NCBI RefSeq assembly: GCF_027924145.1
Contig: NZ_BRVP01000004.1
Span: forward strand, 62,001 to 126,000
DNA from: Neptunitalea chrysea
GTDB lineage: Bacteria > Bacteroidota > Bacteroidia > Flavobacteriales > Flavobacteriaceae
DNA length: 64,000 nucleotides
Reading direction: 5' to 3'
The translations under genes and the position numbers were made by a program. The notes beneath the pieces were generated by a model. The model searched no databases, had not been told where the DNA came from, and worked only from the letters and a program-made list of their open reading frames with translations. Position 1 is the stretch's first letter. Every line of letters starts with the position of its first letter. Below, piece by piece: positions 1 through 64,000 of the stretch.

Positions 1-425
1 TTCTTGAATTAGATGTTGATGGACGTAAACTTTCTTTAGGTCACAAACAAACTACTGCAAACCCTTGGGATAAGTATGAACAAGAGTTCGGTTTAGGAAC
101 TGTTCACACTGCTGCTCTTGAAGAGATTGTAGACAAAGGTGCTACAATTACTTTCAATGAGGATATTGTTGCTTTTATTCCTTCTCGTCACTTAGAGAAA
201 GAAGATGGTAGCAAACTTAAGAAAGGTGAGACTGCAGAATTCAAAATCATTGAATTTAATAAAGAGTTTAAAAGAGTAGTTGCTTCTCATACAGCTGTAT
301 TTAAAGATGAAGAGAAGAAAAACATGAAAGCTGCTACAGTTAAGTCAAACAATACTACTGAAAAAACTACTTTAGGAGATTTAGATGCATTACAAGAATT
401 AAAAGATAAAATGGAAGGAAAATAA
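1..425 (+). CDS. rpsA: 30S ribosomal protein S1, C-terminal part
   Basis: The gene enters from the left edge; complete codons begin at base 3 and the TAA stop ends at 425. The visible residues hold the end of the last S1 RNA-binding repeat (ATITFNEDIVAFIPSRHLEK) and then a charged, Thr/Asn-rich tail ending in LQELKDKMEGK. S1 binds mRNA on the 30S subunit and helps initiation where Shine-Dalgarno sequences are weak, as is usual in Bacteroidota. A strong hairpin terminator follows 26 bp after the stop. The start lies outside the window. The family call rests on the S1 repeat and the tail style; confidence is high. Confidence 0.85.
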   Translation, partial: LELDVDGRKLSLGHKQTTANPWDKYEQEFGLGTVHTAALEEIVDKGATITFNEDIVAFIPSRHLEKEDGSKLKKGETAEFKIIEFNKEFKRVVASHTAVFKDEEKKNMKAATVKSNNTTEKTTLGDLDALQELKDKMEGK

Positions 426-450
426 TTTTCTGAAGTTTTAATAATAAAGA

Positions 451-484
451 AAAACCTCTGATGATTCATCAGAGGTTTTTTTAT
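451..484. terminator. Bidirectional intrinsic terminator
   Basis: A perfect 10-bp stem (CCTCTGATGA with its complement, TT loop) is flanked by an A-run on the left and a T-run on the right. It lies between the convergent ends of rpsA (plus) and the response regulator gene (minus) and can serve both. Confidence 0.8.
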
Positions 485-502
485 GACTATAACTGATCAA
501 TT

Positions 503-1168
503 TTAATCTGCATCTTTCTTAAACGGAGGAGTTAATTGGTTTTTAAAAGAAAACAATACCAATCCAACTTTTGATTTAATGTCGTAACGGTCAAAAATAG
601 CCGCTCTGTATGCCTCAATAGACTTTACAGATAGCCCCATAATGTCTGCAATTTGATCATAGGTGTACTCTTCTGCTTGGCATACCAGTGTTAAAAATTC
701 CATTTCTCTTTCAGATAGTTGAATATTGGATCCATTTGTAGGTTTGTTTTCGTACTGGCGTACACGTTTTAAAATTTCTGATACATTATTATATCCTATT
801 TTTATAATGTTGTCAATGGTAGCTTTTAATTCTTGAGCGGTACAGTTTTTATGTAAAAAGCCACGGGCACCCAAATAATAAGCTTCATCAATAATAGACT
901 CATCAAAGTTCTGAGTAAGCAGCAAAACCTTTATATCTGCATCTTTTGCCTGTAACTCTTCCAATACTTCTAAGCCATTTTTAAAAGGCATCGAGTAATC
1001 TAGTATGTATAAGTCGGGTTTGGGCTCTAATGGTAAAGAATTCAGGAAATTTACGCCGCTTTCAAACTCATGTAGTACCTCATAGGTTTCCATCCTTTCC
1101 AAGAGTCCTTTAAGACCTTGCCTTACAATCTTATGATCGTCTATGATACAAATAGTAGTTTTATTCAT
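503..1168 (-). CDS. NarL/FixJ-family response regulator
   Basis: This 221-residue two-domain regulator has an N-terminal receiver (residues 4-120; acidic pair IDD at 9-11, phospho-acceptor Asp57 in YILDYSMP, KNG loop) and a C-terminal LuxR-type helix-turn-helix (about 150-215; LSEREMEFLTLV, SVKSIEAYRAAI). The receiver is phosphorylated by a histidine kinase and the HTH binds DNA. Its start overlaps the end of the upstream kinase gene by 8 bp, so the two are translationally coupled and almost certainly cognate. It is the last gene of the minus-strand block that includes two 7TM proteins and two lipoproteins. The target is unknown; palindromes upstream of those genes are candidates. Confidence 0.9.
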   Translation of the reverse strand: MNKTTICIIDDHKIVRQGLKGLLERMETYEVLHEFESGVNFLNSLPLEPKPDLYILDYSMPFKNGLEVLEELQAKDADIKVLLLTQNFDESIIDEAYYLGARGFLHKNCTAQELKATIDNIIKIGYNNVSEILKRVRQYENKPTNGSNIQLSEREMEFLTLVCQAEEYTYDQIADIMGLSVKSIEAYRAAIFDRYDIKSKVGLVLFSFKNQLTPPFKKDAD

Positions 1169-1943
1169 GCTTAGAGTTTTTTGTAAGTGTTATGGTTGTT
1201 CCTTCGTTGGGGTTGGTGTCAATATCTACAGTATAATTAATAGCTGTGGCTCTGTGTACTATATTTTTAAGTCCCAAACTACTTTTTTCTTTAGCAGTTT
1301 CATAGTTAAAGCCTTTTCCATTATCACTAATATACATTTTAAATTCCGGTTCCGTATCTACAATAATATCCACTTTAGTCCCTTGCGAATGCTTAAAGAT
1401 GTTATTCATAATCTCCTGAAAAATACGGTATACAACAATGGTTTCGTTGGTGTTGTATTGTTTTTGCATAGCCCCGTGCAAGGTAAAATAGATAGTTATA
1501 GAGTTGTTCTTTTGTAAACGTTGTACTTCTTTATTAATAGCCTTTAAAAGGCTATGTTGCAATAATAATTGGTTGTTTAAAGAGTGACTAATATTACGTA
1601 TAGACTGTGATAATTGGTTTAAAGACTCTGAAACGGGTTCTAATGTTTCGCTTAATTCAGGTTGATCTAGTTTAAGGTTTTCTAACTGAAAATTGATATA
1701 GGTAAGCTGTTGCCCAGCATCATCATGTAAATCTTGTGAAATATTATTAAGCGTTTGCTCTTGGGTTTCTATAATAGTATCGTTCAGTGTTTTCTGAAAA
1801 TTCAAATCCTTTTCATAAATAACTTTGGTATAGGTTTTTACCTTTTGTATATACAGCTTTATGATTAATGCACAAAAAAGTACAATCAGGCATATAAATA
1901 AAAAACCTATGATGATTCCAAAAGCTATATTTTTAAGCGGCAT
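1161..1943 (-). CDS. Sensor histidine kinase, HisKA_3 type
   Basis: The 260-residue kinase has one N-terminal membrane segment (about 8-32), a short linker, the NarX/DegS-type dimerisation domain with phospho-acceptor His73 in ISQDLHDDAGQQ, and an HATPase domain with N-box (EIMNNIFKHSQG), G1 (DNGKGF) and G2 (SLGLKNI) motifs. There is no recognisable extracellular sensor domain, so the signal probably comes from a partner; the 7TM gene directly upstream overlaps this one by 19 bp and is the obvious candidate. Downstream it overlaps the response regulator gene by 8 bp. Kinase assignment is firm; coupling to the 7TM protein is inferred from the overlap. Confidence 0.9.
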   Translation of the reverse strand: MPLKNIAFGIIIGFLFICLIVLFCALIIKLYIQKVKTYTKVIYEKDLNFQKTLNDTIIETQEQTLNNISQDLHDDAGQQLTYINFQLENLKLDQPELSETLEPVSESLNQLSQSIRNISHSLNNQLLLQHSLLKAINKEVQRLQKNNSITIYFTLHGAMQKQYNTNETIVVYRIFQEIMNNIFKHSQGTKVDIIVDTEPEFKMYISDNGKGFNYETAKEKSSLGLKNIVHRATAINYTVDIDTNPNEGTTITLTKNSKHE

Positions 1944-2575
1944 GTTTTTTTTACTTTGAATATATATAGATTCATTAATGAATAATATATAAGATTTATT
2001 GTGGTGATGATAATTTCATATAAAGGTACATTTTGAAATATGATTTTTTCTAAAATAGCTAGGTTTCTAAATCCAAATAATAGACTGATTCCAAAAAAAT
2101 ATATTATAGGGGCACATATAAGTAAAAAATTATTATCAAAAAAAAATGATAATTCCTCATTTTTTAGTTTATGAAATGAAATGAAAATGAAAAATGAAAT
2201 ATAAAAAATACAACCAATAATAGTGTTTATGTATAAAAATTCAGCTTGTGATAAGAAAATAAAATTTGATAATGAGATTAATACATAAATAAAAATGAAT
2301 TTAAACTTTTTCTTATTAATACTATTTAGAGAGTTACTGTATAGTAAAAATAACCATAGGCCGTTTGATATTGTTAAATAAAAGGAAGTGGTTAAAATAA
2401 TGCTTATATTATTGATAATTAAAATAATATTAATTATTTCAGTTAGAAGCGATAAAGAAATTATTAGAGTTACTAGGAGTCTAATTTTAAGAATAGAAAT
2501 AGCATTAATTAATGTTATTAAAATATAAATATTAACTGGATTAATTAATGCTATTATATCTTTAAGTGTTTGCAT
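1925..2575 (-). CDS. 7TM membrane protein (copy B), putative kinase partner
   Basis: A 216-residue, very hydrophobic protein with about seven predicted membrane helices and no soluble domain. Family not recognised. It is a diverged paralogue of the protein encoded at 4250-4912: both carry LLxAPIIYFxGxSLLFxFR, a glutamate-isoleucine-rich stretch and a similar last helix (ITTINLIYYSLMNLYI here). The 3' end overlaps the histidine kinase start by 19 bp. That kinase lacks a sensor domain, so this protein may be the membrane input module; this is inference from overlap and co-orientation. Confidence 0.7.
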   Translation of the reverse strand: MQTLKDIIALINPVNIYILITLINAISILKIRLLVTLIISLSLLTEIINIILIINNISIILTTSFYLTISNGLWLFLLYSNSLNSINKKKFKFIFIYVLISLSNFIFLSQAEFLYINTIIGCIFYISFFIFISFHKLKNEELSFFFDNNFLLICAPIIYFFGISLLFGFRNLAILEKIIFQNVPLYEIIITTINLIYYSLMNLYIFKVKKTCRLKI

Positions 2576-2601
2576 ATACTTAATTAAACGCTGTAAACGA
2601 T

Positions 2602-3207
2602 TTATAAACTTTTTGGAATTTGTGAAATATCCAAAGTTAGATTACCTCGGCCTGGAATTACAATTATTATTTTATTAAGAGTATCGTTTGGGGTTTCAAT
2701 TTTAGCGCTTTTAAATTCAATTTTAGATCTAACATCTAAATTCATATATTTTTCAATTGCTTTAAAAAGTACTATTGAGTAACAATTTTGATTTTCATCA
2801 AACTTAGTTAGTTTTCTAAAAGTAACTTTATTATCTTTTATATAAAAATTTAAATAATATTCATAAAATTTATGGTTTCCAATAGAGTCTTTTATTGCCT
2901 TAAAAGGTATTGATAATGGAGTAGTTTGATTATCAACTGTTACTCGATAATTATTCACAGAAACCATATGCTCAATAAGTGTTGTGGAGTATAATAAGTC
3001 GGGGCAGACATTTTTACCATTTTTTTTTAGCCAATCAGCTTTGTCACTTACCCTTGTAATGTTTTTATAGTCTGTTAAATCACTACAAGAAGCAGCTTTG
3101 GGTGTTACTAAAGTGGAAGTGTTATTTGGTTTTTTATTTTCGCAACAAGAGTATATAACTAATAGGAGACATGTTGAAAAAAGTAAATACTTAAGTGAAT
3201 TTTTCAT
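2602..3207 (-). CDS. Small lipoprotein (copy B), unknown family
   Basis: A 201-residue protein with a type II signal peptide (hydrophobic stretch then lipobox VIYSC, lipidated Cys about 21), so an exported lipoprotein. The C-terminal half is distantly related to the lipoprotein at 3368-4114: ENQNCYSIVLFKAIEKYM aligns with SDSCYSLPFLKSLL, and both end in IIIVIPGRG / SIHIQIPQRE followed by a TLDI/LTYDY strand. It precedes the 7TM gene by 26 bp in the same transcript as the kinase and regulator. A role as the extracytoplasmic part of a sensor complex is a guess. Confidence 0.65.
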   Translation of the reverse strand: MKNSLKYLLFSTCLLLVIYSCCENKKPNNTSTLVTPKAASCSDLTDYKNITRVSDKADWLKKNGKNVCPDLLYSTTLIEHMVSVNNYRVTVDNQTTPLSIPFKAIKDSIGNHKFYEYYLNFYIKDNKVTFRKLTKFDENQNCYSIVLFKAIEKYMNLDVRSKIEFKSAKIETPNDTLNKIIIVIPGRGNLTLDISQIPKSL

Positions 3208-3246
3208 GTTTAAATAAATTTCTGATATGATTATTTAGTTTTTAAT

Positions 3247-3272
3247 ATTTATACTAATTAATTAGTATAAAT
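3247..3272. promoter_or_regulatory. Perfect 26-bp palindrome upstream of lipoprotein B
   Basis: Each 13-bp arm (ATTTATACTAATT and its complement) meets with no spacer, 40 bp upstream of the lipoprotein B start. The core TTAGTATAA recurs at 4151-4159 upstream of lipoprotein A. It is AT-only apart from two C:G pairs, so it could be an operator for the block's response regulator or a weak hairpin; the shared core favours an operator. Confidence 0.4.
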
Positions 3273-3367
3273 CATTTCACTAGCAATTTTATAATTTGTC
3301 ACACTTATTTTTATTCAATTTTAAAATTGTTAATTGTAGATTTATTTATATGATATCTTAGGAAACA

Positions 3368-4114
3368 CTAATTATTTAATGTGGGATTATCTGTATAATC
3401 ATAAGTCAATACAATTTCCCTTTGAGGAATTTGTATGTGTATACTATTTATTTTTTCAGTAAATAGCATTTCCTTGGAGCTATTTTCCGTTAATTTATTT
3501 TCAATTAATAGACTTTTTAAAAAAGGCAAAGAATAACAAGAATCAGAAGTATTATAGTTACTAAGTTCTGTTAAGACAAGTGTTCCGTTCTCAATGCTTA
3601 AGGAAATATACTGATTGTAATTATTAGGAATTTTTTCTACAGAACTTTCATCTAAAAGGTCTTTTAATTCATTGTAAAATTCATAGACCGAAAGAGATGC
3701 CTGTTGAGACTGTTCTGGGTATAAGGTAGTTTGTTCAGAAACTCTATGCGCTTCTTCAATTAATGGAAATGAAACTTCAAAATCGATATAATCGTCGTTT
3801 TCATTTAGCCAATTAGAAACCGAAGTGTCACAACTGGTACTATTTGTTAAACAATTGTCATAAATAGCATTTAAATTAATGTAGTAAATAAGGTTACTGT
3901 TAATTGTAGTACTATCGGCAATAAATGTGTTGTTTGCTGTTTTCCAATTAGCTGTAACTGTAGAGGCTTTAATTGCAATATAGTTGTCCTCAGTTGTGCG
4001 CGCTACTAAAGATATATCTGTTGAGTGAGTGTTTGTTTCCTCTGTTTCTTCTGTGCAAGAAATCCATACAACAGAGATTAATACAAAGGCAGTTCTAAGA
4101 ATAATTTTTTTCAT
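3368..4114 (-). CDS. Small lipoprotein (copy A), unknown family
   Basis: A 248-residue exported lipoprotein: signal peptide ending in lipobox VWISC (Cys20), then an acidic, Thr-rich linker (TEETEETNTHS). Its C-terminal 70 residues match those of the lipoprotein at 2602-3207 (SDSCYSLPFLKSLL, then IHIQIPQREIVLTYDY), so the two are diverged paralogues. It stands alone between two intergenic gaps (3208-3367 and 4115-4249), each with palindromic elements, suggesting its own promoter. Function unknown. Confidence 0.65.
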   Translation of the reverse strand: MKKIILRTAFVLISVVWISCTEETEETNTHSTDISLVARTTEDNYIAIKASTVTANWKTANNTFIADSTTINSNLIYYINLNAIYDNCLTNSTSCDTSVSNWLNENDDYIDFEVSFPLIEEAHRVSEQTTLYPEQSQQASLSVYEFYNELKDLLDESSVEKIPNNYNQYISLSIENGTLVLTELSNYNTSDSCYSLPFLKSLLIENKLTENSSKEMLFTEKINSIHIQIPQREIVLTYDYTDNPTLNN

Positions 4115-4177
4115 GATTTATTGAATTTGAATTAATGCTAATGTAAACAGTTAGTATAATGTACTCTATTGTAAAAC

Positions 4178-4227
4178 CACTAGTTAACACTTAGTGTATT
4201 CCTTTTTTTAAATTAGGGGTTCCCCTA
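4178..4227. promoter_or_regulatory. Palindromic elements upstream of lipoprotein A
   Basis: Two elements lie 64-113 bp upstream of the lipoprotein A start: CACTAGTTA at 4178-4186 and the inverted repeat TAGGGG-TT-CCCCTA at 4214-4227. Close relatives of both occur upstream of 5492 (CACTAGTTA at 5567-5575; CTAGGGG at 5602-5608). Repetition ahead of two genes of the same block points to a shared operator, plausibly for the NarL-type regulator at 503-1168. Confidence 0.4.
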
Positions 4228-4249
4228 GTGTATAGAAATGATTGTTTAA

Positions 4250-4912
4250 TTACATAGGTGGTGTTAGTTTGGTTGATGTTTTTCCTTTTTTAAATTCACT
4301 ATGCATGTATAATGTTATTAATATCAGGTATATACAGTTGATGGTGGTGGTTAATAGCGAGAACAAGTCAATGTTCGCAAAAATAATTTCTTCGCTAATT
4401 TTTTTGCTTCTAAAAGAAAATAATAAACTAAACCCCATAAAGTAAATTATAGGAGCCATTAAAAGCGTAAATTCATTAGAAGAAAAATAATCTGTCCTTT
4501 CTTTTTTTAGATGTATAAAACTCTCGGCTAAAAATAGCGGAATATATATAAAGGTGCCTATAACAAAATTATAATGGTTGAATTGTTTTATGCCTTCCCC
4601 AAAACTAAAGTTAAACAAGCTTAACACAAGAAAGAGTACAATCGCTAGGGATACCACTATAGGCTTTACAAAGGTATTATGGTTTAAAAGCACTAAAAAC
4701 CACAAAACAAAATGGACTGTTACATAAATATTGGAGGTAAGTGCACCTGAAATATTAAAGAAGCTCTCAAATTCTAAAAAAATAGTATTGATAAGAATAA
4801 CAGATAAAATACCTAATACTAACAAGTTTTTTTTATTGGGCTTAAAATGCATGCAAAAAGCAGCTATAATTATAGTAATACCATAACCTAATAAAAAAAA
4901 CTTGTTTAGCAT
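4250..4912 (-). CDS. 7TM membrane protein (copy A)
   Basis: A 220-residue integral membrane protein with about seven hydrophobic helices, paralogous to that at 1925-2575: shared FTLLMAPIIYFMGFSLLFSF and a last helix TTINCIYLILITLYMHS. Between helices 4 and 5 both carry a short basic/acidic loop. It starts 10 bp after the stop of the gene at 4923-5492, so those two are co-transcribed. No enzyme motif is visible. Unlike copy B it is not fused to a kinase gene by overlap. Confidence 0.7.
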   Translation of the reverse strand: MLNKFFLLGYGITIIIAAFCMHFKPNKKNLLVLGILSVILINTIFLEFESFFNISGALTSNIYVTVHFVLWFLVLLNHNTFVKPIVVSLAIVLFLVLSLFNFSFGEGIKQFNHYNFVIGTFIYIPLFLAESFIHLKKERTDYFSSNEFTLLMAPIIYFMGFSLLFSFRSKKISEEIIFANIDLFSLLTTTINCIYLILITLYMHSEFKKGKTSTKLTPPM

Positions 4913-4922
4913 AGTTTAGATG

Positions 4923-5492
4923 TTATCCCGGATATTTTGTTAAATTATAAAAATCTGTTGAACTTCCAAAGGTTAGCTTTATTAAAATATCGCTATTTGT
5001 ATCTTTAATTACCTGAAAAACATTATCGTTATCCATAAAACCATATTTGTTTTTTAACGCAATAAATAGTTTTGCAGCAAAAAAGTAGGCTCCTGAATCA
5101 AAATTGGTATTGGTGCTGTAACTAGCTTTACCCGCACTTTCAGTAATGGCTAAAAATTCAGTGTAGTTTTCATCAAAGGTGTTGTACTTGCTTATAATAT
5201 TATTATACGTTATGGTGTCTAGTACACTATAGCTAGTAGGTGCAGATACTTTATGTAAAGCAACAAGACGAGCATACTCAACAGAAGTTTCTGTGTATTT
5301 ACTTTCTTCTCTTAAAAATTTAACCCGGTTTAGCATGTTAGCAGGACTCTGAAGGTTTACGTAAAAGAAGTCGTTATCTTCCATAATGCTAACGCCTGTG
5401 TAGTCTGTGTCTGCTAGTATTTTTTCTTCCCATCCACTTACAGGGTTGTAGTCAACTAATACTTTTGATTTTTTAATGGCAATAATTTTCAT
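4923..5492 (-). CDS. Hypothetical protein, first gene of the sensor block
   Basis: A 189-residue protein without signal peptide or membrane segment. The N-terminus begins MKIIAIKKSKVLVDYNPVSG and is strand-rich, with a Tyr/Asn-rich middle and a helical AKLFIALKNKYGF segment. I do not recognise a family. It is the first gene of the minus-strand block that ends with the two-component pair, 10 bp ahead of the 7TM copy A gene, and has palindromic elements in its upstream region, so it may be a regulated output or a cytosolic partner of the 7TM protein. Confidence 0.6.
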   Translation of the reverse strand: MKIIAIKKSKVLVDYNPVSGWEEKILADTDYTGVSIMEDNDFFYVNLQSPANMLNRVKFLREESKYTETSVEYARLVALHKVSAPTSYSVLDTITYNNIISKYNTFDENYTEFLAITESAGKASYSTNTNFDSGAYFFAAKLFIALKNKYGFMDNDNVFQVIKDTNSDILIKLTFGSSTDFYNLTKYPG

Positions 5493-5550
5493 AATAAAAG
5501 GGTTTTTGTTAGATAAAATGTTAGGATGAAAGTAGCGGCTTTCATTTTTA

Positions 5551-5608
5551 TTCTAGTTCTAGAAATCACTAGTTATTGAATAGGTTATTTCTTGTAGAGA
5601 ACTAGGGG
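5551..5608. promoter_or_regulatory. Palindromic elements upstream of the hypothetical gene at 5492
   Basis: The inverted repeat TTCTAG-TT-CTAGAA (5551-5564), CACTAGTTA (5567-5575) and CTAGGGG (5602-5608) lie 59-116 bp upstream of the minus-strand start at 5492. The last two recur upstream of lipoprotein A, and the two palindromes share a 6-TT-6 layout with CTA at the arm edge. Likely operator region; the binding protein is inferred, not shown. Confidence 0.4.
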
Positions 5609-5738
5609 TAGTGAGTTTATATATAAGGGGTTTACCTAATTGTTTTATTGCTTATTTTAAGATAACTCCCTAGAAATCTCAACATTTTTTTAACTAAATT
5701 CTCGTTTTCTATTTATATCTTACCTCTATAAAAGTTTT

Positions 5739-6335
5739 ATGGAAATGAGTAACCTGCTAAATCTTAATAAAGCTTTTGATAAATACACTGGTGATGAGGT
5801 TGTGAAACGGTTCCTTTTTCATGTTCAAGTAGTGTATTTACAAATTTGGCATGCTATGGTGCTTTTGTTTTATTGGAAACCTAAGATCATAATTAGCAAT
5901 TTTAAAAGTAAGGGGTTCAAGAAATTTTTACGAGAAGATATTTTAGGAAGTAATGACACCCCCAGGAAAAAAGCACTTTCGGTGGCTTTGGGTATAGTAG
6001 TTGGGTTTACTCCATTTTATGGTTTTCAGTCTATTATAGTACTATCTTTAGCGAGTATATTTAAATTGAATAGAGCTATAGCATTAGCTACCTCTTACAT
6101 AAGTATACCTCCGTTAATTCCGTTTATTGTGTACGCCAGTTTAAAAACCGGCTATTGGGTTTTGGGTAATCATGCGCCCCTTACGTTAGATGCCATTTTT
6201 AATAAAGTGGATATTTGGGAACAAATAGAGTTTTATTTATTAGGTAGTTTGGTTTTATGTGTTGTTTTAGGAGTATTCTTTGGGATGCTCACCTATACTT
6301 GGTTAACGTATTTAAATAAAAGAAAAACTACTTAG
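5739..6335 (+). CDS. DUF2062 membrane protein
   Basis: A 198-residue protein with the DUF2062 core: TPRKKALSVALGIVVGFTP, then FYGFQSIIVLSLASIFKLNR and SYISIPPLIPFIVYASLKTG, followed by two more helices, giving three to four membrane segments. DUF2062 is a widespread inner-membrane family of unknown biochemical role, often near lipid or glycosyltransferase genes. The last 8 bases overlap the convergent btuD-like gene. The start ATG at 5739 is followed 6 bp later by a second ATG; either could be used. Confidence 0.85.
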   Translation: MEMSNLLNLNKAFDKYTGDEVVKRFLFHVQVVYLQIWHAMVLLFYWKPKIIISNFKSKGFKKFLREDILGSNDTPRKKALSVALGIVVGFTPFYGFQSIIVLSLASIFKLNRAIALATSYISIPPLIPFIVYASLKTGYWVLGNHAPLTLDAIFNKVDIWEQIEFYLLGSLVLCVVLGVFFGMLTYTWLTYLNKRKTT

Positions 6336-7125
6336 TTTTATTTACTTTAAAACTTCCGGTAGCAGCATCAAAACGAATTAAATCTTTGGGAAATAGGTTA
6401 CTAAAACTTCCATTACTAATAAGGTTACAAGGCTGATTAACTACAAAATCTTCTTTGGTAAGCAACATCATCTGATCACATAATTGTATGGCTAAATCTA
6501 TTTCGTGCGTTGAAAAAAGAATGGTTTTTTGGGTGGTGTGTGCCACTTCTTTCAGTAAGCTTAAAGTGTATGCTTTGTGATAAATATCTAAGTGTGTAGT
6601 AGGTTCGTCTAAAATAATAATAGAGGTATCTTGCGATAAAGCTCTCCCTAATAAAACCTTTTGTAACTGTCCATCACTTAATTCGTAATTTTTACGGTCT
6701 TTAATAGGTTCTAACTTTAAAAGATCTATAACCTCTTTAATTTTTGCGATGTCAGTTTTTGTGAGAGAACCAATCCAATTGGTGTATGGTTGTCGTCCTA
6801 GGGCAATAATTTCTGTTACGGTTAAATTGCTGGCGGGTATATTACCTGTTAAAACTACGCTGAGCGCCTTTGCAAGTTTTTGCTCAGAATAGGTATTAAC
6901 ATCTTTTCCGTTTAATTTAATGGTACCGTTAATAGGATTGTTAATGCCACATAGTGTTTTTAACAGGGTAGATTTCCCTATTCCGTTAGCACCAATAAGT
7001 CCAATAAGTTCTCCTTTACCTAAAGCAAATGAGATGTTTTTAGCTATACTAATTACTTGTTTTTTATGAGTATAGCCAATTTCTAGTTGAGAAGCCTCTA
7101 AGGTATGTGAACTTGTGATACTCAT
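6328..7125 (-). CDS. btuD: Cobalamin-type ABC transporter ATP-binding protein
   Basis: A 265-residue ABC ATPase: Walker A GANGIGKST, Q-loop region, signature LSDGQLQKVLLGRAL (LSDGQ in place of LSGGQ, common in the FecE/BtuD group), Walker B IIILDEPTTHLD and the H-loop FSTHEID. It energises inner-membrane import by the FecCD permease encoded 3 bp upstream. The same strand continues to a binding lipoprotein, and the divergent genes carry a cobalamin riboswitch and BtuB-like receptor, so vitamin B12 or another corrinoid is the likely substrate. Sequence alone would not separate it from haem or siderophore ATPases. Confidence 0.85.
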   Translation of the reverse strand: MSITSSHTLEASQLEIGYTHKKQVISIAKNISFALGKGELIGLIGANGIGKSTLLKTLCGINNPINGTIKLNGKDVNTYSEQKLAKALSVVLTGNIPASNLTVTEIIALGRQPYTNWIGSLTKTDIAKIKEVIDLLKLEPIKDRKNYELSDGQLQKVLLGRALSQDTSIIILDEPTTHLDIYHKAYTLSLLKEVAHTTQKTILFSTHEIDLAIQLCDQMMLLTKEDFVVNQPCNLISNGSFSNLFPKDLIRFDAATGSFKVNKTK

Positions 7126-7128
7126 AAA

Positions 7129-8151
7129 TTACAAAAGTATTTTTCGTTTACGTAACAATAACCAAATAACCATTGGAGAACCTATAATAGCAGTAATAGC
7201 GTTGATAGGTAAAGTAAACTGGCTACCCGGTAACTGCGCTATACTGTCACAAAATAGCATTACAATACTTCCGGTTAACATGGTTGCAGGTATTAATATA
7301 AGATGATTAGCACTTTTAAATAGTAAGCGAGTTATGTGTGGTACTGCAAGACCAATAAAGGTTATAGGACCAGCAAAGGCGGTAATACTACCAGCAAGTA
7401 AACTGGCAGATATCATAACTATTAAACGTATTTTTTTAACGGAAACTCCCATACTTATAGCATACTGTTCGCCTAATAGTAAAGCATTTAAACCTTTAAT
7501 GGTAAACAATGTAAAAAATATTCCTATAAATATAACAGCAGCAAACAATCCAACTTCTGGCCAGCTTAGATTTCCAAGACTACCTAGATTCCAAAATACA
7601 TATTGCTGTAGTTTTTCCATCGAAGCAAAGTAAGAAAGAATGTTTACGATAGCAGAAGTAAGGCTTCCGAACATTAATCCTATAATTAATAGCGCCATGG
7701 TGTCTCGTATATTACGAGCTACTATTAAAATAGCGAGTAAAACTATAAAACTACCAATACTGGCACCAATAGCTATAGATAATGAACTTGATAGAAATGA
7801 AAAGCCCATTATAGAACCACCCATAACCAAAATAGCAACTCCTAAACTAGCTCCAGAGCTTATACCAAGTACAAATGGGCCTGCTAACGGATTTCTGAAT
7901 AAGGTTTGCATAAGCAAACCAGAAACAGAAAGTCCAAATCCGGTTAAGATGGCGGTAATAGTTTTAGGTAGCCTGTATTGTAACACAATGTGTGTCCAGG
8001 TTTCTTTAGACGAACCTTGCCCCGTAACTATTTGAAAAACTTCAGTAAACGGAATTTTTACAGATCCTAAACTTATATCTATAATCATTCCTGCCAGTAG
8101 TAAAACTACTAGCCCAAGAAAGATGGTTTTATATGATACAGCTTTGGGCAA
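7129..8151 (-). CDS. btuC: FecCD/BtuC-family permease (TTG start)
   Basis: A 340-residue permease with about ten membrane helices and FecCD hallmarks: FRNPLAGPFVLGISSGASLG, AGSITAFAGPITFIGLAVPH and a C-terminal GSPMVIWLLLRK. It imports corrinoid across the inner membrane with the ATPase downstream. The start is unusual: the reading frame opens with TTG at 8151 directly after, and in frame with, the TAA stop of the upstream binding-protein gene (TAA-TTG). The first in-frame ATG lies 21 codons later, inside the first helix, so TTG is the plausible start and translation probably depends on termination of the upstream gene. Confidence 0.85.
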   Translation of the reverse strand: MPKAVSYKTIFLGLVVLLLAGMIIDISLGSVKIPFTEVFQIVTGQGSSKETWTHIVLQYRLPKTITAILTGFGLSVSGLLMQTLFRNPLAGPFVLGISSGASLGVAILVMGGSIMGFSFLSSSLSIAIGASIGSFIVLLAILIVARNIRDTMALLIIGLMFGSLTSAIVNILSYFASMEKLQQYVFWNLGSLGNLSWPEVGLFAAVIFIGIFFTLFTIKGLNALLLGEQYAISMGVSVKKIRLIVMISASLLAGSITAFAGPITFIGLAVPHITRLLFKSANHLILIPATMLTGSIVMLFCDSIAQLPGSQFTLPINAITAIIGSPMVIWLLLRKRKILL

Positions 8152-9303
8152 TTATTCTAAAGTTTTAAAAAAGTGAGGTGTGTAATTTTCTAAAGCGTCT
8201 GGATGTAAATAATATATAATATCTTTTAACACCAAATCGGGTCTGGATGGAGCCATTTCATAATATAACAATCCCCCCGTAGGGCCTTTTGTGTTACTAA
8301 AGGTATAGATTTTTTTGTTCTTAAAAGCTTTAAAGTTTTTATATGAATTATTTTCCTGAGTTAATTGATTGTAAGCAATAAATTGCCCGGGAGCAATCCA
8401 AAAATCAGCATCAACACCCATATCATAAACCGATTCAAAAGTCATCTTCAAGCTACCTGTTTCGTCGGTATTTTTCCAGAGATAGTTGGTGTTGGCGTCT
8501 GCTAAAAATTGAGCCATCCAGCTTTTACCACCAGGCAGGTACCAAACATCTTTATACATAGCACCACATAAAACAGTAGGTTTTTCGGTACGTTCAGCCA
8601 CTAATTGCTTTGCCTTGAGATAGTTTTTTTCTATATAATTAAAAATGCTATCGGCTTCTTTTTCTTTATTAAAAAAGGGAGCAAAAAACTTAATCCATTC
8701 TGCTTTTCCTAAAGGTGTTTCTTCTGCCCAGTCACCATTGTAAACAACAGGTATTCCTGTTTTTTGGATGGTTGCATAGGTTTTATTTTGGTCGTTTATA
8801 GAAAACCCAATAATTACATCAGGGTTTATGTCTATTACCAGTTCTGTGTTTATAGATTCGTTGGCTCCTAACTCTTTTATTTTTCCTTCTTCAATCATTT
8901 TTCTAGTGTTAGGAGACGAAATATATTGAGTATCGGGAAAGCCCACTAAAGTGTTTTCTACCTGTAAAGCTTCGAGCGAAGGAATATATGTTGTAGAAGT
9001 AGCTACAATTTTAGAAACCGGAGTAGTTACAACTGCATCAAAGTTTCCATCAGGCTTTTTATTTCCTTTAGGAACAAGGGCATAGGTAAAAGTTTTGGTA
9101 GCATGTGGCCACGGTTTGGTAACTTTTAGTAAGGTGTAACCATCTTTTTTTTCGATATAAAAACCCTTGGCATAGCTGGGTTTTAATAAGGAATCTGTTG
9201 TTGTTTTTTGAGGTTCAGATTGTTTTTCTTTACAGGAACCGAAAACAAAAGCTACAGTAAAAAGAAGTAGTAAAAATCTTGATATACCCTTAAATTTTTT
9301 CAT
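8152..9303 (-). CDS. btuF: Corrinoid-binding lipoprotein, BtuF-like
   Basis: A Peripla_BP_2-type binding protein of 383 residues from the ATG at 9303, which places the signal peptide correctly (MKKFKGISRFLLLLFTVAF then lipobox VFGSC); an ATG 14 codons further up would bury it. Later motifs are typical of the BtuF/FhuD fold: PSLEALQVENTLVGFP, LVIDINPDVIIGF and the long linking helix. It delivers substrate to the BtuC-like permease encoded immediately downstream. Substrate assignment rests on the riboswitch-controlled receptor genes that diverge from it; a siderophore is less likely. Confidence 0.85.
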   Translation of the reverse strand: MKKFKGISRFLLLLFTVAFVFGSCKEKQSEPQKTTTDSLLKPSYAKGFYIEKKDGYTLLKVTKPWPHATKTFTYALVPKGNKKPDGNFDAVVTTPVSKIVATSTTYIPSLEALQVENTLVGFPDTQYISSPNTRKMIEEGKIKELGANESINTELVIDINPDVIIGFSINDQNKTYATIQKTGIPVVYNGDWAEETPLGKAEWIKFFAPFFNKEKEADSIFNYIEKNYLKAKQLVAERTEKPTVLCGAMYKDVWYLPGGKSWMAQFLADANTNYLWKNTDETGSLKMTFESVYDMGVDADFWIAPGQFIAYNQLTQENNSYKNFKAFKNKKIYTFSNTKGPTGGLLYYEMAPSRPDLVLKDIIYYLHPDALENYTPHFFKTLE

Positions 9304-9391
9304 AAGGTCAAAGGTATTTAAAATTGAATTGCTAACAAAAGTCATTTTTATAATCTAAATAATAGGTTACTTTTCAGAAAATTTAGGCGAC

Positions 9392-9508
9392 ATGGATTCA
9401 AATAATACAACGTTGTATTTAGTTGCAACCGTCATAGTGTTACATTTTTTAGTTGGCTTTATTTATTTGATTGCAAAGCTTTCTAAAAAAAATGATTTTG
9501 AAAGATGA
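9392..9508 (+). CDS. 38-residue single-pass membrane miniprotein
   Basis: A short frame opens with ATG at 9392 and ends with TGA at 9508. The product starts MDSNNTTLYLVATVIVLHFL, continues as a helix through VGFIYLIAKL and ends in a charged tail SKKNDFER, a textbook small single-pass protein with N-outside polarity. It lies between the btuF-like gene (divergent) and the cobalamin riboswitch and is co-oriented with the receptor gene. Composition and clean topology argue that it is real; conservation could not be checked. Function unknown. Confidence 0.55.
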   Translation: MDSNNTTLYLVATVIVLHFLVGFIYLIAKLSKKNDFER

Positions 9509-9553
9509 TATTTTTTAGGTTTTGTTAAAAAAATATATTGTAGTTTTGTTCAC

Positions 9554-9740
9554 AGAATATTGGTTTTGTCAGACATGTATATTTGACAAATGAAAAGGGA
9601 ATTCGGTTAAATTCCGGAGCTGTTCCCGCAACTGTAAGCTTAGTTTTTGTAAATGGTGACTACTTACTTCAATTACCACTGAACATTTTGTTTGGGAAGG
9701 TTGTAGTTATACGCAAGCCAGGAGACCTGCCATATTCATA
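9554..9740 (+). promoter_or_regulatory. Cobalamin (adenosylcobalamin-class) riboswitch
   Basis: Conserved blocks appear in order: AAGGGAATTCGGT (9596-9607), CCGGAGCTGTTCCCGCAACT (9614-9633), GACTACTTAC...CCACTGAACA (around 9658-9684), GGGAAGG (9694-9700) and the B12-box end AAGCCAGGAGACCTGCC (9716-9732). The outer stem pairs GAATATTGG (9557-9565) with CCATATTC (9731-9738). It ends about 40 bp ahead of the BtuB-like receptor gene. A short CCTT/AAGG hairpin right before the start codon (9758-9773) could hide the initiation region when ligand is bound. B12 should lower expression of the receptor and its downstream lipoprotein. Confidence 0.93.
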
Positions 9741-9777
9741 ATATAATTTTATATAAGCCTTCGGGAAAAAGGTATGT

Positions 9778-11610
9778 ATGAATATGAAACAGAGCTATCT
9801 CATATCTTTATTTGTTTTTTTTGCTGTACACGTTGTTCATGCACAAGAACCTATTCCTTTGGAAGAGGTTGAAGTGTCCGATAGTCAGTTAAAAAGATTT
9901 TCTAACACCCAACAAACAACGGTGTTAACAGATAGTGTATTGGCAAAAAATGAGCCTTCGTTAACTTCTTTATTAAATTATTCTACCAATATTTATTTTA
10001 AAGAAAATGGACTAGGTATGGTGTCTTCACCTTCTTTCCGGGGTACTACTTCTCAACAGACGGCTGTATTGTGGAATGGGATTAATATCAACTCTCAATT
10101 AAATGGGCAAACCGATTTTAATACAATATCTATAAGAACTTTTGATGAGGTGGAAGTACGTAGCGGCGGCGGAAGTGTGCTTTTTGGAAGTGGAGCTATA
10201 GGAGGGTCTATTCACTTAAATGACTATTTAAGGTTTAATAAAGGGTTTAATACATCGGCATTACTACGTTATGGCAGTTTTAATACGTTAGACTCCAGTG
10301 TTAAATCGGGTATTTCAGGTGAAAAATGGAGTGCTAATTTGGCTATTGGAAGAACGAGTTCAGATAACGATTATGATTACGTAGCAGTGGATGCTAAAAA
10401 CACGAACGGACAATTTTATAACAATAGTTTTTCTTTCAACACCGGATATAAAATAAATGATAAAAACCTTTTAAAGTGGTACAGTTATTTGTACGATGGA
10501 GAACGTCATTTTTCCACTATTACAACCAATGAAACTAAAACAAAGTACAGAGATTTTAATACTAGAAATTTGGTAGAATGGGATGGCTTTTACGGAAAAT
10601 GGCTTTCTAAAACCAAACTAGCATATATTACAGAGCACTATAAATATTATGCCAATATAGATAGCGATAATTATACTGAAGGAGAGGCAAAGACTTTTAT
10701 TGGTAAGTATGATATAGCGTATAACGTTTCTCCAAAATTGTTACTGAATGCCGTTGCAGATGTTACCCATACCAATGGAGAGGGGAGTAGTATTCCAGAA
10801 TCGGAGCGAACCATAACCTCTTTTAATATAATGGCAAAACATACAATATTGGAAAAACTATTGTATGAGGCAACACTTCGTAAAGAAATCACAGCTAATT
10901 ACGATAGTCCGTTTTTATATAGTTTAGGAATCAATTATCAACTAACAAAACAATACGAAATAAGATTTAACACCTCAAAAAATTTTAGAATACCCACGTA
11001 TAATGATTTGTATTGGGTAGGTAGTGGAAACCCCAATTTGCTACCGGAAACCTCAGTACAGTACGAAGTAGGGAATTCTTATTCCTCCAAGCACATAAAT
11101 GCATCTGTTACGGCATTTTACAATAACATTGAAGACATGATACAGTGGCTTCCATCCGGATCGGTATGGACTCCTGTTAACACTCAACATGTAAATACGT
11201 ATGGTGCAGAAACTCAGTTGAAAACCTCTCTGAATATTAAAAGTCATGAAGTTGTTTTTATCGGAAATTATGCTTACACGGTTTCAAAAAATCAAGAAAC
11301 CGATAAACAGTTAGTATACGTTCCTTATCATAAAGGGGGTGGTGCACTTTCATATGGGTTTAAAAATATAAGTGTTCAATATCAGCTATTGTATGTAGGA
11401 GAGGTGTTTATTTTAGCCGATAATAGCCCGAACTATGTACTTGACGATTATCTTATTTCTAACCTGTCTTCTGAATATGTGTTGGGAGAAAAACAAAAAT
11501 TGACCATAGGCGTAAAAGTAAACAATATATGGAATAAGGCATATCAAACTGTTGCAAACAGATATATGCCAGGACTTAATTTTAATTTTTATTTACATTT
11601 TAAATTATAG
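9778..11610 (+). CDS. btuB: TonB-dependent outer-membrane corrinoid receptor
   Basis: A 610-residue receptor: signal peptide ending VHAQ, a TonB-box-like segment, the plug domain (SLLNYSTNIYFKENGLGMVS, FRGTTSQQTAVLWNGI, VEVRSGGGSVLFGSGAIGG) and a 22-strand-type barrel ending in Phe-Lys-Leu (NFNFYLHFKL). At 610 residues it matches the size of BtuB rather than the longer SusC family, and no carboxypeptidase-like N-terminal domain is present. It takes up corrinoids through the outer membrane using TonB energy. The cobalamin riboswitch immediately upstream makes B12 the substrate. An in-frame ATG two codons in is an alternative start. The next gene starts 4 bp after the stop. Confidence 0.92.
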   Translation: MNMKQSYLISLFVFFAVHVVHAQEPIPLEEVEVSDSQLKRFSNTQQTTVLTDSVLAKNEPSLTSLLNYSTNIYFKENGLGMVSSPSFRGTTSQQTAVLWNGININSQLNGQTDFNTISIRTFDEVEVRSGGGSVLFGSGAIGGSIHLNDYLRFNKGFNTSALLRYGSFNTLDSSVKSGISGEKWSANLAIGRTSSDNDYDYVAVDAKNTNGQFYNNSFSFNTGYKINDKNLLKWYSYLYDGERHFSTITTNETKTKYRDFNTRNLVEWDGFYGKWLSKTKLAYITEHYKYYANIDSDNYTEGEAKTFIGKYDIAYNVSPKLLLNAVADVTHTNGEGSSIPESERTITSFNIMAKHTILEKLLYEATLRKEITANYDSPFLYSLGINYQLTKQYEIRFNTSKNFRIPTYNDLYWVGSGNPNLLPETSVQYEVGNSYSSKHINASVTAFYNNIEDMIQWLPSGSVWTPVNTQHVNTYGAETQLKTSLNIKSHEVVFIGNYAYTVSKNQETDKQLVYVPYHKGGGALSYGFKNISVQYQLLYVGEVFILADNSPNYVLDDYLISNLSSEYVLGEKQKLTIGVKVNNIWNKAYQTVANRYMPGLNFNFYLHFKL

Positions 11611-11613
11611 AAA

Positions 11614-12693
11614 ATGAGGGATTTATTTAAAAGTATGATTTGTGCAGCTTCGGTAGCACTACTTTTTGTATCATGTAACAGTGATGATGACGATACTAAA
11701 ACAACAGAACCATTAGGAGATTATGAAACGGGAATTTTTGTAACCTCTGAAGGAGGTTCAGTATCTGGGACGGTAGATTTTATTTCTGAAGATTTTTCAT
11801 CTGTTGAAAACGGAGTTTATCAAAATGTAAATGGTGAAAACTTGGGGACTTATTTAGAGTCAGCTTATTTTGATGATGAAACTGCATATGTAGTTGTAGA
11901 TAATGCTTCTACAATTTATGCAGTAAATAAATATACTTTTGAAAAAATAGGAACTATTACAACGGGCTTATCAATGCCTAGATTTATGACAGTTAGCGAT
12001 GGTAAAGGATATGTTACCAACTGGGGAGATCCATATGATTCGACAGATGATTTTGTGGCTGTTGTAAATTTAGAAAGCTTAGCGGTAGAAAGTACGATAG
12101 CTGTAGGTGAAGGACCCGAAAGAATTCTTTCTTATGATGGTAAAGTATATGTAACTCATAAAGGCGGATACAATACTAATAACATTGTATCAGTAATAGA
12201 AACTTCAAGTGAAACGGTTTCAACTATTGAAGTTGAAGATAAGCCTGATGAAATTTTTGTAAACGATGCAGGTGATATTGTTGTGTTATCTCATGGAGCT
12301 ACTTTATACGATGCTAGTTGGAACTATATAGGAGATACAGTAGGGGCTATTTCTAAAATAGACCCTAGTAACAATACATTAGAGTTATCATTAGAGTTTG
12401 TAGAAGGAAGTCACCCTGGTTTAATGTATTACTATAAGGGTGTTTTATATTATGAATTAAGCGGTACTGTATATACAATGTCTGATAGTGATACAGCTTT
12501 ACCTACAACTGGTATTTTAGATTTAGGAGGTATTTATGCTTATGGTATGGCTGTAGACGACAATAACTTATATGTTATTAACGCAAGTTTTTCTGAAATG
12601 AGTGATTTAATAGTATATGACCTTAACTCATTAACTGAAGCCTATACATTTGACGTAGGACTTGGGGCTTCTAAAATTTATTTTGCAAACTAA
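11614..12693 (+). CDS. Surface beta-propeller lipoprotein, BtuG-like
   Basis: A 359-residue lipoprotein: signal peptide with lipobox LFVSC (Cys21) directly followed by NSDDDDTK, an acidic stretch like the surface-export signal of Bacteroidota lipoproteins. The rest is a YncE/DUF5074-like seven-blade propeller with repeats such as VVDNASTIYAVNKYTFEKIG, KGYVTNWG, VYVTHKGG and DLIVYDLNSL. It is translationally close (4 bp) to the BtuB-like receptor and shares its riboswitch. In Bacteroides the propeller lipoprotein BtuG captures B12 and sits on BtuB; that known case makes the same job likely here. Sequence identity to BtuG was not measured. Confidence 0.82.
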   Translation: MRDLFKSMICAASVALLFVSCNSDDDDTKTTEPLGDYETGIFVTSEGGSVSGTVDFISEDFSSVENGVYQNVNGENLGTYLESAYFDDETAYVVVDNASTIYAVNKYTFEKIGTITTGLSMPRFMTVSDGKGYVTNWGDPYDSTDDFVAVVNLESLAVESTIAVGEGPERILSYDGKVYVTHKGGYNTNNIVSVIETSSETVSTIEVEDKPDEIFVNDAGDIVVLSHGATLYDASWNYIGDTVGAISKIDPSNNTLELSLEFVEGSHPGLMYYYKGVLYYELSGTVYTMSDSDTALPTTGILDLGGIYAYGMAVDDNNLYVINASFSEMSDLIVYDLNSLTEAYTFDVGLGASKIYFAN

Positions 12694-12772
12694 TTAATAT
12701 AGGACGTAAAAAATTTTTAATTTTTAAAGAAGGAATGACTTGTAAGACAGGTCTGGTGTTTATATGTTAACT

Positions 12773-12811
12773 TAAAAGAGTCTTCAAGATGAAGGCTCTT
12801 TTCCTTTTTTA
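12773..12811 (+). terminator. Intrinsic terminator of the riboswitch operon
   Basis: Stem AAAAGAGTCTTCA pairs with TGAAGGCTCTTTT (one mismatch) and is followed by CCTTTTTT. It lies about 80 bp after the BtuG-like gene. Confidence 0.7.
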
Positions 12812-12928
12812 TAAAAAAATAGAGTTACCTAAATCATATTTTTTTTGTATTTTTAAATAATAGGTAAAGCTTTTTTTTAATTAAATTTGAAACGAGAGAA
12901 ATAACCCAAGCCTGTAATACTATTGCAT

Positions 12929-13789
12929 ATGAAAAAGAAAAAACAGAACAAAAGAATATTAATAATACTTGTCTTACTACTGTTATTGGTAGGTGTTATT
13001 ATCTTTTTACCTTCTGAAAAAACAGCTTCTAAACCTAATGATGTTAGTGTAGAACCCAAAAAGGAAATAGAAGTTACTACGAAAGACGGGGTATCACATG
13101 AAGAAATGCCCGTAGAAGTTAAAGAGGAGAAAGATAAAATGTCTCTAGAGGAGATAGAGGCTTTGAAAAAGAAGAGAGCTCAAGAAGCAAAGGACAGGGC
13201 AAAAAATCTTAAAAAAGGACAAGAACAATATAATCAGGCTTTAATTCTTTTAGAAAAAGAAAATACAGAGGACGCTGTAATTTTATTAAAAGAAGCTGCA
13301 AAGAATAGGGTTAAGGAGGCACAAAGTAATTTAGGGAAGCGTTATTTTGATGGGGATGGAGTTAGTAAAAATGTAAACTTAGCAATAGAGTGGTTATTAA
13401 AAGCGGCTAGACAAGGAGAAGTAGAAGCACAACGCACCTTAGGGTTTGTATATGCCAGTGGTTATGCCGTAGATAAAAATTATAAAAAGTCTTTTTACTG
13501 GTATGCCAAAGCAGCTAAACAAGGTAATAGTTTTAGCCAAAGTGAACTAGGTAATGCCTATAAATTTGGTTTTGGTGTTGCTAAAAGTGATAAAAAAGCT
13601 TTTGATTGGTATTTAAGGGCAGCCAATCAGGGTGATGTTACCGCTCAGTTTAATGTAGGAATGTCTTATGAGAAAGGTGAAGGAATTGAAAAGGATATAG
13701 AGATGGCTAAATCTTGGTACAGTAAGGCAGCAGAGCAAGGGTATGGTAATGCAGAAAGAGCTTTGGAAAGTTTAAAGAAACCGAATTAA
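12929..13789 (+). CDS. Sel1-repeat membrane-anchored protein
   Basis: A 286-residue protein from the ATG at 12929 (a TTG two codons upstream is less likely). It has a basic N-terminus and one membrane anchor (RILIILVLLLLLVGVIIFLP), a charged Lys/Glu coiled-coil linker (about 35-110), then four to five Sel1-type repeats, for example AQSNLGKRYFDGDGVSKNVN, AQRTLGFVYASGYAVDKNYK and AQFNVGMSYEKGEGIEKDIE. Sel1 repeats form a superhelix for protein-protein contacts. The repeats would lie outside the cytoplasmic membrane. No partner is evident from neighbours; it stands as a single gene ended by a strong terminator. Confidence 0.85.
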   Translation: MKKKKQNKRILIILVLLLLLVGVIIFLPSEKTASKPNDVSVEPKKEIEVTTKDGVSHEEMPVEVKEEKDKMSLEEIEALKKKRAQEAKDRAKNLKKGQEQYNQALILLEKENTEDAVILLKEAAKNRVKEAQSNLGKRYFDGDGVSKNVNLAIEWLLKAARQGEVEAQRTLGFVYASGYAVDKNYKKSFYWYAKAAKQGNSFSQSELGNAYKFGFGVAKSDKKAFDWYLRAANQGDVTAQFNVGMSYEKGEGIEKDIEMAKSWYSKAAEQGYGNAERALESLKKPN

Positions 13790-13807
13790 ATTTTAATTAT
13801 AACAAAT

Positions 13808-13848
13808 AACACGTCCTAAAATAGTTAATCTATTTTAGGACGTGTCTT
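13808..13848. terminator. Bidirectional terminator
   Basis: A perfect 16-bp stem, ACACGTCCTAAAATAG with its complement and a 6-base loop, lies between the convergent ends of the Sel1 gene and the S41 peptidase gene. Confidence 0.8.
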
Positions 13849-13857
13849 ATTACCATC

Positions 13858-15384
13858 TTATTCTAAATCTACAGATGGTATGGTAATTTCATCTGACGGA
13901 TTATCTAAATACATCGTATTAAAAGAACGAATGTTACTTTTGTTATTAGCAAATTCTCTTAATGGAAATGCGACAGAAGGAAATGTTCTTTTTGTAGTCG
14001 TAGATATTTGATTAAGTGCTTCGGCTAGCAAAGGCTCAGCAGTATCTCCTAATACCCCCATATTGGTTAAATCTTCTAGCATATCAGTATCTGGTGTTAA
14101 TCCGTTATCTGCGTACTCATAGAATCCGTTAGCATTTTCGTTTCTACCTACTAAGGGTTGCATAGCCCAACTATTGTCAGGGTTTATATAGCTTTCTCTA
14201 TTTGAGTTGTAAACATATGAGTTTTCAGGATCATCAACCAAAGTAATAGAAAATTCATTTTTACCACGGGTATAATCTCCAATTTGATTAACTGTAATGT
14301 AAGGGTCTAAAGCATTAATAACCAATTCGCTTGCCGATGCAGTAGTATAACTAGTTAAAACGTATACCTCCGATAAGTTAAGTGTGTTTAGTGTTGCTCC
14401 ATCAGAATTGGTATTTGTAAAGTAATCATTTAACTCACTACTTGATAATTGCGATTGTACTTTATCATTCCAACGTTGCTTAATATATAGTTGTCCGTTA
14501 AATTGTCCGGTAATCAAGCTAGATAAAATACGTGACGTATTTACGCTACCACCACTATTGTAACGAAGGTCTAAAACAAGATCAGTAACGTTGGCATTTT
14601 TTAATTCAGCAAAAGCATCATTTAATTGCGTATTAAAGTTAGCAGTAAAAGCATTGTACATTAAATAGCCCACCGTACGGCTACCTACATTAAACGTATC
14701 AACAATATAAATAGGATCCTCTGTATAACTATATTCAGTTAATTCTATAGATACACCATTTTCGCTTATAGCATTCCTAGGAGGATTATAGCTGGTTACT
14801 AAAGATGGGTCTGTAATTTCAGCCATGTTTAAGGTATAAGTGTCAGAACTATATAGCAAATCACTATAATTATTCAACGTTAATTGCGTTCCGTTTACAC
14901 CAGTAAAAATATCACCTCTTTGAATGTTTTTAGAAGAAGCATCAGAATTAGGCATTATGTACTTTACAAAACCAAATACTTCATCGTTATCAGAAAACGT
15001 AGCCAAGCCAAATTCAACTCCATTAGTAGTATAAGAACCACTTAATGAATTTACAAGTTCGGTATAGTCACTAGTTATATAGCTAAATCTATCAATGGCG
15101 TTGTCACTGCCATAAACATAGGTATGCTGATTACATAGATTATAAAATAACTCAGAAGGACCAGAGAATGAAGTTATAAAATCATTGTATTCTTCATTAG
15201 AAGAAAATCGATCATCTGCCAGATCTTCAACATCTGCCTGCCAAAAGTACCAGAAATTCATACCCTTCCAAATAAAATCTTCGGTAGATTCGGAAGATGT
15301 AAAGGTTAAGATATTATCATCTTTGTCATCACAAGAAGTAACGACTAAAAGGGAAAATAGAATAAAATATAGTGAACGTCTCAT
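13858..15384 (-). CDS. S41-family peptidase lipoprotein
   Basis: A 508-residue protein from the ATG at 15384, which gives a normal lipoprotein signal (MRRSLYFILFSLLVVTSC, then DDKDD, an acidic surface-export-like stretch). An N-terminal helical region carries FIWKGMNFWYFWQADVEDL. A PDZ-like region (FVKYIMPNSDASSKNIQRGD, FTGVNGTQL) precedes the S41 catalytic domain with VTDLVLDLRYNSGGSV and the nucleophile Ser in TTASASELVINAL. Such tail-specific-protease-like lipoproteins are common in Flavobacteriaceae; the substrate is unknown. It is transcribed away from the sigma-factor operon. Confidence 0.88.
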   Translation of the reverse strand: MRRSLYFILFSLLVVTSCDDKDDNILTFTSSESTEDFIWKGMNFWYFWQADVEDLADDRFSSNEEYNDFITSFSGPSELFYNLCNQHTYVYGSDNAIDRFSYITSDYTELVNSLSGSYTTNGVEFGLATFSDNDEVFGFVKYIMPNSDASSKNIQRGDIFTGVNGTQLTLNNYSDLLYSSDTYTLNMAEITDPSLVTSYNPPRNAISENGVSIELTEYSYTEDPIYIVDTFNVGSRTVGYLMYNAFTANFNTQLNDAFAELKNANVTDLVLDLRYNSGGSVNTSRILSSLITGQFNGQLYIKQRWNDKVQSQLSSSELNDYFTNTNSDGATLNTLNLSEVYVLTSYTTASASELVINALDPYITVNQIGDYTRGKNEFSITLVDDPENSYVYNSNRESYINPDNSWAMQPLVGRNENANGFYEYADNGLTPDTDMLEDLTNMGVLGDTAEPLLAEALNQISTTTKRTFPSVAFPLREFANNKSNIRSFNTMYLDNPSDEITIPSVDLE

Positions 15385-15511
15385 TGAATAATGTTTTATC
15401 ATTGCTTAATAAACTCTAAATTTAGATACTTTATTATAATTTGAAAATTTTTGTAACAAAATTAAATGTGGTTCGTCTCCCTTATATAACCACCAAAAAG
15501 AATTGTATAAC

Positions 15512-16030
15512 ATGGATGCTTCGGCCTTTTTAAATACGGTACTGCCTTTTAAAGATAAAATGTTTAGGCTAGCTAAAAGGCTTTTAGTTTCGACAGAAGA
15601 GGCGGAGGATGCTACCCAAGAAATACTTTTAAAGTTGTGGAGGAGTAATGATAAAATGGCTTCTTATAAAAGTGTTGAAGCCTTTGCCATGACAATGACC
15701 AAAAATTTTTGTTTAGATCGATTAAAATCTAAACAAGCAGGGCACTTAAAGTTAGTGCACAGTAATTATCAGGATGAATCGGTATCCCTACAACGAAAGA
15801 TTGAAAATGTAGATAGTTTAGAGTGGATGCAACGAATTTTGAAAACATTACCAGAACAACAACGTATAATTTTACAATTAAGAGATATAGAACAATATGA
15901 ATTTGAAGAAATTGCCGAAATGATGGATATGAACCAAAGTGCTATAAGAACAGCACTTTCAAGAGCTAGAAAGGCAGTTAGAGAATCATTAATTAAAACT
16001 CACAATTATGGAATTCAACAACAAAACTAA
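15512..16030 (+). CDS. ECF-type RNA polymerase sigma factor
   Basis: A 172-residue sigma-70-family factor from the ATG at 15512 (a TTG three codons earlier is also in frame). Region 2 spans about 10-75 (AEDATQEILLKLWR, AFAMTMTKNFCLDRLKSK) and region 4 about 110-165 (LPEQQRIILQLRDIEQYEFE then a helix-turn-helix EIAEMMDMNQSAIRTALSRA). Its stop lies inside the next gene (23-bp overlap), which encodes a membrane protein with anti-sigma layout. The operon continues with two DUF4252 proteins, a recurrent Bacteroidota arrangement. Confidence 0.9.
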   Translation: MDASAFLNTVLPFKDKMFRLAKRLLVSTEEAEDATQEILLKLWRSNDKMASYKSVEAFAMTMTKNFCLDRLKSKQAGHLKLVHSNYQDESVSLQRKIENVDSLEWMQRILKTLPEQQRIILQLRDIEQYEFEEIAEMMDMNQSAIRTALSRARKAVRESLIKTHNYGIQQQN

Positions 16031-16463
16031 GTATATAGAAAAGTTACTTGAAAAGTATTTAGAGGCTACTACTACAGTAGCTGAAGAGCAAGAACTAAAA
16101 ATTTATTTTTCTAAAGAAGATGTGGCGCCACATTTATTAGAATATAAGATGATGTTCGGGTACTTCTCTGTAGCCAAAGAAGAGCGGTTTACCAAAAACG
16201 TTCCATTAGAACCTAAGAAAAGACACGTAAGTCGAAAATGGATTACCGTTGCAGCTGTTGCCGCTATAAGTTTTGGCGCTTTTTTTGGAGTTGATTTATA
16301 TCATTCGATGAAAGAACAGAGAGAAGCAGGATTGGCTTATACACAAACCAAAGAAGCTTTTGAATTATTAGCTCTTAACTTGAAAAAAGGAAAAGAACAA
16401 ATGATGTACTTAAACGAATTGGAAGAAACAAAAGAGAAAATTTTTAAAACTGTAAACAATTAA
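16008..16463 (+). CDS. Probable anti-sigma factor
   Basis: A 151-residue single-pass protein. The cytosolic N-terminal 78 residues (YIEKLLEKYLEATTTVAEEQ, typical of Bacteroidota anti-sigma proteins with a conserved Leu/Tyr-rich helix) precede one membrane helix (about 79-96, ITVAAVAAISFGAFFGVDLY) and a helical extracytoplasmic tail. It overlaps the sigma-factor gene by 23 bp, which sets stoichiometry and marks it as the partner. No classic zinc-binding motif is present. Assignment is by layout and position rather than by a family motif. Confidence 0.75.
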   Translation: MEFNNKTKYIEKLLEKYLEATTTVAEEQELKIYFSKEDVAPHLLEYKMMFGYFSVAKEERFTKNVPLEPKKRHVSRKWITVAAVAAISFGAFFGVDLYHSMKEQREAGLAYTQTKEAFELLALNLKKGKEQMMYLNELEETKEKIFKTVNN

Positions 16464-16466
16464 GAA

Positions 16467-16997
16467 ATGAAAAAAATAATTTTATTAATAGTGTTAGTGG
16501 TAGCTCCACTTGTCTCTAAAGCTCAATCTGTATTTGATAAGTTTGAAGATATGGATGATGTAACTACTGTAGTAGTTAACAAAAGAATGTTTGAACTGTT
16601 TGTTCATATTGATTCTGATGATCCGGACGCAAAACGTCTTATGGATATGGTGAAAAGTCTTCAAGGATTAAAGCTTTTTACAACTGAAAATGAGAAAATA
16701 GCTAAGGATATGTCTGCGACAGTTTCTAAATATATTAAAACAGGTAAGTTAGAAGAGTTAATGCGTGTTAAAGACAAGGATGCAAACATTAAGTTCTACA
16801 TTAAAGAAGGGAAAGATAAAGACCATGTAAAAGAACTGTTAATGTACATTGAAGGAATTAGTGATGTACACATTAAAGGTAGAGAAGTAGAAAGTGTATT
16901 ATTATCTATTGTTGGAGATATTGATTTGAACCAGATAGGTGAACTTACCAAAGCTATGAACTTGCCTTCTGAACTGAATAATGTGCAAAATAAATAA
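16467..16997 (+). CDS. DUF4252 exported protein
   Basis: A 176-residue protein with a cleavable signal peptide (ending VSKAQS) and a DUF4252 domain: FDKFEDMDDVTTVVVNKRMF near the start, SLQGLKLFTTEN, then YIEGISDVHIKGREVESVLL and a C-terminal GDIDLNQIGEL. DUF4252 proteins are periplasmic or surface proteins of unknown function, repeatedly encoded after ECF sigma/anti-sigma pairs in Bacteroidota. It begins 3 bp after the anti-sigma stop. Confidence 0.85.
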   Translation: MKKIILLIVLVVAPLVSKAQSVFDKFEDMDDVTTVVVNKRMFELFVHIDSDDPDAKRLMDMVKSLQGLKLFTTENEKIAKDMSATVSKYIKTGKLEELMRVKDKDANIKFYIKEGKDKDHVKELLMYIEGISDVHIKGREVESVLLSIVGDIDLNQIGELTKAMNLPSELNNVQNK

Positions 16998-17046
16998 TAT
17001 TCATTAAGGCATTACCTTAGGTGATGCCTTTTTTAAAGCTTTACCC

Positions 17047-17604
17047 ATGGCAGTAATTGTTAGATATACAATTAAACTTTTTATTATAATAATGCTTTTG
17101 ATTGTAAGCATATCATGTAATGTAAAAGGAGGAGAGTTACAGGAATATTTCGTCGAAAATTCATCGAAACCTGAATTTATCTCATTTGATATTGCTACAT
17201 CAATTTTTGATGTTTCACAAACAGATTTTTCTGAAGAAGAAAAAGAAATATATAAGTCAATCAAAAAACTAAATATTTTAATGCTACCTTCTGAAAATGG
17301 TACTTACCAAGAGCAAAAGAGTAAAATAAAGAGTATTTTAAAAGGATCTGACTTTGAGGAGCTTATGACACTTAACAGTAAAGAAATGAATGGTAAGCTC
17401 TATTATATAGGTGAAGAAGATGCTATTGATGAAGTAATTGTTTTTGGGTATAATAATGATAAGGGGTTTGCTTTAGTACGCTTGTTAGCAGATAATTTAA
17501 AACCGGAAAACATAGGGACAATAGTTCAAATAATTCAAAACTCTAAAATGGATGATAACTCTTTTATGTCTCTTCAAAAAGTTTTCGATTTTGAGTTGAA
17601 TTAA
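17047..17604 (+). CDS. DUF4252 lipoprotein
   Basis: A 185-residue lipoprotein (lipobox IVSISC, Cys24) with a second, diverged DUF4252-like domain: EFISFDIATSIFDVSQTDFS, SIKKLNILMLPSENG, then YYIGEEDAIDEVIVFGYNND and LKPENIGTIVQI at the end, aligning with the same elements of the preceding protein. A 49-bp gap separates them; no terminator lies in it, so they are probably co-transcribed. A hairpin at 17642-17669 closes the operon. Function unknown. Confidence 0.75.
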   Translation: MAVIVRYTIKLFIIIMLLIVSISCNVKGGELQEYFVENSSKPEFISFDIATSIFDVSQTDFSEEEKEIYKSIKKLNILMLPSENGTYQEQKSKIKSILKGSDFEELMTLNSKEMNGKLYYIGEEDAIDEVIVFGYNNDKGFALVRLLADNLKPENIGTIVQIIQNSKMDDNSFMSLQKVFDFELN

Positions 17605-17640
17605 TAACACATAAGGAATATATACTAATTTGTTATAATA

Positions 17641-17671
17641 AACGAGGCTAATGATATCATTAGCCTCGTAG
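17641..17671. terminator. Hairpin between convergent genes
   Basis: ACGAGGCTAATGA and its complement meet almost without a loop (28-bp palindrome). The plus side lacks a T-run; the minus side continues TTTATTATAA, so it is a better terminator for the pectate lyase transcript. Confidence 0.55.
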
Positions 17672-17703
17672 TCATTAATAATTAACACAACTAATCCAAA
17701 TAA

Positions 17704-20175
17704 TTACTTTATATAGAGCATTTTATTAAACGAATTGTCTCCATTTTTAACTTGTACTATATAAGAACCCGATTTTAAGTGTTCTATATCTATTTTTTGA
17801 ACATTGTCTTTGTTCATTTTTTTAGTAAGTATAGTAGCTCCCTGTAAATTATATATATTAATTGTTGCATTTGGTGCTACAACTTTTGTATTGATATAAA
17901 ATATTGATGTTGCCGGATTAGGATAAATTGAAAGTGTTGAAGTTTTGGTAATTTCGCTCATCATTCTTGAAGAGTTTCCTGTTATTTCTATCCAATCAAT
18001 GTCTGCACTTTCTCCCGATGCATTTGTTTCTAATATGATCGTGTTATTTCCAGAATTCAAAGAGGTAGTAAATGAAGCAGTACTAAATGATCCACTACCT
18101 GTTTCTGGTAACGACAACGTTTGCGAACTACCACCATTAATAATCATATCTACAGAAGAATTCATAGAAGCTTTTCTAGTGTATCTAACCGTAATTGTAT
18201 AACTTCCAGAAGAAGAGGCGTTGTAGTTCCATTCAATTTGTTTCCCAGAAGAGTTGCTAAGGTTAATAGCATTACCATTATCGGCATTACTATATGATTT
18301 TAAGGAGCCGTCATAAGATATAGTTCCCGAATCATTATCTTCAATTCTTGTAGCACTTCCACCACCGCTACTGCCGCTTGATGGAGTAGCTGAAGCCGCA
18401 TTTGAATTATCAGATCCATTTACTTTAATCCAATAGTAATATGTTGTACCGTTAGATGCGGAATTATCTGTATAGCTTCTGTCGCTGCTTGATGGAATAT
18501 AAATTCTTGTTCTTCCATTGGGATCCGAATCAGTATCTCTATATACTTCTTGCGAAGAGACAGAAATGCCACTAATACTCCAACTTAAACTTACTGAACC
18601 ATCTCCGGCAGAGGCAGAGAGTACAATAGATGGAGAACCGCCACTTCCTGATGGAGTAGCTGAAGCCGCATTTGAGTTTTCAGATCCATTCACTTTAATC
18701 CAATAATAATAAGTGGTACCGTTGGATACTGAATTATCGGTATAGCTTCTTGCGCTATTTGCAGGGATGTTAATTTTTGTTCTTCCATTAGGATCCGAAT
18801 CAGTGTCTCTATATATCTCTTGATTATTTACAGTACCACCTGTAATATTCCAACTTAAACTTACTGACCCATCTCCTGAAGAGGCACTAAGGGTAATAAC
18901 AGGCGTACCTCCACCTCCTGAAGATCCACCTGATTCGATGGCTCCTAAATCGGGTGAAGAACCATTATATGATGGTAATAGGCTATAATTGGAACCAACA
19001 TCAATAAGAGAACTTCCTGATGAAAGATTCAGAAATCCATTTGAAGTAGGATTACTATTAGAACCAGGAGATAATGTTTGAAAATCTGACGATGAAGCCG
19101 TGTAAGGCCATGAATCCTGATTATCAAAAGCATTTGGATAGGTACTTGAATCACCTCGTATACGGTCATTAGAATTCGAATCATAGGAGAGGCAGTTAAC
19201 AAAAGTATGAGATGCATTATCTCTTGTATGGTAATTATATTGTGTATTGTTATACGAAGTACAATTGACAAATTTAATGTTACCTACATTTCCATTATCA
19301 GCAAAACCATGTTTACCATTATTAAAAGCAATACATCGTACTAATTGGTGATTGATATTATGGGCAGAAGACCCTAACTTATAACCGTTTTTATCTCCAT
19401 TTCCGGATGTAGATCCATTGGTTAAACTACCATTATTATGAGAAATACATTCTTCAAAGTATACGATACCTATAGCACCGGTATCAGATTTGGTATATAA
19501 ATCCCATCCATCATCAATGTTGTGGTGCGCTACACATCTAATGAATTTATTTCCCGTTCCACAGGTTAATTTGGCAGCAAAACCGTCGGCATCTTCATTG
19601 TCGGGATCTTTATTATCGTAAGCTTCACAATCTTCTATAGTGTTATTACTAGGCCATTCACTAATAGAATCATAATCGGTATCATATCGACTAAGTTGAA
19701 GTCCTGTATCTCGATTTTCTTTAAAAATACAGTCTTCAATGTGATTGTAATTCCCAGATAGTAGCATTCCGTTATCTCCTGCACCTTCAATGGTAATACC
19801 TTTCCAATGCCAATAAAAAGCATCCATTACAATTCCTCTGTTTGAGGAACTTGTTGATTGACCTGAAAAATCGAGTACTACTGTTTGACTGTTATGTGCA
19901 AAAACTCTAATAGGATTAGAGGAAGTTCCGTTTTTACTTCTATCTATAACAATGGTACTACTATAGCTATAAGTACCTCCTTCAATATAAATATAATCTC
20001 CGGCAGACACTACGCTGATCGCTTTTGTAAGTGTAGCGAAAGCATTTCCGGTACTAGTTCCTGAATTAGAATCGTTTCCTGATGTAGAAACATAATAGCT
20101 AGTTGCATGAGCTGTGTAAGAGCCAAGTAATAGTAAAATGACTCCTAAGCATGAATAAATGAAATTTTTTTTCAT
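17704..20175 (-). CDS. Secreted PL9-type pectate lyase with FN3, CBM and T9SS tail
   Basis: An 823-residue secreted enzyme: signal peptide (ending TAHAT), then a right-handed beta-helix (about 25-415) opening with YYVSTSGNDSNSGTS. PL9 hallmarks are present: calcium-site motifs NEDADGFAAKLTCGTGN and HHNIDDGWDLY, and the region with the expected catalytic Lys, GDKNGYKLGS. Two near-identical fibronectin-type repeats (about 425-510 and 515-600, each with RDTDSDPNGRT), a carbohydrate-binding module of the CBM6/35 type (about 610-730) and a type IX secretion sorting domain (about 745-823, LSIYPNPATS, GSYIVQVKNGDNSFNKM) follow. It should cleave pectate by beta-elimination at the cell surface or outside. 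LacI-type operators lie upstream. Confidence 0.88.
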   Translation of the reverse strand: MKKNFIYSCLGVILLLLGSYTAHATSYYVSTSGNDSNSGTSTGNAFATLTKAISVVSAGDYIYIEGGTYSYSSTIVIDRSKNGTSSNPIRVFAHNSQTVVLDFSGQSTSSSNRGIVMDAFYWHWKGITIEGAGDNGMLLSGNYNHIEDCIFKENRDTGLQLSRYDTDYDSISEWPSNNTIEDCEAYDNKDPDNEDADGFAAKLTCGTGNKFIRCVAHHNIDDGWDLYTKSDTGAIGIVYFEECISHNNGSLTNGSTSGNGDKNGYKLGSSAHNINHQLVRCIAFNNGKHGFADNGNVGNIKFVNCTSYNNTQYNYHTRDNASHTFVNCLSYDSNSNDRIRGDSSTYPNAFDNQDSWPYTASSSDFQTLSPGSNSNPTSNGFLNLSSGSSLIDVGSNYSLLPSYNGSSPDLGAIESGGSSGGGGTPVITLSASSGDGSVSLSWNITGGTVNNQEIYRDTDSDPNGRTKINIPANSARSYTDNSVSNGTTYYYWIKVNGSENSNAASATPSGSGGSPSIVLSASAGDGSVSLSWSISGISVSSQEVYRDTDSDPNGRTRIYIPSSSDRSYTDNSASNGTTYYYWIKVNGSDNSNAASATPSSGSSGGGSATRIEDNDSGTISYDGSLKSYSNADNGNAINLSNSSGKQIEWNYNASSSGSYTITVRYTRKASMNSSVDMIINGGSSQTLSLPETGSGSFSTASFTTSLNSGNNTIILETNASGESADIDWIEITGNSSRMMSEITKTSTLSIYPNPATSIFYINTKVVAPNATINIYNLQGATILTKKMNKDNVQKIDIEHLKSGSYIVQVKNGDNSFNKMLYIK

Positions 20176-20241
20176 GACATTAGTAAATTTAGGTTAATAA
20201 TTAGTAAAATGCTTGATTTGGGGTCTAATCTATTCGGTTTT

Positions 20242-20257
20242 ATGCAATCGATTGCAT
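20242..20257. promoter_or_regulatory. LacI-family operator, proximal
   Basis: ATGCAATCGATTGCAT is a perfect 16-bp palindrome with the central CG and TGNAANCGNTTNCA form typical of LacI/GalR-family operators. It lies 67 bp upstream of the pectate lyase start. No LacI gene is in the window, so the regulator acts from elsewhere. Confidence 0.7.
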
Positions 20258-20455
20258 GAAGCGTCAAAAAATAAAATACTTACATATTTTATTAATTAGG
20301 CCAATTACCACTATATAGTAGCAGTAATGGTCTAAATACTTTTAAAAATCAATAATATATTGACTTAATAAGTTAAAATTAGAATTTCATAATCAATAAA
20401 TATTTAAATTAATACTAAAAGAAAACGGTTAACCTTACATTTTTGGGGGATATTA

Positions 20456-20469
20456 TGTAATCGATTACA
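20456..20469. promoter_or_regulatory. LacI-family operator, distal
   Basis: TGTAATCGATTACA, a perfect 14-bp palindrome of the same class as that at 20242-20257, about 213 bp further upstream. Two spaced sites would allow DNA looping. The rest of 20176-20590 holds no gene that I can support. Confidence 0.65.
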
Positions 20470-20592
20470 CTAGCTAGTATTTCAAATATAGTAATTTTAT
20501 TTTACTTTTTGTAATGAAATAATAATAAAATAATGATTATTTTTAGTATTTCTTTGTGAGAAGTAACTTCCTTTATAAAAAATTTAAAATTA

Positions 20593-20643
20593 AAACATCA
20601 GCTTCTTAACATGTTCTATTTGTTAAGAAGCTGATGTTTTTTA
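20593..20643 (-). terminator. Terminator of dapD
   Basis: ACATCAGCTTCTTAACA pairs with TGTTAAGAAGCTGATGT (17 bp, 10-base loop) with T/A-runs on both sides. On the minus strand it follows the dapD stop by about 20 bp. Confidence 0.75.
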
Positions 20644-20660
20644 ATCATGTAAGTTTGCCT

Positions 20661-21476
20661 TTATACTGCTACATCATATTCCCTTAAAGCATTGTTTAAG
20701 GAGGTTTTAAGATCGGTAGATGCTTTACGTTTTCCAATAATTAAAGCACAAGGTACATTATAAGAACCTGCTTTAAATTCTTTGGTATAACTTCCAGGTA
20801 TAACAACTGAGCGTTCTGGTACTATGCCTTTCATTTCAATAGGTTCATCTCCGGTTACATCAATAATTTTAGTTGAAGCAGTTAATACTACATTAGCACC
20901 TAACACGGCTTCTTTCTCAATTTTAACACCTTCAACTACAATACATCTAGATCCTATAAATGCACCATCTTCTATAATTACCGGAGCTGCCTGCAGTGGC
21001 TCAAGAACACCACCAATACCAACACCTCCGCTAAGGTGTACATTTTTACCAATTTGCGCACAGCTTCCAACAGTAGCCCAGGTATCAACCATGGTACCTT
21101 CATCTACATAAGCACCAATATTTACATAACTTGGCATCATAATAACACCTGAAGAAATATAAGCTCCGTGACGCGCTACGGCGTTTGGTACTACACGTAT
21201 TCCTTTCGCTTTATAGTCTTTTTTTAGTGGAATCTTATCATGGTATTCAAAAATTCCTGCTTCTAAGGTTTCCATTTTCTGAATAGGGAAATAAAGTACC
21301 ACAGCCTTTTTAACCCATTCATTCACCTGCCAACCATTTTCTGTAGGTTCTGCTACTCTTAATTCACCTGCATCTAATAAATCAACAACTTTTCTAATAG
21401 TGTTAATGGTAGTTTCGTCCAATAACAGAGAGCGGTCTTCCCAAGCTTTTTCTATAACCTGTTGCAAATCTTTCAT
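20661..21476 (-). CDS. dapD: 2,3,4,5-tetrahydropyridine-2,6-dicarboxylate N-succinyltransferase
   Basis: A 271-residue left-handed beta-helix acyltransferase. The N-terminal helical domain (IEKAWEDRSLLLDETT, GELRVAEP, WQVNEWVKKAVVLYFP) and hexapeptide-repeat domain (VVPNAVARHGAYISSGVIMM, GAYVDEGTMVDTWATVGSCA, GGVGIGGVLEPLQAAPVIIE) match DapD closely, at normal family length. It transfers succinyl from succinyl-CoA to tetrahydrodipicolinate in the lysine/meso-diaminopimelate pathway. It stands alone on the minus strand, divergent from ruvX. Confidence 0.95.
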   Translation of the reverse strand: MKDLQQVIEKAWEDRSLLLDETTINTIRKVVDLLDAGELRVAEPTENGWQVNEWVKKAVVLYFPIQKMETLEAGIFEYHDKIPLKKDYKAKGIRVVPNAVARHGAYISSGVIMMPSYVNIGAYVDEGTMVDTWATVGSCAQIGKNVHLSGGVGIGGVLEPLQAAPVIIEDGAFIGSRCIVVEGVKIEKEAVLGANVVLTASTKIIDVTGDEPIEMKGIVPERSVVIPGSYTKEFKAGSYNVPCALIIGKRKASTDLKTSLNNALREYDVAV

Positions 21477-21582
21477 TTGAATTTCAAAATTTTTATTCAG
21501 GTTGTAAATATATAACCTTCCTTAGAAATACCGACAGAATTTTACAGGTATCACATTTTAGGTTACTTTTGCAAAAAAAATA

Positions 21583-21999
21583 ATGTCGAGAGTTTTAGCC
21601 TTAGATTTTGGTACCAAAAGAACCGGTATTGCGGTAACCGATGAATTACAGATAATAGCATCTGGTTTAACTACCGTGGCTACAAGCGAGCTTCTAGTTT
21701 TTTTAAAAGAGTATTGTAGTAAAGAATCAATAGCGCTTTTTGTTATTGGAGAACCTAAGCAAATGAATAATGAGGCTTCGGAAAGTGAAGTGTACATCAA
21801 GGAGTTTATACAAAAATTAGAGGCTGCAATTCCACAAATACCTATTCAGAGGGTAGATGAAAGGTTTACATCTAAGTTGGCTTTTCAGTCCATGTTAACT
21901 GGAGGTTTAAAAAAGAAGCAGCGAGCTAACAAGGCTTTAATAGATGAAATTTCGGCTACAATTATTCTTCAAACCTATTTAGATAGCAAAAAATACTAA
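21583..21999 (+). CDS. ruvX: Holliday junction resolvase RuvX/YqgF
   Basis: A 138-residue RNase H-fold protein with all motifs of the family: LALDFGTKRTGIAVTD (catalytic Asp8), LFVIGEPKQMNN, IPIQRVDERFTSKLA (catalytic Glu) and KKQRANKALIDEISATIILQ (catalytic Asp). The YqgF family acts on pre-16S rRNA 5' ends and/or Holliday junctions. A TACTTTTG element at 21564-21571 resembles the Bacteroidota -7 box (TAnnTTTG) and places transcription close to the start codon. Followed by def. Confidence 0.93.
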   Translation: MSRVLALDFGTKRTGIAVTDELQIIASGLTTVATSELLVFLKEYCSKESIALFVIGEPKQMNNEASESEVYIKEFIQKLEAAIPQIPIQRVDERFTSKLAFQSMLTGGLKKKQRANKALIDEISATIILQTYLDSKKY

Positions 22000-22089
22000 T
22001 TTGTACTTATCTTTGTAGCTTTGCAAAAAATGAGAAATTAAAAATCATCTTAATTAGTCAAAGAAAAGAATCCAAAAAGAAGGAGAGAT

Positions 22090-22680
22090 ATGATATTACC
22101 CATTGTTGCCTATGGCGATCCTGTTTTAAGAAAAGAAGCAAAAGATATAAGTGCTGAGTACCCTAAGCTTGATGAATTGATTAAAAACATGTTTGAAACC
22201 ATGTACGGAGCTAGTGGAGTTGGTTTAGCAGCCCCTCAAATAGGGTTGCCAATTCGTTTGTTTATTATAGATGCTACCCCTTTTGCAGAGGATGAAGATT
22301 TAGATGAGGATGAACAGGAAGTATTATCGAATTTCAAAAAAGTATTTATAAATGCTCAAATTTTGGAAGAAACCGGTGATGAATGGGGGTTTTCTGAAGG
22401 GTGTTTAAGTATTCCAGATATTCGCGAAGACGTTTTTAGAAAAGATGTTGTGAAAATTGAATATTACGATGAAAACTTCGAAAAACATGTAGAAGAATTT
22501 GATGGTTTAGCGGCCAGAGTTATTCAACATGAATATGATCATGTTGAAGGAATTTTATTTACCGATAAACTATCGTCATTAAAAAAACGTTTATTAAAAG
22601 GAAAACTTTCAAATATTAGTAAAGGAAAAATAAAAACAGAGTATCGCATGCGTTTTCCAGAAGCAAAAAAAGCTCGTTAA
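22090..22680 (+). CDS. def: Peptide deformylase
   Basis: A 196-residue iron/zinc hydrolase removing the N-formyl group from new proteins. The three signature motifs are intact: GVGLAAPQIG (about 43-52), EGCLSIP (metal ligand Cys105) and QHEYDHVEG (metal ligands His147 and His151, catalytic Glu148). An acidic insertion (FAEDEDLDEDEQE) lies between motifs I and II, as is common in Bacteroidota deformylases. It lies 90 bp after ruvX on the same strand, with DUF5606 following; the ruvX-def-DUF5606 order is a typical Flavobacteriia arrangement. Confidence 0.95.
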   Translation: MILPIVAYGDPVLRKEAKDISAEYPKLDELIKNMFETMYGASGVGLAAPQIGLPIRLFIIDATPFAEDEDLDEDEQEVLSNFKKVFINAQILEETGDEWGFSEGCLSIPDIREDVFRKDVVKIEYYDENFEKHVEEFDGLAARVIQHEYDHVEGILFTDKLSSLKKRLLKGKLSNISKGKIKTEYRMRFPEAKKAR

Positions 22681-22731
22681 TTTTTTTGTTTCCATAAAAA
22701 ATAGAATATTTGCGCCTCTAAAATTGAATAT

Positions 22732-23181
22732 ATGAGTTTAGACAAAATTGTTGCTATAGCAGGTAAGCCAGGATTATATGAATTAAAGACACAAACCCGT
22801 ACCGGATTTGTTGCTTCTTCTTTATTAGACGGAAAGAAAATTACTGTTGGAATGAGAAGTAATGTAAGTGTTCTTTCTGAAATTGCAATCTATACTTTAA
22901 CTGAAGAAATGCCGTTAAAGGCGGTATTTGCCAAAATTCAGGAAAAAGAAAACGGTGGAGAAACAGCAGTAGGTCATAAAGAATCTAAAGATAAATTAGA
23001 AGAGTATTTTTTTGAAGTATTACCTGATTATGATGAAGACAGGGTTTATACAAGTGATATTAAAAAAGTGATTCAGTGGTATAATTTATTAATTAAAAAT
23101 GGATTTACTGATTTTACTGAAGATGAATCTACAACAGAAGAAACAGAAGAAGTTACTTCTAAAGGAACAGAACAAGAATAA
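22732..23181 (+). CDS. DUF5606 protein
   Basis: A 149-residue cytosolic protein beginning MSLDKIVAIAGKPGLYELKT, with the conserved GFVASSLLDGKKITVGMRSN segment and PDYDEDRVYTSDIKKVIQWY, and an acidic Glu/Thr-rich C-terminus. This is the DUF5606 family, restricted to Bacteroidota; no biochemical role is known. It lies 51 bp after def and is followed by a strong terminator. Confidence 0.85.
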   Translation: MSLDKIVAIAGKPGLYELKTQTRTGFVASSLLDGKKITVGMRSNVSVLSEIAIYTLTEEMPLKAVFAKIQEKENGGETAVGHKESKDKLEEYFFEVLPDYDEDRVYTSDIKKVIQWYNLLIKNGFTDFTEDESTTEETEEVTSKGTEQE

Positions 23182-23183
23182 AT

Positions 23184-23217
23184 TAAAAAAAATCCGGCTT
23201 TTGCCGGATTTTTTATT
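23184..23217. terminator. Bidirectional terminator
   Basis: The stem AATCCGGC-TTTT-GCCGGATT is framed by an A-run and a T-run, between the DUF5606 gene and the convergent receiver-glycosyltransferase gene. Confidence 0.85.
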
Positions 23218-23240
23218 TACCTAAACTTCCTGTAATTTAA

Positions 23241-24380
23241 CTAGGTTAATTTTAACGTAGTTTTTTTTTGAGGTTTTTCACCCTTATATGTGCGGGCTAA
23301 AGTGGCTAATTGTAAAATAATTTTAAAATAATCTTTTACCGAAAGTTTTGTATAGGACTTAGTCTGTTTGTTATCTACAGGGAGCTCATACATATTTAAT
23401 GACGCCGATTCGTTGTAGTGTTTTTTTAGTCGTATCAAAAGTTCTATTGCAAACCATTTCTTTGTTTTAAACTTTTCTTGAAAACCATATTTTACAACTT
23501 CTCTTTTCAGGATTTTTAAACCACTTAAGGCATCTTGAAAAGGCATGTCTACAATTTTATTTACAAAGCGTTTAATATGTTTATTAGATGCTGTTAATGA
23601 TGAGGTTGAGGTTGCTGTTACAACTTCATAATTATTATCTTCAATAGTTCTATATACTCGATCAAAGTTTTTTATAGTAATACCTTGTTCAATATCTATA
23701 TAACCTATATAATCTAAGTCTTCTAATTCTGCCATATAAAGCATACCAAGTCGTATGGCTTCTCCTTTTCCTTTTGGAGTTTCACAATTATAAATGATAA
23801 CGTGATCTTCTCTCCCTTTTCTCAACTTATTTAGAATATCTAACGTATTGTTAGTACTTGCGTGGTTAACAAAACAAATATGATATCCTGTGTAGGTGTC
23901 TATAAAATCTGTAAATTCTTTTGTAAAACTCGTTTCATCTATATTCTGAACAGGAATAACGACTCCTATACATTTTTTTTGGATAATAGTTGGTGTAATA
24001 GATTTTTCAATATTAGCGGTTTTTTTACCTAATATATTTTTAACCCGTGCACTAATTTCATCTAGTGTTAATGGCTTTTTCATATAATCTTGAATCCCTA
24101 ATTCATAGGTTTGAAGAATTATATTTTCATCAGTATTTCCTGAAAGTACCATTATCGGAATTTGATCTCCTTTTTGTTGGCGTATATACTGAATAATTTT
24201 AATGCCGGAGATGGTTGGCATATCGATGTCTACAATCACTAAATCTGGTAAAAATGTTTCATAAGTTTCTACTACATTTAAAGGAGAGACCAATGTTTTT
24301 ACCTCATATCCTAATTTGGTTAGTCTTTTCTCTAAAGGTAAAAGAACAAGTTGTTGATCGTCAATAGCCAGAATTTTCAT
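23241..24380 (-). CDS. Receiver domain fused to a GT2-like glycosyltransferase
   Basis: A 379-residue protein from the ATG at 24380 (a TTG three codons earlier is in frame). Residues 1-118 are a CheY-type receiver: IDDQQ near the N-terminus, phospho-acceptor Asp51 in VIVDIDMPTISG, MVLSGNT and YMKKPLT with the conserved Lys. Residues about 137-365 resemble a GT-A family 2 domain: CIGVVIPVQN, ICFVNHASTNNTLDIL, CETPKGKGEAIRLGM, YIDIEQGI where the metal-binding DxD would be, and DALSGLKILKREVV. There is no output DNA-binding domain and no membrane helix. Phosphorylation-controlled sugar or nucleotide transfer is an inference; the second domain could have lost catalysis. Confidence 0.8.
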   Translation of the reverse strand: MKILAIDDQQLVLLPLEKRLTKLGYEVKTLVSPLNVVETYETFLPDLVIVDIDMPTISGIKIIQYIRQQKGDQIPIMVLSGNTDENIILQTYELGIQDYMKKPLTLDEISARVKNILGKKTANIEKSITPTIIQKKCIGVVIPVQNIDETSFTKEFTDFIDTYTGYHICFVNHASTNNTLDILNKLRKGREDHVIIYNCETPKGKGEAIRLGMLYMAELEDLDYIGYIDIEQGITIKNFDRVYRTIEDNNYEVVTATSTSSLTASNKHIKRFVNKIVDMPFQDALSGLKILKREVVKYGFQEKFKTKKWFAIELLIRLKKHYNESASLNMYELPVDNKQTKSYTKLSVKDYFKIILQLATLARTYKGEKPQKKTTLKLT

Positions 24381-24545
24381 AAGCAACAATTTAAATTGGT
24401 GATTAATAGCGATTTATATTTCAAATCTATACTTATTAACATATTTTTAGTACAGAATAAGTTAAATAGTGGTTTTTCTGTAGACGAATGTTTTATTTAA
24501 AAGGATGAATGGAAATTTAAAAGTGCAATAAATGATAGGTATAAA

Positions 24546-24578
24546 TAAAAAAGTCTCAACATTGTTGAGACTTTTAAC
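24546..24578. terminator. Terminator downstream of fabF
   Basis: AAAAGTCTCAACA-TTGTTGAGACTTTT, a 13-bp stem ending about 24 bp beyond the fabF stop. The remainder of 24381-24545 shows no gene. Confidence 0.75.
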
Positions 24579-24599
24579 ATATATATAAAGATTATGCTA

Positions 24600-25838
24600 T
24601 TACATTTTTTTAAAGAGAACAGTTGAATTGTGTCCACCAAAACCAAATGCATTACTCATGGCCAAATTAACCTCTTTTTCTAGTGCTGTATTAGCAACAA
24701 TAGATAAACCAGTTGGAATGTTTTCGTCTAGTTCGTGTACGTTAATGGTAGGAGGAATAATACTGTTGTTAATAGCTTTTATAGCTAATATGGCTTCTAC
24801 AGCTCCCGCAGCCCCCATTAAGTGCCCAGTCATAGATTTAGTTGCACTAATGCTTAAACTTTCAGCATCCTTAAAAGTTTTGGCAGTAGCATTAAGTTCC
24901 GCTAAATCTCCTAAGTTAGTAGACGTAGCGTGTACGTTTAGGTAATCAACATCTTCTGGGTTAACACCAGCTTCATTAAGGGTGTTAACCATACATCTGT
25001 TAGCACCTAAACCTTCTGGGTGAGGAGAGGTCATATGGTAAGCATCTGCAGTCATAGAGGCTCCAACAATTTCTGCGTATATATGAGCACCTCTTTGTTT
25101 CGCATGTTCGTATTCTTCTAAAACTAAGGCTCCGGCACCTTCGCCCATTACAAATCCATCACGGTCTTTGTCAAATGGTCTACTTGCCTTAGTAGGATCG
25201 TCGTTTCTAGTAGACATTGCTTTTAAGGCCGCAAAACCACCAATAGAGGCAGGAGTAATACCTGCTTCAGATCCTCCGGTAATAAACATCTTAGCCTTAC
25301 CGAATTTTATATAATTATAGGCATCCATGATTGCAGTGTTCGATGTAGCACATGCAGATACCGGTGTATAATTAATGCCTCGTAGCCCAAACTTCATAGA
25401 AATCATTCCTGAAGCCATGTTAACTAATATCTTAGGAATAAAAAACGGATTAAATCTAGGGTTATAGTCTTGTTTTACAAAGTTTTCCACCTCTTTTTCA
25501 AAAGTAGACATACCACCTTGTCCGGTTCCCCATATAACACCAAAATCAAACGGATCAATTTTTTCTAAATCAATTCCAGAGTCGTTTAGAGCCTCGGTAG
25601 CTGCATGTAAGGCATACTGAGTGTATAAATCTCCTCTCTTAATTTCATTTCTTGTTAAATGCATTTGAGGATCAAAGTCTTTTAATTCACAGGCTATTTG
25701 GGTTTTAAATCGCTCACTGTTAAAATACGATATGGTTCCGGCACCACTAACTCCTTTAATACTATTTTCCCAAAATTCGGATATCGTATTTCCAATAGGG
25801 GTAAGGGCACCTAGCCCGGTTACTACAACTCTTGTCAT
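24600..25838 (-). CDS. fabF: 3-oxoacyl-ACP synthase II
   Basis: A 412-residue thiolase-fold condensing enzyme of fatty-acid elongation with the full Cys-His-His triad: Cys163 in PVSACATSNTA, His in NVHATSTNLGD and His in SMTGHLMGAAGA, plus the C-terminal MSNAFGFGGHNSTVLF. The length and ends match FabF. It is monocistronic; no acpP lies upstream (a TetR gene precedes it on the same strand), so it may be a second FabF copy besides the one usually next to acpP. Confidence 0.92.
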   Translation of the reverse strand: MTRVVVTGLGALTPIGNTISEFWENSIKGVSGAGTISYFNSERFKTQIACELKDFDPQMHLTRNEIKRGDLYTQYALHAATEALNDSGIDLEKIDPFDFGVIWGTGQGGMSTFEKEVENFVKQDYNPRFNPFFIPKILVNMASGMISMKFGLRGINYTPVSACATSNTAIMDAYNYIKFGKAKMFITGGSEAGITPASIGGFAALKAMSTRNDDPTKASRPFDKDRDGFVMGEGAGALVLEEYEHAKQRGAHIYAEIVGASMTADAYHMTSPHPEGLGANRCMVNTLNEAGVNPEDVDYLNVHATSTNLGDLAELNATAKTFKDAESLSISATKSMTGHLMGAAGAVEAILAIKAINNSIIPPTINVHELDENIPTGLSIVANTALEKEVNLAMSNAFGFGGHNSTVLFKKM

Positions 25839-25878
25839 GTTGAATAATTAATGATTAAAACTATCATAGAATTTACTT

Positions 25879-26469
25879 TTACAAAAAGATGTTATCTATC
25901 TGTTTTCGTAGAATCTCTAGATTATTATAAATTACGTTTGGGTTATTTAATGTTTTAGATAAAAGAATACTGCCTTCTACTATTGAAACAAAGAAGTATG
26001 CAAATTCAGTAGGGTTCACTTGATTACTAATCTCATTGGCTTGTTGCCCCATTTCTACAAGCTTTTCAAGACCATGAATCCAGCCTTTAAAACGTTTTTG
26101 AACAATTTTAAACAAATGCGGATTGGTATCATCGGTTTCTATGGCGCTGTTCATATAAGCACATCCACCATAGTTTAACACGTCAGGAGCCATTTCCTGA
26201 AACACCTCCAGATAGGCATTGAATTTCTCTTTAGCTGTATCTACAGCAACAACTCTGGTGGTTATTTTATAATTTAGTTTATTGATGTTATATTCTAAAG
26301 CGGCAACAGCAACCTCCTCTTTATCAGAAAAATTTCCGTAGATAGCACCTTTTGTTAAGCCGGTAGCCTTAGTGATATCTGCCATAGAAGTACCAAAGTA
26401 ACCTTTCTTATTAAAAACAGGTGCGGTGTTTTCAATAATGTATTCGCGCGTTTTTGATGCCTTTTTCAT
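25879..26469 (-). CDS. TetR-family transcriptional regulator
   Basis: A 196-residue regulator from the ATG at 26469; an upstream extension of 23 hydrophobic codons runs through the operator and is not credible. The N-terminal helix-turn-helix is classic (TREYIIENTAPVFNKKGYFG, TSMADITKATGLTKGAIYGN), followed by FSDKEEVAVAALEYN and a helical ligand domain. A near-perfect operator (26492-26509) sits in its own 5' region, implying autoregulation. Related sites lie before the receptor gene at 26624 and the signalling operon at 29804, which suggests it controls all three. Ligand unknown. Confidence 0.88.
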   Translation of the reverse strand: MKKASKTREYIIENTAPVFNKKGYFGTSMADITKATGLTKGAIYGNFSDKEEVAVAALEYNINKLNYKITTRVVAVDTAKEKFNAYLEVFQEMAPDVLNYGGCAYMNSAIETDDTNPHLFKIVQKRFKGWIHGLEKLVEMGQQANEISNQVNPTEFAYFFVSIVEGSILLSKTLNNPNVIYNNLEILRKQIDNIFL

Positions 26470-26491
26470 ATTATTTTTAAACGGCTCAAAA

Positions 26492-26509
26492 ATATACCAA
26501 TCGGTATAT
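26492..26509. promoter_or_regulatory. TetR operator, autoregulatory
   Basis: The inverted repeat ATATACC-AATC-GGTATAT lies 23 bp upstream of the TetR start. Perfect 7-bp arms with a 4-base centre fit a TetR-family dimer site. Confidence 0.65.
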
Positions 26510-26553
26510 TGTAGCAAGGAAAATATGAGAATTAACATTTCAACCTACAAAAT

Positions 26554-26567
26554 TTACAATTCGGTAA
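26554..26567. promoter_or_regulatory. Related operator in front of the TonB receptor gene
   Basis: TTACAATTCGGTAA shares 10 of 14 positions with the core ATACCAATCGGTAT of the TetR site, and 12 of 14 with the site at 29708. It lies 57 bp upstream of the receptor start at 26624. Confidence 0.5.
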
Positions 26568-26623
26568 GTACATTTTTCCGAGGTTGTTAATTTGAAAGAT
26601 GTTTGTCCTGTAAAAACATAGCC

Positions 26624-28795
26624 ATGAAATTATTATTTACTTTACTTATCGTTTTATTTAGTTTTATAACAGGACTATTACATGCACAAACTACTGTGAG
26701 TGGTGTTGTGCTAGACTCTAAAAAGAATCCCATTCCGGGGGCTAATATTTATTTAGATGGTACCTATGATGGTACCACTAGTACTATGGACGGTACTTTT
26801 AGTTTTACTACAGAAGAAACAGGAACACAAAAGCTACTAGTTTCTTATATAGCTTTTGTTACCTATGAATATGTAGCAGAAGTATCTCAAATGAATAAAC
26901 TTACCATTATTTTAAAAGAGGAAATAAATACTCTTACAGGTGTTACACTTACCGCAGGTACTTTTGAAGCTGGGGATAATGCCAAAGTTACCGCATTAAA
27001 ACCATTAGATATAGTTACTACTGCTGGGGCTGTAGGTGATGTAGTGGGTGCCTTACAAACCTTACCAGGAACAAGTACTGTATCTGAAGATGGACGCTTG
27101 TTTGTTAGAGGTGGAGAAGCAGATGAAACACAAATATTTATTGATGGAGTTAGAGTGTTTACCCCTTATAATGCTTCGCCAAATAATAGCCCAACCAGAG
27201 GACGATATTCTCCATTCTTGTTTAACGGTACTACATTTTCTACTGGCGGGTATTCTGCTGAGTATGGTGAAGCGCTTTCAAGTGTTTTATTATTAAGTAC
27301 AATTAATGAGCCAGACCAAGAAAGAACCGATATTTCTATTATGAGTTTAGGTGCCGGTTTAGGTAATACACAAATTTTTGGTAAAAACTCTGTAAGCGTA
27401 AATCTTGGTTACATGAACTTACGACCTTATTTAGAGTTGTTTCCTGATCGTAATGAATGGGATAAGCCTTACCAGATTGGTTCAGGTGAAGCAGTTTACA
27501 GACACAAGTTTACAAATGGGTTATTAAAATTTTATTCAGCTTTTGATTATACCAATTTTGCCGTTAAGCAAAGAGATATTAATTATGAGAACAGAACAAG
27601 TTTTGAACTTACAAACCAAAACTTTTATAATAACATATCTTATAAAGGGAGTTTAAAAAATGATTGGATATTAAGTACTGGAGCGGGGTTGTCTTACAGT
27701 AAAAATAAGTATGATATTTATACAGATATGGCAGAGGGCATAGACCAACAAAACATATCGTACCACCTGAAAGTAGATTTAAAAAAGAGGTTTAACAAAC
27801 ATCTTAAATTGAATACGGGAGTTGAATACTTTTCATCCAATTATGACCAAGACTATGAAAATGATAATAATATTGCCTACGCTACAAAAGTTACTAAGGA
27901 GTTACCTGTTACATTTGCAGAAACCGATATTTTCTTCACAAATAATTTAGCATTAAAAGCTGGTATTAGAGGTTCTTATGATTCGGTTTCAGACAGATTT
28001 CTTTTGGCACCTCGTACTTCATTAGCTTACAAAACCGGAACCAATAGTCAAGTGTCTCTAGCTTATGGTGATTTCTATCAGACTGTATCAGATAATTATT
28101 TACAATATGCAGGTTCGTTGAAACCTCAAAGGGCTCAGCATTATATAGCTAATTATCAGTATGTAAAAGGCGGACAAATTTTTAGATCGGAGTTGTATTA
28201 TAAAAACTATGCCGACTTAGTAAAATATTCGGGTGATGAAGCTGCCTTCAATAGTACTTATAATAATAATGGATATGGGTATGCTTCTGGATTAGATATT
28301 TTCTGGAGAGATGAGAAAACCTTTAAAAATATGGATTATTGGGTAAGCTATTCATACATGGATACTAAAAGAGATTATAGAAATTATGAGGCCGAAGTAA
28401 TGCCTAGTTTTGCAGCAGATCATAACTTCTCATTAGTAACGAAGTATTGGATAGAATCTTTAAAAAGTCAGTTTGGGTTTACTTATTCTTTTACTTCTGG
28501 CAGGCCGTATGATGACCCTAATTCAAATCAGTTCATGGCTGGAAAAACAAAATCGTATAACAATTTAGGTCTTAATTGGTCGTACTTAATAGATCAGCAA
28601 AAAATACTGTTTATATCATTTACAAACCCATTAGGATTTAAAAATGTGAGTGGTTATCAATATGCAGATGCTCCTAATTCAAATGGAATCTATGAAAGAA
28701 TGACCGTACGCCCAAATGCAGATAGTTTTGTTTTTATTGGCTTTTTCTGGACTATTAGTAATGATAAAAAAACAAATCAGTTAGATAACTTATAA
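26624..28795 (+). CDS. TonB-dependent receptor with carboxypeptidase-like N-domain
   Basis: A 723-residue outer-membrane receptor from the ATG at 26624 (a TTG seven codons earlier is in frame). Signal peptide ending LHAQ, a CarboxypepD_reg-like domain (TTVSGVVLDSKKNPIPGANI, about 20-105), a plug domain (VVGALQTLPGTSTVSEDGRL, FVRGGEADETQIFIDGVRV, GGYSAEYGEALSSVL) and a barrel. The final residues (FFWTISNDKKTNQLDNL) lack the usual terminal Phe. The substrate is not evident: no SusD gene follows. TetR-type operators upstream and the convergent bestrophin gene place it in a TetR-controlled locus. Its stop overlaps the bestrophin stop by 6 bp. Confidence 0.85.
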   Translation: MKLLFTLLIVLFSFITGLLHAQTTVSGVVLDSKKNPIPGANIYLDGTYDGTTSTMDGTFSFTTEETGTQKLLVSYIAFVTYEYVAEVSQMNKLTIILKEEINTLTGVTLTAGTFEAGDNAKVTALKPLDIVTTAGAVGDVVGALQTLPGTSTVSEDGRLFVRGGEADETQIFIDGVRVFTPYNASPNNSPTRGRYSPFLFNGTTFSTGGYSAEYGEALSSVLLLSTINEPDQERTDISIMSLGAGLGNTQIFGKNSVSVNLGYMNLRPYLELFPDRNEWDKPYQIGSGEAVYRHKFTNGLLKFYSAFDYTNFAVKQRDINYENRTSFELTNQNFYNNISYKGSLKNDWILSTGAGLSYSKNKYDIYTDMAEGIDQQNISYHLKVDLKKRFNKHLKLNTGVEYFSSNYDQDYENDNNIAYATKVTKELPVTFAETDIFFTNNLALKAGIRGSYDSVSDRFLLAPRTSLAYKTGTNSQVSLAYGDFYQTVSDNYLQYAGSLKPQRAQHYIANYQYVKGGQIFRSELYYKNYADLVKYSGDEAAFNSTYNNNGYGYASGLDIFWRDEKTFKNMDYWVSYSYMDTKRDYRNYEAEVMPSFAADHNFSLVTKYWIESLKSQFGFTYSFTSGRPYDDPNSNQFMAGKTKSYNNLGLNWSYLIDQQKILFISFTNPLGFKNVSGYQYADAPNSNGIYERMTVRPNADSFVFIGFFWTISNDKKTNQLDNL

Positions 28796-29652
28796 AATTT
28801 CACCAACGTGTTTTTTAATATTGGCAGCGATCTTCCTTGTAGGAAGATCGTTTGCGTCATCACCAAACGGATCTTCTATTTCTTCGGCAATTAATTCTAA
28901 ACTTGCCAATACGTAAAAAATAAAAACAACCACCGGAATTACATAATAGCCTAAACTAAAAACATAGCCAAAAGGTAATGTCATAACATAAAAGAAAATA
29001 AACTTCTTGATGAAAGAACTATACGAAAAGGGTATAGGTGTATTCTTAATGCGTTCGCAAGCACCACAAATATCTGTAAACGATTGTAATTCGGGATTTA
29101 ATGTAATTAATTGATCGCCCGTAATTTTTTTTTCTTTATATAAATCGGTTACTTTTTGTATGAGTATTTTAGCTACCTGATTGGGTCTGTGATGATCGTG
29201 TTTTATAGGAATAACATAATCTTCATCTAATTGATGTTCGGTACTTTCATCATTTAAATGTTTTTGTAACATTAAAGCATAAGTAGGTATAGCTTGTTTA
29301 AAAAAATTACGATCAGCATCGTTGGTAAGCATAGAAGATAGCTTAATAGCCAAATTACGACTATTGTTTACTAAAGCACCCCAATGTTTTCTTCCTTCCC
29401 ACCAACGGTCGTAAGCAGTGTTAGTTCTAAAAACTAATAATAATGAAATAACAAAGCTTAAAACACCATGCATAATGGTAATATTTTTAACATGGCTTTG
29501 GTCACTAAGTTTCCAGTATTCAATTTCTAGAAATGCGACCAATAAAGAATACCCCCAATAACAACCATTAAAGGAAGTAGCTTTCTGAAGGTGTCTGCTT
29601 TATGAAATTTAAAAATAAACGTAAGCCAGTCTTTCGGGTTGTATGATATCAT
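28790..29652 (-). pseudogene. Bestrophin-family channel, frameshifted near the N-terminus
   Basis: The long frame (28790-29542) encodes a bestrophin/UPF0187 anion-channel protein: FRTNTAYDRWWEGRKHWGAL, SSMLTN, PFGYVFSLGYYVIPVVVFIF and EEIEDPFGDDANDLPTRKIA. It has no ATG at the right place. The missing N-terminus is present in another frame from ATG 29652 (MISYNPKDWLTFIFKFHKAD, RKLLPLMVVIGG) and hits a stop after the run of five C (29552-29556; G on the coding strand). Adding one G there restores IGGYSLLVAFLEIEYWKLSD, as in intact relatives. It is therefore a one-base deletion, a sequencing error or slippage at a homopolymer. The intact product would be about 287 residues. Confidence 0.8.
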
Positions 29653-29707
29653 GCGTATCTGAATTTTCTATCAAAGTACAGTTAATAATTTAAATTTTCA
29701 AAGTATT

Positions 29708-29742
29708 ATACAATTCGGTATTCATAATTTACAGTTCGGTCA
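29708..29742. promoter_or_regulatory. Two TetR-type sites upstream of the signalling operon
   Basis: ATACAATTCGGTAT (29708-29721) matches the TetR operator core ATACCAATCGGTAT at 12 of 14 positions; TTACAGTTCGGTCA (29729-29742) is a weaker copy two helical turns away (21 bp). They lie 62-96 bp upstream of the gene starting at 29804. Confidence 0.5.
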
Positions 29743-29803
29743 TACGGTTTTTTAAAAAGTAACACTAACCAATACTTTTACAGTGTAATTAAAAACAAAA
29801 ATA

Positions 29804-30427
29804 ATGAAACAAGTTATTGCATTTTTAGCACTTTTTATTTCAATGAGTAGTATAGCACAATCTACTTATGAAAAAGGAATGAACAAAGGTTTTAAACTTT
29901 GGGGAGAAGGTAAATCATTAGAGGCCTCTAATGTATTTGAACGTATTAGTAATGTTGAAAAAGAAAATTGGATACCATTATATTACGTAGCACAAATAAA
30001 TATTTTAGACGGTTTTACTATTAAAGAAAAAACAGAACTGGAATTAAAGTTGGAAAAGGTAAAAACTGCTTTAGATAAAGCGAAAGCACTATCACCTAAC
30101 AATCCTGAGCTAATGGTTTTAGAAGCATTGTATAATACAGTATGGATTGCTTTTGACGGCGCTACTTATGGGATGACATTAGGAGCACCAACCACCGAAA
30201 TTTATAAAAAGGCATTGGAATTGGCTCCTGATAACCCTAGAGTAGTATATTGTTATGCGGAATGGAATATGGGGATGGCTAGTTATTTTGGTAAGGATAC
30301 CACACCGTATTGCCAAGAAGTTAAAAAAGCCATAGAACTTTTTAGTACCTTTAAAAATGAAACGCCTTTTTATCCAAGTTGGGGGAAAGACAGAGCAGAA
30401 CAGATTTATAATAGTTGCAACAAATAA
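29804..30427 (+). CDS. Exported TPR-like protein
   Basis: A 207-residue protein with a signal peptide (ending SSIAQS) and degenerate tetratricopeptide helices: KGFKLWGEGKSLEASNVFER, ALDKAKALSPNNPELMVLEA and IYKKALELAPDNPRVVYCYA. It is a periplasmic or surface adaptor. It is the first gene of the operon running through the LytS-type kinase (3 bp away), two 2TM proteins and a LytTR regulator, so it may be the ligand-side partner of that kinase. The operator-like sites upstream suggest TetR control. Confidence 0.8.
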   Translation: MKQVIAFLALFISMSSIAQSTYEKGMNKGFKLWGEGKSLEASNVFERISNVEKENWIPLYYVAQINILDGFTIKEKTELELKLEKVKTALDKAKALSPNNPELMVLEALYNTVWIAFDGATYGMTLGAPTTEIYKKALELAPDNPRVVYCYAEWNMGMASYFGKDTTPYCQEVKKAIELFSTFKNETPFYPSWGKDRAEQIYNSCNK

Positions 30428-30430
30428 TTC

Positions 30431-31777
30431 ATGAAGAAAAGAAGTATTATTAGAACATTTATAACAGGTTTAGTTATTGGTATTACCTTATTGGTTGTTA
30501 TTACCCTAATGAATATAGTTAACGGCACCGAGGTGGTATTTAATATGAACTTTGTTAAGAATATAGGGATTTTTCTATTGTATTCTGAGGTGCTTCTTTT
30601 TTTGAATGGATATTACTTTGATTATTTTAATACAAAGTTGACATGGGGTAAACAAAACCCGGTAGCAAGAGTATTTTTAGGAGTACTAGGCGGAATTATT
30701 GTAACCATGATAGGTGTTTTTTTTCTAAGGTTCTTTATAGTTGTTGGATTAGAAGGACATGGCGTTAGTTATTTTGTACAAAATGAAAATCCAAAAGATT
30801 ATACATATAGTTTAATTATAACTGCGTTTGTTACCATAGCGTATCATGCTATTTACTTTTATAGAGAACTTCAAAAAAATAAAATTAAGGAACAAAAAAT
30901 TATAGCAACAACGGCTTCGGCTCAGTTCGATGCATTGAAAAATCAATTAGATCCTCATTTTTTGTTTAACAGCTTAAATGTATTAACCAGTTTAATAGAA
31001 GAGAACCCTAATGCAGCACAAAAATTTACTACCTCATTATCTAAGGTGTATAGATATGTGTTAGAGCAAAAAAATAAAGATCTTGTTACAGTAGATGAGG
31101 AGTTAAGTTTTGCGAGAACATTTGTGAATCTTTTAAAAATGAGATTTGAGGATAGTATCGTTTTTGATATACCAGAGAAAGCAAGTAACCCCGAGGCAAA
31201 GGTAGTACCACTATCATTACAATTGTTACTTGAAAATGCAGTAAAACATAATATGGTTACACCACAAAAGCCATTACATGTGCAAATTTTTGAGAAAGAC
31301 GGAAACCTTGTGGTACGTAATAATTTACAACCCAAAGCAGTTGTAAAAAAGAGTAGTGGTGTAGGCTTGCGAAATATTCAACAGCGCTATGCTATTTTAA
31401 CCAAAAGAGCGGTGGCTATAGGAAAGTCTGAAACTGAGTTTCAGGTGGCTGTACCCATGCTTACCAAACAAATTTCAAATACAATGAGAACAACAGAAAT
31501 AAAAGAGAATAGTGCTTATTTAAGAGCACGTAGAAAATTGGAAGATCTTAAAGAATTTTATACCAGCTTAATAGCGTATTGTTTTGTAATACCATTTTTA
31601 TTTTATATTAATTATACAAGTTCTTGGCAATTTCAGTGGTTTTGGTTTCCAGCACTTGGCTGGGGAATGGGGCTTGCTTTTCAGGCTTTTAAAGTGTATG
31701 GACCCGGTGGAAATTGGGAAGATAGAAAGATAAGAGAGATTATGGAAAAAGATAAAAAAACAGATAACTGGAAATAA
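30431..31777 (+). CDS. LytS-type histidine kinase with C-terminal 2TM domain
   Basis: A 448-residue kinase: four N-terminal membrane helices (about 8-145), a short coiled coil, the His_kinase domain with phospho-acceptor His176 in NQLDPHFLFNSLNVL, an HATPase domain (LQLLLENAVKHNMV; SSGVGLRNIQQRY) and, unusually, a C-terminal 2TM domain (about 355-448: RARRKLEDLKEFYTSLIAYC, WFWFPALGWGMGLAFQAF, ending GNWEDRKIREIMEK). The same 2TM domain forms the whole of each of the next two genes. The kinase partners the LytTR regulator at 32423. Confidence 0.9.
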   Translation: MKKRSIIRTFITGLVIGITLLVVITLMNIVNGTEVVFNMNFVKNIGIFLLYSEVLLFLNGYYFDYFNTKLTWGKQNPVARVFLGVLGGIIVTMIGVFFLRFFIVVGLEGHGVSYFVQNENPKDYTYSLIITAFVTIAYHAIYFYRELQKNKIKEQKIIATTASAQFDALKNQLDPHFLFNSLNVLTSLIEENPNAAQKFTTSLSKVYRYVLEQKNKDLVTVDEELSFARTFVNLLKMRFEDSIVFDIPEKASNPEAKVVPLSLQLLLENAVKHNMVTPQKPLHVQIFEKDGNLVVRNNLQPKAVVKKSSGVGLRNIQQRYAILTKRAVAIGKSETEFQVAVPMLTKQISNTMRTTEIKENSAYLRARRKLEDLKEFYTSLIAYCFVIPFLFYINYTSSWQFQWFWFPALGWGMGLAFQAFKVYGPGGNWEDRKIREIMEKDKKTDNWK

Positions 31778-31786
31778 GAGAATATT

Positions 31787-32086
31787 ATGGAAGAATATAA
31801 AGAAGAAGCATATTTTAAAGCTAAGAAAAGAGTAGAAGAGATTAAAGGTTTTTATTGGAATCTGTTTTCATATATTGTAGTGATTCCGTTTTTAATCTTT
31901 GTTAATTACATGACCTACTGGGAATTTAAATGGTTTTGGTTTCCTATGTTTGGTTGGGGTATTGGTTTAACTATCCATGGTTTTTCTATTTTTTATAGAG
32001 GAAAATTTTTTGGAAATGAGTGGGAAAATCGTAAAATACAAGAATTTTTAGAACAGGAAAAAAATGAGAGAACGAGATATGAATAA
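31787..32086 (+). CDS. 2TM domain protein (first)
   Basis: A 99-residue protein that is a free-standing 2TM domain: AYFKAKKRVEEIKGFYWNLF, two membrane helices around WFWFPMFGWGIGLTIHGFS, and the C-terminal NEWENRKIQEFLEQE signature. It is the family (2TM, PF13239) found attached to or beside LytS-type kinases in Bacteroidota. It starts 9 bp after the kinase stop. It closely resembles the kinase's own C-terminal domain, so tandem duplication of that module is likely. Confidence 0.88.
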   Translation: MEEYKEEAYFKAKKRVEEIKGFYWNLFSYIVVIPFLIFVNYMTYWEFKWFWFPMFGWGIGLTIHGFSIFYRGKFFGNEWENRKIQEFLEQEKNERTRYE

Positions 32087-32399
32087 GTTGGGTAAATACT
32101 CTGAAGATGAAGCTTATGTAAGAGCTAAAATTAGAGTAAAAAAGATGAAAGGCTTTTATGCGCATTTAGCATCGTATATTATGGTAAACCTATTTTTGAT
32201 TGGGTTAATTGTTTTTAGTGGAGGTGGTGTAGAAAGCTTAACAAGATTTGGTACTTGGTCTACTGCATTTTTTTGGGGGATAGGAGTGGCTTTCCATGCA
32301 TTTGGTGTTTTTGGCAAAGATGTAATGTTTAATAAAGACTGGGAAAATCGTAAAATGAAGGAGTTTCTAGACAAGGAAAATAAACAAAATTGGCATTAA
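32064..32399 (+). CDS. 2TM domain protein (second)
   Basis: A 111-residue 2TM protein: EDEAYVRAKIRVKKMKGFYA, two membrane helices, FFWGIGVAFHAFGVFG and DWENRKMKEFLDKE at the C-terminus. The start may be ATG 32064 or, more compactly, ATG 32079, which leaves an 8-bp overlap with the preceding stop. With the kinase's C-terminal domain this makes three 2TM copies in a row. It could modulate kinase assembly in the membrane. Confidence 0.87.
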   Translation: MRERDMNKLGKYSEDEAYVRAKIRVKKMKGFYAHLASYIMVNLFLIGLIVFSGGGVESLTRFGTWSTAFFWGIGVAFHAFGVFGKDVMFNKDWENRKMKEFLDKENKQNWH

Positions 32400-32422
32400 A
32401 CTAACTTAAGTTACTATAATTA

Positions 32423-33178
32423 ATGAAGGTAATAATAATAGAAGACGAAAAACCAGCTGCAAGAAGACTATCTAGAATGTTGTCCGAATTAGATGTAGAG
32501 GTTTCTGAGATGTTGCATTCGGTAGAAGAATCTATAGCATGGTTTCAAAAAAATGAGCATCCTGATTTAATATTTTTAGATATACAGTTATCAGATGGGT
32601 TATCTTTCGAAATTTTTGAAGTGGTTACTATTGAAAGTGCCGTTATTTTTACCACGGCATACGACGAATATGCGCTTAAAGCATTTAAATTAAATAGTAT
32701 TGATTATTTACTAAAACCTATTGATGATGAAGAGTTAGAAATTGCGGTTAACAAGTTTAAACTGAGAATGCCGGAGAAAAAGCAACTAACTGTAGATTTT
32801 GATGAAATCAAGAAGTTATTAGTAAACCCAATTGACCGAACATATAAAAAACGATTTACAGTTAAGATAGGACAGCATTTGAAAATGTTACCCATTGAAG
32901 AAATAGAATGCTTTTACAGTGAAAATAAGGGGACTTATGCAGCAACTGTAGATGGAAGAAGTTACTTGTTAGAAACCACTTTGGAAGAGTTACAAGAAGA
33001 TTTACAACCCGAAATGTTTTTTAGAGTTAGTCGTAAATTTTATATTAACATTAATGCTATAAAAGATATTATCTCATATACCAATTCGCGCTTACAATTA
33101 AAGCTTCATAATTTTGATGATTTTGAAATTATTGTAAGTAGAGAGCGGGTAAAAGAGTTTAAAGATTGGTTGAGTTAA
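32423..33178 (+). CDS. LytTR-family response regulator
   Basis: A 251-residue regulator: receiver (1-120; IIEDEKPAARRL, phospho-acceptor Asp53 in IFLDIQLSDG, TAYDEYALKAF, YLLKPIDDEEL) and a LytTR DNA-binding domain (about 150-250; RFTVKIGQHLKMLPIEEIEC, FFRVSRKFYININAIKDI). It is the partner of the LytS-type kinase three genes upstream. Its 3' end overlaps the convergent LETM1-related gene by 4 bp. Confidence 0.92.
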   Translation: MKVIIIEDEKPAARRLSRMLSELDVEVSEMLHSVEESIAWFQKNEHPDLIFLDIQLSDGLSFEIFEVVTIESAVIFTTAYDEYALKAFKLNSIDYLLKPIDDEELEIAVNKFKLRMPEKKQLTVDFDEIKKLLVNPIDRTYKKRFTVKIGQHLKMLPIEEIECFYSENKGTYAATVDGRSYLLETTLEELQEDLQPEMFFRVSRKFYININAIKDIISYTNSRLQLKLHNFDDFEIIVSRERVKEFKDWLS

Positions 33179-34359
33179 CGTATTCGGTTGTCATCAAAAG
33201 CTGACGGTAGTAACTTAGGTATAAACTTAATTAAAAGGGGGAGTAAAACACTGCCGCCTGGTAATAAGAATATTGCCAGAGATGGAATGGTTTTACAAAT
33301 GTCTAGTAATTGTTCTTTTACTTTTTGTTTTTCTTCGGTGTTTAACTCTTTAGAGGTACTTTTAGATAGTAAAACTACTAATTCTTTACTTTGAGATAGC
33401 TCTAATAATAAACGCTTACTATTTCTGGTAATTAAGTTTTTTACCATGGTGGAAGAGTTATCGTAAAAGTTTTTTACCGGGTTCGGGTTGTTAAGATATT
33501 TTAAGTCTTCCTTGTTGGTGTCAAAAAAATCATAAACCGTTAGAATTGATTTATTAATCTCCTCATTGGAGATATTTAAGTAATTGCCTAAATTTTTGAT
33601 ATAATCAATTTCGGCTATTTCAAGATTTTTATCATCCCAAACAGTCATACACGTCATATCTAATAAGTACCTTTTTTCCAGATCATTAGTTAAAAAATCT
33701 AAATGTTCCTCGTAGGTTAATTTCCGATTGACGTAATGCTCATGATAACGTAACGAAGCTTCAAACAATTTCAGTAATTGCTTATCGTACGTACTTTTTT
33801 CTTTTTTAGTAGAAATAGTAGCAATTACTACATTTTCAATTACAGTTTCTAGTTCTTTTACGTATAGAACACTATCATGATTTTCAACTTCTAAATACTT
33901 TTTAAAAGCTAAAACATCTATATAAAGTAATGCATTAGTAAGTACACTACTAAAGTTTTTAGTAATAATGTTGCTATCAAATAATACCCTTTTTGCAATT
34001 ATTTTTTCTAATTGAGATTCATTTTTTTTATCACTAAAAAAATCAGGTAATAAACTAAATGATTCTTTTTTTAATTGCTCATAAAAGGCAACACAAGTAG
34101 TTATAAAGTGTTCATCTGTTTTACGGGTAGTATAATAAACATTATAAAGAGCTGCAAATAAATTAATTTTAGTGATTTCCTCAGTAGTTAATATCAAATC
34201 TTCAAAATTGTCATTAACACAAAAAACACTAGAGCCATAAATAAAACCACATAACTTTAGTTTGGGATAAAATAAAGAATCATCATCATTTTTAAGCATG
34301 TTGATTTCATCTTTATAGGTAAGGTATTTATGTATCCAACCAGATGCAGAGGGGTTCAT
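33175..34359 (-). CDS. LETM1-related biofilm-associated protein
   Basis: A 394-residue protein opening MNPSASGWIHKYLTYKDEIN and ending with the LETM1-like block IPSLAIFLLPGGSVLLPLLI, KFIPKLLPSAFDDNR, which gives one hydrophobic segment near the C-terminus. The middle is helical and acidic. The name follows Flavobacteriia relatives linked to biofilm formation; the LETM1 likeness is confined to the C-terminal ribosome-binding-like block. It is monocistronic, with a terminator shared with otsAB upstream at 34421-34451. Confidence 0.8.
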   Translation of the reverse strand: MNPSASGWIHKYLTYKDEINMLKNDDDSLFYPKLKLCGFIYGSSVFCVNDNFEDLILTTEEITKINLFAALYNVYYTTRKTDEHFITTCVAFYEQLKKESFSLLPDFFSDKKNESQLEKIIAKRVLFDSNIITKNFSSVLTNALLYIDVLAFKKYLEVENHDSVLYVKELETVIENVVIATISTKKEKSTYDKQLLKLFEASLRYHEHYVNRKLTYEEHLDFLTNDLEKRYLLDMTCMTVWDDKNLEIAEIDYIKNLGNYLNISNEEINKSILTVYDFFDTNKEDLKYLNNPNPVKNFYDNSSTMVKNLITRNSKRLLLELSQSKELVVLLSKSTSKELNTEEKQKVKEQLLDICKTIPSLAIFLLPGGSVLLPLLIKFIPKLLPSAFDDNRIR

Positions 34360-34420
34360 TTGCTGAGCTTATTAGGTATTCAAAAATAAGTATTATGCTT
34401 AAATATATATTTATTTTCAT

Positions 34421-34452
34421 AAAAAAAGCTTTCTTACAAGAAAGCTTTTTTG
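34421..34452. terminator. Terminator downstream of the trehalose gene
   Basis: The stem AAAAAAGCTTTCTT-ACA-AGAAAGCTTTTTT lies 43 bp beyond the TPS-TPP stop on the minus strand. Confidence 0.75.
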
Positions 34453-34494
34453 TGATTAATTATTTAAGGTTTATAATCTCTAAGAAAATAGTCC

Positions 34495-36729
34495 TTATTT
34501 AGACGCTACACTTAAAATAGGTGTTTCAGTAAATTTTTTCAATAAATTACGTACTTCTAAAGTGTTTTGTACAAAATATTTAGCACTTGTTTTTTGCAAG
34601 CCAACTTTTACGGTTATAGCGCTTTCAGGTAAATCTCTAAACATATATTCGTCTGTCCAATCGTCACCTATAGCAAATACAAAGTCATAGTTATCTTTCA
34701 TTAACATACGGCTAGCAGCACGTCCTTTATTTACATTTCCACTTTTAATCTCAATTACTTTATTACCCTCTAAAACACTTAAATGGTGATTAGCAATTAA
34801 ACTGTTTAAAACCGTTTTTAATTCAACCGAACGTAATGTAGCCAATTCAGGGTCAACTTTTCTAAAGTGCCATGCCAATGAAAAGTTTTTCTCTTCTATA
34901 AATGTACCCGGAGTTCTGTCAACAAAGGTTTCTAAAATAGGTCGTAATTTAGGCATCCAGTCTCTCTTAACATTTTCAAGAGCTACCCAATCTTTTTCTT
35001 TATCCTTTAACCAAACACCATGCTCTGTAATCATGGTATACGGTTTATCTCCATACCATTTTGTAAATGTTTCTTTATCTCTACCACTAATAATAATTAC
35101 ATCCGTATTTGGTTGAGCATTCAAGGAATCAAGCAAATTGTATAACTCTTCATCTGGTGATGCATCAAGCGGATTATTTTTAAAGCCAACTAACGTACCG
35201 TCGTAATCTAGAAAAACTAAACGTTTTTTAGCCGAGCTATATTTCTCTAAAATATTGTTAGTAAGCTTGGTATTAAGTTTTTTTGATACAAGCGTATTTA
35301 TAACATCTTTTGTAGAATTAAGTGCTGTGAAAAACTCTTGAGCCCATTTCTCCACTGTATACCTTTTAAGACGTTCTTGCATAACAGAAATTCTAGCTTT
35401 CTGTTCATCTTTAGGCATTTCTAAAGCCATCTTAAGTGTTTTGGCTACATCTTCAAAGTTGTTAGGATTAATTAATAGAGCTTCATTCATTTCTTTGGCT
35501 GCACCTGCCATTTCACTTAATACTAACACTCCATCTTGGTTTACTCTGGTAGCTACATATTCTTTGGCAACTAAATTCATTCCGTCTCTTACCGGAGTAA
35601 TCATGGCAACATCACACGATGTATATAAGTCTATAAGATTATCAAATGGTAGTGAACGGTAAAAATACCAAATAGGGGTCCAGCTAACAGTTGAGAATTT
35701 ACCATTAATACGCCCCACCAATTCATCGGTCTCTCGTTTTAGTAATTGATATTGAGGTACATTAGAGCGTGATGGTACTGCTAACATAATAAGACGTACT
35801 TTTTGTTGGTATTCGGGATATTTTTCTAAGAAATATTCAAATGACTTAATTCTGTTGGGGATTCCCTTAGTATAATCTAAACGGTCTATAGATAAAATCA
35901 TTTGTGCTTCATTAGATGCATATAAATGATCATCTAATTTTTTTTGAATATCTGATTTTTCCGTTTCTGAATTTTTGCTATGTTCTCGAGCTGCATTATA
36001 AAATTTATCAAAATCGATACCCATAGGGAATGAGTCAATCTTAATAATGCGGTCATTATAAGAGATTTCATTAAAATTTGTGTCTAAATGAAGCAATCTT
36101 CTGGCACAACTTAAAAAGTGTCTTTCGTAATCATAAGTGTGAAAGCCAATTAAATCGGCTCCTAGCATACCTTCAAGTACTTCTTCACGCCATGGAAAAG
36201 TTCTGAAAACCTCATAAGAAGGAAAAGGTATATGCAGAAAAAACCCGATAGAAGTATCGGGTTTTTTTTGTTTTATATACTGAGGTAATAAAAGTAACTG
36301 ATAATCGTGTACCCAAATGGTATCACCATCTTCAGCATTTTCAAGTACTACATCTGCAAATTTTTGGTTAACTCGTTTATAAGATTCCCAGTTTTCATTT
36401 TCAAAAGAGGTATATTCTAAGAAATAATGAAATAGTGGCCATAAGGTTTTATTGCTAAAACCATAGTAAAAATGATCCACATCGTTCTCGGTAAGCGGTA
36501 CCGTTGCACAATGGTTTTTTTGAATCTCTGCTAGTACTTTCGGTTTAGTTTCCTCATTTAAGTCTTCTTCGGCTAAACCGGACCAGCCTATCCAAAGACT
36601 TTCCCCTTCTTCATGAACAGATTTCATTCCTGTAGCCAAGCCACCAACACTAGGACTTACGTTTATTTCATTTTCTTCAAGCTTAATTTGTAATGGCAGT
36701 CTGTTAGAAATAATAATTGTTTTACTCAT
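34495..36729 (-). CDS. Bifunctional trehalose-6-phosphate synthase/phosphatase
   Basis: A 744-residue fusion. Residues 1-470 form a GT20 trehalose-6-phosphate synthase (IISNRLPLQI, VGGLATGM with the UDP-glucose loop, VHDYQLLLLPQYI, IDRLDYTKGIPNRI, VRDGMNLVAKEYVA). Residues about 500-735 form a HAD phosphatase (RLVFLDYDGTLVGF with nucleophile Asp, VIIISGRDKETF, AIGDDWTDEYMF). It makes trehalose from UDP-glucose and glucose-6-phosphate in one protein. Divergent from a GH15 hydrolase gene with 75 bp between the starts, so one regulator could control both. Osmotic or desiccation tolerance is the likely role. Confidence 0.95.
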   Translation of the reverse strand: MSKTIIISNRLPLQIKLEENEINVSPSVGGLATGMKSVHEEGESLWIGWSGLAEEDLNEETKPKVLAEIQKNHCATVPLTENDVDHFYYGFSNKTLWPLFHYFLEYTSFENENWESYKRVNQKFADVVLENAEDGDTIWVHDYQLLLLPQYIKQKKPDTSIGFFLHIPFPSYEVFRTFPWREEVLEGMLGADLIGFHTYDYERHFLSCARRLLHLDTNFNEISYNDRIIKIDSFPMGIDFDKFYNAAREHSKNSETEKSDIQKKLDDHLYASNEAQMILSIDRLDYTKGIPNRIKSFEYFLEKYPEYQQKVRLIMLAVPSRSNVPQYQLLKRETDELVGRINGKFSTVSWTPIWYFYRSLPFDNLIDLYTSCDVAMITPVRDGMNLVAKEYVATRVNQDGVLVLSEMAGAAKEMNEALLINPNNFEDVAKTLKMALEMPKDEQKARISVMQERLKRYTVEKWAQEFFTALNSTKDVINTLVSKKLNTKLTNNILEKYSSAKKRLVFLDYDGTLVGFKNNPLDASPDEELYNLLDSLNAQPNTDVIIISGRDKETFTKWYGDKPYTMITEHGVWLKDKEKDWVALENVKRDWMPKLRPILETFVDRTPGTFIEEKNFSLAWHFRKVDPELATLRSVELKTVLNSLIANHHLSVLEGNKVIEIKSGNVNKGRAASRMLMKDNYDFVFAIGDDWTDEYMFRDLPESAITVKVGLQKTSAKYFVQNTLEVRNLLKKFTETPILSVASK

Positions 36730-36804
36730 AAAGGAATCAGTTTTTATTTTTTTTTGTTAATTTAAGCATTTTAAAACTACTTACTGCTATAAAAAATATA
36801 ATTA

Positions 36805-38610
36805 ATGAATAATTTACATTACGGTATTATCGGAAATTGCAAAAGTGCAGCATTAATTTCAAGAGAAGGTTCAATAGATTGGTGTTGTTTACCAGAGTTT
36901 GATTCTTCTTCAGTTTTTGCTAAACTTTTGGATGACGAAATAGGGGGAAGCTTTGAATTTCTTGTAGACGAAACTTATACTATTACTCAATCATATTTTA
37001 AAAATACGAATATTTTAATAACCAAATTTTCAAGTGGTTACGATGTTTTTGAAGTACACGATTTTATGCCCCGGTATTACGTAATAAATAGTGATTCTTA
37101 CTATGCGCCGCCGGATATTGTTAGGTATGTTAAACATATTTCAGGAACTCCTAAGTTTCAGGTGAAGTATGATGCAAAGTTGAGGTATGCTAAAGGAAAA
37201 ACAGAGACACTTTTAAAACCAGGTTTTATTGCGAGTATATCTCATAACGAACGATACGATTCTATTTATCTGTATACTAGTATTGATCAGGAAAAAGTTA
37301 TGAAGCCAGAAGATATCTTCCTTACCAAGGATGAATTCTTTATGGTAAGTTACAATGAAAAGATAATGGAACAGACAGTAGATAAAGCTCTGTTTCAACT
37401 AGAGAAAACAAAAGTGTATTGGTTAAACTGGATAGAGAATACACCAAAGTATAAAAAATACCAAGAAGAAATATTAAGAAGTGCCCTTACACTTAAGTTG
37501 TTAAGTTATGATAAAACGGGTGCTATACTTGCTGCAGCAACTACATCTTTACCGGAAACAATTGGAGAGGTACGTAATTGGGATTATCGTTTCTGTTGGA
37601 TAAGAGATGCTTCTATGACCATTAAGGTTGTGTCTGATTTAGGACATGAGGATATGGCTAGAAGATTTATGCAATATGTTATTGATTTGGTACCTGATAA
37701 AGATGAGAAGCTTCAAATTATGTATGGTATAAACAAAGAAAAGAAGCTAACAGAAGAAACCTTAGATCATTTAAAAGGGTATAAGAATTCTGCTCCGGTA
37801 CGTATAGGTAATGCTGCTTATATGCAACGCCAAAATGATATTTACGGAATTTTGATGGATGCTATTCATCAACAGATTGTGAAGTTTGAAACAACTTTAG
37901 ACAATTGTGAAGAACTTTGGGGTATTACTAAAGGAATTGTTCTGCAAGTAAAAGAACATTGGCAAGAGGCAGATAAAGGAATATGGGAGTTTAGAACTGA
38001 AGAGCGTCATTTTACCTTTTCTAAAATGCTGTGCTGGGTAGCTATTGATAGAGCGGTTAAGACGGCAAAAATTCTTAATAAACAAAGATATATTGAGCGC
38101 TGGAAACCGCTAGAACAGGAAATAAAAAATGACATATTTAAAAATGCCTGGTCTGAAGATAAACAAGCATTTGCTCAGTCTTACGGTTCTGAAGATATGG
38201 ATGCTTCTGTATTATTAATGGAATCTTACGGCATTATTGATGCGAGAGATGACAGATATGTTAAAACTGTACATGCAATTGGAGAAGAGCTTTGTAATGA
38301 TGGTTTAATGTACCGTTATAAAAACAAAGATGATTTTGGGTTACCTTCTTCCTCTTTCACCATTTGTTCTTTCTGGTTTATTAATAGTTTGAATAAGATA
38401 GGAGAGCATAAGAAAGCAAGTGAGATGTTTGATCAATTATTGTCTTATAGTAACCATTTAGGGTTGTTTAGTGAAGATATTGATTTTAAAACAAAACGTT
38501 TGCTAGGGAACTTTCCGCAAGCATATTCTCATTTAGCTTTAATTGAAACGGCTGCTAATTTGGCTAACAATTTTACAGATGAACACATTATGAAACAAGC
38601 AATTAATTAA
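36805..38610 (+). CDS. GH15-family glycoside hydrolase (trehalase or glucoamylase type)
   Basis: A 601-residue cytosolic enzyme without signal peptide. It has an N-terminal beta-domain (HYGIIGNCKSAALISREGSI, DWCCLPEFDSSSVFAKLLDD) and an (alpha/alpha)6 barrel with RNWDYRFCWIRDASMTI and the C-terminal GLFSEDIDFKTKRLLGNFPQ carrying the second catalytic Glu. This layout matches the bacterial GH15 group that includes trehalases. Next to a trehalose synthase gene, hydrolysis of trehalose is a good guess, but maltose or other alpha-glucosides cannot be excluded. Confidence 0.88.
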   Translation: MNNLHYGIIGNCKSAALISREGSIDWCCLPEFDSSSVFAKLLDDEIGGSFEFLVDETYTITQSYFKNTNILITKFSSGYDVFEVHDFMPRYYVINSDSYYAPPDIVRYVKHISGTPKFQVKYDAKLRYAKGKTETLLKPGFIASISHNERYDSIYLYTSIDQEKVMKPEDIFLTKDEFFMVSYNEKIMEQTVDKALFQLEKTKVYWLNWIENTPKYKKYQEEILRSALTLKLLSYDKTGAILAAATTSLPETIGEVRNWDYRFCWIRDASMTIKVVSDLGHEDMARRFMQYVIDLVPDKDEKLQIMYGINKEKKLTEETLDHLKGYKNSAPVRIGNAAYMQRQNDIYGILMDAIHQQIVKFETTLDNCEELWGITKGIVLQVKEHWQEADKGIWEFRTEERHFTFSKMLCWVAIDRAVKTAKILNKQRYIERWKPLEQEIKNDIFKNAWSEDKQAFAQSYGSEDMDASVLLMESYGIIDARDDRYVKTVHAIGEELCNDGLMYRYKNKDDFGLPSSSFTICSFWFINSLNKIGEHKKASEMFDQLLSYSNHLGLFSEDIDFKTKRLLGNFPQAYSHLALIETAANLANNFTDEHIMKQAIN

Positions 38611-38636
38611 TTGTAAATTGCTACATAAATACAAAT

Positions 38637-38668
38637 AAAGACCGGAAGACATCCGGTCTTTTATTTTT
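38637..38668 (+). terminator. Terminator of the GH15 gene
   Basis: AAAGACCGGA-AGACA-TCCGGTCTTTT followed by ATTTTT, 28 bp after the stop. It is the last host element before the prophage edge. Confidence 0.8.
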
Positions 38669-38719
38669 AAATAAAATAATACTTGTAAATGTAATGATTA
38701 GTTTATTGATGCAAATATA

Positions 38720-38790
38720 ATCGCAAAAACCAAATGTACATAAATTCAAAACGAAATGTACATTTTTGAGGTACAAAAACACACACGCTA
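38720..38790. repeat. Candidate prophage end with paired transposase-type repeats
   Basis: AAATGTACAT occurs at 38732-38741 and 38754-38763, exactly 22 bp apart, and a partial third copy (GGTACAAAAA) follows at 38770-38779. MuA binds 22-bp sites repeated at Mu ends, so this is probably the tail-side end of the prophage. The exact junction is uncertain; a TG dinucleotide at 38707 or 38710 would fit Mu-type ends (TG...CA). The opposite end needed to prove it is outside the window. Confidence 0.5.
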
Positions 38791-38798
38791 TATGACGC

Positions 38799-38826
38799 AA
38801 AAGCCCTGTTTTTCAGGGCTTTTTTA
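38799..38826. terminator. Terminator at the end of the late block
   Basis: AAAAGCCCTG-TTTTT-CAGGGCTTTTTT, usable on both strands, 43 bp beyond the methylase stop and inside the prophage edge. Confidence 0.8.
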
Positions 38827-38868
38827 ATGCTTTTTTGTTGGTAGATTCAACCAATATTCGTACCTTTA

Positions 38869-39702
38869 TCAGGTAGTTATCGAGTACTTATACAACATCT
38901 GATCTTCATAGCCAGATTGATAATTCACCCTATTTTGGGTAGTTGTCATCACTGCGTCTTTGAATGGATTTCCCGTGTAAGTACGGGTTTCAATCCAATC
39001 GCATAGCTCTACTATTTGGCTTTTGTTACTGGTAAAGTAAACATACCTGTGACCATCTAATACGCTTAATACGTCTAAATAGTCTCGTAAGCGCCAATAG
39101 TCTTTGCTGTTGTAGCTTTTGGTATCAGTACTCAAATACGGTGGATCTACCAAAAACACTACATTCTCATTCTTGTATGTTTCGTATAGCTCCTTGTAAT
39201 CACACTGTACACGTTCTACGCCATCTAAGTAGCCGCTTACTTGATAATCGGTCAGTCTTATGCGGTTATACATAGTTTCTTTCTCCATTTCTTCTATGCT
39301 AAAGGCATATTTCATGCTAAACAATATATTGCTGCTTACCGTAACATAATCAACATATCCGTATTGCTTTTCATGTTGTTTTAAAGCTTCTAAGACACGT
39401 TGTTTATCCTCCATAGGCAAACGTTCTTTACTCTTTAAATGACTCAATAGAGGTCTTAATTTACCCAAAAGCTCGTTTGTTTGTTCAAATGATTGTAGTC
39501 GCTTCTGAAAGTCGTCATAATCATTCCATACTACTTTTGCTTCTGGATAATGATTCTTTACGGTATGACTAAGAAGACCAGAACCGCCAAAAAGATCTAC
39601 GTATACTGCTTCTTTTTCAAAGCTGTTTAAACACTCTTTAAACTTCTTTATAAAGTTCCTCTTTTGCCCTTGAAATGGTAAGGGCGCATTGTTGTAATTC
39701 AT
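38869..39702 (-). CDS. Phage DNA N6-adenine methyltransferase (D12/Dam class)
   Basis: A 277-residue methyltransferase: target-side PLPFQGQKRNFIKKF, S-adenosylmethionine motif I VDLFGGSGLLSH, and catalytic motif IV VFLVDPPYLS. This is the Dam/D12 fold (N6-adenine, DPPY). Without a restriction partner nearby it is an orphan enzyme, probably protecting phage DNA from host restriction, in the same relative place as mom in phage Mu (last gene of the late region). Recognition sequence unknown. It is separated from the tail-fibre gene by a large hairpin. Confidence 0.9.
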   Translation of the reverse strand: MNYNNAPLPFQGQKRNFIKKFKECLNSFEKEAVYVDLFGGSGLLSHTVKNHYPEAKVVWNDYDDFQKRLQSFEQTNELLGKLRPLLSHLKSKERLPMEDKQRVLEALKQHEKQYGYVDYVTVSSNILFSMKYAFSIEEMEKETMYNRIRLTDYQVSGYLDGVERVQCDYKELYETYKNENVVFLVDPPYLSTDTKSYNSKDYWRLRDYLDVLSVLDGHRYVYFTSNKSQIVELCDWIETRTYTGNPFKDAVMTTTQNRVNYQSGYEDQMLYKYSITT

Positions 39703-39767
39703 AATTATTCGTTTTTTGATTGATGATTTTTTAATGATTGATATATTTGCAATCTCTCACAAATAAA

Positions 39768-39825
39768 AAGGTGCACACACACCAACCTGAAGGCATTTGC
39801 CTCCGGCGTGGTGTGTGTGCACCTT
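39768..39825 (-). terminator. Long nested hairpin between tail fibre and methylase genes
   Basis: A perfect 17-bp outer stem (AAGGTGCACACACACCA with its complement) encloses a smaller inner stem (AAGGCA/TGCCT). On the minus strand it is followed by TTTTTATTT, so it works as a terminator or attenuator after the tail-fibre gene. It is far longer than other terminators in the window. Confidence 0.65.
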
Positions 39826-39869
39826 AACTTTTTAGCAGGGTGAGAGCTGCTATTTAGAGTCGGGGGTTT

Positions 39870-42800
39870 TTAAATTAAAACTAAGCTATCTTCGTTTAAT
39901 TCATAGCGAAATGCTACTAACCAATTATCCAACATATATTTTTTGCCTAATATTGAATTGGTTTCATCTGTATTAGGTATAAAAACATCATTATAATTTT
40001 GGCCACTTTGATCTGTAAATACTTCTCTAGACTTCTCAGAAAAACTATCCGTAATATTACCTTTACCACTGACATTACTACTGTTAGCATAAGCTATTGA
40101 GATAGGATCTATTTGTCCTTCCAAGAGAAAAACACAAACAAAAGTATCATATACCTTTACCTCTGAAATCTCTATTTCCTCACCTAAATTATTATATGCT
40201 TGAAATCCATAATTTTCAAGAATAGTATCTATGGTATAGTTATTTATATTCAAAGGAAATTGTTCAGAAATAAAGTGAATTCGGAGTTCATTATTACTTA
40301 TTCTCTCTATTTTATGAGGCTGTAATGTTGAATACTGTTTTTTTTCTATCAATACATTTCTCATCGCTATTGCTGCTTTTTCGGCAAGCCATCGATATCC
40401 ATTTCCTGTAGGATGCAATGGATCTTCTCCTGTTTTATATGCGTAACAAGGACTAAACATATAAACATTGTCATTCTCGTTAGCAACTTCCAGTTGGGCA
40501 CTTCCTATAGGCATATCAGTTGCTGTATAATTCATTTGTGTCTGATATATGAAGAAAGCGGGTGATTCGGTTTGATCTGTAAATACACTAAGGGCTGCTT
40601 CCTCAATATCGGCTATAAGTTGCTCCAGATATCCTTTATATCCCTCTTTTGTACTAATAGCCGGTCCTGTGCCATCCCAATCAGCCATAGATCTAGCTGT
40701 ACTATTGGCCTCTCCCTGTAGAAAAATAGTTCCTCCAAATTTTATAGTTTTACCTTCTGAATCAGCGATAGATTTAGCTGCATTAAATGCGTCTATAATT
40801 CTTTGAAAATAATCACCATTATTAGCTGGGCAATCTTTGCTAAGCCATTCTATTGATGTACCTCCTTGACCACAAGAGGTCGCTACAAATGTGGTATTAA
40901 ATCCCATTCCAATGGAATTAGCATAGTACCTTAAAAAATTTATAGCAGGTACTATAATATGCTCAGTAGATCCATTGACTAACGGTTGAAATGTTGTTAA
41001 TTCATTTGAATAAGGGAATGAAATATTACTTCCCAATCTTTTATTATCTTTAAAACTAATCGTACTTAATGCATTACTACCACCTCCTACACTTAATGAT
41101 TGACCATAACCTAAGTAAAAAATATAATCTGCATCAAATGATTGCCAATCATAATTTTTTTGTTTAAAAAACTCCAAAGATTTTAGTCTATTACCTCTAT
41201 TAATTTCTTCATAATCTATTGTATATCGATCTATTTTAACTGAGAAATTTGAGTTTGTTGGTTGAAGCATGTTAACGTAAATATATCCGTTTTTTTTCGC
41301 TTTAATTGTAATAGGAGCTTCTAAACTATTAACTGAACTATCCGCTACTGAATATATATTTCTTTCAACATCAGTCAACGCATAAGCTAATGCGACTGCC
41401 CCCGTAGATCTAGTTGCTATTGTAATTTCATCACCTGTATACACAGCTATTTTAATACATGACCACCAATTATTTGTAGTAGTAGTATATTCTGTTGGTG
41501 ACTCAGGAACCGAACTACCATTGAGTGGATAATAATAATTAAGCAATAGGTCAGATTCCAAATATACATTTCTATTTTTATATAAGTCTTCTCCTATATC
41601 ATCCAACCTTTGATCTTGAGTTGTTTGATGCTCTTCCAAATCATCCAACCTTTGATCTTGAGTTGTTTGATGCTCTTCCAAATCATCCAACCTTTGATCT
41701 TGAGTTGTTTGATGCTCTTCCAAATCATCCAACCTTTGATCTTTAACTTTTGGTTTCCATGTTATTGTATCTAGAGAAGATTCATTATATGTCTTAATAT
41801 CTTGACCTGCAAGAGCGGCTTCCCAATCTACCATTGCTGTAAATGAAACGCCATTACCACTTAAATCTTGATTGCTTTCTATTTTAGCAATTCTACGTCC
41901 TTCTGTTAGCTCTGGTTCGACATAGGCACTTAAAGTAAATTGGCAAATATTAGTAGATTCTCCTGTAGATTCATTAAAACTCCTTAACAAAACTTTCCAA
42001 GTATCACCAGATCCAGGATCATATGACCTCCAAACGTTATAGACGAATAGTGGCTCTGTGCCTTTGTAACCATATACTTCAATATCAAGTAAAAAGTTTT
42101 TACGATTTTTATTGATAGGAAAAGCAGCAAATGGAAATATGGCATTGTAGTTATTAACTGTTTTCTCGTAGTACGTTTGGTTAACTTTCTTAGTTATGTA
42201 TCCTAATTCACCATTTTTAAATTGTATTGGAGAATTATCTACATCCGGAAAATTTGTGTAAATACCTTCATGCAGAACTTCAAACATTACATCATAAGTA
42301 TAAGTTCCAGGAGTTGATATTGGGGTTATGACACCTATTCTTTTATATGATAACCTATCAAGAATACCGTAAACAGTATCTTTTAAGTTATTTTTTAAAT
42401 GACTTTTCCACGTTATTGTATCTAGAGAAGATTCATTATATGTCTTAATATCTTGACCTGCAAGAGCGGCTTCCCAATCTACCATTGCTGTAAATGAAAC
42501 GCCATTACCACTTAAATCTTGATTGCTTTCTATTTTAGCAATTCTACGTCCTTCTGTTAGCTCTGGTTCGACATAGGCACTTAAAGTAAATTGGCAAATA
42601 TTAGTAGATTCTCCTGTAGATTCATTAAAACTCCTTAACAAAACTTTCCAAGTATTACCAGATCCAGGATCATATGACCTCCAAACGTTATAGACGAATA
42701 GTGGTTCTGTACCCTCATAACCATATACTTCAATATCAAGTAAAAATAATCTTCTATTAGAATTTATTTTAAATGAACTACTGTATGGAAAATTAGTTCC

Positions 42801-43235
42801 TAAATCAATTAATCGGTCACTAAAACCTTTAGGAGTTAATCCATCTTTATCATTACTTGAATCAAACTCACCTGTTGCTTTAACCAAAGGCAAATCGCGC
42901 AATCTTAAGTAACCAGAACCTTGCGTACTATCATATTTATAAACTCCATCATCAGTTGTATCATCTGGATTGTTAATATTAAATAGTGTATTGTCTGCAG
43001 GTAATGGATTTACCGCCATTGCTATAGCTAAAGTAGCGTAGCTAACCCCGGAGTTACTTATGTTCTCAACCGTTTCTCTAAGGTCATTATGACCTTCAAC
43101 AACCTCTTTAGTCTTATCTACAACCGCATTGAACTCTGAGTTTTTGATATACGTGTTGGAAGGTATACCTTCTAAGGCGGCCACTTTAGCAGCGCTATCT
43201 ACTTTCTCTTCTATGTTTAAGTTATCTATCCCCAT
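39870..43235 (-). CDS. Tail fibre with SGNH esterase domain and internal duplications
   Basis: A 1121-residue virion protein. An N-terminal helical attachment region (about 1-80) leads into two near-identical 112-residue domains (about 163-274 and 380-491; both contain TEPLFVYNVWRSYDPGSG and SNQDLSGNGVSFTAMVDWEA), then three 14-residue repeats RLDDLEEHQTTQDQ (about 497-540) that should form a trimeric coiled coil. About 700-965 is an SGNH/sialate-O-acetylesterase-like hydrolase: nucleophile Ser about 711 in LGYGQSLSVGGG, IFLQGEANS (about 838) and the Asp-His pair in DPLHPTGNGYRW (about 937-940). It likely de-acetylates surface polysaccharide during adsorption. The C-terminal domain is unassigned. 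Confidence 0.8.
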   Translation of the reverse strand: MGIDNLNIEEKVDSAAKVAALEGIPSNTYIKNSEFNAVVDKTKEVVEGHNDLRETVENISNSGVSYATLAIAMAVNPLPADNTLFNINNPDDTTDDGVYKYDSTQGSGYLRLRDLPLVKATGEFDSSNDKDGLTPKGFSDRLIDLGTNFPYSSSFKINSNRRLFLLDIEVYGYEGTEPLFVYNVWRSYDPGSGNTWKVLLRSFNESTGESTNICQFTLSAYVEPELTEGRRIAKIESNQDLSGNGVSFTAMVDWEAALAGQDIKTYNESSLDTITWKSHLKNNLKDTVYGILDRLSYKRIGVITPISTPGTYTYDVMFEVLHEGIYTNFPDVDNSPIQFKNGELGYITKKVNQTYYEKTVNNYNAIFPFAAFPINKNRKNFLLDIEVYGYKGTEPLFVYNVWRSYDPGSGDTWKVLLRSFNESTGESTNICQFTLSAYVEPELTEGRRIAKIESNQDLSGNGVSFTAMVDWEAALAGQDIKTYNESSLDTITWKPKVKDQRLDDLEEHQTTQDQRLDDLEEHQTTQDQRLDDLEEHQTTQDQRLDDIGEDLYKNRNVYLESDLLLNYYYPLNGSSVPESPTEYTTTTNNWWSCIKIAVYTGDEITIATRSTGAVALAYALTDVERNIYSVADSSVNSLEAPITIKAKKNGYIYVNMLQPTNSNFSVKIDRYTIDYEEINRGNRLKSLEFFKQKNYDWQSFDADYIFYLGYGQSLSVGGGSNALSTISFKDNKRLGSNISFPYSNELTTFQPLVNGSTEHIIVPAINFLRYYANSIGMGFNTTFVATSCGQGGTSIEWLSKDCPANNGDYFQRIIDAFNAAKSIADSEGKTIKFGGTIFLQGEANSTARSMADWDGTGPAISTKEGYKGYLEQLIADIEEAALSVFTDQTESPAFFIYQTQMNYTATDMPIGSAQLEVANENDNVYMFSPCYAYKTGEDPLHPTGNGYRWLAEKAAIAMRNVLIEKKQYSTLQPHKIERISNNELRIHFISEQFPLNINNYTIDTILENYGFQAYNNLGEEIEISEVKVYDTFVCVFLLEGQIDPISIAYANSSNVSGKGNITDSFSEKSREVFTDQSGQNYNDVFIPNTDETNSILGKKYMLDNWLVAFRYELNEDSLVLI
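41598..41743. repeat. 42-bp tandem repeat inside the tail-fibre gene
   Basis: Units begin at 41598, 41640, 41682 and (partial) 41724, each 42 bp and essentially identical. They encode 14 residues (heptad-like, Leu/Asp-rich) and keep the frame, so copy-number change would lengthen or shorten the coiled coil without breaking the protein. Confidence 0.9.
41761..42095. repeat. 335-bp direct repeat in the tail-fibre gene, copy 1
   Basis: Nearly identical to 42412-42746 (offset 651 bp, a multiple of three). The few differences cluster near 42050-42070. It encodes the second of two duplicated shaft or binding domains. Confidence 0.9.
42412..42746. repeat. 335-bp direct repeat in the tail-fibre gene, copy 2
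   Basis: Partner of 41761-42095. Unequal recombination between them would delete or add a 651-bp, 217-residue in-frame segment. Confidence 0.9.
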
Positions 43236-43237
43236 AA

Positions 43238-43591
43238 TTATGCGTCTCTAAGGTTTGTATATTCTAGTTTCAGAGCGTCGTACTCTGCTTGCAAAGTGGT
43301 GGTATCTTCGCCAAGTTCAGTTGTGAAGGTGATTTCAAAATAACGCTTCTTTAGCTCTTTACGACGGTATTCAAGAGAATCCCGATCGGTAGGATCAGCT
43401 TCTGGAAACGTTGGGTTTTCACTCTCCAATTCAGTTTTAGTTAATCCCAAATACTTGTTAGGATCATCCTGAATTACCTTTTTGATAAACTCTTCTTTTG
43501 TAGATAAGTTATCAGTAGAAGGCAGCTCGTTGTAATATCCTTTTACAACATCATTCTCTAAGTAAAAAAAATAAGTCCCTGTTGTTGCCAT
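43238..43591 (-). CDS. Hypothetical protein, possible tail-fibre assembly factor
   Basis: A 117-residue protein (starts MATTGTYFFYLENDVVKGYY) with a charged, probably coiled-coil C-terminal half (YRRKELKKRYFEITFTTELG, TLQAEYDALKLEYTNLRDA). It lies 2 bp upstream of the tail-fibre gene and 7 bp after the preceding structural gene. Size, position and coiled coil suggest a fibre chaperone or small virion protein; no motif proves it. Confidence 0.6.
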   Translation of the reverse strand: MATTGTYFFYLENDVVKGYYNELPSTDNLSTKEEFIKKVIQDDPNKYLGLTKTELESENPTFPEADPTDRDSLEYRRKELKKRYFEITFTTELGEDTTTLQAEYDALKLEYTNLRDA

Positions 43592-43598
43592 AGCGCTC

Positions 43599-44477
43599 TT
43601 AGTTTTTAATCCAAATAGCCAGCCAGTTCACTTTAGGAGCTTGGCGGTGTTCAGAGTTGTTTGCGAAAATCTTTACTTTATCATCGGCATAGTTAATAGC
43701 CCACTTACACCACAGGGTGTCATCTTGGTTTACTTCACCATCAAAATACACCTCGGCTAAGGATGGAATAAACCCGGCCAAATTTGTCACGCTATATCCG
43801 GATGGTGGAAAAATGTAAGCGCAATTATAATCCATGTCATTTTGCAATTGACCTTGAGATAGTGTTGTCATCACTATAGAACCTCTGGTTACTTTCAAAC
43901 TTTGAAAAGGTTTGTTCTGTATGTAGGCATCAGATTGCGGACTGGTATTGTTCCAATCTGATTTCACATTTACTTCAGCGCCCTCTTCCAAGGTGGCTAT
44001 AAAATTAACCATTGCCTGAGTTAAGGCGATATATCCCTCTGTAGGTACAAATTGCTGACTGGCAAAAGCCGTAAGCTCTTTTAAAGTTTTCAAACGTATC
44101 AAGTCCGAAAAGGGAAAGGTCTCAACGCCTCCTGTACCAAAGCGTAAATACCTGGTCTTATAAACTGGTAACACATCTTGGTTACTATCTTCATCTAAGT
44201 CTGCATCATAAGCAGCCGTAACTTCTGTGTCTATAAGTGTAACCTGGTCCTGGTATGCTCCGCTTTCAAATAGTAATATTTCACCATTGTAAGAAACATA
44301 CCCTTTGCTGTAGGTTCCGTTGCCATCATTCACCAGTCCGGTTAAAATGGTTTTGTCTCCAGATTCTTTTGCTATGGCTTCCAATGGTTCACGCCATGCT
44401 TGCTGAATGAAACGCCATGTTTCATTGGTAGCCGGAAATCCGGTAGCTGATATGATTAATTGTTTACCTGAACCCAT
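43599..44477 (-). CDS. Tail-tip or fibre-connecting virion protein
   Basis: A 292-residue protein without signal or membrane segments, beta-rich and starting MGSGKQLIISATGFPATNET. TRYLRFGTGGVETFPFSDLI and a C-terminal NWLAIWIKN are the clearest features. It lies between the baseplate genes and the fibre gene and overlaps the end of the preceding gene by 22 bp. A baseplate-to-fibre connector is the likely role by position only. Confidence 0.6.
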   Translation of the reverse strand: MGSGKQLIISATGFPATNETWRFIQQAWREPLEAIAKESGDKTILTGLVNDGNGTYSKGYVSYNGEILLFESGAYQDQVTLIDTEVTAAYDADLDEDSNQDVLPVYKTRYLRFGTGGVETFPFSDLIRLKTLKELTAFASQQFVPTEGYIALTQAMVNFIATLEEGAEVNVKSDWNNTSPQSDAYIQNKPFQSLKVTRGSIVMTTLSQGQLQNDMDYNCAYIFPPSGYSVTNLAGFIPSLAEVYFDGEVNQDDTLWCKWAINYADDKVKIFANNSEHRQAPKVNWLAIWIKN

Positions 44478-44977
44478 AGTATGTTGTAATTTTTACTGTA
44501 TAGTTTATAATAATCTATTTCACCTCGCATTCGAGTTAATATAGCCGTTTCTGCAGTTTCCCCTTCTGGTTGTAATTGTGGAGGTACGCATACTGAAAAA
44601 TCAACGCCATCGCCCACAATATCATCCGGCTCGTAATAGTGAACCGGGTCATTATCTTCTGGCTCGTAATGATAGACCTCTCGGTTTTCCAACGGCTCAT
44701 AGAAATACACCGGTTGTTTAAACTCGGTGTTAACAATTCTAATGCGCCTTTCAAGCGGATCAAACAAATCATTCAACATAGCCTCCATATACACAATTTG
44801 ACTATTGTGTTTTACTCGGTAAATGCTGTTGGCTCTAAAGTTTAGAAAGTCTAAATGCAACAATTCTAAAGGGCGCAACATTACCGATAAGAAAGCTTTA
44901 TTGTTAGGCTTTCTCATGGCCTGCATTAAAAAGAGCTTCACTAGCTCTAGCCAGTTTATGAGATATGCATTATTCAT
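44456..44977 (-). CDS. Baseplate-region protein in the tail protein I (Mu gp48) position
   Basis: A 173-residue protein, helical at the N-terminus (NAYLINWLELVKLFLMQAMR), with an odd central run of Tyr-Glu-Pro repeats (VYFYEPLE, VYHYEPED, VHYYEPDD) spaced about ten residues apart. It directly follows the baseplate J-like gene (8-bp overlap). In P2 and Mu the next gene after J encodes tail protein I/gp48; assignment here rests on order, not motif. Confidence 0.55.
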   Translation of the reverse strand: MNNAYLINWLELVKLFLMQAMRKPNNKAFLSVMLRPLELLHLDFLNFRANSIYRVKHNSQIVYMEAMLNDLFDPLERRIRIVNTEFKQPVYFYEPLENREVYHYEPEDNDPVHYYEPDDIVGDGVDFSVCVPPQLQPEGETAETAILTRMRGEIDYYKLYSKNYNILWVQVNN

Positions 44978-45866
44978 CCGTTAGCTTCCAAGAGATTAAT
45001 AAATCATCCATTTTAAAATAACCTGAGTCGGCCACTCTAAAAACATTAATAGCTCCTACATTCGCTATTCCTTCCTGATCATAACTATAGCCACCATATT
45101 TACTTGCTGCTGAAGTAATGTTGGCAGTTAAAACGCCTTCTATATCTTCCAATGCGCGTTCGAGTTTTCGAGTGCTGATGGTTCCGTTAAATTCAAGATC
45201 CTGCAAAAAAGCATCAATAGCATCTTGTACAGGAGTATCCGCTGTTCCGTCCAATCTTTGACCTTGTGGATTCAACACTAACGGATCATAATAACAGTCA
45301 AGGCGAAGGCGTAATAAATCGGCTGTTCCTGTGGTAATGGTGATTTGAGTACCTGCATCAACTACTTTGTTAAGCATGTAGCTTTTCAAGGCCGTAAAGT
45401 TTGGTTCCTGGATAGGCGCTAAACTTTCCCCGTCCATCGTAGCCACTTTTAATCTCAAAATTCCATAACCTGCAGCACTGATCAGTTTCACAGCAGCAGC
45501 TTGTTTTACAATCTTAGCAGCTGCTATTTGTTCATCGGTTAGGTTGTCTGTTATAAACTGATCCGTTCCATCCGTAACCGGAACACCAAGCATAAAGCCC
45601 AGCGCTTTATTTCTATACCAGTCGCGGGTGTGCGGTTTTTGCTCGGCCATTAAAGCAGTGATCTCAGTTTTAAAAGCATCCCACAATTGCTCAATGGTAG
45701 TAATGGAAAAGGCTACCACATCAAAAACCAAATTTTCAAAGCTCACCAGGCTAAAGGTGTCCGTAAAACTTGCGCCTACCTCAAAACCATACATAGCGGC
45801 CAATACTTCACTATTCATGAAGCGTGTGGTTAGTATTGATTTTATTTCGTTGAGTGTTCTTGCCAT
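44970..45866 (-). CDS. Baseplate J-like protein (Mu gp47 type)
   Basis: A 298-residue protein beginning MARTLNEIKSILTTRFMNSE. It resembles the wedge protein J/gp47: N-terminal helical region, a middle with ITITTGTADLLRLRLDCYYD and a C-terminal AIDAFLQDLEFNGTISTRKL, LERALEDIEGVLTANI, the conserved small beta-alpha fold that ends J-like proteins. Forms the baseplate wedge with the W-like product upstream. Moderately sure. Confidence 0.7.
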   Translation of the reverse strand: MARTLNEIKSILTTRFMNSEVLAAMYGFEVGASFTDTFSLVSFENLVFDVVAFSITTIEQLWDAFKTEITALMAEQKPHTRDWYRNKALGFMLGVPVTDGTDQFITDNLTDEQIAAAKIVKQAAAVKLISAAGYGILRLKVATMDGESLAPIQEPNFTALKSYMLNKVVDAGTQITITTGTADLLRLRLDCYYDPLVLNPQGQRLDGTADTPVQDAIDAFLQDLEFNGTISTRKLERALEDIEGVLTANITSAASKYGGYSYDQEGIANVGAINVFRVADSGYFKMDDLLISWKLTDE

Positions 45867-45869
45867 TTT

Positions 45870-46154
45870 TTATTGTATTGGGAAAACTTGTGGTAACATA
45901 TAATCAAGAGCGCTTAGCTCTGGTTGCTCGGTAGTTGCTGTGGCTATTTTTTGTTTTTTCTTCTTGAAATATTTTGCCACATCTTTGTTTTCAAAATCCG
46001 TATTGTCTGCATCGTTTATTTGCATACCAGGATTTAAAACCTCGGTTAATGAAATGCCATTTTTGATGGCTAATTGCATAGCTTGTTCAACACTACCATG
46101 CATTTCAATTGCCAAGTCTAATACCGATTGATTATTTATTACCGTTTTTCCCAT
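45870..46154 (-). CDS. LysM-like small tail protein (tail protein X type)
   Basis: A 94-residue protein whose N-terminal half reads like a LysM motif: NNQSVLDLAIEMHGSVEQAM, QLAIKNGISLTEVLNPGMQI. Phage P2 X and similar small tail proteins carry one such motif. The C-terminal half is charged and flexible. It overlaps the upstream gene by 16 bp. Confidence 0.65.
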   Translation of the reverse strand: MGKTVINNQSVLDLAIEMHGSVEQAMQLAIKNGISLTEVLNPGMQINDADNTDFENKDVAKYFKKKKQKIATATTEQPELSALDYMLPQVFPIQ

Positions 46155-46510
46155 GTTGCTAATTCTTCTTTCAGCTCTTTAACCACCTTCTTTAATGATC
46201 GGTTTTCCTCTGTTAAGGTTTTGTTTCGGTTGGTTAGAAGTTTTATCTCATCTTCCAACATTTTCACTTTACGATCAAACACTTCAGAAAGCTGTGCATA
46301 CTTCGTTTCATACCTGCCTCCAAGATCATCGAGCATAACCTTATAATAGTTAGCTAACTTAATCTCATTATCAATCTCAGTACTTTCAGCGTTTTCCTGT
46401 TCTTGCTTTGTTTGAGCTTCTTGTCTTTTTTTATTGAACAACCAAGTAAAAAAAGCGCCTAATCCGGTTCCAAGTCCGCCTGTAAGTCCGGCTAATAATT
46501 CAGGATTCAT
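46139..46510 (-). CDS. Membrane-anchored coiled-coil phage protein
   Basis: A 123-residue protein with an N-terminal glycine-rich membrane helix (LLAGLTGGLGTGLGAFFTWL) followed by a basic stop (NKKRQE) and a long coiled coil (KVKMLEDEIKLLTNRNKTLT, ENRSLKKVVKELKEELATW). No recognised family. One membrane helix plus cytosolic coiled coil could mean a holin-like or superinfection protein; it sits within the baseplate genes, where Mu-like phages of Bacteroidota often carry such small proteins. Confidence 0.6.
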   Translation of the reverse strand: MNPELLAGLTGGLGTGLGAFFTWLFNKKRQEAQTKQEQENAESTEIDNEIKLANYYKVMLDDLGGRYETKYAQLSEVFDRKVKMLEDEIKLLTNRNKTLTEENRSLKKVVKELKEELATWEKR

Positions 46511-46781
46511 TTATGTTGGTTTTTAGTTGTTGCTTTATCGTTTCATAATCAATGTTGTCCTTTGCTAAATGCACCCGAACGCGTTGTTCTATATCGAACC
46601 GTGGAGCTCCTGTTTTTTTCAATTGTACCAAGTTGGGACCGAGCGTTGGCGAAAACTTTTGAGCTCCTTGACTCAACTGTAATATCAAAGCCACTTCTTG
46701 CATTTGTGTGTTGCCAATTACAATACCTCCGTTGCTGGCTTGTAAATCGTTATCATCATTTAGCAATATTCCCTTTCTCAT
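46500..46781 (-). CDS. GpW/gp25-like baseplate protein (Mu gp46 position)
   Basis: A 93-residue protein: ILLNDDNDLQASNGGIVIGN, QEVALILQLSQGAQKFSPTL, GPNLVQLKKTGAPRFDIEQR. The pattern and size resemble gp46/gp25-like wedge proteins, and it precedes the J-like gene. Overlaps the next gene by 11 bp. Confidence 0.65.
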   Translation of the reverse strand: MRKGILLNDDNDLQASNGGIVIGNTQMQEVALILQLSQGAQKFSPTLGPNLVQLKKTGAPRFDIEQRVRVHLAKDNIDYETIKQQLKTNINES

Positions 46782-46996
46782 TACTCTTGAATTGTTCCTG
46801 TTCCAGTTACAGCTCCTCCAGTTGCACTGGTTCCAGTAACTGCCGTTTGTCTACCAATAACAAATTGAGCTACTCCGTTTGCTAACTCATCGGCCAAGTG
46901 TTGCCGAGCTTCAGCAACATTTATGTTTGGATCATCAGAACCAAACTCAAAGGCTGCCTTAAATTTTGCTGCTAACTGTTCTTCTGTTATTGCCAT
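46781..46996 (-). CDS. Small hypothetical phage protein
   Basis: A 71-residue protein with a helical N-terminus (TEEQLAAKFKAAFEFGSDDP, VAEARQHLADELANGVAQFV) and a Gly/Thr-rich flexible end. Its stop shares one base with the next start and it follows the V-like gene directly. No family recognised. Confidence 0.6.
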   Translation of the reverse strand: MAITEEQLAAKFKAAFEFGSDDPNINVAEARQHLADELANGVAQFVIGRQTAVTGTSATGGAVTGTGTIQE

Positions 46997-47470
46997 TTAA
47001 CTACTTTTTAAAATGGTGTTTAAACGTTGTTTAATTGTTTCCATAGCTACTACATTAATGGTGTTACCATAAATCACAACTATCTTATTCAGTTCATCGA
47101 TCATGTCATTAAACACGGTTTTCAAATCCTCGTTACCGCTTTTAATAATCACACCAGATTCTTTCACGGTGAGTTCTGTGGTACCGGTTTTAAAATTCAA
47201 TTCCTCAAGCTCGGCTGCATCTAGCAAAAAAGCATTGGCAGGATTGTTTTCAATCAATCCAATAAGGCATAGCGTATTTACCTTTGGCTTTTTATATTCA
47301 GCACCTCGGCCAAGGTCTATATCATAATATTCAAGATCATCTGTCTGACCTTTGGCTACCATGGTTTTGTTTTCCCAGTCTACACTTACACAGGTGGCAT
47401 ACGCTGTTTGAATGGGCGTAAGTTCTTTAATACGCTGATTGATTAACTCTGTAAATGCTCCTAATCCCAT
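46997..47470 (-). CDS. Baseplate spike protein V-like (Mu gp45 type)
   Basis: A 157-residue protein with an N-terminal helix (FTELINQRIKELTP), an OB-fold-like beta region (AYATCVSVDWENKTMVAKGQ, NTLCLIGLIENNPANAFLLD), a short repetitive beta-helix-like stretch (TTELTVKESGVIIKSGNEDL) and a C-terminal helix. This matches the membrane-piercing spike V/gp45. It lies directly after the hub-like D gene, as in P2 and Mu. Confidence 0.7.
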   Translation of the reverse strand: MGLGAFTELINQRIKELTPIQTAYATCVSVDWENKTMVAKGQTDDLEYYDIDLGRGAEYKKPKVNTLCLIGLIENNPANAFLLDAAELEELNFKTGTTELTVKESGVIIKSGNEDLKTVFNDMIDELNKIVVIYGNTINVVAMETIKQRLNTILKSS

Positions 47471-48454
47471 TTAAATTTGTTCTCCTATGGTTATTTCTTG
47501 GCGAATTCCGCCACGGTCAAAACTTTTGTAAACTTTATCTATGTAATAGGTTCCTGAGCGATCATCATACAAACTACTTTCAATATTCGTTTTCATACCA
47601 TGATCTACAGAAGGCACACCAAAAGCGGTGAACTTTCCATCGAACCTGTCTTTTTTCATTTTTCGGTAGGCTACTAAACCTAAATCGCGTAGCCTTGCTT
47701 TATCGGAAATGTTGTAATACGTTAGCGTATGTTCATTACCAGTTGTATCGCCAATATTATCCACTGTAATTTTAGAGCCATTGGCCAAAGTGGATACACA
47801 CTTGATTTTTATAATAAGTTCATCGGCTCTTTTATAGTTCAAGTCATTGGAAACACAATTGCGCTCTAAGTGAAAATTCACTGTGTCATCGGTTGTATTA
47901 TCGGCGTAATACTTGCCAGATCTTACAGCACCATTCTGCCAATAAGTGTATAAATTGTACGTGCTTTTCAACTTCTCTAACACAGCGCCAACGGTTGTAT
48001 TAGCAAAACGAACCCCTCCAAGATCTACACCTTCCAAAGCATCAATTGTGTAACCAGGTATAATTTTCTTTAGCAATTCCTCGAGCGTAATTTTAGCTGC
48101 TGAAAAATTAACCGGTAATCGTTTTATCCGGAACATTTCATCTTCAAAATCAATCACGGTTGGTATGTCCGATGATACTGCAGTAACATATCCTATAAAC
48201 TCGGTTATGTTATTGCCATCATATCCAAACTTTACGGTGATTGCATCTCCGCGTTGAAATGCTTTTTGTGCGTTGTATTTAAACTTTCCACTTTTACCAA
48301 AGAACGAATAGTTACGAGGCATGGTTAAAGAACCTTTAGAGCTCATCTCTTTAAAAGTCTTTTCAAACTCAATAGCCGTAACTTTATACAATACTATTTC
48401 CTCTCTTCTGGAGTTGTCCGGAAATACTATTTCGCAGGTCATTGCATAGGCCAT
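47471..48454 (-). CDS. Tail hub protein, late-control-D/Mu gp44 type
   Basis: A 327-residue, beta-rich protein. ITVKFGYDGNNITEFIGYVT, LEELLKKIIPGYTIDALEGV and YNLYTYWQNGAVRSGKYY are typical of the gp27/gpD hub fold, which links the tail tube to the spike. Overlaps the preceding gene by 16 bp. Followed at once by the V-like spike gene, which supports the call. Confidence 0.7.
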   Translation of the reverse strand: MAYAMTCEIVFPDNSRREEIVLYKVTAIEFEKTFKEMSSKGSLTMPRNYSFFGKSGKFKYNAQKAFQRGDAITVKFGYDGNNITEFIGYVTAVSSDIPTVIDFEDEMFRIKRLPVNFSAAKITLEELLKKIIPGYTIDALEGVDLGGVRFANTTVGAVLEKLKSTYNLYTYWQNGAVRSGKYYADNTTDDTVNFHLERNCVSNDLNYKRADELIIKIKCVSTLANGSKITVDNIGDTTGNEHTLTYYNISDKARLRDLGLVAYRKMKKDRFDGKFTAFGVPSVDHGMKTNIESSLYDDRSGTYYIDKVYKSFDRGGIRQEITIGEQI

Positions 48455-49062
48455 TGTACTTGGTCTTTAGATTCGTCACTGTACATTTGAAACTGAAAAG
48501 CAATATTTCCATCTCCGCCCTGGATAAGATTGTGAGACCAATCTGCAATGGTAACGGAATCAACTTCTATCCAGTTAAAAGCCTCCCCTGAAATACGTAT
48601 GCTATCTGCCAATACTTCCCATTTCTTCAATTCTTTAAACTTCTCTGCAGCGGAGCTTTCCTGATCATTTAAACACAATCCTTTTACATCAATAACCCAA
48701 TCATCAAAAGAGAATATCTCTTTTACTGATCCGTTATTGCCTAGCAAATTGGTGCGCTCGATAATTTTACCTCTACGAAACGAAAACATCGTAGTAGCCG
48801 GTAAATAGTAATCTGGCATTCGTACAATTTCCATCTTTCCCAATGCTGTATAACGATTGTATCCATCTTGTTGAAACTTCACGGGTAATAAAATCGGCGT
48901 CCCCATCCATGAAGTCATTGAACGATCATAATACTCAGGTAATCTTACAATATCTGAATAGTTGAGCTCTGGTGATGATGGTGTATCATTAGGAATAGTA
49001 AACACAGGAGCTACCCCAAAAGCATCCAAAAATAAATCGCGTATGTTATAGCTAATTCCCAT
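48439..49062 (-). CDS. DUF6046-like phage tail protein
   Basis: A 207-residue protein starting MGISYNIRDLFLDAFGVAPV, with LPVKFQQDGYNRYTALGKME, WVIDVKGLCLNDQESSAAEK and a C-terminal DGNIAFQFQMYSDES. It resembles the DUF6046 family of Bacteroidota phages. It lies between the tape measure and hub genes, where Mu gp43 (a DNA circularisation/tail protein) sits, so a tail-distal adaptor is likely. Shares one base with the tape-measure gene. Confidence 0.65.
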   Translation of the reverse strand: MGISYNIRDLFLDAFGVAPVFTIPNDTPSSPELNYSDIVRLPEYYDRSMTSWMGTPILLPVKFQQDGYNRYTALGKMEIVRMPDYYLPATTMFSFRRGKIIERTNLLGNNGSVKEIFSFDDWVIDVKGLCLNDQESSAAEKFKELKKWEVLADSIRISGEAFNWIEVDSVTIADWSHNLIQGGDGNIAFQFQMYSDESKDQVQWPMQ

Positions 49063-51041
49063 TATCCTAGTTGTACTAATCCGTCTCTTAATCGATCGTT
49101 GATCATTCCTGTTATTTGCTCTGCTATCTCACGTACCTTTAACTTGTCGTTTACCGAGAAGTTATTAGTGACATTCAAAGTCATGTTTAAAGTTCTACCT
49201 CCTCCAGAACCACCTCCGCCTGAAATGGCTAATCCACTTCCAGAAGTTGCTCCGTTAGTAGTTCCTCCAGTTAAAGTATTATTAGCTGTTGGAGCTAAAG
49301 CATTATTGATGGATGGCTTTTTATCTAAATTTTCATCAGTGAATAATTCTCCAGAATCTTTTGCCGTTTCTGGTTTCCTTTCTTCTGTTAAACTTAGGCC
49401 TTCCCGCAGCTTTTGAATGTAAGCCTCACCAGTCCCGGCTAGTTTACCCAGCCCTGGTATTTTAGAGAGTAACCCCAATAGCTGCTGTACAGGCATTAAC
49501 AAGGCATCTAACAACACAAGACCTATCCGTTTTAACCCGGCGATAATTCCGCCATTTTCAAAGGCTTCTGTGATACTATCCCAGTGCCTTCTAAAACTTT
49601 GAATAATGTTAATGATCATGCCGAGCGGACCGAGTATAAAGCTGAGCGCTGCACCCCATTCATCATATTTCGCGATTACTGCAGTAATAATTCCTACCAG
49701 AGCTGCAATACCTAAAATGATTAAACCGATCGGGTTGGCATCCATGGCCACATTCAAAGCCCATTGTGCTGCAGTTTGTAACCATGTAGCATTTGAGAGC
49801 ATTTGTATTAATGGAATGGCACCTGCCAATATTTGAAATACTGGAGCCATCTCTTGAGCATAGATCCCAACGCTTCCAAATGTCTGACCTGCCCAGGTAC
49901 GTATATCAGAAAAGAAACCTTTTATACCTGCACCTGCAGCTTCTACAGATTTAAGTTTGCTAATATCTAAGTCCATAGTGGCTAATCCATCAATAAACTG
50001 TATACCGGCGTCTTCACCGGCACCTTTGAAAATATCTGCAATAATCTTTTGGCGAAGCTCAGGAGTTTTGTCCTGCATTTGCTGAGATATATATTGAATA
50101 GCTTCAATGGGTGTTTTTCCTGCCAAATCTTTTGGGCTAACTCCAATACCGGCCAATGCATCTTGCTGAGTTTTATCCATTTCTCGTAAAGCCAAATTGG
50201 CTTCTTTCAAAGAGTCAATTGCTTTATCAGAATAAATACCTTCTTTTCCGGCGCTTGCTATCAAGGCTATGGCTTGAGATTGTGTTAACCCTAGTTCCTT
50301 TATGAAAGGTTGGTATTCTTTCAACTGATCAATAAAATCTCCATTAGCATCAGCACCACGTTCAAATCCCTCCTCAATTAATGCTATGTTTTCTTGATAG
50401 GTACCGCCAACTTGTTTGGTCATAGCATTGGCAGCCCTAGCGATATCCAAAACATCTTCATCGTAAAGATCGGCAGCTCTTCTTGTTCTTGCTACAAAAT
50501 CATCTAAAGCATCACCAGACAGGTCAGTCATTCTTTCAATCGCTGCAGTTTGTGTAGCTACATCTACTGAGAAATTCAAACCATCTGAAGTTTTTTTAAT
50601 CATTTCATTTGTTTGATTGATTCCAGTAGCAATATCAGTCCATTTTTGTTGCTCCTTTGTAAACTTCTTAGCCTCTTCGGTTAAGTCGTTCATATCTTGT
50701 TCAGCACCTTTCAAGTCCTTACGTAAACGCCCAATTCGCTCTACTGCCTTTTCATATTCCTGGTTAGCTTTGGCAGCTTCTTTGCCCGGACTTGCATTTT
50801 TAGCAGCATGCGCTAAATCTTTGATTTCCTTTTCAGCATCTTTTACTTGAGCTGCTAAATCGGAGTAGTATTTTTTAGCTTTGGTAAGCGCTTCTTTGGT
50901 TTCCTTTTCATTGAATTGTACTGCTTCGGATGCCTCCTCAACATCCTTGGTCATATTAGAAACTGACTTTACCACATCTTTTACCGGTTTGGTAACGTGG
51001 TCTATAAATTCTAATATCCAACTTGTTGTGGTGTTACTCAT
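49062..51041 (-). CDS. Tail tape measure protein
   Basis: A 659-residue protein. The N-terminal 200 residues are coiled coil (VKDAEKEIKDLAHAAKNASP, QEYEKAVERIGRLRKDLKGA), then the TP901-type core (DLSGDALDDFVARTRRAADL, TQSQAIALIASAGKEGIYSD, LKEANLALREMDKTQQDALA), several hydrophobic helices (about 400-520) that would enter the host membrane, and a Gly/Ser-rich tail region. It sets tail length. The start overlaps the stop of the -1 frameshift reading frame (ATGA), so translation is coupled to the G/GT chaperone genes. Confidence 0.88.
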   Translation of the reverse strand: MSNTTTSWILEFIDHVTKPVKDVVKSVSNMTKDVEEASEAVQFNEKETKEALTKAKKYYSDLAAQVKDAEKEIKDLAHAAKNASPGKEAAKANQEYEKAVERIGRLRKDLKGAEQDMNDLTEEAKKFTKEQQKWTDIATGINQTNEMIKKTSDGLNFSVDVATQTAAIERMTDLSGDALDDFVARTRRAADLYDEDVLDIARAANAMTKQVGGTYQENIALIEEGFERGADANGDFIDQLKEYQPFIKELGLTQSQAIALIASAGKEGIYSDKAIDSLKEANLALREMDKTQQDALAGIGVSPKDLAGKTPIEAIQYISQQMQDKTPELRQKIIADIFKGAGEDAGIQFIDGLATMDLDISKLKSVEAAGAGIKGFFSDIRTWAGQTFGSVGIYAQEMAPVFQILAGAIPLIQMLSNATWLQTAAQWALNVAMDANPIGLIILGIAALVGIITAVIAKYDEWGAALSFILGPLGMIINIIQSFRRHWDSITEAFENGGIIAGLKRIGLVLLDALLMPVQQLLGLLSKIPGLGKLAGTGEAYIQKLREGLSLTEERKPETAKDSGELFTDENLDKKPSINNALAPTANNTLTGGTTNGATSGSGLAISGGGGSGGGRTLNMTLNVTNNFSVNDKLKVREIAEQITGMINDRLRDGLVQLG

Positions 51042-51304
51042 TTTTGTTTCTTAGGAGTTGCCTCATCAATGGCTTTAAATACTTCGTTTACTACTTCTTG
51101 CAATACGACTTTGAAATGGGTCGCCTGAGCTCGGTTGGTTACTTGTTGGTAATAGATCCAATCTTGAAAGCGTTGTGCCCATTCTTCATCACTGAGCTCT
51201 TTGGGATCGATATTATAATGAACGCGGATGATGGCATTAATTTCTTGAAGCCATGTATCCGCGTTGTTATCTTCCTCCGGGTTTAACCAAAACCCGTCTA
51301 CAAC
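51038..51304 (-). CDS. Tail assembly chaperone GT extension (-1 frame, no start codon)
   Basis: An open frame of 88 codons without a start codon runs from the slippery site to the tape-measure ATG. It translates VVDGFWLNPEEDNNADTWLQ, then EINAIIRVHYNIDPKELSDE and ends AIDEATPKKQK, TGA. It becomes the C-terminal extension of the 128-residue chaperone (51298-51684) by -1 ribosomal frameshifting, giving a product of about 215 residues, like gpGT of lambda and the equivalents in Mu and P2. The codon use and reading without stops argue that this is coding and not an empty gap. Not verified experimentally. Confidence 0.85.
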   Translation of the reverse strand, partial: VVDGFWLNPEEDNNADTWLQEINAIIRVHYNIDPKELSDEEWAQRFQDWIYYQQVTNRAQATHFKVVLQEVVNEVFKAIDEATPKKQK

Positions 51305-51310
51305 TTTTTT
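51278..51310 (-). promoter_or_regulatory. Programmed -1 ribosomal frameshift signal
   Basis: Slippery heptamer A-AAA-AAG at 51304-51310 in the zero frame, followed after 7 bases by a perfect hairpin CGGGTTT (51290-51296), loop TGGTT, AAACCCG (51278-51284). The zero-frame stop TAG lies between slip site and stem. Heptamer, spacer and stem match the standard -1 frameshift architecture. Confidence 0.85.
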
Positions 51311-51684
51311 AAGGTTCCTCGAGCTTCTTTTACAAGTTCGCCCACGTACTTGAGTAATTGGGTGTAAATAGCACCATCATACTCATAGGCATCTTTGTCA
51401 CCTTCCAATACACAACCCAATAAGAGTTTTTGTACTCTTCCCGGATCTTGTATTTTTTTGGTAGGTTGACCTTTATCGGTTGTTGCTTTTCCTTTTGACT
51501 CAGCATCGGCTATGGCTTCCATGACCGCTCTGGATGGTTTCTTTACCAAATAGACAAATACATAATCACCATCATCAGTGGTAATTTCTACTTCTCGTAG
51601 GTTGCGTTTCCCTCCAACTTTTGCAGCATGCGTTTGTATAGCCTCATCTCCAAAAGGTTTGTTTATTGTTGGTTTCTTTTCCAT
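51298..51684 (-). CDS. Tail assembly chaperone G (zero-frame product)
   Basis: A 128-residue protein: GDEAIQTHAAKVGGKRNLRE, a beta strand pair (DDGDYVFVYLVKKPS), a helix (AVMEAIADAES) and YTQLLKYVGELVKEARGTLKK at the end. It sits between tail tube and tape measure, as expected for the tail chaperone. Its last codons contain the slippery site, so most ribosomes should make this short form and a minority the GT fusion. Start ATG overlaps the tail-tube stop by one base. Confidence 0.75.
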   Translation of the reverse strand: MEKKPTINKPFGDEAIQTHAAKVGGKRNLREVEITTDDGDYVFVYLVKKPSRAVMEAIADAESKGKATTDKGQPTKKIQDPGRVQKLLLGCVLEGDKDAYEYDGAIYTQLLKYVGELVKEARGTLKKL

Positions 51685-52121
51685 TAGGCAGCGTTCCAGA
51701 TAATTTCAGAGGTTATCAAAGTATATTCATTAGAAATGGTTCCGTCTCCTTGAGAGATTGCTCTAGCATTACCTGTAAATTCACAAGCCATGATAATATC
51801 TTTAGTTATGGTTCCATCTTCTTTTTCATACATCACGATGATGTTGAAAGGAGCTATATCACTCAAAGATTTACCTAAAGGCAACGCAGCTTGAATAGCA
51901 TCTACCTCTTCTTTATATAAAGTGATTGATGCTGTAGCTTCATAATCAGTTTTAGATCTTCCTATAGGTTTAGATCCAACACCTCTTACATGCTCTTTGG
52001 TAGTATTATCATCATAATTAACGCCTGTAATTCCTTCTAAATCTCTACCCAATAAATTCACCGTTACAGAGTTCCAACCCTGCATGGTTCCAAATTTGTT
52101 TGTTACTGTAATATCTGGCAT
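51684..52121 (-). CDS. Tail tube protein
   Basis: A 145-residue beta-rich protein (TNKFGTMQGWNSVTVNLLGR, ATASITLYKEEVDAIQAALP, IMACEFTGNARAISQGDGTI). Size, position directly after the sheath gene and before the chaperone, and the beta pattern fit the contractile-tail inner tube. No strict motif exists, so the call is mainly from order. Confidence 0.72.
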   Translation of the reverse strand: MPDITVTNKFGTMQGWNSVTVNLLGRDLEGITGVNYDDNTTKEHVRGVGSKPIGRSKTDYEATASITLYKEEVDAIQAALPLGKSLSDIAPFNIIVMYEKEDGTITKDIIMACEFTGNARAISQGDGTISNEYTLITSEIIWNAA

Positions 52122-52124
52122 CTA

Positions 52125-53306
52125 TTAAATGTTATTGGTTAATCCTACGGCTACTTCAAACTCATGTACAATGCCATTGGCCACAATAGAAACTTTTACC
52201 GTTACCGGTGCTGTACTGTTTACTATTTGCTTGTTATCTATGGCTGTTTCGTAACCGCTTATTTCTCCATTGGCAACCATTTGATCAAGTTTTGTATCAA
52301 TCAAAGTTTTCCAATAGGCAGCTGTAGTAGCTGCTATATATCCGGTTTGCGGATCTTTCTTTACTACTCCTTTTACTCGAGGTAAAAGTGTGGTTCTAAT
52401 GATGCGCGCTGCTTTGTTCCAAACACGGTTGTTTTCAATAAATGCGAAGTCGCTTTCTTCATCCACACAGGTGTAACTGTTTTCAATGAAGTAACCAGGA
52501 TATTCCTGGTAAGCAGCAATAGCAATATAACCGTTGGTAATGATGGATTGTAACACGGCATTGTCTACTGTCTCAATATCGTTGCCATCACTTAAATAAG
52601 CATTCAACCATACAGCTTCGGTATCATCCGTTAACGGATAACTTTCATTGCCTCTATAAGCTAATGGTTTACTTTCGATGTCTACAGATCCTAAGTTTTC
52701 ATAAACTCCGCGAACCGCTAACATCCCCAGTGCTGCACCCAAAGCTGTGATGCCGTCATTGGCAGCACAACCTACCAATACCGAAGTATTAGGTGCATCT
52801 AAAGCGCGTAGATCTTCTGTATAATCGTCCAAGCCATTGGCACCAATCAAAGCGAAATCTAGTAAACGGTTTTGTGCTGCAAAGCCATTGATAATGGTTT
52901 GCTGTCCGTTAATAGTGGTTACTAAGTTTGGTGTTTCACTATCATAGGTCATGTAAATACCGTAACCTTTTACCTCTTTGTTTTGGCTGATGAATGCCTG
53001 AATATCTGCCACCACATCACTGTTGAACAAATACAACGTTGCTTCTGGTGCTAAACGGAAAAACTCCGTAATATCCTGGTGCAGCGTTAAACTGTTGTTG
53101 GCATCATAACTTTCATTGATGCCTAACTGTTCAGCATCGTATACTGCAGTAATAGCCACACCTTTTCCACCATTGTTCACAGCAGTTGCAACGGCGTCTG
53201 CAGGCATACCAATTACAATAAGGCCTACATGGTTGTCTGTACCATTGGCCAAACGTTGTAACCCGCCCTGTAGTTTTTCAATATTTACCCCGTCTAACTT
53301 TGCCAT
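52125..53306 (-). CDS. Contractile tail sheath protein, DUF2586-like
   Basis: A 393-residue protein beginning MAKLDGVNIEKLQGGLQRLA, with LIVIGMPADAVATAV, NSLTLHQDITEFFRLAPEAT, TSVLVGCAANDGITALGAAL and the C-terminal subdomain VNSTAPVTVKVSIVANGIVH. It resembles the DUF2586 sheath family of Bacteroidota phages. It shows the phage is a myovirus type. Three bases separate it from the tail-tube gene. Confidence 0.82.
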   Translation of the reverse strand: MAKLDGVNIEKLQGGLQRLANGTDNHVGLIVIGMPADAVATAVNNGGKGVAITAVYDAEQLGINESYDANNSLTLHQDITEFFRLAPEATLYLFNSDVVADIQAFISQNKEVKGYGIYMTYDSETPNLVTTINGQQTIINGFAAQNRLLDFALIGANGLDDYTEDLRALDAPNTSVLVGCAANDGITALGAALGMLAVRGVYENLGSVDIESKPLAYRGNESYPLTDDTEAVWLNAYLSDGNDIETVDNAVLQSIITNGYIAIAAYQEYPGYFIENSYTCVDEESDFAFIENNRVWNKAARIIRTTLLPRVKGVVKKDPQTGYIAATTAAYWKTLIDTKLDQMVANGEISGYETAIDNKQIVNSTAPVTVKVSIVANGIVHEFEVAVGLTNNI

Positions 53307-53308
53307 GT

Positions 53309-53677
53309 TTACTCGTTGGTATTAGTGGTGAATTCTTCTTTCTTTTTAGCGTAAGCAGCTGCTACTGTTTTACGATCATCAGCTTCAAAACCTAACGCCT
53401 CAAGCTCTTCAATAGTTGCAGCGTTTTCAATCAAACCAATAGCATCTACTGCAGACACTTTGGTTTTAGTTTCGTCTGCATTCGTATCCTCTTTTGTAGG
53501 CGTTTCGCGTTCAAAAGTGTATACAGTTCCTTTAGCACCTGCATGCAAGCCCGCATGGTTTTTATTGCGGAAAATGTTCCCATCTACCGTAGCAAACACT
53601 TCTTTATCATTTGGGTACTGTTCTAAAACTTTAGCGGCCTTTTCCTTGAGATCCGCTTTGGAATATGTTTTTTTCAT
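53309..53677 (-). CDS. Hypothetical phage protein in the Mu gp37/gp38 region
   Basis: A 122-residue soluble protein (KKTYSKADLKEKAAKVLEQY, a beta hairpin DKEVFATVDGNIF, then KNHAGLHAGAKGTVYTFER) with a Thr/Glu-rich linker and a small helical C-terminus (IGLIENAATIEELEALGF, resembling short helical-hairpin linkers). Its start overlaps the spanin stop by 4 bp. No family recognised. Confidence 0.6.
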   Translation of the reverse strand: MKKTYSKADLKEKAAKVLEQYPNDKEVFATVDGNIFRNKNHAGLHAGAKGTVYTFERETPTKEDTNADETKTKVSAVDAIGLIENAATIEELEALGFEADDRKTVAAAYAKKKEEFTTNTNE

Positions 53678-54168
53678 CCTCTTATGTTGTTAATGATTTT
53701 AAATATGAAATAGCCAACAATACAGGCTATGATAATTAGGAATAGTTTTCCCATTGTGAGGTATAGTTTTTGAAACCAGGATAGCTCCGCAGGAACGATC
53801 ACCGGCACTTCAATTTCTATCTTCTCTTTTTCATAGGTACTTTTCCATTGTGCAAAAAGCTCTTCCGCTTCCGCTTCACAGTCTACGTTTAAATTGCCCT
53901 GATCATCTAGGTTAACCTTTGGCTCTTTTAATTTGCGCCCTGGTTTACTTTCCGGATCTTTTAAAACAGGTTTACCATTTACACAATCAATATAGGCGCG
54001 GTAATAGCTGCTATCTTTCTCTACTTGAAAAACCGTATCGTGTACCGTTTCGGTAATGGTTTTGGTGATTTCCTTTTCAATGATCATTGGCTTTTTAGTT
54101 CCACAGCTTACCATCCATAAGACGGTAAACAAGAACAAAAACCATATAGCTATAACTCGCTTTTTCAT
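53674..54168 (-). CDS. Putative unimolecular spanin
   Basis: A 164-residue protein with a lipoprotein signal (lipobox LWMVSC, Cys22) and a second hydrophobic segment near the C-terminus (about 137-160, LYLTMGKLFLIIIACIVGYF) followed by a short positive tail. The linker (IIEKEITKTITETVHDTVFQ and later acidic/Lys-rich stretches) is long enough to span the periplasm. Outer-membrane lipid anchor plus inner-membrane helix in one chain is the layout of T1 gp11-type u-spanins, which fuse the membranes at lysis. It lies 3 bp after the endolysin gene. Layout is seen; function is inferred. Confidence 0.75.
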   Translation of the reverse strand: MKKRVIAIWFLFLFTVLWMVSCGTKKPMIIEKEITKTITETVHDTVFQVEKDSSYYRAYIDCVNGKPVLKDPESKPGRKLKEPKVNLDDQGNLNVDCEAEAEELFAQWKSTYEKEKIEIEVPVIVPAELSWFQKLYLTMGKLFLIIIACIVGYFIFKIINNIRG

Positions 54169-54171
54169 AGT

Positions 54172-54570
54172 TTAACGATAATCCCATCTTGCACGATATC
54201 CGCGGATATCGTAGTGAATAAATGTTTTATAGATACCTACACCTCCTTGCTTCATCTTACCAGTAGCAATTAAATGTTCAATAGCGCTTTTAACTTGCAA
54301 AGGAGACTTTCCTTGAGCTTTTATATCACCAGCCTTACCTTTTTTATGTTGGCTGTTTTTAGAGGTTTTATAACCTCTTGATGGAAGTACTACATCATTG
54401 TAATGTGGACTTCTATAACCGTTGGTAAGAGTGATTGGAACTCCTAAATAGTCTCTTAAAACTTGAAGGTTTTTTGCTAGCTCCTTTACATTCTGCAATA
54501 CACTATAAGGCATCACGGAACCATCTTTACATTCAAACTCGGACTTATTGAAATTCTCTGTTAATTGCAT
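54172..54570 (-). CDS. M15-family peptidase endolysin
   Basis: A 132-residue D-alanyl-D-alanine endopeptidase-type enzyme (Peptidase_M15_3). It has NGYRSPHYN, the zinc motif SQHKKGKAGD (His75, Asp82) and FIHYDIRGYRARW (His119, Asp121). It should cut the peptide part of murein at lysis. No signal peptide, so a holin or other exporter is needed; the single-helix protein at 46139-46510 is one candidate. Followed by the u-spanin gene. Confidence 0.88.
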   Translation of the reverse strand: MQLTENFNKSEFECKDGSVMPYSVLQNVKELAKNLQVLRDYLGVPITLTNGYRSPHYNDVVLPSRGYKTSKNSQHKKGKAGDIKAQGKSPLQVKSAIEHLIATGKMKQGGVGIYKTFIHYDIRGYRARWDYR

Positions 54571-54656
54571 CTGTGATTGTTTTATTCCCCCTTGAGGGAG
54601 CGGCCGAGGGCTCTACCTACAGCCGCCTGGCTAATTCAGAAATCTAGTTTATAACT

Positions 54657-55673
54657 CTATGCTGCTTTCCCCGAAATGATTGCAGCAGACCCTTCAATTC
54701 CATAGGCAACAATGATGTTGTACAATCTGAAGCCTATTGTGTTTTCTCTGTTTTCTGGATCTTCTGTATCGGCACGTGCAAAACGCTTGACAGTTCCGTT
54801 TGCTTTGGCAGTTGATCCTTTGTGGAATACTACAGAACTCTTACGTCCGGAAGTCTCAGAACCAAAAGGTATTTTTTCTAAGGTAGTATCATCGTACTCT
54901 GGAGTCGTTGAATCTTCATAGATGATGAATCCGTAGTAATTACGGCTAATAGCACCTTCTTTGTGGTTATGATATTGCGTGTAGAACTTTCTATCTTCAT
55001 CTAATAGATCAGAACAATGATCATCTGACAATACTAGAATGCGCCCTTTCTTGGAAATACCGGCCTTATTCATTTTGGCTTGTAAAGTTCTCAAGTCTTT
55101 ACTAGTCAATTTTAAGCGCCCGGTTCCATCATCTTCACCAGTGGTTTCTAATACAAAAAGGTTTTCCGTTTCATCAGCTGCTTGTGGCGCTAAACCATGC
55201 AACCCATATTCTGCAGTGGTATCCTCTAAAGTTTCACGGTGCTGCATTTGCACATCGTTTACTTTTTCATAAGGTAAGGCGTTTAGTTCGTCATCAGTCA
55301 CTATAGTGTTTTCGGTATCGAACTTGTGCAAAGCCACTACTACATGGCTGTCATCTCTTTGGTTGCTAACAATAGGATAATTGGTATTATCAATTAAGAC
55401 TTTAGGCGCTGCACCTCGTTTGGGAATTTTAATGGTATCGTTGTTTACCCAACTTTGTTTAGATCGTATTTCGCTTACCCACGTATGCTCATGGCGTAAT
55501 TGTTTGATCATTTCCCGCTCGGCTAATTCATTTTTAACCGGTAATGCTACCGTAGTAGCAGCTGCCATTGATACAGTGCCGCCTGAATGCGCGTCTCCTG
55601 TAAAGGCATAACTAGCACCTGTAGCAATGGCTACAATTGCAATAAATAATAGAACTCTTAAGAACTTTTTCAT
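54657..55673 (-). CDS. Major capsid protein with signal-like N-terminus
   Basis: A 338-residue protein. The body (VKNELAEREMIKQLRHEHTW, DTIKIPKRGAAPKVLIDNTN, TYDDTTLEKIPFG-like stretches, GFRLYNIIVAYGIEGSAAII) fits a HK97-fold capsid subunit of the Bacteroidota Mu-like type, and it directly follows the protease/scaffold gene. Oddly, residues 1-24 look like a Sec signal (MKKFLRVLLFIAIVAIATGA). A capsid subunit should not be exported, so this may be a delta-like segment removed by the prohead protease, or it may target assembly to the membrane. An internal Met about residue 36 could be an alternative start. Confidence 0.75.
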   Translation of the reverse strand: MKKFLRVLLFIAIVAIATGASYAFTGDAHSGGTVSMAAATTVALPVKNELAEREMIKQLRHEHTWVSEIRSKQSWVNNDTIKIPKRGAAPKVLIDNTNYPIVSNQRDDSHVVVALHKFDTENTIVTDDELNALPYEKVNDVQMQHRETLEDTTAEYGLHGLAPQAADETENLFVLETTGEDDGTGRLKLTSKDLRTLQAKMNKAGISKKGRILVLSDDHCSDLLDEDRKFYTQYHNHKEGAISRNYYGFIIYEDSTTPEYDDTTLEKIPFGSETSGRKSSVVFHKGSTAKANGTVKRFARADTEDPENRENTIGFRLYNIIVAYGIEGSAAIISGKAA

Positions 55674-55743
55674 CTGTTTTAAATTAAAGTTTAGTTTAAG
55701 TGGTTAGGCTGTTGTAAGATTTTGTTATATGTTTCTTAGCTTT

Positions 55744-56880
55744 TTAGTTACCGAAGTAAGCAGCTTCTAAGGCTTCCGCTTTCTCAGGATCATCTACCTT
55801 CATTTGTTCGTAAGCTTCCGGGTCTTTGCTGATGTAGTCATCCAACGTCCAATCTTTACGAGCTGCCTCAAGGTTTTTATCAGCTGGCTTTTTGGTTTTG
55901 TTGCTTAGTTTCTCTAAAGATTCAAGCCCATCAATCAACTCTTCAGTTGCTTTGTAATCGGCAGCGGCCAATTTCTCATACTGCGAAACCTGTGCTGCAG
56001 TAATCTTTTTGTCTTTTAAAGCACCGGCAACAAGTGTTTTGGCTTTGTCCTTTTTCTTGTCGTCGTCTTTTTGCTTTTTACTAGCCACAGCATCTACATG
56101 TTTAGCAGCATTCACCTTCATTTGGTTTTTAGCAGCTTCTATCTGTGCATCGGTGGCGTCTGCAGGCAATCCTAGCCATGCAATTAACTCCTCTCTGTTC
56201 ATATGATAATCTTCGTTTTTGTTTGAATTAGGTTTACGTAGCTCAGGAATATTAGGAGCTCCACAAGCGACTAATGCTTGTTTCATTTCGGCATTGATTT
56301 CTTCCTCTTCATCCAAAATGAAATCAATAAGCCCTTTTTCTTTGGCCTCGGTTGCGGTCATCCAGTAATCACCTTTTGCCCATAGTTCTTCAACTTCGTC
56401 TTCAGAAATACCCATCTTTTTGGCATAGGCCTTTTTGTAAGCAGTAGTAGTATTACGCAACATTTTAAGATCGCGCTCTACTTCATCTTCATTACCACCG
56501 GTCATAAGCATTGGCTTATGAATCATAAATTGGCTATTTAAATATGCGCTTGTGGGGAAACAAGCAGCGAGGTAAGTTCCGGCACTGGCACACAATGCAC
56601 CCACCGTAATTTGTACACTTTTAAAGCGCTTTAATTGGTTTACAATTTCATTAGCTTCAAACACACTACCGCCTTCTGTATTCAAATACAAATCGGCATG
56701 CGTATGTTTTTTTAGTAAATCATCTACCAAACGAGTAAATTCTTTACCGTTGTTTTCGTTCCAATTGCTAATTGCGCCTACAATGCGTAGGGAAGCTTTT
56801 CCGGCTTTACTTTCTGCAAATAGTTCTAGTTTTCTGCCTGCAGCGCCACTACCTATTATGAGTACTTTTCGACTTTTCAC
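55744..56880 (-). CDS. ClpP-type prohead protease fused to scaffold
   Basis: A 378-residue protein. Residues 1-200 are a ClpP-like serine protease: VGAISNWNENNGKEFTRLVD, LYLNTEGGSVFEANEIV, nucleophile Ser in GALCASAGTYLAAC and His in SQFMIHKPML. Residues about 225-378 are charged coiled coil (QIEAAKNQMKVNAAKHVDAV, KKQKDDDKKKDKAKTLVAGA), as in prohead scaffolds. A Met at about 226 (MNREELIAWLGLPADATDAQ) could start a nested scaffold protein. First gene of the minus-strand late block, 71 bp upstream of the capsid gene. Confidence 0.87.
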   Translation of the reverse strand: MKSRKVLIIGSGAAGRKLELFAESKAGKASLRIVGAISNWNENNGKEFTRLVDDLLKKHTHADLYLNTEGGSVFEANEIVNQLKRFKSVQITVGALCASAGTYLAACFPTSAYLNSQFMIHKPMLMTGGNEDEVERDLKMLRNTTTAYKKAYAKKMGISEDEVEELWAKGDYWMTATEAKEKGLIDFILDEEEEINAEMKQALVACGAPNIPELRKPNSNKNEDYHMNREELIAWLGLPADATDAQIEAAKNQMKVNAAKHVDAVASKKQKDDDKKKDKAKTLVAGALKDKKITAAQVSQYEKLAAADYKATEELIDGLESLEKLSNKTKKPADKNLEAARKDWTLDDYISKDPEAYEQMKVDDPEKAEALEAAYFGN

Positions 56881-57036
56881 ATGACAAAATTGAGCCTTAA
56901 AAAGGAGGCTTGAAAATTGCTATTTCTTATTAGTGGTAAATCACACCTAATTTATTTACAACCACTTACCAAATAGAAACTATAAATTTCAAGGGCGGTA
57001 TTATATGTAGACTTTTGTCTTGTAAAACAGTGATAC
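56881..57036. promoter_or_regulatory. Divergent late promoter region
   Basis: 156 bp between the protease/scaffold start (minus) and the small-terminase start (plus), with no open frame of use. It must carry promoters for both virion blocks. No clear Bacteroidota -33/-7 pair is visible, which would fit control by a phage late activator. Confidence 0.45.
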
Positions 57037-57570
57037 ATGGCAAAAGATTCTGAAAGAAGTGTCGCCCGAATTCTATACATAGACCAGGGAAAAAGCAATA
57101 AGGAAATTGCAGAGAAACTTGGTGTACAAGAAAAAACGGTTGGCAACTGGGTTAAAAAATACGGTTGGAAAGAAGAGCGTGATGCTCGAGATAATAACGT
57201 AGATGCGCGTATTGAAAATATCAAGGCGGTAATAGATGATATTATTGCAGATAGAACAAGTGCTAGGTTAAAAATTAAGCAAGTTAAAATAGACTTAGAA
57301 CACCCAAGAACTCCAGAAGACGAGGCCAAAACATTACGAGATGAATTGAGCACTTTAAAAAAAGAAATTGTTGGCTACGATGATTCCATTAGCAAATGGA
57401 ATAAAACGCTTGACAACTTCAACAAAGAAAACAAGGTTTCTTTAGCCACGTATTTACATGTGATGGATGAGCTGTTTAAAGACATGCAAGCTCATAACCA
57501 GGACCTATATTTAAAAACGCTCGATTTTCAAGAGCAACACATTAGCAAAGTAAGCGTACAATTAGGATGA
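57037..57570 (+). CDS. Terminase small subunit
   Basis: A 177-residue protein with an N-terminal helix-turn-helix (RSVARILYIDQGKSNKEIAE, KLGVQEKTVGNWVKKYGW) and a central coiled coil (SARLKIKQVKIDLEHPRTPE to SLATYLHVMDELFKDM). This HTH-plus-coiled-coil layout, the gene's place two before the large subunit and the length fit a DNA-recognising small terminase (Mu gp27-like). Its stop overlaps the next start (ATGA). Confidence 0.78.
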   Translation: MAKDSERSVARILYIDQGKSNKEIAEKLGVQEKTVGNWVKKYGWKEERDARDNNVDARIENIKAVIDDIIADRTSARLKIKQVKIDLEHPRTPEDEAKTLRDELSTLKKEIVGYDDSISKWNKTLDNFNKENKVSLATYLHVMDELFKDMQAHNQDLYLKTLDFQEQHISKVSVQLG

Positions 57571-57833
57571 TACTAAAAAGACTCATAGGCCTTTTAATAC
57601 AAAAGGCACCGAAGGAACAATTCTATCTTGAATTAGGTTCATACTTTATAAGAAAGGGAACCGGCTACCAAGTTGGAGATGCTTTTGAATACAAACAACG
57701 TAGAACTGGCAAAGCCAAAACACTACGCATTCAAAACCTATTCTACAACTTTAAAGAAAACCGAATCACATACCGATTCGATAAGAAACCCATTTTAAAC
57801 AGCGAAGCAGCAGGAGTTGAAGAGAGAGGATAA
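57567..57833 (+). CDS. Small hypothetical protein between terminase genes
   Basis: An 88-residue basic protein (MILKRLIGLLIQKAPKEQFY, ELGSYFIRKGTGYQVGDAFE) that looks like a small SH3-like beta barrel: VGDAFEYKQRRTGKAKTLRI, NLFYNFKENRITYRF. No family recognised. It overlaps the large-terminase frame by 17 bp. Could be a terminase accessory. Confidence 0.6.
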   Translation: MILKRLIGLLIQKAPKEQFYLELGSYFIRKGTGYQVGDAFEYKQRRTGKAKTLRIQNLFYNFKENRITYRFDKKPILNSEAAGVEERG

Positions 57834-59352
57834 AATAGCATTAGAACGGTATAAGAAACGTTTGGAGTTTGCGCGATCAGCAGGACAAATAAATCCTTAT
57901 GAAACAAAAGATGAGCAAAAAGCACGTATAGAACGTGCTAAACGTGATCCTGAATATTTAGTACAGGAGTATTTTCCTCATTATGCAACTGCAGCATGTG
58001 CAGACTTTCAAATAGAGAGTGCCATGTTAACTCTTAAAAATCCTACTATTAAATTATTTGACCAATGGGGTCGCGGTTTAGCCAAATCTGTCTGGGATGA
58101 TATTATAAAACCTTTTTGGTTATGGATTCAAAATGAAGCTCATTATATGGTTGTTGTAACCGTAAATAAAGATAGAGCCGCAGAACTTGCTGAGGATTTG
58201 CGGGCAGAGTTTGAAGCTAACCCTAAAATAATACATGATTTTGGGGAACAATCTAAATCAGGCCAATGGGAAAAAGGCTTCTATATTACTAAAGACGGAT
58301 TCATTGTTAAAGGGTTAGGTGCTGGGCAAAGTGTACGGGGACTTAGGGTAAAAAGTCGTAGACCTGATTACATTGTAGTTGACGATTTAGAGACAAAAGA
58401 AACAGTAAAAAACCCAGCAAGGCAAGATGAATATGTTAAATGGATAGAACGGGATTTGATACCAACAATGGACGGAAAAATCCGTCGATTTTTGTATGCT
58501 AATAATAGGTTTGCTCCGGTAATGATCCAAACTAAACTACAGGAAAAGCACCCTAAATGGAAGGTGCTACAAGTTAATGCTTATGACCCAGTGACGTATA
58601 AACCTACTTGGTGGCAAAAATATGATGACGATTATTACAGAGAGCTTGAAGACCCCGATGAAGGAATCGGAATTTTAGCTGCTCAAGCCGAATATAACAA
58701 TAAACCTCATGTTGAAGGAACAATTTTTAAACAGGAAAATGTACAATGGGGAAAAATGCCTAAAATCAATCATTTCAATATCATTTTTGGTTTTTGGGAT
58801 ATAGCCTATGCAGGTACTAAAACAAGTGATTACAATGCTATTGTTTTACAAGGCGTAATTAATGGTGATTATTGGATTATTGATAATTTTTGTAAGCAAA
58901 GCAAAATGGCTGAAGCCGTAGCTTATATGTGTAATATTACTAAAGATTGGCTTAAACGTGCACCAACTGTAACCATACACTGGAGGTATGAGGCGCAATT
59001 TTGGAATGATGAAGTTGAACGTATTATACAAGAAGGGCAAAAACTATACAATGTAAAACTTAACATCTCTAGGTTTGATGGTCCTAAAACAAAAAAGTAC
59101 GATCGTATTTTACGCCTACACCCATATTACCAAAGTGGACGTATTTATTATTCCGATAAGCTGAAAAGTAACAATGATACCCAAACCGGTATTGCTCAAT
59201 TAATGGGAATAGAGCCGGGTTACAAAACACATGACGACTGGCCAGACGCCCACCAACAAGGTATTGCTTTACTAGAACCTTACAACGGTAAAGGCAAAGG
59301 AAATGGTAAAATGAAACAAGGCCGTATGAAGCCAAAACACGCTAGAATATGA
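57817..59352 (+). CDS. Terminase large subunit (TTG start)
   Basis: A 511-residue packaging motor: Walker A-like GRGLAKS (85-91, Ala for Gly as in several phage TerL), Walker B DYIVVDDLET, coupling region, and an RNase H-like nuclease domain (IIFGFWDIAYAGTKTSDYNA, GYKTHDDWPDAHQQGIALLE). The frame has no ATG before residue 70; a stop lies at 57796-57798, so TTG at 57817 is the only plausible start. It overlaps the preceding gene by 17 bp, so coupling is likely. Confidence 0.9.
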   Translation: MKREDKIALERYKKRLEFARSAGQINPYETKDEQKARIERAKRDPEYLVQEYFPHYATAACADFQIESAMLTLKNPTIKLFDQWGRGLAKSVWDDIIKPFWLWIQNEAHYMVVVTVNKDRAAELAEDLRAEFEANPKIIHDFGEQSKSGQWEKGFYITKDGFIVKGLGAGQSVRGLRVKSRRPDYIVVDDLETKETVKNPARQDEYVKWIERDLIPTMDGKIRRFLYANNRFAPVMIQTKLQEKHPKWKVLQVNAYDPVTYKPTWWQKYDDDYYRELEDPDEGIGILAAQAEYNNKPHVEGTIFKQENVQWGKMPKINHFNIIFGFWDIAYAGTKTSDYNAIVLQGVINGDYWIIDNFCKQSKMAEAVAYMCNITKDWLKRAPTVTIHWRYEAQFWNDEVERIIQEGQKLYNVKLNISRFDGPKTKKYDRILRLHPYYQSGRIYYSDKLKSNNDTQTGIAQLMGIEPGYKTHDDWPDAHQQGIALLEPYNGKGKGNGKMKQGRMKPKHARI

Positions 59353-59768
59353 TCTACTTAACCAACGATGATTTAAAAGCAGATAGCATACAGCGCTATA
59401 TTGATGAAAGTACAGCCGACTATACTGATGCTATAGATAAAGCTGAAGAAAAAGCAATTTCTCTGGCTAAAACGTATTTGTCCGGACGGTATGATGTAGC
59501 CACCATTTTTGATGAAGATTCACCCGTCATTGATGGGTTGTTGGTTGATATCCTGGTGAAGATTACATTGCATAAAATCTTTGGTAGAAATGCAGCGCGT
59601 AGACTTCCAACCGATATCAAAGAAGAATATGATTGGGCGGTAGCAACCTTGGAGAAAATAAACTCAGGGAAGCTTACCATTCAACTACCCAAAGCCACCG
59701 ATGAAAGTGGTAATACCAAAAGCACTTCCATGTTTGGGAGCAACCGAAACGATAATTATTTCATATAA
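59349..59768 (+). CDS. DUF1320 protein (Mu gp36 type)
   Basis: A 139-residue protein of the DUF1320 family: YLTNDDLKADSIQRYIDEST, AISLAKTYLSGRYDVATIFD and KITLHKIFGRNAARRLPTDI. In Mu this head-tail connector-type protein is gp36. Here it is placed before the portal rather than after the capsid gene, an altered order. Overlaps the terminase stop by 4 bp. Confidence 0.85.
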   Translation: MIYLTNDDLKADSIQRYIDESTADYTDAIDKAEEKAISLAKTYLSGRYDVATIFDEDSPVIDGLLVDILVKITLHKIFGRNAARRLPTDIKEEYDWAVATLEKINSGKLTIQLPKATDESGNTKSTSMFGSNRNDNYFI

Positions 59769-59770
59769 CT

Positions 59771-61030
59771 ATGTGGATACCAAAAACTATACATAACGCC
59801 ATTGTTCGCTATACTTTTAAAAACACTAGTGAAGCAGCATTACGTGTCATGGCCGAAACAAAAAGTGGATCAAAAAAAGCATTGTCTGATAAGTACAATA
59901 AAGAAGCCATTACCATGGGCGTGAAAACTTTGGAAGATTGGAAGATGGGGCTATTGTTGGCAAGTGATCCTGATTCGCCTTCCTGGTACCAGTTGCAACA
60001 AGTGTATGACAACATGAAGTTAGATTTACACTTGATGGCAACAATCGACAACCGCGTGGAACCGGTACAAGCTACTCCGTTTAAATTTACGGACAAAGAT
60101 GGCAATGAGGTTGAAGAGGTTAAAGAACTCTTCGAAAACATGTGGTTTATTGATTGGATTGGAATAGCACTACGCTCTAAATTTGAAGGTGTCAAAGTAA
60201 TTGAAATGTTTGATCTTGATGACAACTTAGAGCTGAAGGAAGTTACCGAAATTGATATGGGAAATGTGATCCCACAAAAAGGAATTGTTACCGAAGATGC
60301 TGGAGGAGAAAGCGGATGGAACTATAAAGAAGGAATCTTGGCTAACAATTATATGCAAATTGGAGGCGATAACTATTTAGGTATGTTTGCCCAATTAACT
60401 CCTATTGTACTTGCTAAAAAACTCGGTCTTGGTTCCTGGTTAGATTACATTGATAAGTTTGGAGTTCCGGCGGTGTTTGCTATCACAGATCGTGAGGATC
60501 AAACCCGACTTGATGAACTGTTTGAGGCGCTTTCTAACTTCAAAAGCAACAATTTCATGGTTGGCCGTGGTAACGAGAATTTTCAAACCATGGAAAGCGG
60601 CAAAACTGATGCCTACAACACATTTGATAAATTGATTGATCGTGCTAACTCAGAATTGAGTAAGCGTATTTTGGGCGGTACTGGTATTACCGATGAAAAG
60701 AGTTTTGTAGGTGCTGCAACTGTACAGGAAAAAGGACTGCAAGCAAAAATCAAACTCGATAAGTTTTTCATAAGAGTATTAATCAACAAAGAATTAATAC
60801 CGCGATTAGTAAAGCTTTCACCTGTTTATAAACCTTTGGAAAACCTAAAGTTTGAGTGGGATGATGCAGAATCGCTCAGCATCAAAGAATACATAGAAGC
60901 TATAAAAGACTTGTCTCAATTCTATGAGTTTGACTTGGAAGAAGTATCTCAATTGTTAGGTATGACCATCACCGCAGTAAAAAATCAATTAAACACCGAT
61001 CCTCAAGACGGTGAAAAAAAAAAAGCCTGA
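59771..61030 (+). CDS. Portal protein, DUF935 (Mu gp29 type)
   Basis: A 419-residue portal: MATIDNRVEPVQATPFKFTD, WFIDWIGIALRSKFEGVKVI, ANNYMQIGGDNYLGMFAQLT, GSWLDYIDKFGVPAVFAITD and ILGGTGITDEKSFVGAATVQ are DUF935 hallmarks. It forms the dodecameric DNA gate of the head. The last codons contain an 11-base A-run (61014-61024) shared with the next gene's GTG start. Confidence 0.9.
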   Translation: MWIPKTIHNAIVRYTFKNTSEAALRVMAETKSGSKKALSDKYNKEAITMGVKTLEDWKMGLLLASDPDSPSWYQLQQVYDNMKLDLHLMATIDNRVEPVQATPFKFTDKDGNEVEEVKELFENMWFIDWIGIALRSKFEGVKVIEMFDLDDNLELKEVTEIDMGNVIPQKGIVTEDAGGESGWNYKEGILANNYMQIGGDNYLGMFAQLTPIVLAKKLGLGSWLDYIDKFGVPAVFAITDREDQTRLDELFEALSNFKSNNFMVGRGNENFQTMESGKTDAYNTFDKLIDRANSELSKRILGGTGITDEKSFVGAATVQEKGLQAKIKLDKFFIRVLINKELIPRLVKLSPVYKPLENLKFEWDDAESLSIKEYIEAIKDLSQFYEFDLEEVSQLLGMTITAVKNQLNTDPQDGEKKKA

Positions 61031-62369
61031 ACCAGACGTAAGCGCAATTCTTAAAGAGATTACTGCAACCTATCATGGAGCAGATTGTACTTGCGGTATG
61101 TGTTCTGGTTCTGGAGCTGCTACCATTGAAGCGCTGAGCATTGGTCAGTACGAAAAATTGATCGATACCATTGCAAAGCAATTGCATGAAGGAACTTTGA
61201 AGCCTGAACAATTAAACCAGGAACTCATTACCGAAACTTACAATGATATTGCCAAAGCAGCTAAACAAGGCTACGGGAAAGAATGGACAAGCTTTCCTGC
61301 AGATGGCAAAGGCAGCTTACCAGCCGAGCTGAAGAAAAACATTTATGCGTTTTCAGGTGTCAAAACCTATGCACAGTTAGAAGCTATCAATGAGCTGTTA
61401 TACGATAAGGACGGAAAGTTACGTCCTTACAATGAGTTTGAAGTGTTGGCACGCAAACACAACCGCCAATACAATAAAAACTACCTGCAGGCAGAATACC
61501 AGACTGCAAGAACCGCAGCGCAAATGGCTGAAAAATGGGAACGCCTTCAGGAAAGTAAACACTTATTTCCAAACCTCAAATATCAAACCGTTGGTGATGA
61601 TCGTGTGCGTGCGGATCATGAACGCCTGGACGGAATTATTAAACCCATTGATGATTCTTTCTGGAGTAAATACTATCCGCCTTTAGATTGGCGTTGTCGT
61701 TGCGATGTAGTGGCTACTGCAGAACCAATAAACCAATACAAGGAGGAGGATTTGCCTCCGGTACAATTCAAAGGAAACGTAGGGAAAGATAAAGAGATCT
61801 TCACGCGTAAAGGAAACTTCTTTAAACTCGCTGCAGGGAAAGAGAACGTACAACGGAACATGGAGCTTTCAAAACTGAATGCGCCCTATGAAACGGCTTT
61901 TAAAAGTGGCGGTAAAAAAGTACAAGTAAGCTTGTTTAAAGATGAAGAGGATTTTGAACAAAACTACAATGCAGCGATGGTTTTGGCCGATCAACTTGCT
62001 ATAGATGTTTTCATTCGTCCGCATATCAATGTAGACGGTCATAAAAACCCTGAATACTTGATCAATAATAAACTAAGTGATCTTAAGTGGAAGTTTAAAA
62101 CTGACAATTACAAAGGCATATCAAACGCTTTTAACGCTGCCAAAAAACAAGATCTGGAAAGCATTGTTTTCGATTTTTCGTATGCTTTTAAAAATCTAGA
62201 TATTGAAAAAGTTAAAGACGCTGTGGCAATGAAGGTTAACGCTAATAGCGGTAAACGTTACGAAGGTTTGTATTTTATCTACGGATCTAAAGCGGTGTAT
62301 GTAACCAGGGAAGAAATTTTAAATAATCAGTTATTAGAAAAACTTAAAACGATAAAAGCCGACTCATAA
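61011..62369 (+). CDS. MuF minor head protein with nuclease-toxin-like C-terminus
   Basis: A 452-residue protein with a GTG start inside the portal 3' end (20-bp overlap). N-terminus: Cys-rich CTCGMCSGSG (about 25-34), then the MuF head-morphogenesis domain (FSGVKTYAQLEAINELLYDK, AEYQTARTAAQMAEKWERLQ, HERLDGIIKPIDDSFWSKYY, PPLDWRCRCDVVAT). Residues about 303-452 are a separate domain: DQLAIDVFIRPHINVDGHKN, PEYLINNKLSDLKWKFKTDN, KKQDLESIVFDFSY. It resembles the CdiA/phage-MuF nuclease toxins (BECR or tRNase type). Toxin activity is inferred. No immunity gene is recognisable beside it. Confidence 0.85.
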   Translation: MKKKKPEPDVSAILKEITATYHGADCTCGMCSGSGAATIEALSIGQYEKLIDTIAKQLHEGTLKPEQLNQELITETYNDIAKAAKQGYGKEWTSFPADGKGSLPAELKKNIYAFSGVKTYAQLEAINELLYDKDGKLRPYNEFEVLARKHNRQYNKNYLQAEYQTARTAAQMAEKWERLQESKHLFPNLKYQTVGDDRVRADHERLDGIIKPIDDSFWSKYYPPLDWRCRCDVVATAEPINQYKEEDLPPVQFKGNVGKDKEIFTRKGNFFKLAAGKENVQRNMELSKLNAPYETAFKSGGKKVQVSLFKDEEDFEQNYNAAMVLADQLAIDVFIRPHINVDGHKNPEYLINNKLSDLKWKFKTDNYKGISNAFNAAKKQDLESIVFDFSYAFKNLDIEKVKDAVAMKVNANSGKRYEGLYFIYGSKAVYVTREEILNNQLLEKLKTIKADS

Positions 62370-62383
62370 AGAATCGGCTTTTA
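62354..62383 (+). terminator. Hairpin overlapping the MuF stop codon
   Basis: AAAAGCCGA pairs with TCGGCTTTT around the TAA stop (62367-62369), followed by a short TTTTA tract only. It probably attenuates transcription between the MuF gene and the next head gene. Confidence 0.5.
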
Positions 62384-62434
62384 CGACGAAGCTTGAGATT
62401 ACTCCCGCGCTTCACTGCAAATATACAAATAATT

Positions 62435-62923
62435 ATGAGCAAACTACAAATACCTGATTTTTTAGGCATTGCAACACAATTAAAAAAAGATACACGGCTA
62501 TATGCACGGAGGTATTGTTTGCAATGGTTTGATGATAGTTTCAAAAATCAAGGGTTTACAGATGCAGCTTTTGAAGCATGGCCAAAACGAGATCCTGATA
62601 AAGATCCGGGTAGAGCTATTTTAACAGACACCACTTTTCTCCGGAGAAGTTTGGCCGTACTTAATGAAGATGCTACCAGTATGCAATTTGGTACACACGT
62701 ACCTTATGCAGCGGTTCATAACGATGGCTTACGCGTTAGAACTGTGCAAAACGTTAGAGGTTTTCACCGCAATAGAAAAGGCAAAAGAGAACAGGTAAAA
62801 CCACACACCAGGAGACGAGATACTAAGTACAAGCAACGCAAATTTATTGGCGAAAGTAAACAGATGATGGATAACCTGGACCAATGGCTTTTAAACGAGA
62901 TTGAAAAACGCTTTAAACAGTAA
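62435..62923 (+). CDS. Virion morphogenesis protein, Mu gpG type
   Basis: A 162-residue protein from the ATG at 62435; a TTG 14 codons earlier lies within the terminator-proximal leader and is unlikely. Content: QIPDFLGIATQLKKDTRLYA, RAILTDTTFLRRSLAVLNED, MQFGTHVPYAAVHNDGLRV and a basic C-terminus (RKGKREQVKPHTRRRDTKYK). The PYAAVHNDG block is the signature of the phage virion morphogenesis / tail-completion family (Mu gpG). It follows the MuF gene as in Mu. Confidence 0.82.
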   Translation: MSKLQIPDFLGIATQLKKDTRLYARRYCLQWFDDSFKNQGFTDAAFEAWPKRDPDKDPGRAILTDTTFLRRSLAVLNEDATSMQFGTHVPYAAVHNDGLRVRTVQNVRGFHRNRKGKREQVKPHTRRRDTKYKQRKFIGESKQMMDNLDQWLLNEIEKRFKQ

Positions 62924-62929
62924 TTAATT

Positions 62930-63445
62930 ATGAATTTTAGCAACCTTTATAAAGAACTATCTACCATGATCACCGATACCATTGACGGTATTCGTTGGGT
63001 AGACTTGTGGAACTCTCAAGTGTATAATTTAGACACCGAAGCTCCTTTTCCTGCACCTGCAGTATTCATGGCTTTTAGAAGTAACACGATGCAAGACATG
63101 AGTGCCAAAGTGCAAAGCGTACAACTGCAGGTTGATTTCTTTCTGTTTTATGAGACATTCCTGGATACTTTCAACGGAGCCTACAACCAAGATGAAGCGC
63201 TCAGTTATTTGGAGCATTTAGACAGCTTAAACGCTTTATTTCATGGAAGCCATGGAGAACACTACAGCAACATGAAACGTATTAACTTTAGTCCGGTTGA
63301 TACCGGTGGCGCTGGTAATTTATACAGCGTAACCTATACGTGTGATTTTGTTGATAGAACCGCTCAAAAGCAATGGGATGAAGGAAGCTTTGCAGATCTT
63401 ACAATTGATCCTGCTGCAGAAGGTAATAAGTTTATTGTTGATTAA
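62930..63445 (+). CDS. Tail completion-like phage protein
   Basis: A 171-residue protein: NLYKELSTMITDTIDGIRWV, FPAPAVFMAFRSNTMQDMS, VQLQVDFFLFYETFLDTFN, SVTYTCDFVDRTAQKQW. The alpha-beta layout and position after gpG resemble neck/tail-terminator proteins. It is the last virion gene of the plus block, overlapping the next minus-strand stop by 4 bp. Confidence 0.6.
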   Translation: MNFSNLYKELSTMITDTIDGIRWVDLWNSQVYNLDTEAPFPAPAVFMAFRSNTMQDMSAKVQSVQLQVDFFLFYETFLDTFNGAYNQDEALSYLEHLDSLNALFHGSHGEHYSNMKRINFSPVDTGGAGNLYSVTYTCDFVDRTAQKQWDEGSFADLTIDPAAEGNKFIVD

Positions 63446-63660
63446 AACTCCACTTTTAGCTGTGAAATCGTGGGTAGTGGTTTTCTATTGAATACAATGT
63501 TTTCAATTGTTTTGGGCGATTTGTAGAACTTTTTCGCAATCGCATTCAGAATGTAGGCAGTAGTGAACTTTTGCACTCCATACTCTTGTATGTTGCTCAT
63601 ACGGTCAAACTCACTCTTGATATCCTTGTGCAAACGTATTGTTGTCTCCCTCACTGCCAT
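63442..63660 (-). CDS. Small putative DNA-binding phage protein (RHH-like)
   Basis: A 72-residue protein from the ATG at 63660; a longer frame from 63702 runs through the terminator hairpin and is rejected. It starts MAVRETTIRLHKDIKSEFDR, a ribbon-helix-helix-like strand and helix, then FTTAYILNAIAKKFYKSPKT. It is the first minus-strand gene before the early region. Possibly a phage regulator; not proven. Confidence 0.55.
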   Translation of the reverse strand: MAVRETTIRLHKDIKSEFDRMSNIQEYGVQKFTTAYILNAIAKKFYKSPKTIENIVFNRKPLPTISQLKVEF

Positions 63661-63689
63661 TATGACAAAGATATATGAAAAAGGGAATA

Positions 63690-63722
63690 AAAAAAAAGCC
63701 ACTGTAGTAGTGGCTTTTTTTA
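63690..63722. terminator. Intrinsic terminator between the small phage genes
   Basis: AAAAAAGCCACT pairs with AGTGGCTTTTTT around a short loop. It separates the genes at 63442-63660 and 63742-64000. Confidence 0.8.
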
Positions 63723-63741
63723 TGTATATATTTAGAAGGCT

Positions 63742-64000
63742 TTATGGTATTGTTGGTCCTCCAATTTTATTCCATGTGTTTTGTAAGGCTTCTGCAAAAA
63801 TTATACTTTCCTCAATAGCCTTTTTATCTCTTGATGAAAGTGTGAAATCTTCAATATTTTGCTCTCCCTGAAATCTTACTTTTACAGGCTCTTTACCTGT
63901 ATAGTGTGCTATTGCTTTTGCTACATCTGGCGAATTATTGGTGTATTGATTCACCTCCCAAACATCGCCTCCGCTTAAATCTGTTTTATGTCTTTTATCA
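63742..64000 (-). CDS. Phage protein, N-terminus outside window
   Basis: The frame is open to the right edge: reading inward it gives DKRHKTDLSGGDVWEVNQYT, then NNSPDVAKAIAHYTGKEPVK and ends SIIFAEALQNTWNKIGGPTIP. A GTG at 63954 lies inside the frame but GGDVWEV precedes it without a stop, so the true start is probably beyond 64000. No family recognised. It belongs to the early block of the prophage, in the opposite direction to the plus virion block. Confidence 0.55.
   Translation of the reverse strand, partial: DKRHKTDLSGGDVWEVNQYTNNSPDVAKAIAHYTGKEPVKVRFQGEQNIEDFTLSSRDKKAIEESIIFAEALQNTWNKIGGPTIP

Follow-up and report, generated by a model that had tools for sequence, protein, structure and literature searches.

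The window, that is, the whole 64,000-nucleotide stretch of the Neptunitalea chrysea genome analysed here (contig NZ_BRVP01000004.1, positions 62,001 to 126,000), carries a run of phage tail genes in which tube, chaperone and tape measure follow one another on the minus strand, all in the same direction. The relevant features are these:

52125-53306, minus strand: tail sheath protein (DUF2586), which points to a contractile tail
51684-52121, minus strand: tail tube protein, phrog_4579 (tail protein) and also phrog_9206 (labelled head)
51298-51684, minus strand: tail assembly chaperone, 0-frame product (G/E-like), 128 aa, ending in GTLKKL and the stop, between tube and tape measure
51304-51310, minus strand: slippery heptamer AAAAAAG, 0-frame phase A_AAA_AAG
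51297-51303, minus strand: spacer TTGTAGA, 7 nt, containing the 0-frame stop TAG (51298-51300)
51278-51296, minus strand: presumed stimulatory hairpin of 7 bp with a loop of 5 (TGGTT), stem arms CGGGTTT (51290-51296) and AAACCCG (51278-51284)
51038-51304, minus strand: -1 frame extension (T/E'-like), 88 codons and the stop TGA, start-less
49062-51041, minus strand: tape measure protein (PF10145, phrog_28)

The portal of this phage is of the Mu type (PF06074). The 3' end of the chaperone gene reads A_AAA_AAG TTG TAG, with the stop two codons after the heptamer; the same heptamer is found in frame 7 times among the 78 mechanically called ORFs of at least 90 aa in the window, and the only copy with a stop no more than 15 nt away is that of the chaperone. 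The first-pass annotation had described an in-frame A-AAA-AAG at the end of this gene, a 7-nt spacer and a GC-rich 7-bp stem, and heptamer, spacer and stem are all borne out to the base, "GC-rich" being a generous term for a stem with 4 G-C pairs out of 7. The hairpin has a folding energy of -9.8 kcal/mol, a value that 7 of 200 dinucleotide shuffles also reach, so that, taken alone, the window hairpin is a modest one.

Between the chaperone and tape-measure ORFs lies the gap that normal gene calling was said to leave, 256 bp at 51042-51297. The -1 frame is open across 51038-51376 (88 codons when counted from the slip point), and its stop, TGA at 51038-51040, shares bases with the tape-measure start, ATG at 51039-51041, in the sequence ATGA. 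No ATG, GTG or TTG is present in this frame within the overlap or the first quarter, in full agreement with the initial description of a start-less 88-codon frame that ends in ATGA with the tape measure. When the bases of the gap are shuffled, 51 of 20,000 sequences remain open over 86 codons. The predicted frameshift product comprises 127 + 88 = 215 aa; its extension includes the peptide sequence VVDGFWLNPEEDNNADTWLQEINAIIR and is modelled by AlphaFold as helical (pLDDT 87).

Conservation of the slip site and of the -1 frame

The chaperone itself is a poor query: it yielded 20 pattern stretches in viral contigs, none of which was confirmed, and matched only 1 of 395 genomes, its own. Relatives were therefore gathered with the tail tube as the anchor, the tube profile matching 13 of the 395 genomes of the phylum, own genome included. 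The 138 tube-anchored entries (window included) reduce to 116 distinct ones which, together with 5 regions, make 121; dropped from these for lack of a pair were L128, L139 and L154 (contig ends), L137 (other gene order) and L166 (no -1 frame), leaving 116 distinct loci that carry a chaperone/-1 pair, in 89 clusters at 80% identity. L011-L024 were not entered, their contigs having recurred in a later search or under other entries; 8 of the 13 sheath loci were entered (L027 lacks a tube downstream), and L009 and L010, partial matches, stand outside the set. The pairs of L058, L131, L132 and L161 were assigned by hand from the frames.

A canonical in-frame heptamer is found in 105 of the 116 loci (window included) and in 80 of the 89 clusters, at the same offset in 89 of the 105 loci that have it. 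Measured from the stop's end, it is at -13 or -10 in 74 of the 89 clusters (window included), where about 1 would be expected from the rest of these genes, in which 67 of 10,305 codon positions carry such a heptamer. Furthermore, the -1 frame evolves as a protein, with a median dN/dS of 0.25 (88 pairs, non-independent), and is, by this measure of substitution, under purifying selection. The median extension is 72 codons in the -1 frame against 8 in the +1 frame across the 116 loci, at least 45 codons having been an entry condition; the +1 frame also reaches at least 45 codons in 10 of the 116. With the heptamer in 105 of 116 loci and purifying selection on the -1 frame, the conservation check on relatives called for at the outset was passed on the whole. 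The split frame itself, and nothing else, could suggest a decayed or mis-sequenced single gene broken by a one-base change. Such a reading is refuted by the conservation of the split, which recurs near the same codon in more than 100 distinct loci with a second-frame dN/dS well below 1, and we consider it barely conceivable.

Could the -1 frame instead be a separate gene, translated from a start codon of its own or by ribosomes that re-initiate after terminating at TAG? The canonical heptamer is absent from 11 of the 116 loci. At L078, L081 and L161, an ATG overlaps the stop as ATGA in exactly the frame of the -1 extension, which indicates that the downstream half is able to work when translated apart; L077, L079, L147, L160, L162 and L164 have neither a canonical heptamer nor an ATG, GTG or TTG in the overlap or first quarter, which likewise lends this reading some support. 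Against it, these codons are missing from the same region in the window and in 53 of the 105 heptamer loci (window included), with an ATG in only 8 of the 105, and the in-frame heptamer would have no cause to be retained. Taken together, a separate gene appears very improbable. For the subgroup without a slip site we considered an AUU/AUA start: ATT or ATA is present in all eight frames, yet ATC is rare there, so that this is no signal, and the candidate was rejected. A subgroup comprising L079, L238, L241, L242 and L243 has GAA GAG CTT TAG as its ending. The refuting outcome named at the outset for relatives, loss of the -1 frame, is partly borne out in side branches: in three relatives an ATG start takes the place of the shift, and in a small group the -1 frame is open but lacks a recognisable slip site.

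The downstream hairpin and the lysine tRNAs of the hosts

At A_AAA_AAG sites, a hairpin is present in 26 of 38 clusters against 13.4 (sd 2.4) expected when the -1 frame is recoded synonymously, and the folding energy yields a Stouffer z of -7.7; at A_AAA_AAC sites, the count is 7 of 27 against 7.4 expected. The conserved position is 5-10 nt downstream of the site. Judging from this recoding, the demands of the coding sequence do not account for how often the hairpin is kept at A_AAA_AAG sites; at A_AAA_AAC sites there is no such excess. For a closer look at the stem, two groups were chosen by eye for equal geometry, with the A_AAT_TTT loci excluded from the first and L112 (stem elsewhere) from the second. 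Among the sequences grouped with the window, both sides have changed in 3 of 7 pairs and 82% of the cells are paired against at most 65% when slid, the number of double-change pairs being reached in 75 of 500 shuffles. Conservation of the stem in relatives, as initially expected, holds in the A_AAA_AAG group, with some compensating changes, and fails in the 12 of its 38 clusters that have no such hairpin.

These observations bear on another possibility, slippage of the RNA polymerase on the A6 run, whereby an extra A in some transcripts would align the -1 frame. The site is indeed a run of six A, and polymerase slippage makes the Thermus dnaX products, according to PMC5009743. However, such slippage would not need the single phase and stop distance that are kept in 89 of 105 sites, nor the hairpin conserved 5-10 nt downstream; three loci have A_AAT_TTT in place of the A-run heptamer, not a long single-base run; and no out-of-phase A6 run was seen at the 11 junctions without a heptamer, only in-phase heptamers having been counted. 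We regard this explanation, too, as highly unlikely.

The host genome gives 52 tRNA matches, all read by ARAGORN, among which are two lysine tRNA genes, both UUU. The chaperone slip signal of Bacteroidota phages might be tuned to the lysine tRNAs that the host encodes: with tRNA-Lys(UUU) as the sole reader of AAG, the site would be A_AAA_AAG, often with a hairpin, whereas a host tRNA-Lys(CUU) should hold AAG firmly and would go with A_AAA_AAC or A_AAA_AAA, mostly without a hairpin. Over 45 loci, the raw counts in hosts with and without CUU are 3/17 for AAG, 17/1 for AAC, 4/2 for AAA and 0/1 for AAT (Fisher p 6e-7 for AAG against AAC, on raw counts that ignore kinship and include L064, L066 and L074, nearly one phage counted three times). 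Left out were L034 and L038 (host genome outside the set), L036 and L075 (no lysine tRNA found), L053 (a 'Clostridia' bin; AAC without CUU), L050 (second contig of the genome of L049), L044 and L045 (T_TTT_TTN) and the loci without a heptamer. Of these, L034 has an A_AAA_AAC site in a Flavobacteriaceae host. The phage tree offers one independent AAG/AAC contrast only, and of 6 supported phage pairs from hosts that differ in CUU, 5.3 on average have the same site type. Site type and the presence of a tRNA-Lys(CUU) gene in the host are associated, with little support for an independent effect in the tree-aware test, and tuning seems to us rather doubtful.

This analysis shows the anatomy of the signal and its conservation, selection for coding in the -1 frame, a conserved hairpin in the A_AAA_AAG group and the tRNA set of the host. 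The reading that we hold with strong confidence is a programmed -1 ribosomal frameshift, predicted to yield, from a single start, a short and a long tail assembly chaperone in a contractile-tail prophage. The majority of ribosomes would stay in frame 0 across A_AAA_AAG and terminate two codons on, giving the 128-aa chaperone; a minority, presumably delayed by the hairpin 7 nt downstream, would step one base back at AAA AAG, the host lysine tRNAs (both with anticodon UUU) re-pairing with AAA AAA, and would then pass the TAG stop and append 88 residues. If lambda is a guide, the tape measure might be covered by many short copies and the tube protein recruited by the few long ones. What we infer is the occurrence of the shift in living cells and how frequent it is, as well as the hairpin's effect and both roles in assembly.

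Kinship of the chaperone and its place among phage families

Pfam and PHROGs hold no chaperone family that matches either half of the window's pair, and NCBIfam none that matches its 0-frame half. In scans of 47 chaperones and 57 extensions out of the 80 heptamer-bearing clusters, none of the 57 extensions has a PHROGs match, and a profile of the 47 chaperones matches 3FGX at E 4.5e-6. The extension profile hit AcrIE3 at E 0.04 and 0.07, taken as chance. Among solved structures, the AlphaFold model of the 0-frame protein has its four best matches in 3FGX, 5IR0, YqbN (3KLU; a prophage chaperone of B. subtilis) and the HK97 tail assembly chaperone (2OB9), with Z from 7.4 to 4.7 (next solved structure, Z 2.6) and 13-19% identity. 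The alignment covers 84 residues for YqbN (Z 4.9) and 82 for HK97 (Z 4.7); all four Z are under 8, a range for which, as in the HK97 match, the tool warns of a possible common arrangement. Foldseek finds no solved structure in the PDB at E 0.001 and one match among viral models (2e-4, uncharacterised), with named chaperones at E of at least 0.05. On these models, the 0-frame protein would moderately resemble solved tail chaperones.

A chaperone frameshift is of a kind long known from lambda and P2, to which this Bacteroidota prophage adds a predicted case. Literature searches confined to an open-access library turned up no report of one in Bacteroidota, and the -1 half is unannotated in all 5 annotated phage records matched (4 phages). 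The present analysis places a conserved, clean predicted chaperone frameshift across Bacteroidota tailed phages; it would explain why a stretch ahead of the tape measure, of 256, 240 and 185 bp in three genomes inspected, carries no annotation, and it supplies a protein half missing from PHROGs. Moreover, natural pairs of sites, A_AAA_AAG with a hairpin and A_AAA_AAC without, in hosts that differ in lysine tRNAs, would let the influence of the tRNA set on frameshift signals be tested directly.

Comparison with known frameshift systems

Lambda, a siphovirus, has G/GT at the same position in its tail gene order, with the slip site G_GGA_AAG; the window differs in having A_AAA_AAG with a hairpin, a stop two codons after the site and a contractile tail. 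In P2 and Mu, both with contractile tails, the sheath gene is followed by the tube, a chaperone with a -1 extension and then the tape measure. The window shares this order and, with PF06074, the Mu-type portal; neither half of its pair matches a known chaperone family by sequence. The initial assignment to a lambda/Mu style of chaperone stands as regards the anatomy of the frameshift pair, with the qualification that the sheath (DUF2586) and the Mu-type portal make P2 E/E' and Mu nearer models than lambda G/GT. Bacteroidota hosts rarely use Shine-Dalgarno pairing, and no upstream Shine-Dalgarno-like stimulator stands out at the phage sites (10 of 80 against 5.5 expected). This sets them apart from E. 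coli dnaX, which has the same A_AAA_AAG and, by PMC5009743, lysine tRNA of the UUU type only, as in the window's host, but where, according to PMC5600365, frameshifting requires an upstream Shine-Dalgarno-like element too; PMC5009743 also states that P2 shifts 2-3 times more.

Close likenesses are also found in two isolated phages of the Winoviridae, Winogradskyella phage Peternella_1 (NC_062754) and Flavobacterium phage FPSV-S1 (MK764442), which have the same tail gene order, A_AAA_AAG and a -1 frame, with tubes 65% and 31% identical, respectively, to that of the window. In both records, the -1 frame is left as a gap and the chaperone is called hypothetical, and the accessible text of the Peternella isolation paper (PMC8776804) was found to make no mention of a frameshift. 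As for membership in the Winoviridae, what the window shares with Peternella_1, the tail genes being those compared, is the 65% tube identity and the tail gene order.

Anatomy of the predicted tail chaperone locus

The window lies on contig C4 of the 3.78 Mb N. chrysea genome, and the prophage seems, from the gene list read by eye, to begin near 38.8 kb and to continue past the window end. Along the minus strand, a sheath gene (DUF2586) is followed by those for the tube and a 128-aa protein (the chaperone), by a 256-bp gap, and then by the tape measure and baseplate hub genes; the -1 frame (the extension) that runs through the gap overlaps the tape-measure start as ATGA.

Features of the predicted frameshift site
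...ACC TTA AAA AAG TTG TAG, minus, 3' end of the 128-aa frame
51304-51310, minus, heptamer A_AAA_AAG
51297-51303, minus, spacer TTGTAGA
51290-51296/51278-51284, minus, stem CGGGTTT/AAACCCG
51376 to 51038, minus, open -1 frame, 88 codons past the slip

Neither ATG, GTG nor TTG occurs in this frame within the overlap or its first quarter. The first-pass annotation had placed a heptamer, a 7-nt spacer and a 7-bp stem at the chaperone end, followed by a start-less 88-codon frame reaching the tape measure through ATGA across a 256-bp gap, and these positions, lengths and numbers are all correct. The stem was further described as GC-rich, which overstates it somewhat: four of the seven pairs are G-C, and the energy of -9.8 kcal/mol is equalled in 7 of 200 shuffles. 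The stability of the hairpin is moderate only. Across the window's 78 mechanical ORFs of 90 aa or longer, A_AAA_AAG is in frame 7 times, and the copy at the chaperone end is the only one with a stop within 15 nt. That this locus is a predicted programmed -1 frameshift, as originally read, is well supported.

Terminase, portal and the next head genes are encoded by the plus strand (57037-63445) and those for capsid and tail by the minus strand (43238-56880), a divergent arrangement unlike that of Mu. By eye, the 1121-aa product of 39870-43235 (minus) is tail fibre-like: it contains two almost identical stretches, each roughly 130-140 aa long, as well as QRLDDLEEHQTTQD repeats, and one part of it resembles a sialate esterase.

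Conservation of the slippery site among relatives

As a query, the chaperone sequence is too divergent to recover relatives. These were collected with the tail tube as anchor (10 + 80 IMG/VR loci, with contigs partly shared, and 49 loci from named genomes) and with the sheath as anchor (13 loci, of which 8 entered), together with regions from five further genomes, giving 121 loci after duplicate removal, the window included. The set considered here was restricted to the 116 loci in which a chaperone is paired with a -1 frame continuing for 45 codons or more past its stop. A canonical in-phase heptamer lies inside the overlap in 105 of these (A_AAA_AAG in 45, A_AAA_AAC in 41, A_AAA_AAA in 9, T_TTT_TTA in 4, A_AAT_TTT in 3, and T_TTT_TTC, T_TTT_TTG and A_AAA_AAT in one each). 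In 89 of the 105 the offset is identical, the second codon past the site being the stop. After grouping at 80% identity, a canonical heptamer is located at -13 or -10 from the stop end in 74 of 89 clusters (window included), compared with 67 of 10,305 codon positions elsewhere in the same genes. The named sources include Flavobacterium, Winogradskyella, Chitinophaga, Hymenobacter, Apibacter, Marinilabilia, Prevotella, Xylanibacter and Alistipes, along with many MAGs; those with A_AAA_AAC are nearly all Bacteroidales, the exceptions being L034 (Flavobacteriaceae) and L053/L054 (a 'Clostridia' bin).

The first-pass annotation staked its reading on retention of the -1 frame in relatives. The median dN/dS of this frame, 0.25 over 88 moderately diverged, mutually non-independent pairs, agrees with that expectation. 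In the tube relatives L003/L166 and L221-L225, the next gene has no -1 frame. These loci come from genomes of the window's own family, their post-tube gene ends in KPVKVEIL*, and a tape measure was not recognised within the stretch examined; instead of a phage, they might represent a tail-like particle.

Eleven of the 116 loci lack a canonical heptamer. In L078 (4833), L081 (4820) and L161 (4363), an ATG in the same -1 frame overlaps the chaperone stop (ATGA) and replaces the frameshift, so that in these loci the extension could stand as a gene in its own right. In L163, L164 and L167 the chaperone ends in GAA AAG CTT TAR, and a further scan of 42 loci adds GAA AAG, GTA AAG, AAG GAA and GTA AAA forms.

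Chaperone ends by locus
GAA AAG ahead of the final sense codon and the stop, tetramer-type A_AAG: L163, L164, L167, L244, L246, L256, L258, L277
GTA AAG: L271, L278
GTA AAA: L262

By their sequence, all four forms fit the Z_ZZN class of tetramer slips that was studied in E. coli (PMC4066793). In L079 (4650-4770), L238 (=L147), L241 (=L160), L242 (=L162) and L243, GAR GAG or GAA CAG precedes CTT TAG, and L077 ends in GTG GAG TTG TAA; in all these the -1 frame is open, yet neither a recognisable slippery heptamer or tetramer nor a start codon near the beginning of the frame is present (L243 has a GTG at +38). In L228 (genome G277), from a different family within the same taxonomic order, the chaperone ends in CTG GGG GAA GTT TAG; its -1 frame is open and the site is of the G_GGG_GAA type.

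The hairpin and the host tRNAs

Conservation of heptamer and stem in related prophages had been proposed as a check; the heptamer passes it in 105 of the 116 loci, and the hairpin in the A_AAA_AAG type but not in the A_AAA_AAC type. Against a null in which the -1 frame was recoded with the synonymous codons of the same gene, the first codons being held fixed, stems of 5 bp or more whose 5' arm starts 5-10 nt past the heptamer are found in 26 of 38 A_AAA_AAG clusters (13.4 expected, sd 2.4), 7 of 27 A_AAA_AAC clusters (7.4), 1 of 7 A_AAA_AAA clusters (1.3) and 3 of 8 with other heptamers (2.5). Folding energies agree with these counts (Stouffer z of -7.7 for the 38 A_AAA_AAG and -2.1 for the 27 A_AAA_AAC clusters). 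Among 14 sequences chosen by eye for the same geometry as the window stem, 82.4% of cells are paired, compared with at most 65% in slid structures, and three of the seven pairs show changes on both sides; in a second group (n=7) with a quite different stem sequence, 87.5% are paired. In these two small groups, the covariation score is matched in 1 and 24 of 500 shuffles, respectively, and the number of double-change pairs in 75 and 273 of 500. Taken together, the recoding counts, folding energies and stem-group pairing indicate that the hairpin genuinely belongs to the signal among the A_AAA_AAG kin of the window, but not to that of the A_AAA_AAC type.

A Shine-Dalgarno-like element upstream is not conspicuous (10 of 80 sites against 5.5 expected). 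This fits Bacteroidia, in which the ribosomes occlude the anti-Shine-Dalgarno sequence (PMC8710568).

All 52 tRNA matches in the host genome fall within ARAGORN-read stretches, and both lysine tRNA genes are of the UUU kind (ARAGORN, in agreement with a pattern search for both anticodons). This set resembles the E. coli setting, where A_AAA_AAG is described as very slippery with a sole lysine tRNA of the UUU kind (PMC5009743). The weakest match (C4:131143-131217, minus, 31 bits), about 5 kb past the window, reads as tRNA-Asp with anticodon ATC and is perhaps prophage-borne or degenerate.

Across 45 loci with a searchable host, tRNA-Lys(CUU) is present/absent in 3/17 for A_AAA_AAG, 17/1 for A_AAA_AAC, 4/2 for A_AAA_AAA and 0/1 for A_AAA_AAT (Fisher p of 6e-7 for the first two, from raw counts that ignore kinship). 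The exceptions are L041, L074 and L232 (A_AAA_AAG with CUU) and L065 (A_AAA_AAC without), and L053, outside this test, also combines A_AAA_AAC with absence of CUU. As far as the data go, the raw association is mostly ancestry, because the tree of tube, chaperone and extension gives only one independent A_AAA_AAG/A_AAA_AAC contrast, and among six supported pairs differing in CUU, the heptamer type is the same in 5.3 on average and differs in the predicted direction in 0.7. We retain it as a lead; open-access titles and abstracts yielded no link between phage site choice and tRNA-Lys(CUU).

The protein halves and comparison with known systems

Searches of Pfam and PHROGs link neither half of the window protein to a chaperone family. 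For the 47 chaperones scanned, the PHROG hits are phrog_19076 (unknown function) in 40 and phrog_20303 ('minor tail protein') in 9; none of 57 extensions has a PHROG match at E 0.01. The AlphaFold models reach a pLDDT of 85.6 for the chaperone and 87.1 for the extension, the latter mostly helical. The chaperone profile retrieves 3FGX (RBSTP2171) from PDB at E 4.5e-6, and VIA-align against 996 chains gives 3FGX (Z 7.4), 5IR0 (6.1), YqbN 3KLU (4.9) and the HK97 tail assembly chaperone 2OB9 (4.7), the next being 2.6, although Z under 8 may reflect a common arrangement. Since sequence and predicted fold agree on 3FGX, and 2OB9 is present, the chaperone probably shares the fold of these structures.

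Tail chaperone frameshifting is a textbook phenomenon, reportedly described by Xu, Hendrix and Duda (2004). It is covered by a review (PMC5009743), and PRFect was trained on SEA-PHAGES chaperones; the main text of the latter has no words starting with 'bacteroid' or 'flavobacter' (PMC10885494). The open-access literature, mostly titles and abstracts, yielded no report of chaperone frameshifting in Bacteroidota. One study gives shifts of 6% and 7% in E. coli reporters for two chaperone genes taken from an HK97-like cluster (PMC3711429). The mechanism here is unsurprising; what goes beyond routine is how widely it is spread across Bacteroidota, together with the two types of signal and the lead on host tRNAs.

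The extension matches 10 phage records, of which five carry zero annotation and five are annotated (four phages, Peternella_1 twice), with nothing annotated under the match in any of the latter. Peternella_1 and FPSV-S1 (both Winoviridae), where gaps of 240 bp and 185 bp, respectively, separate a hypothetical protein from the tape measure, have A_AAA_AAG and the -1 frame as in the window. There is good support for a further case of the known -1 frameshift in tail chaperones.
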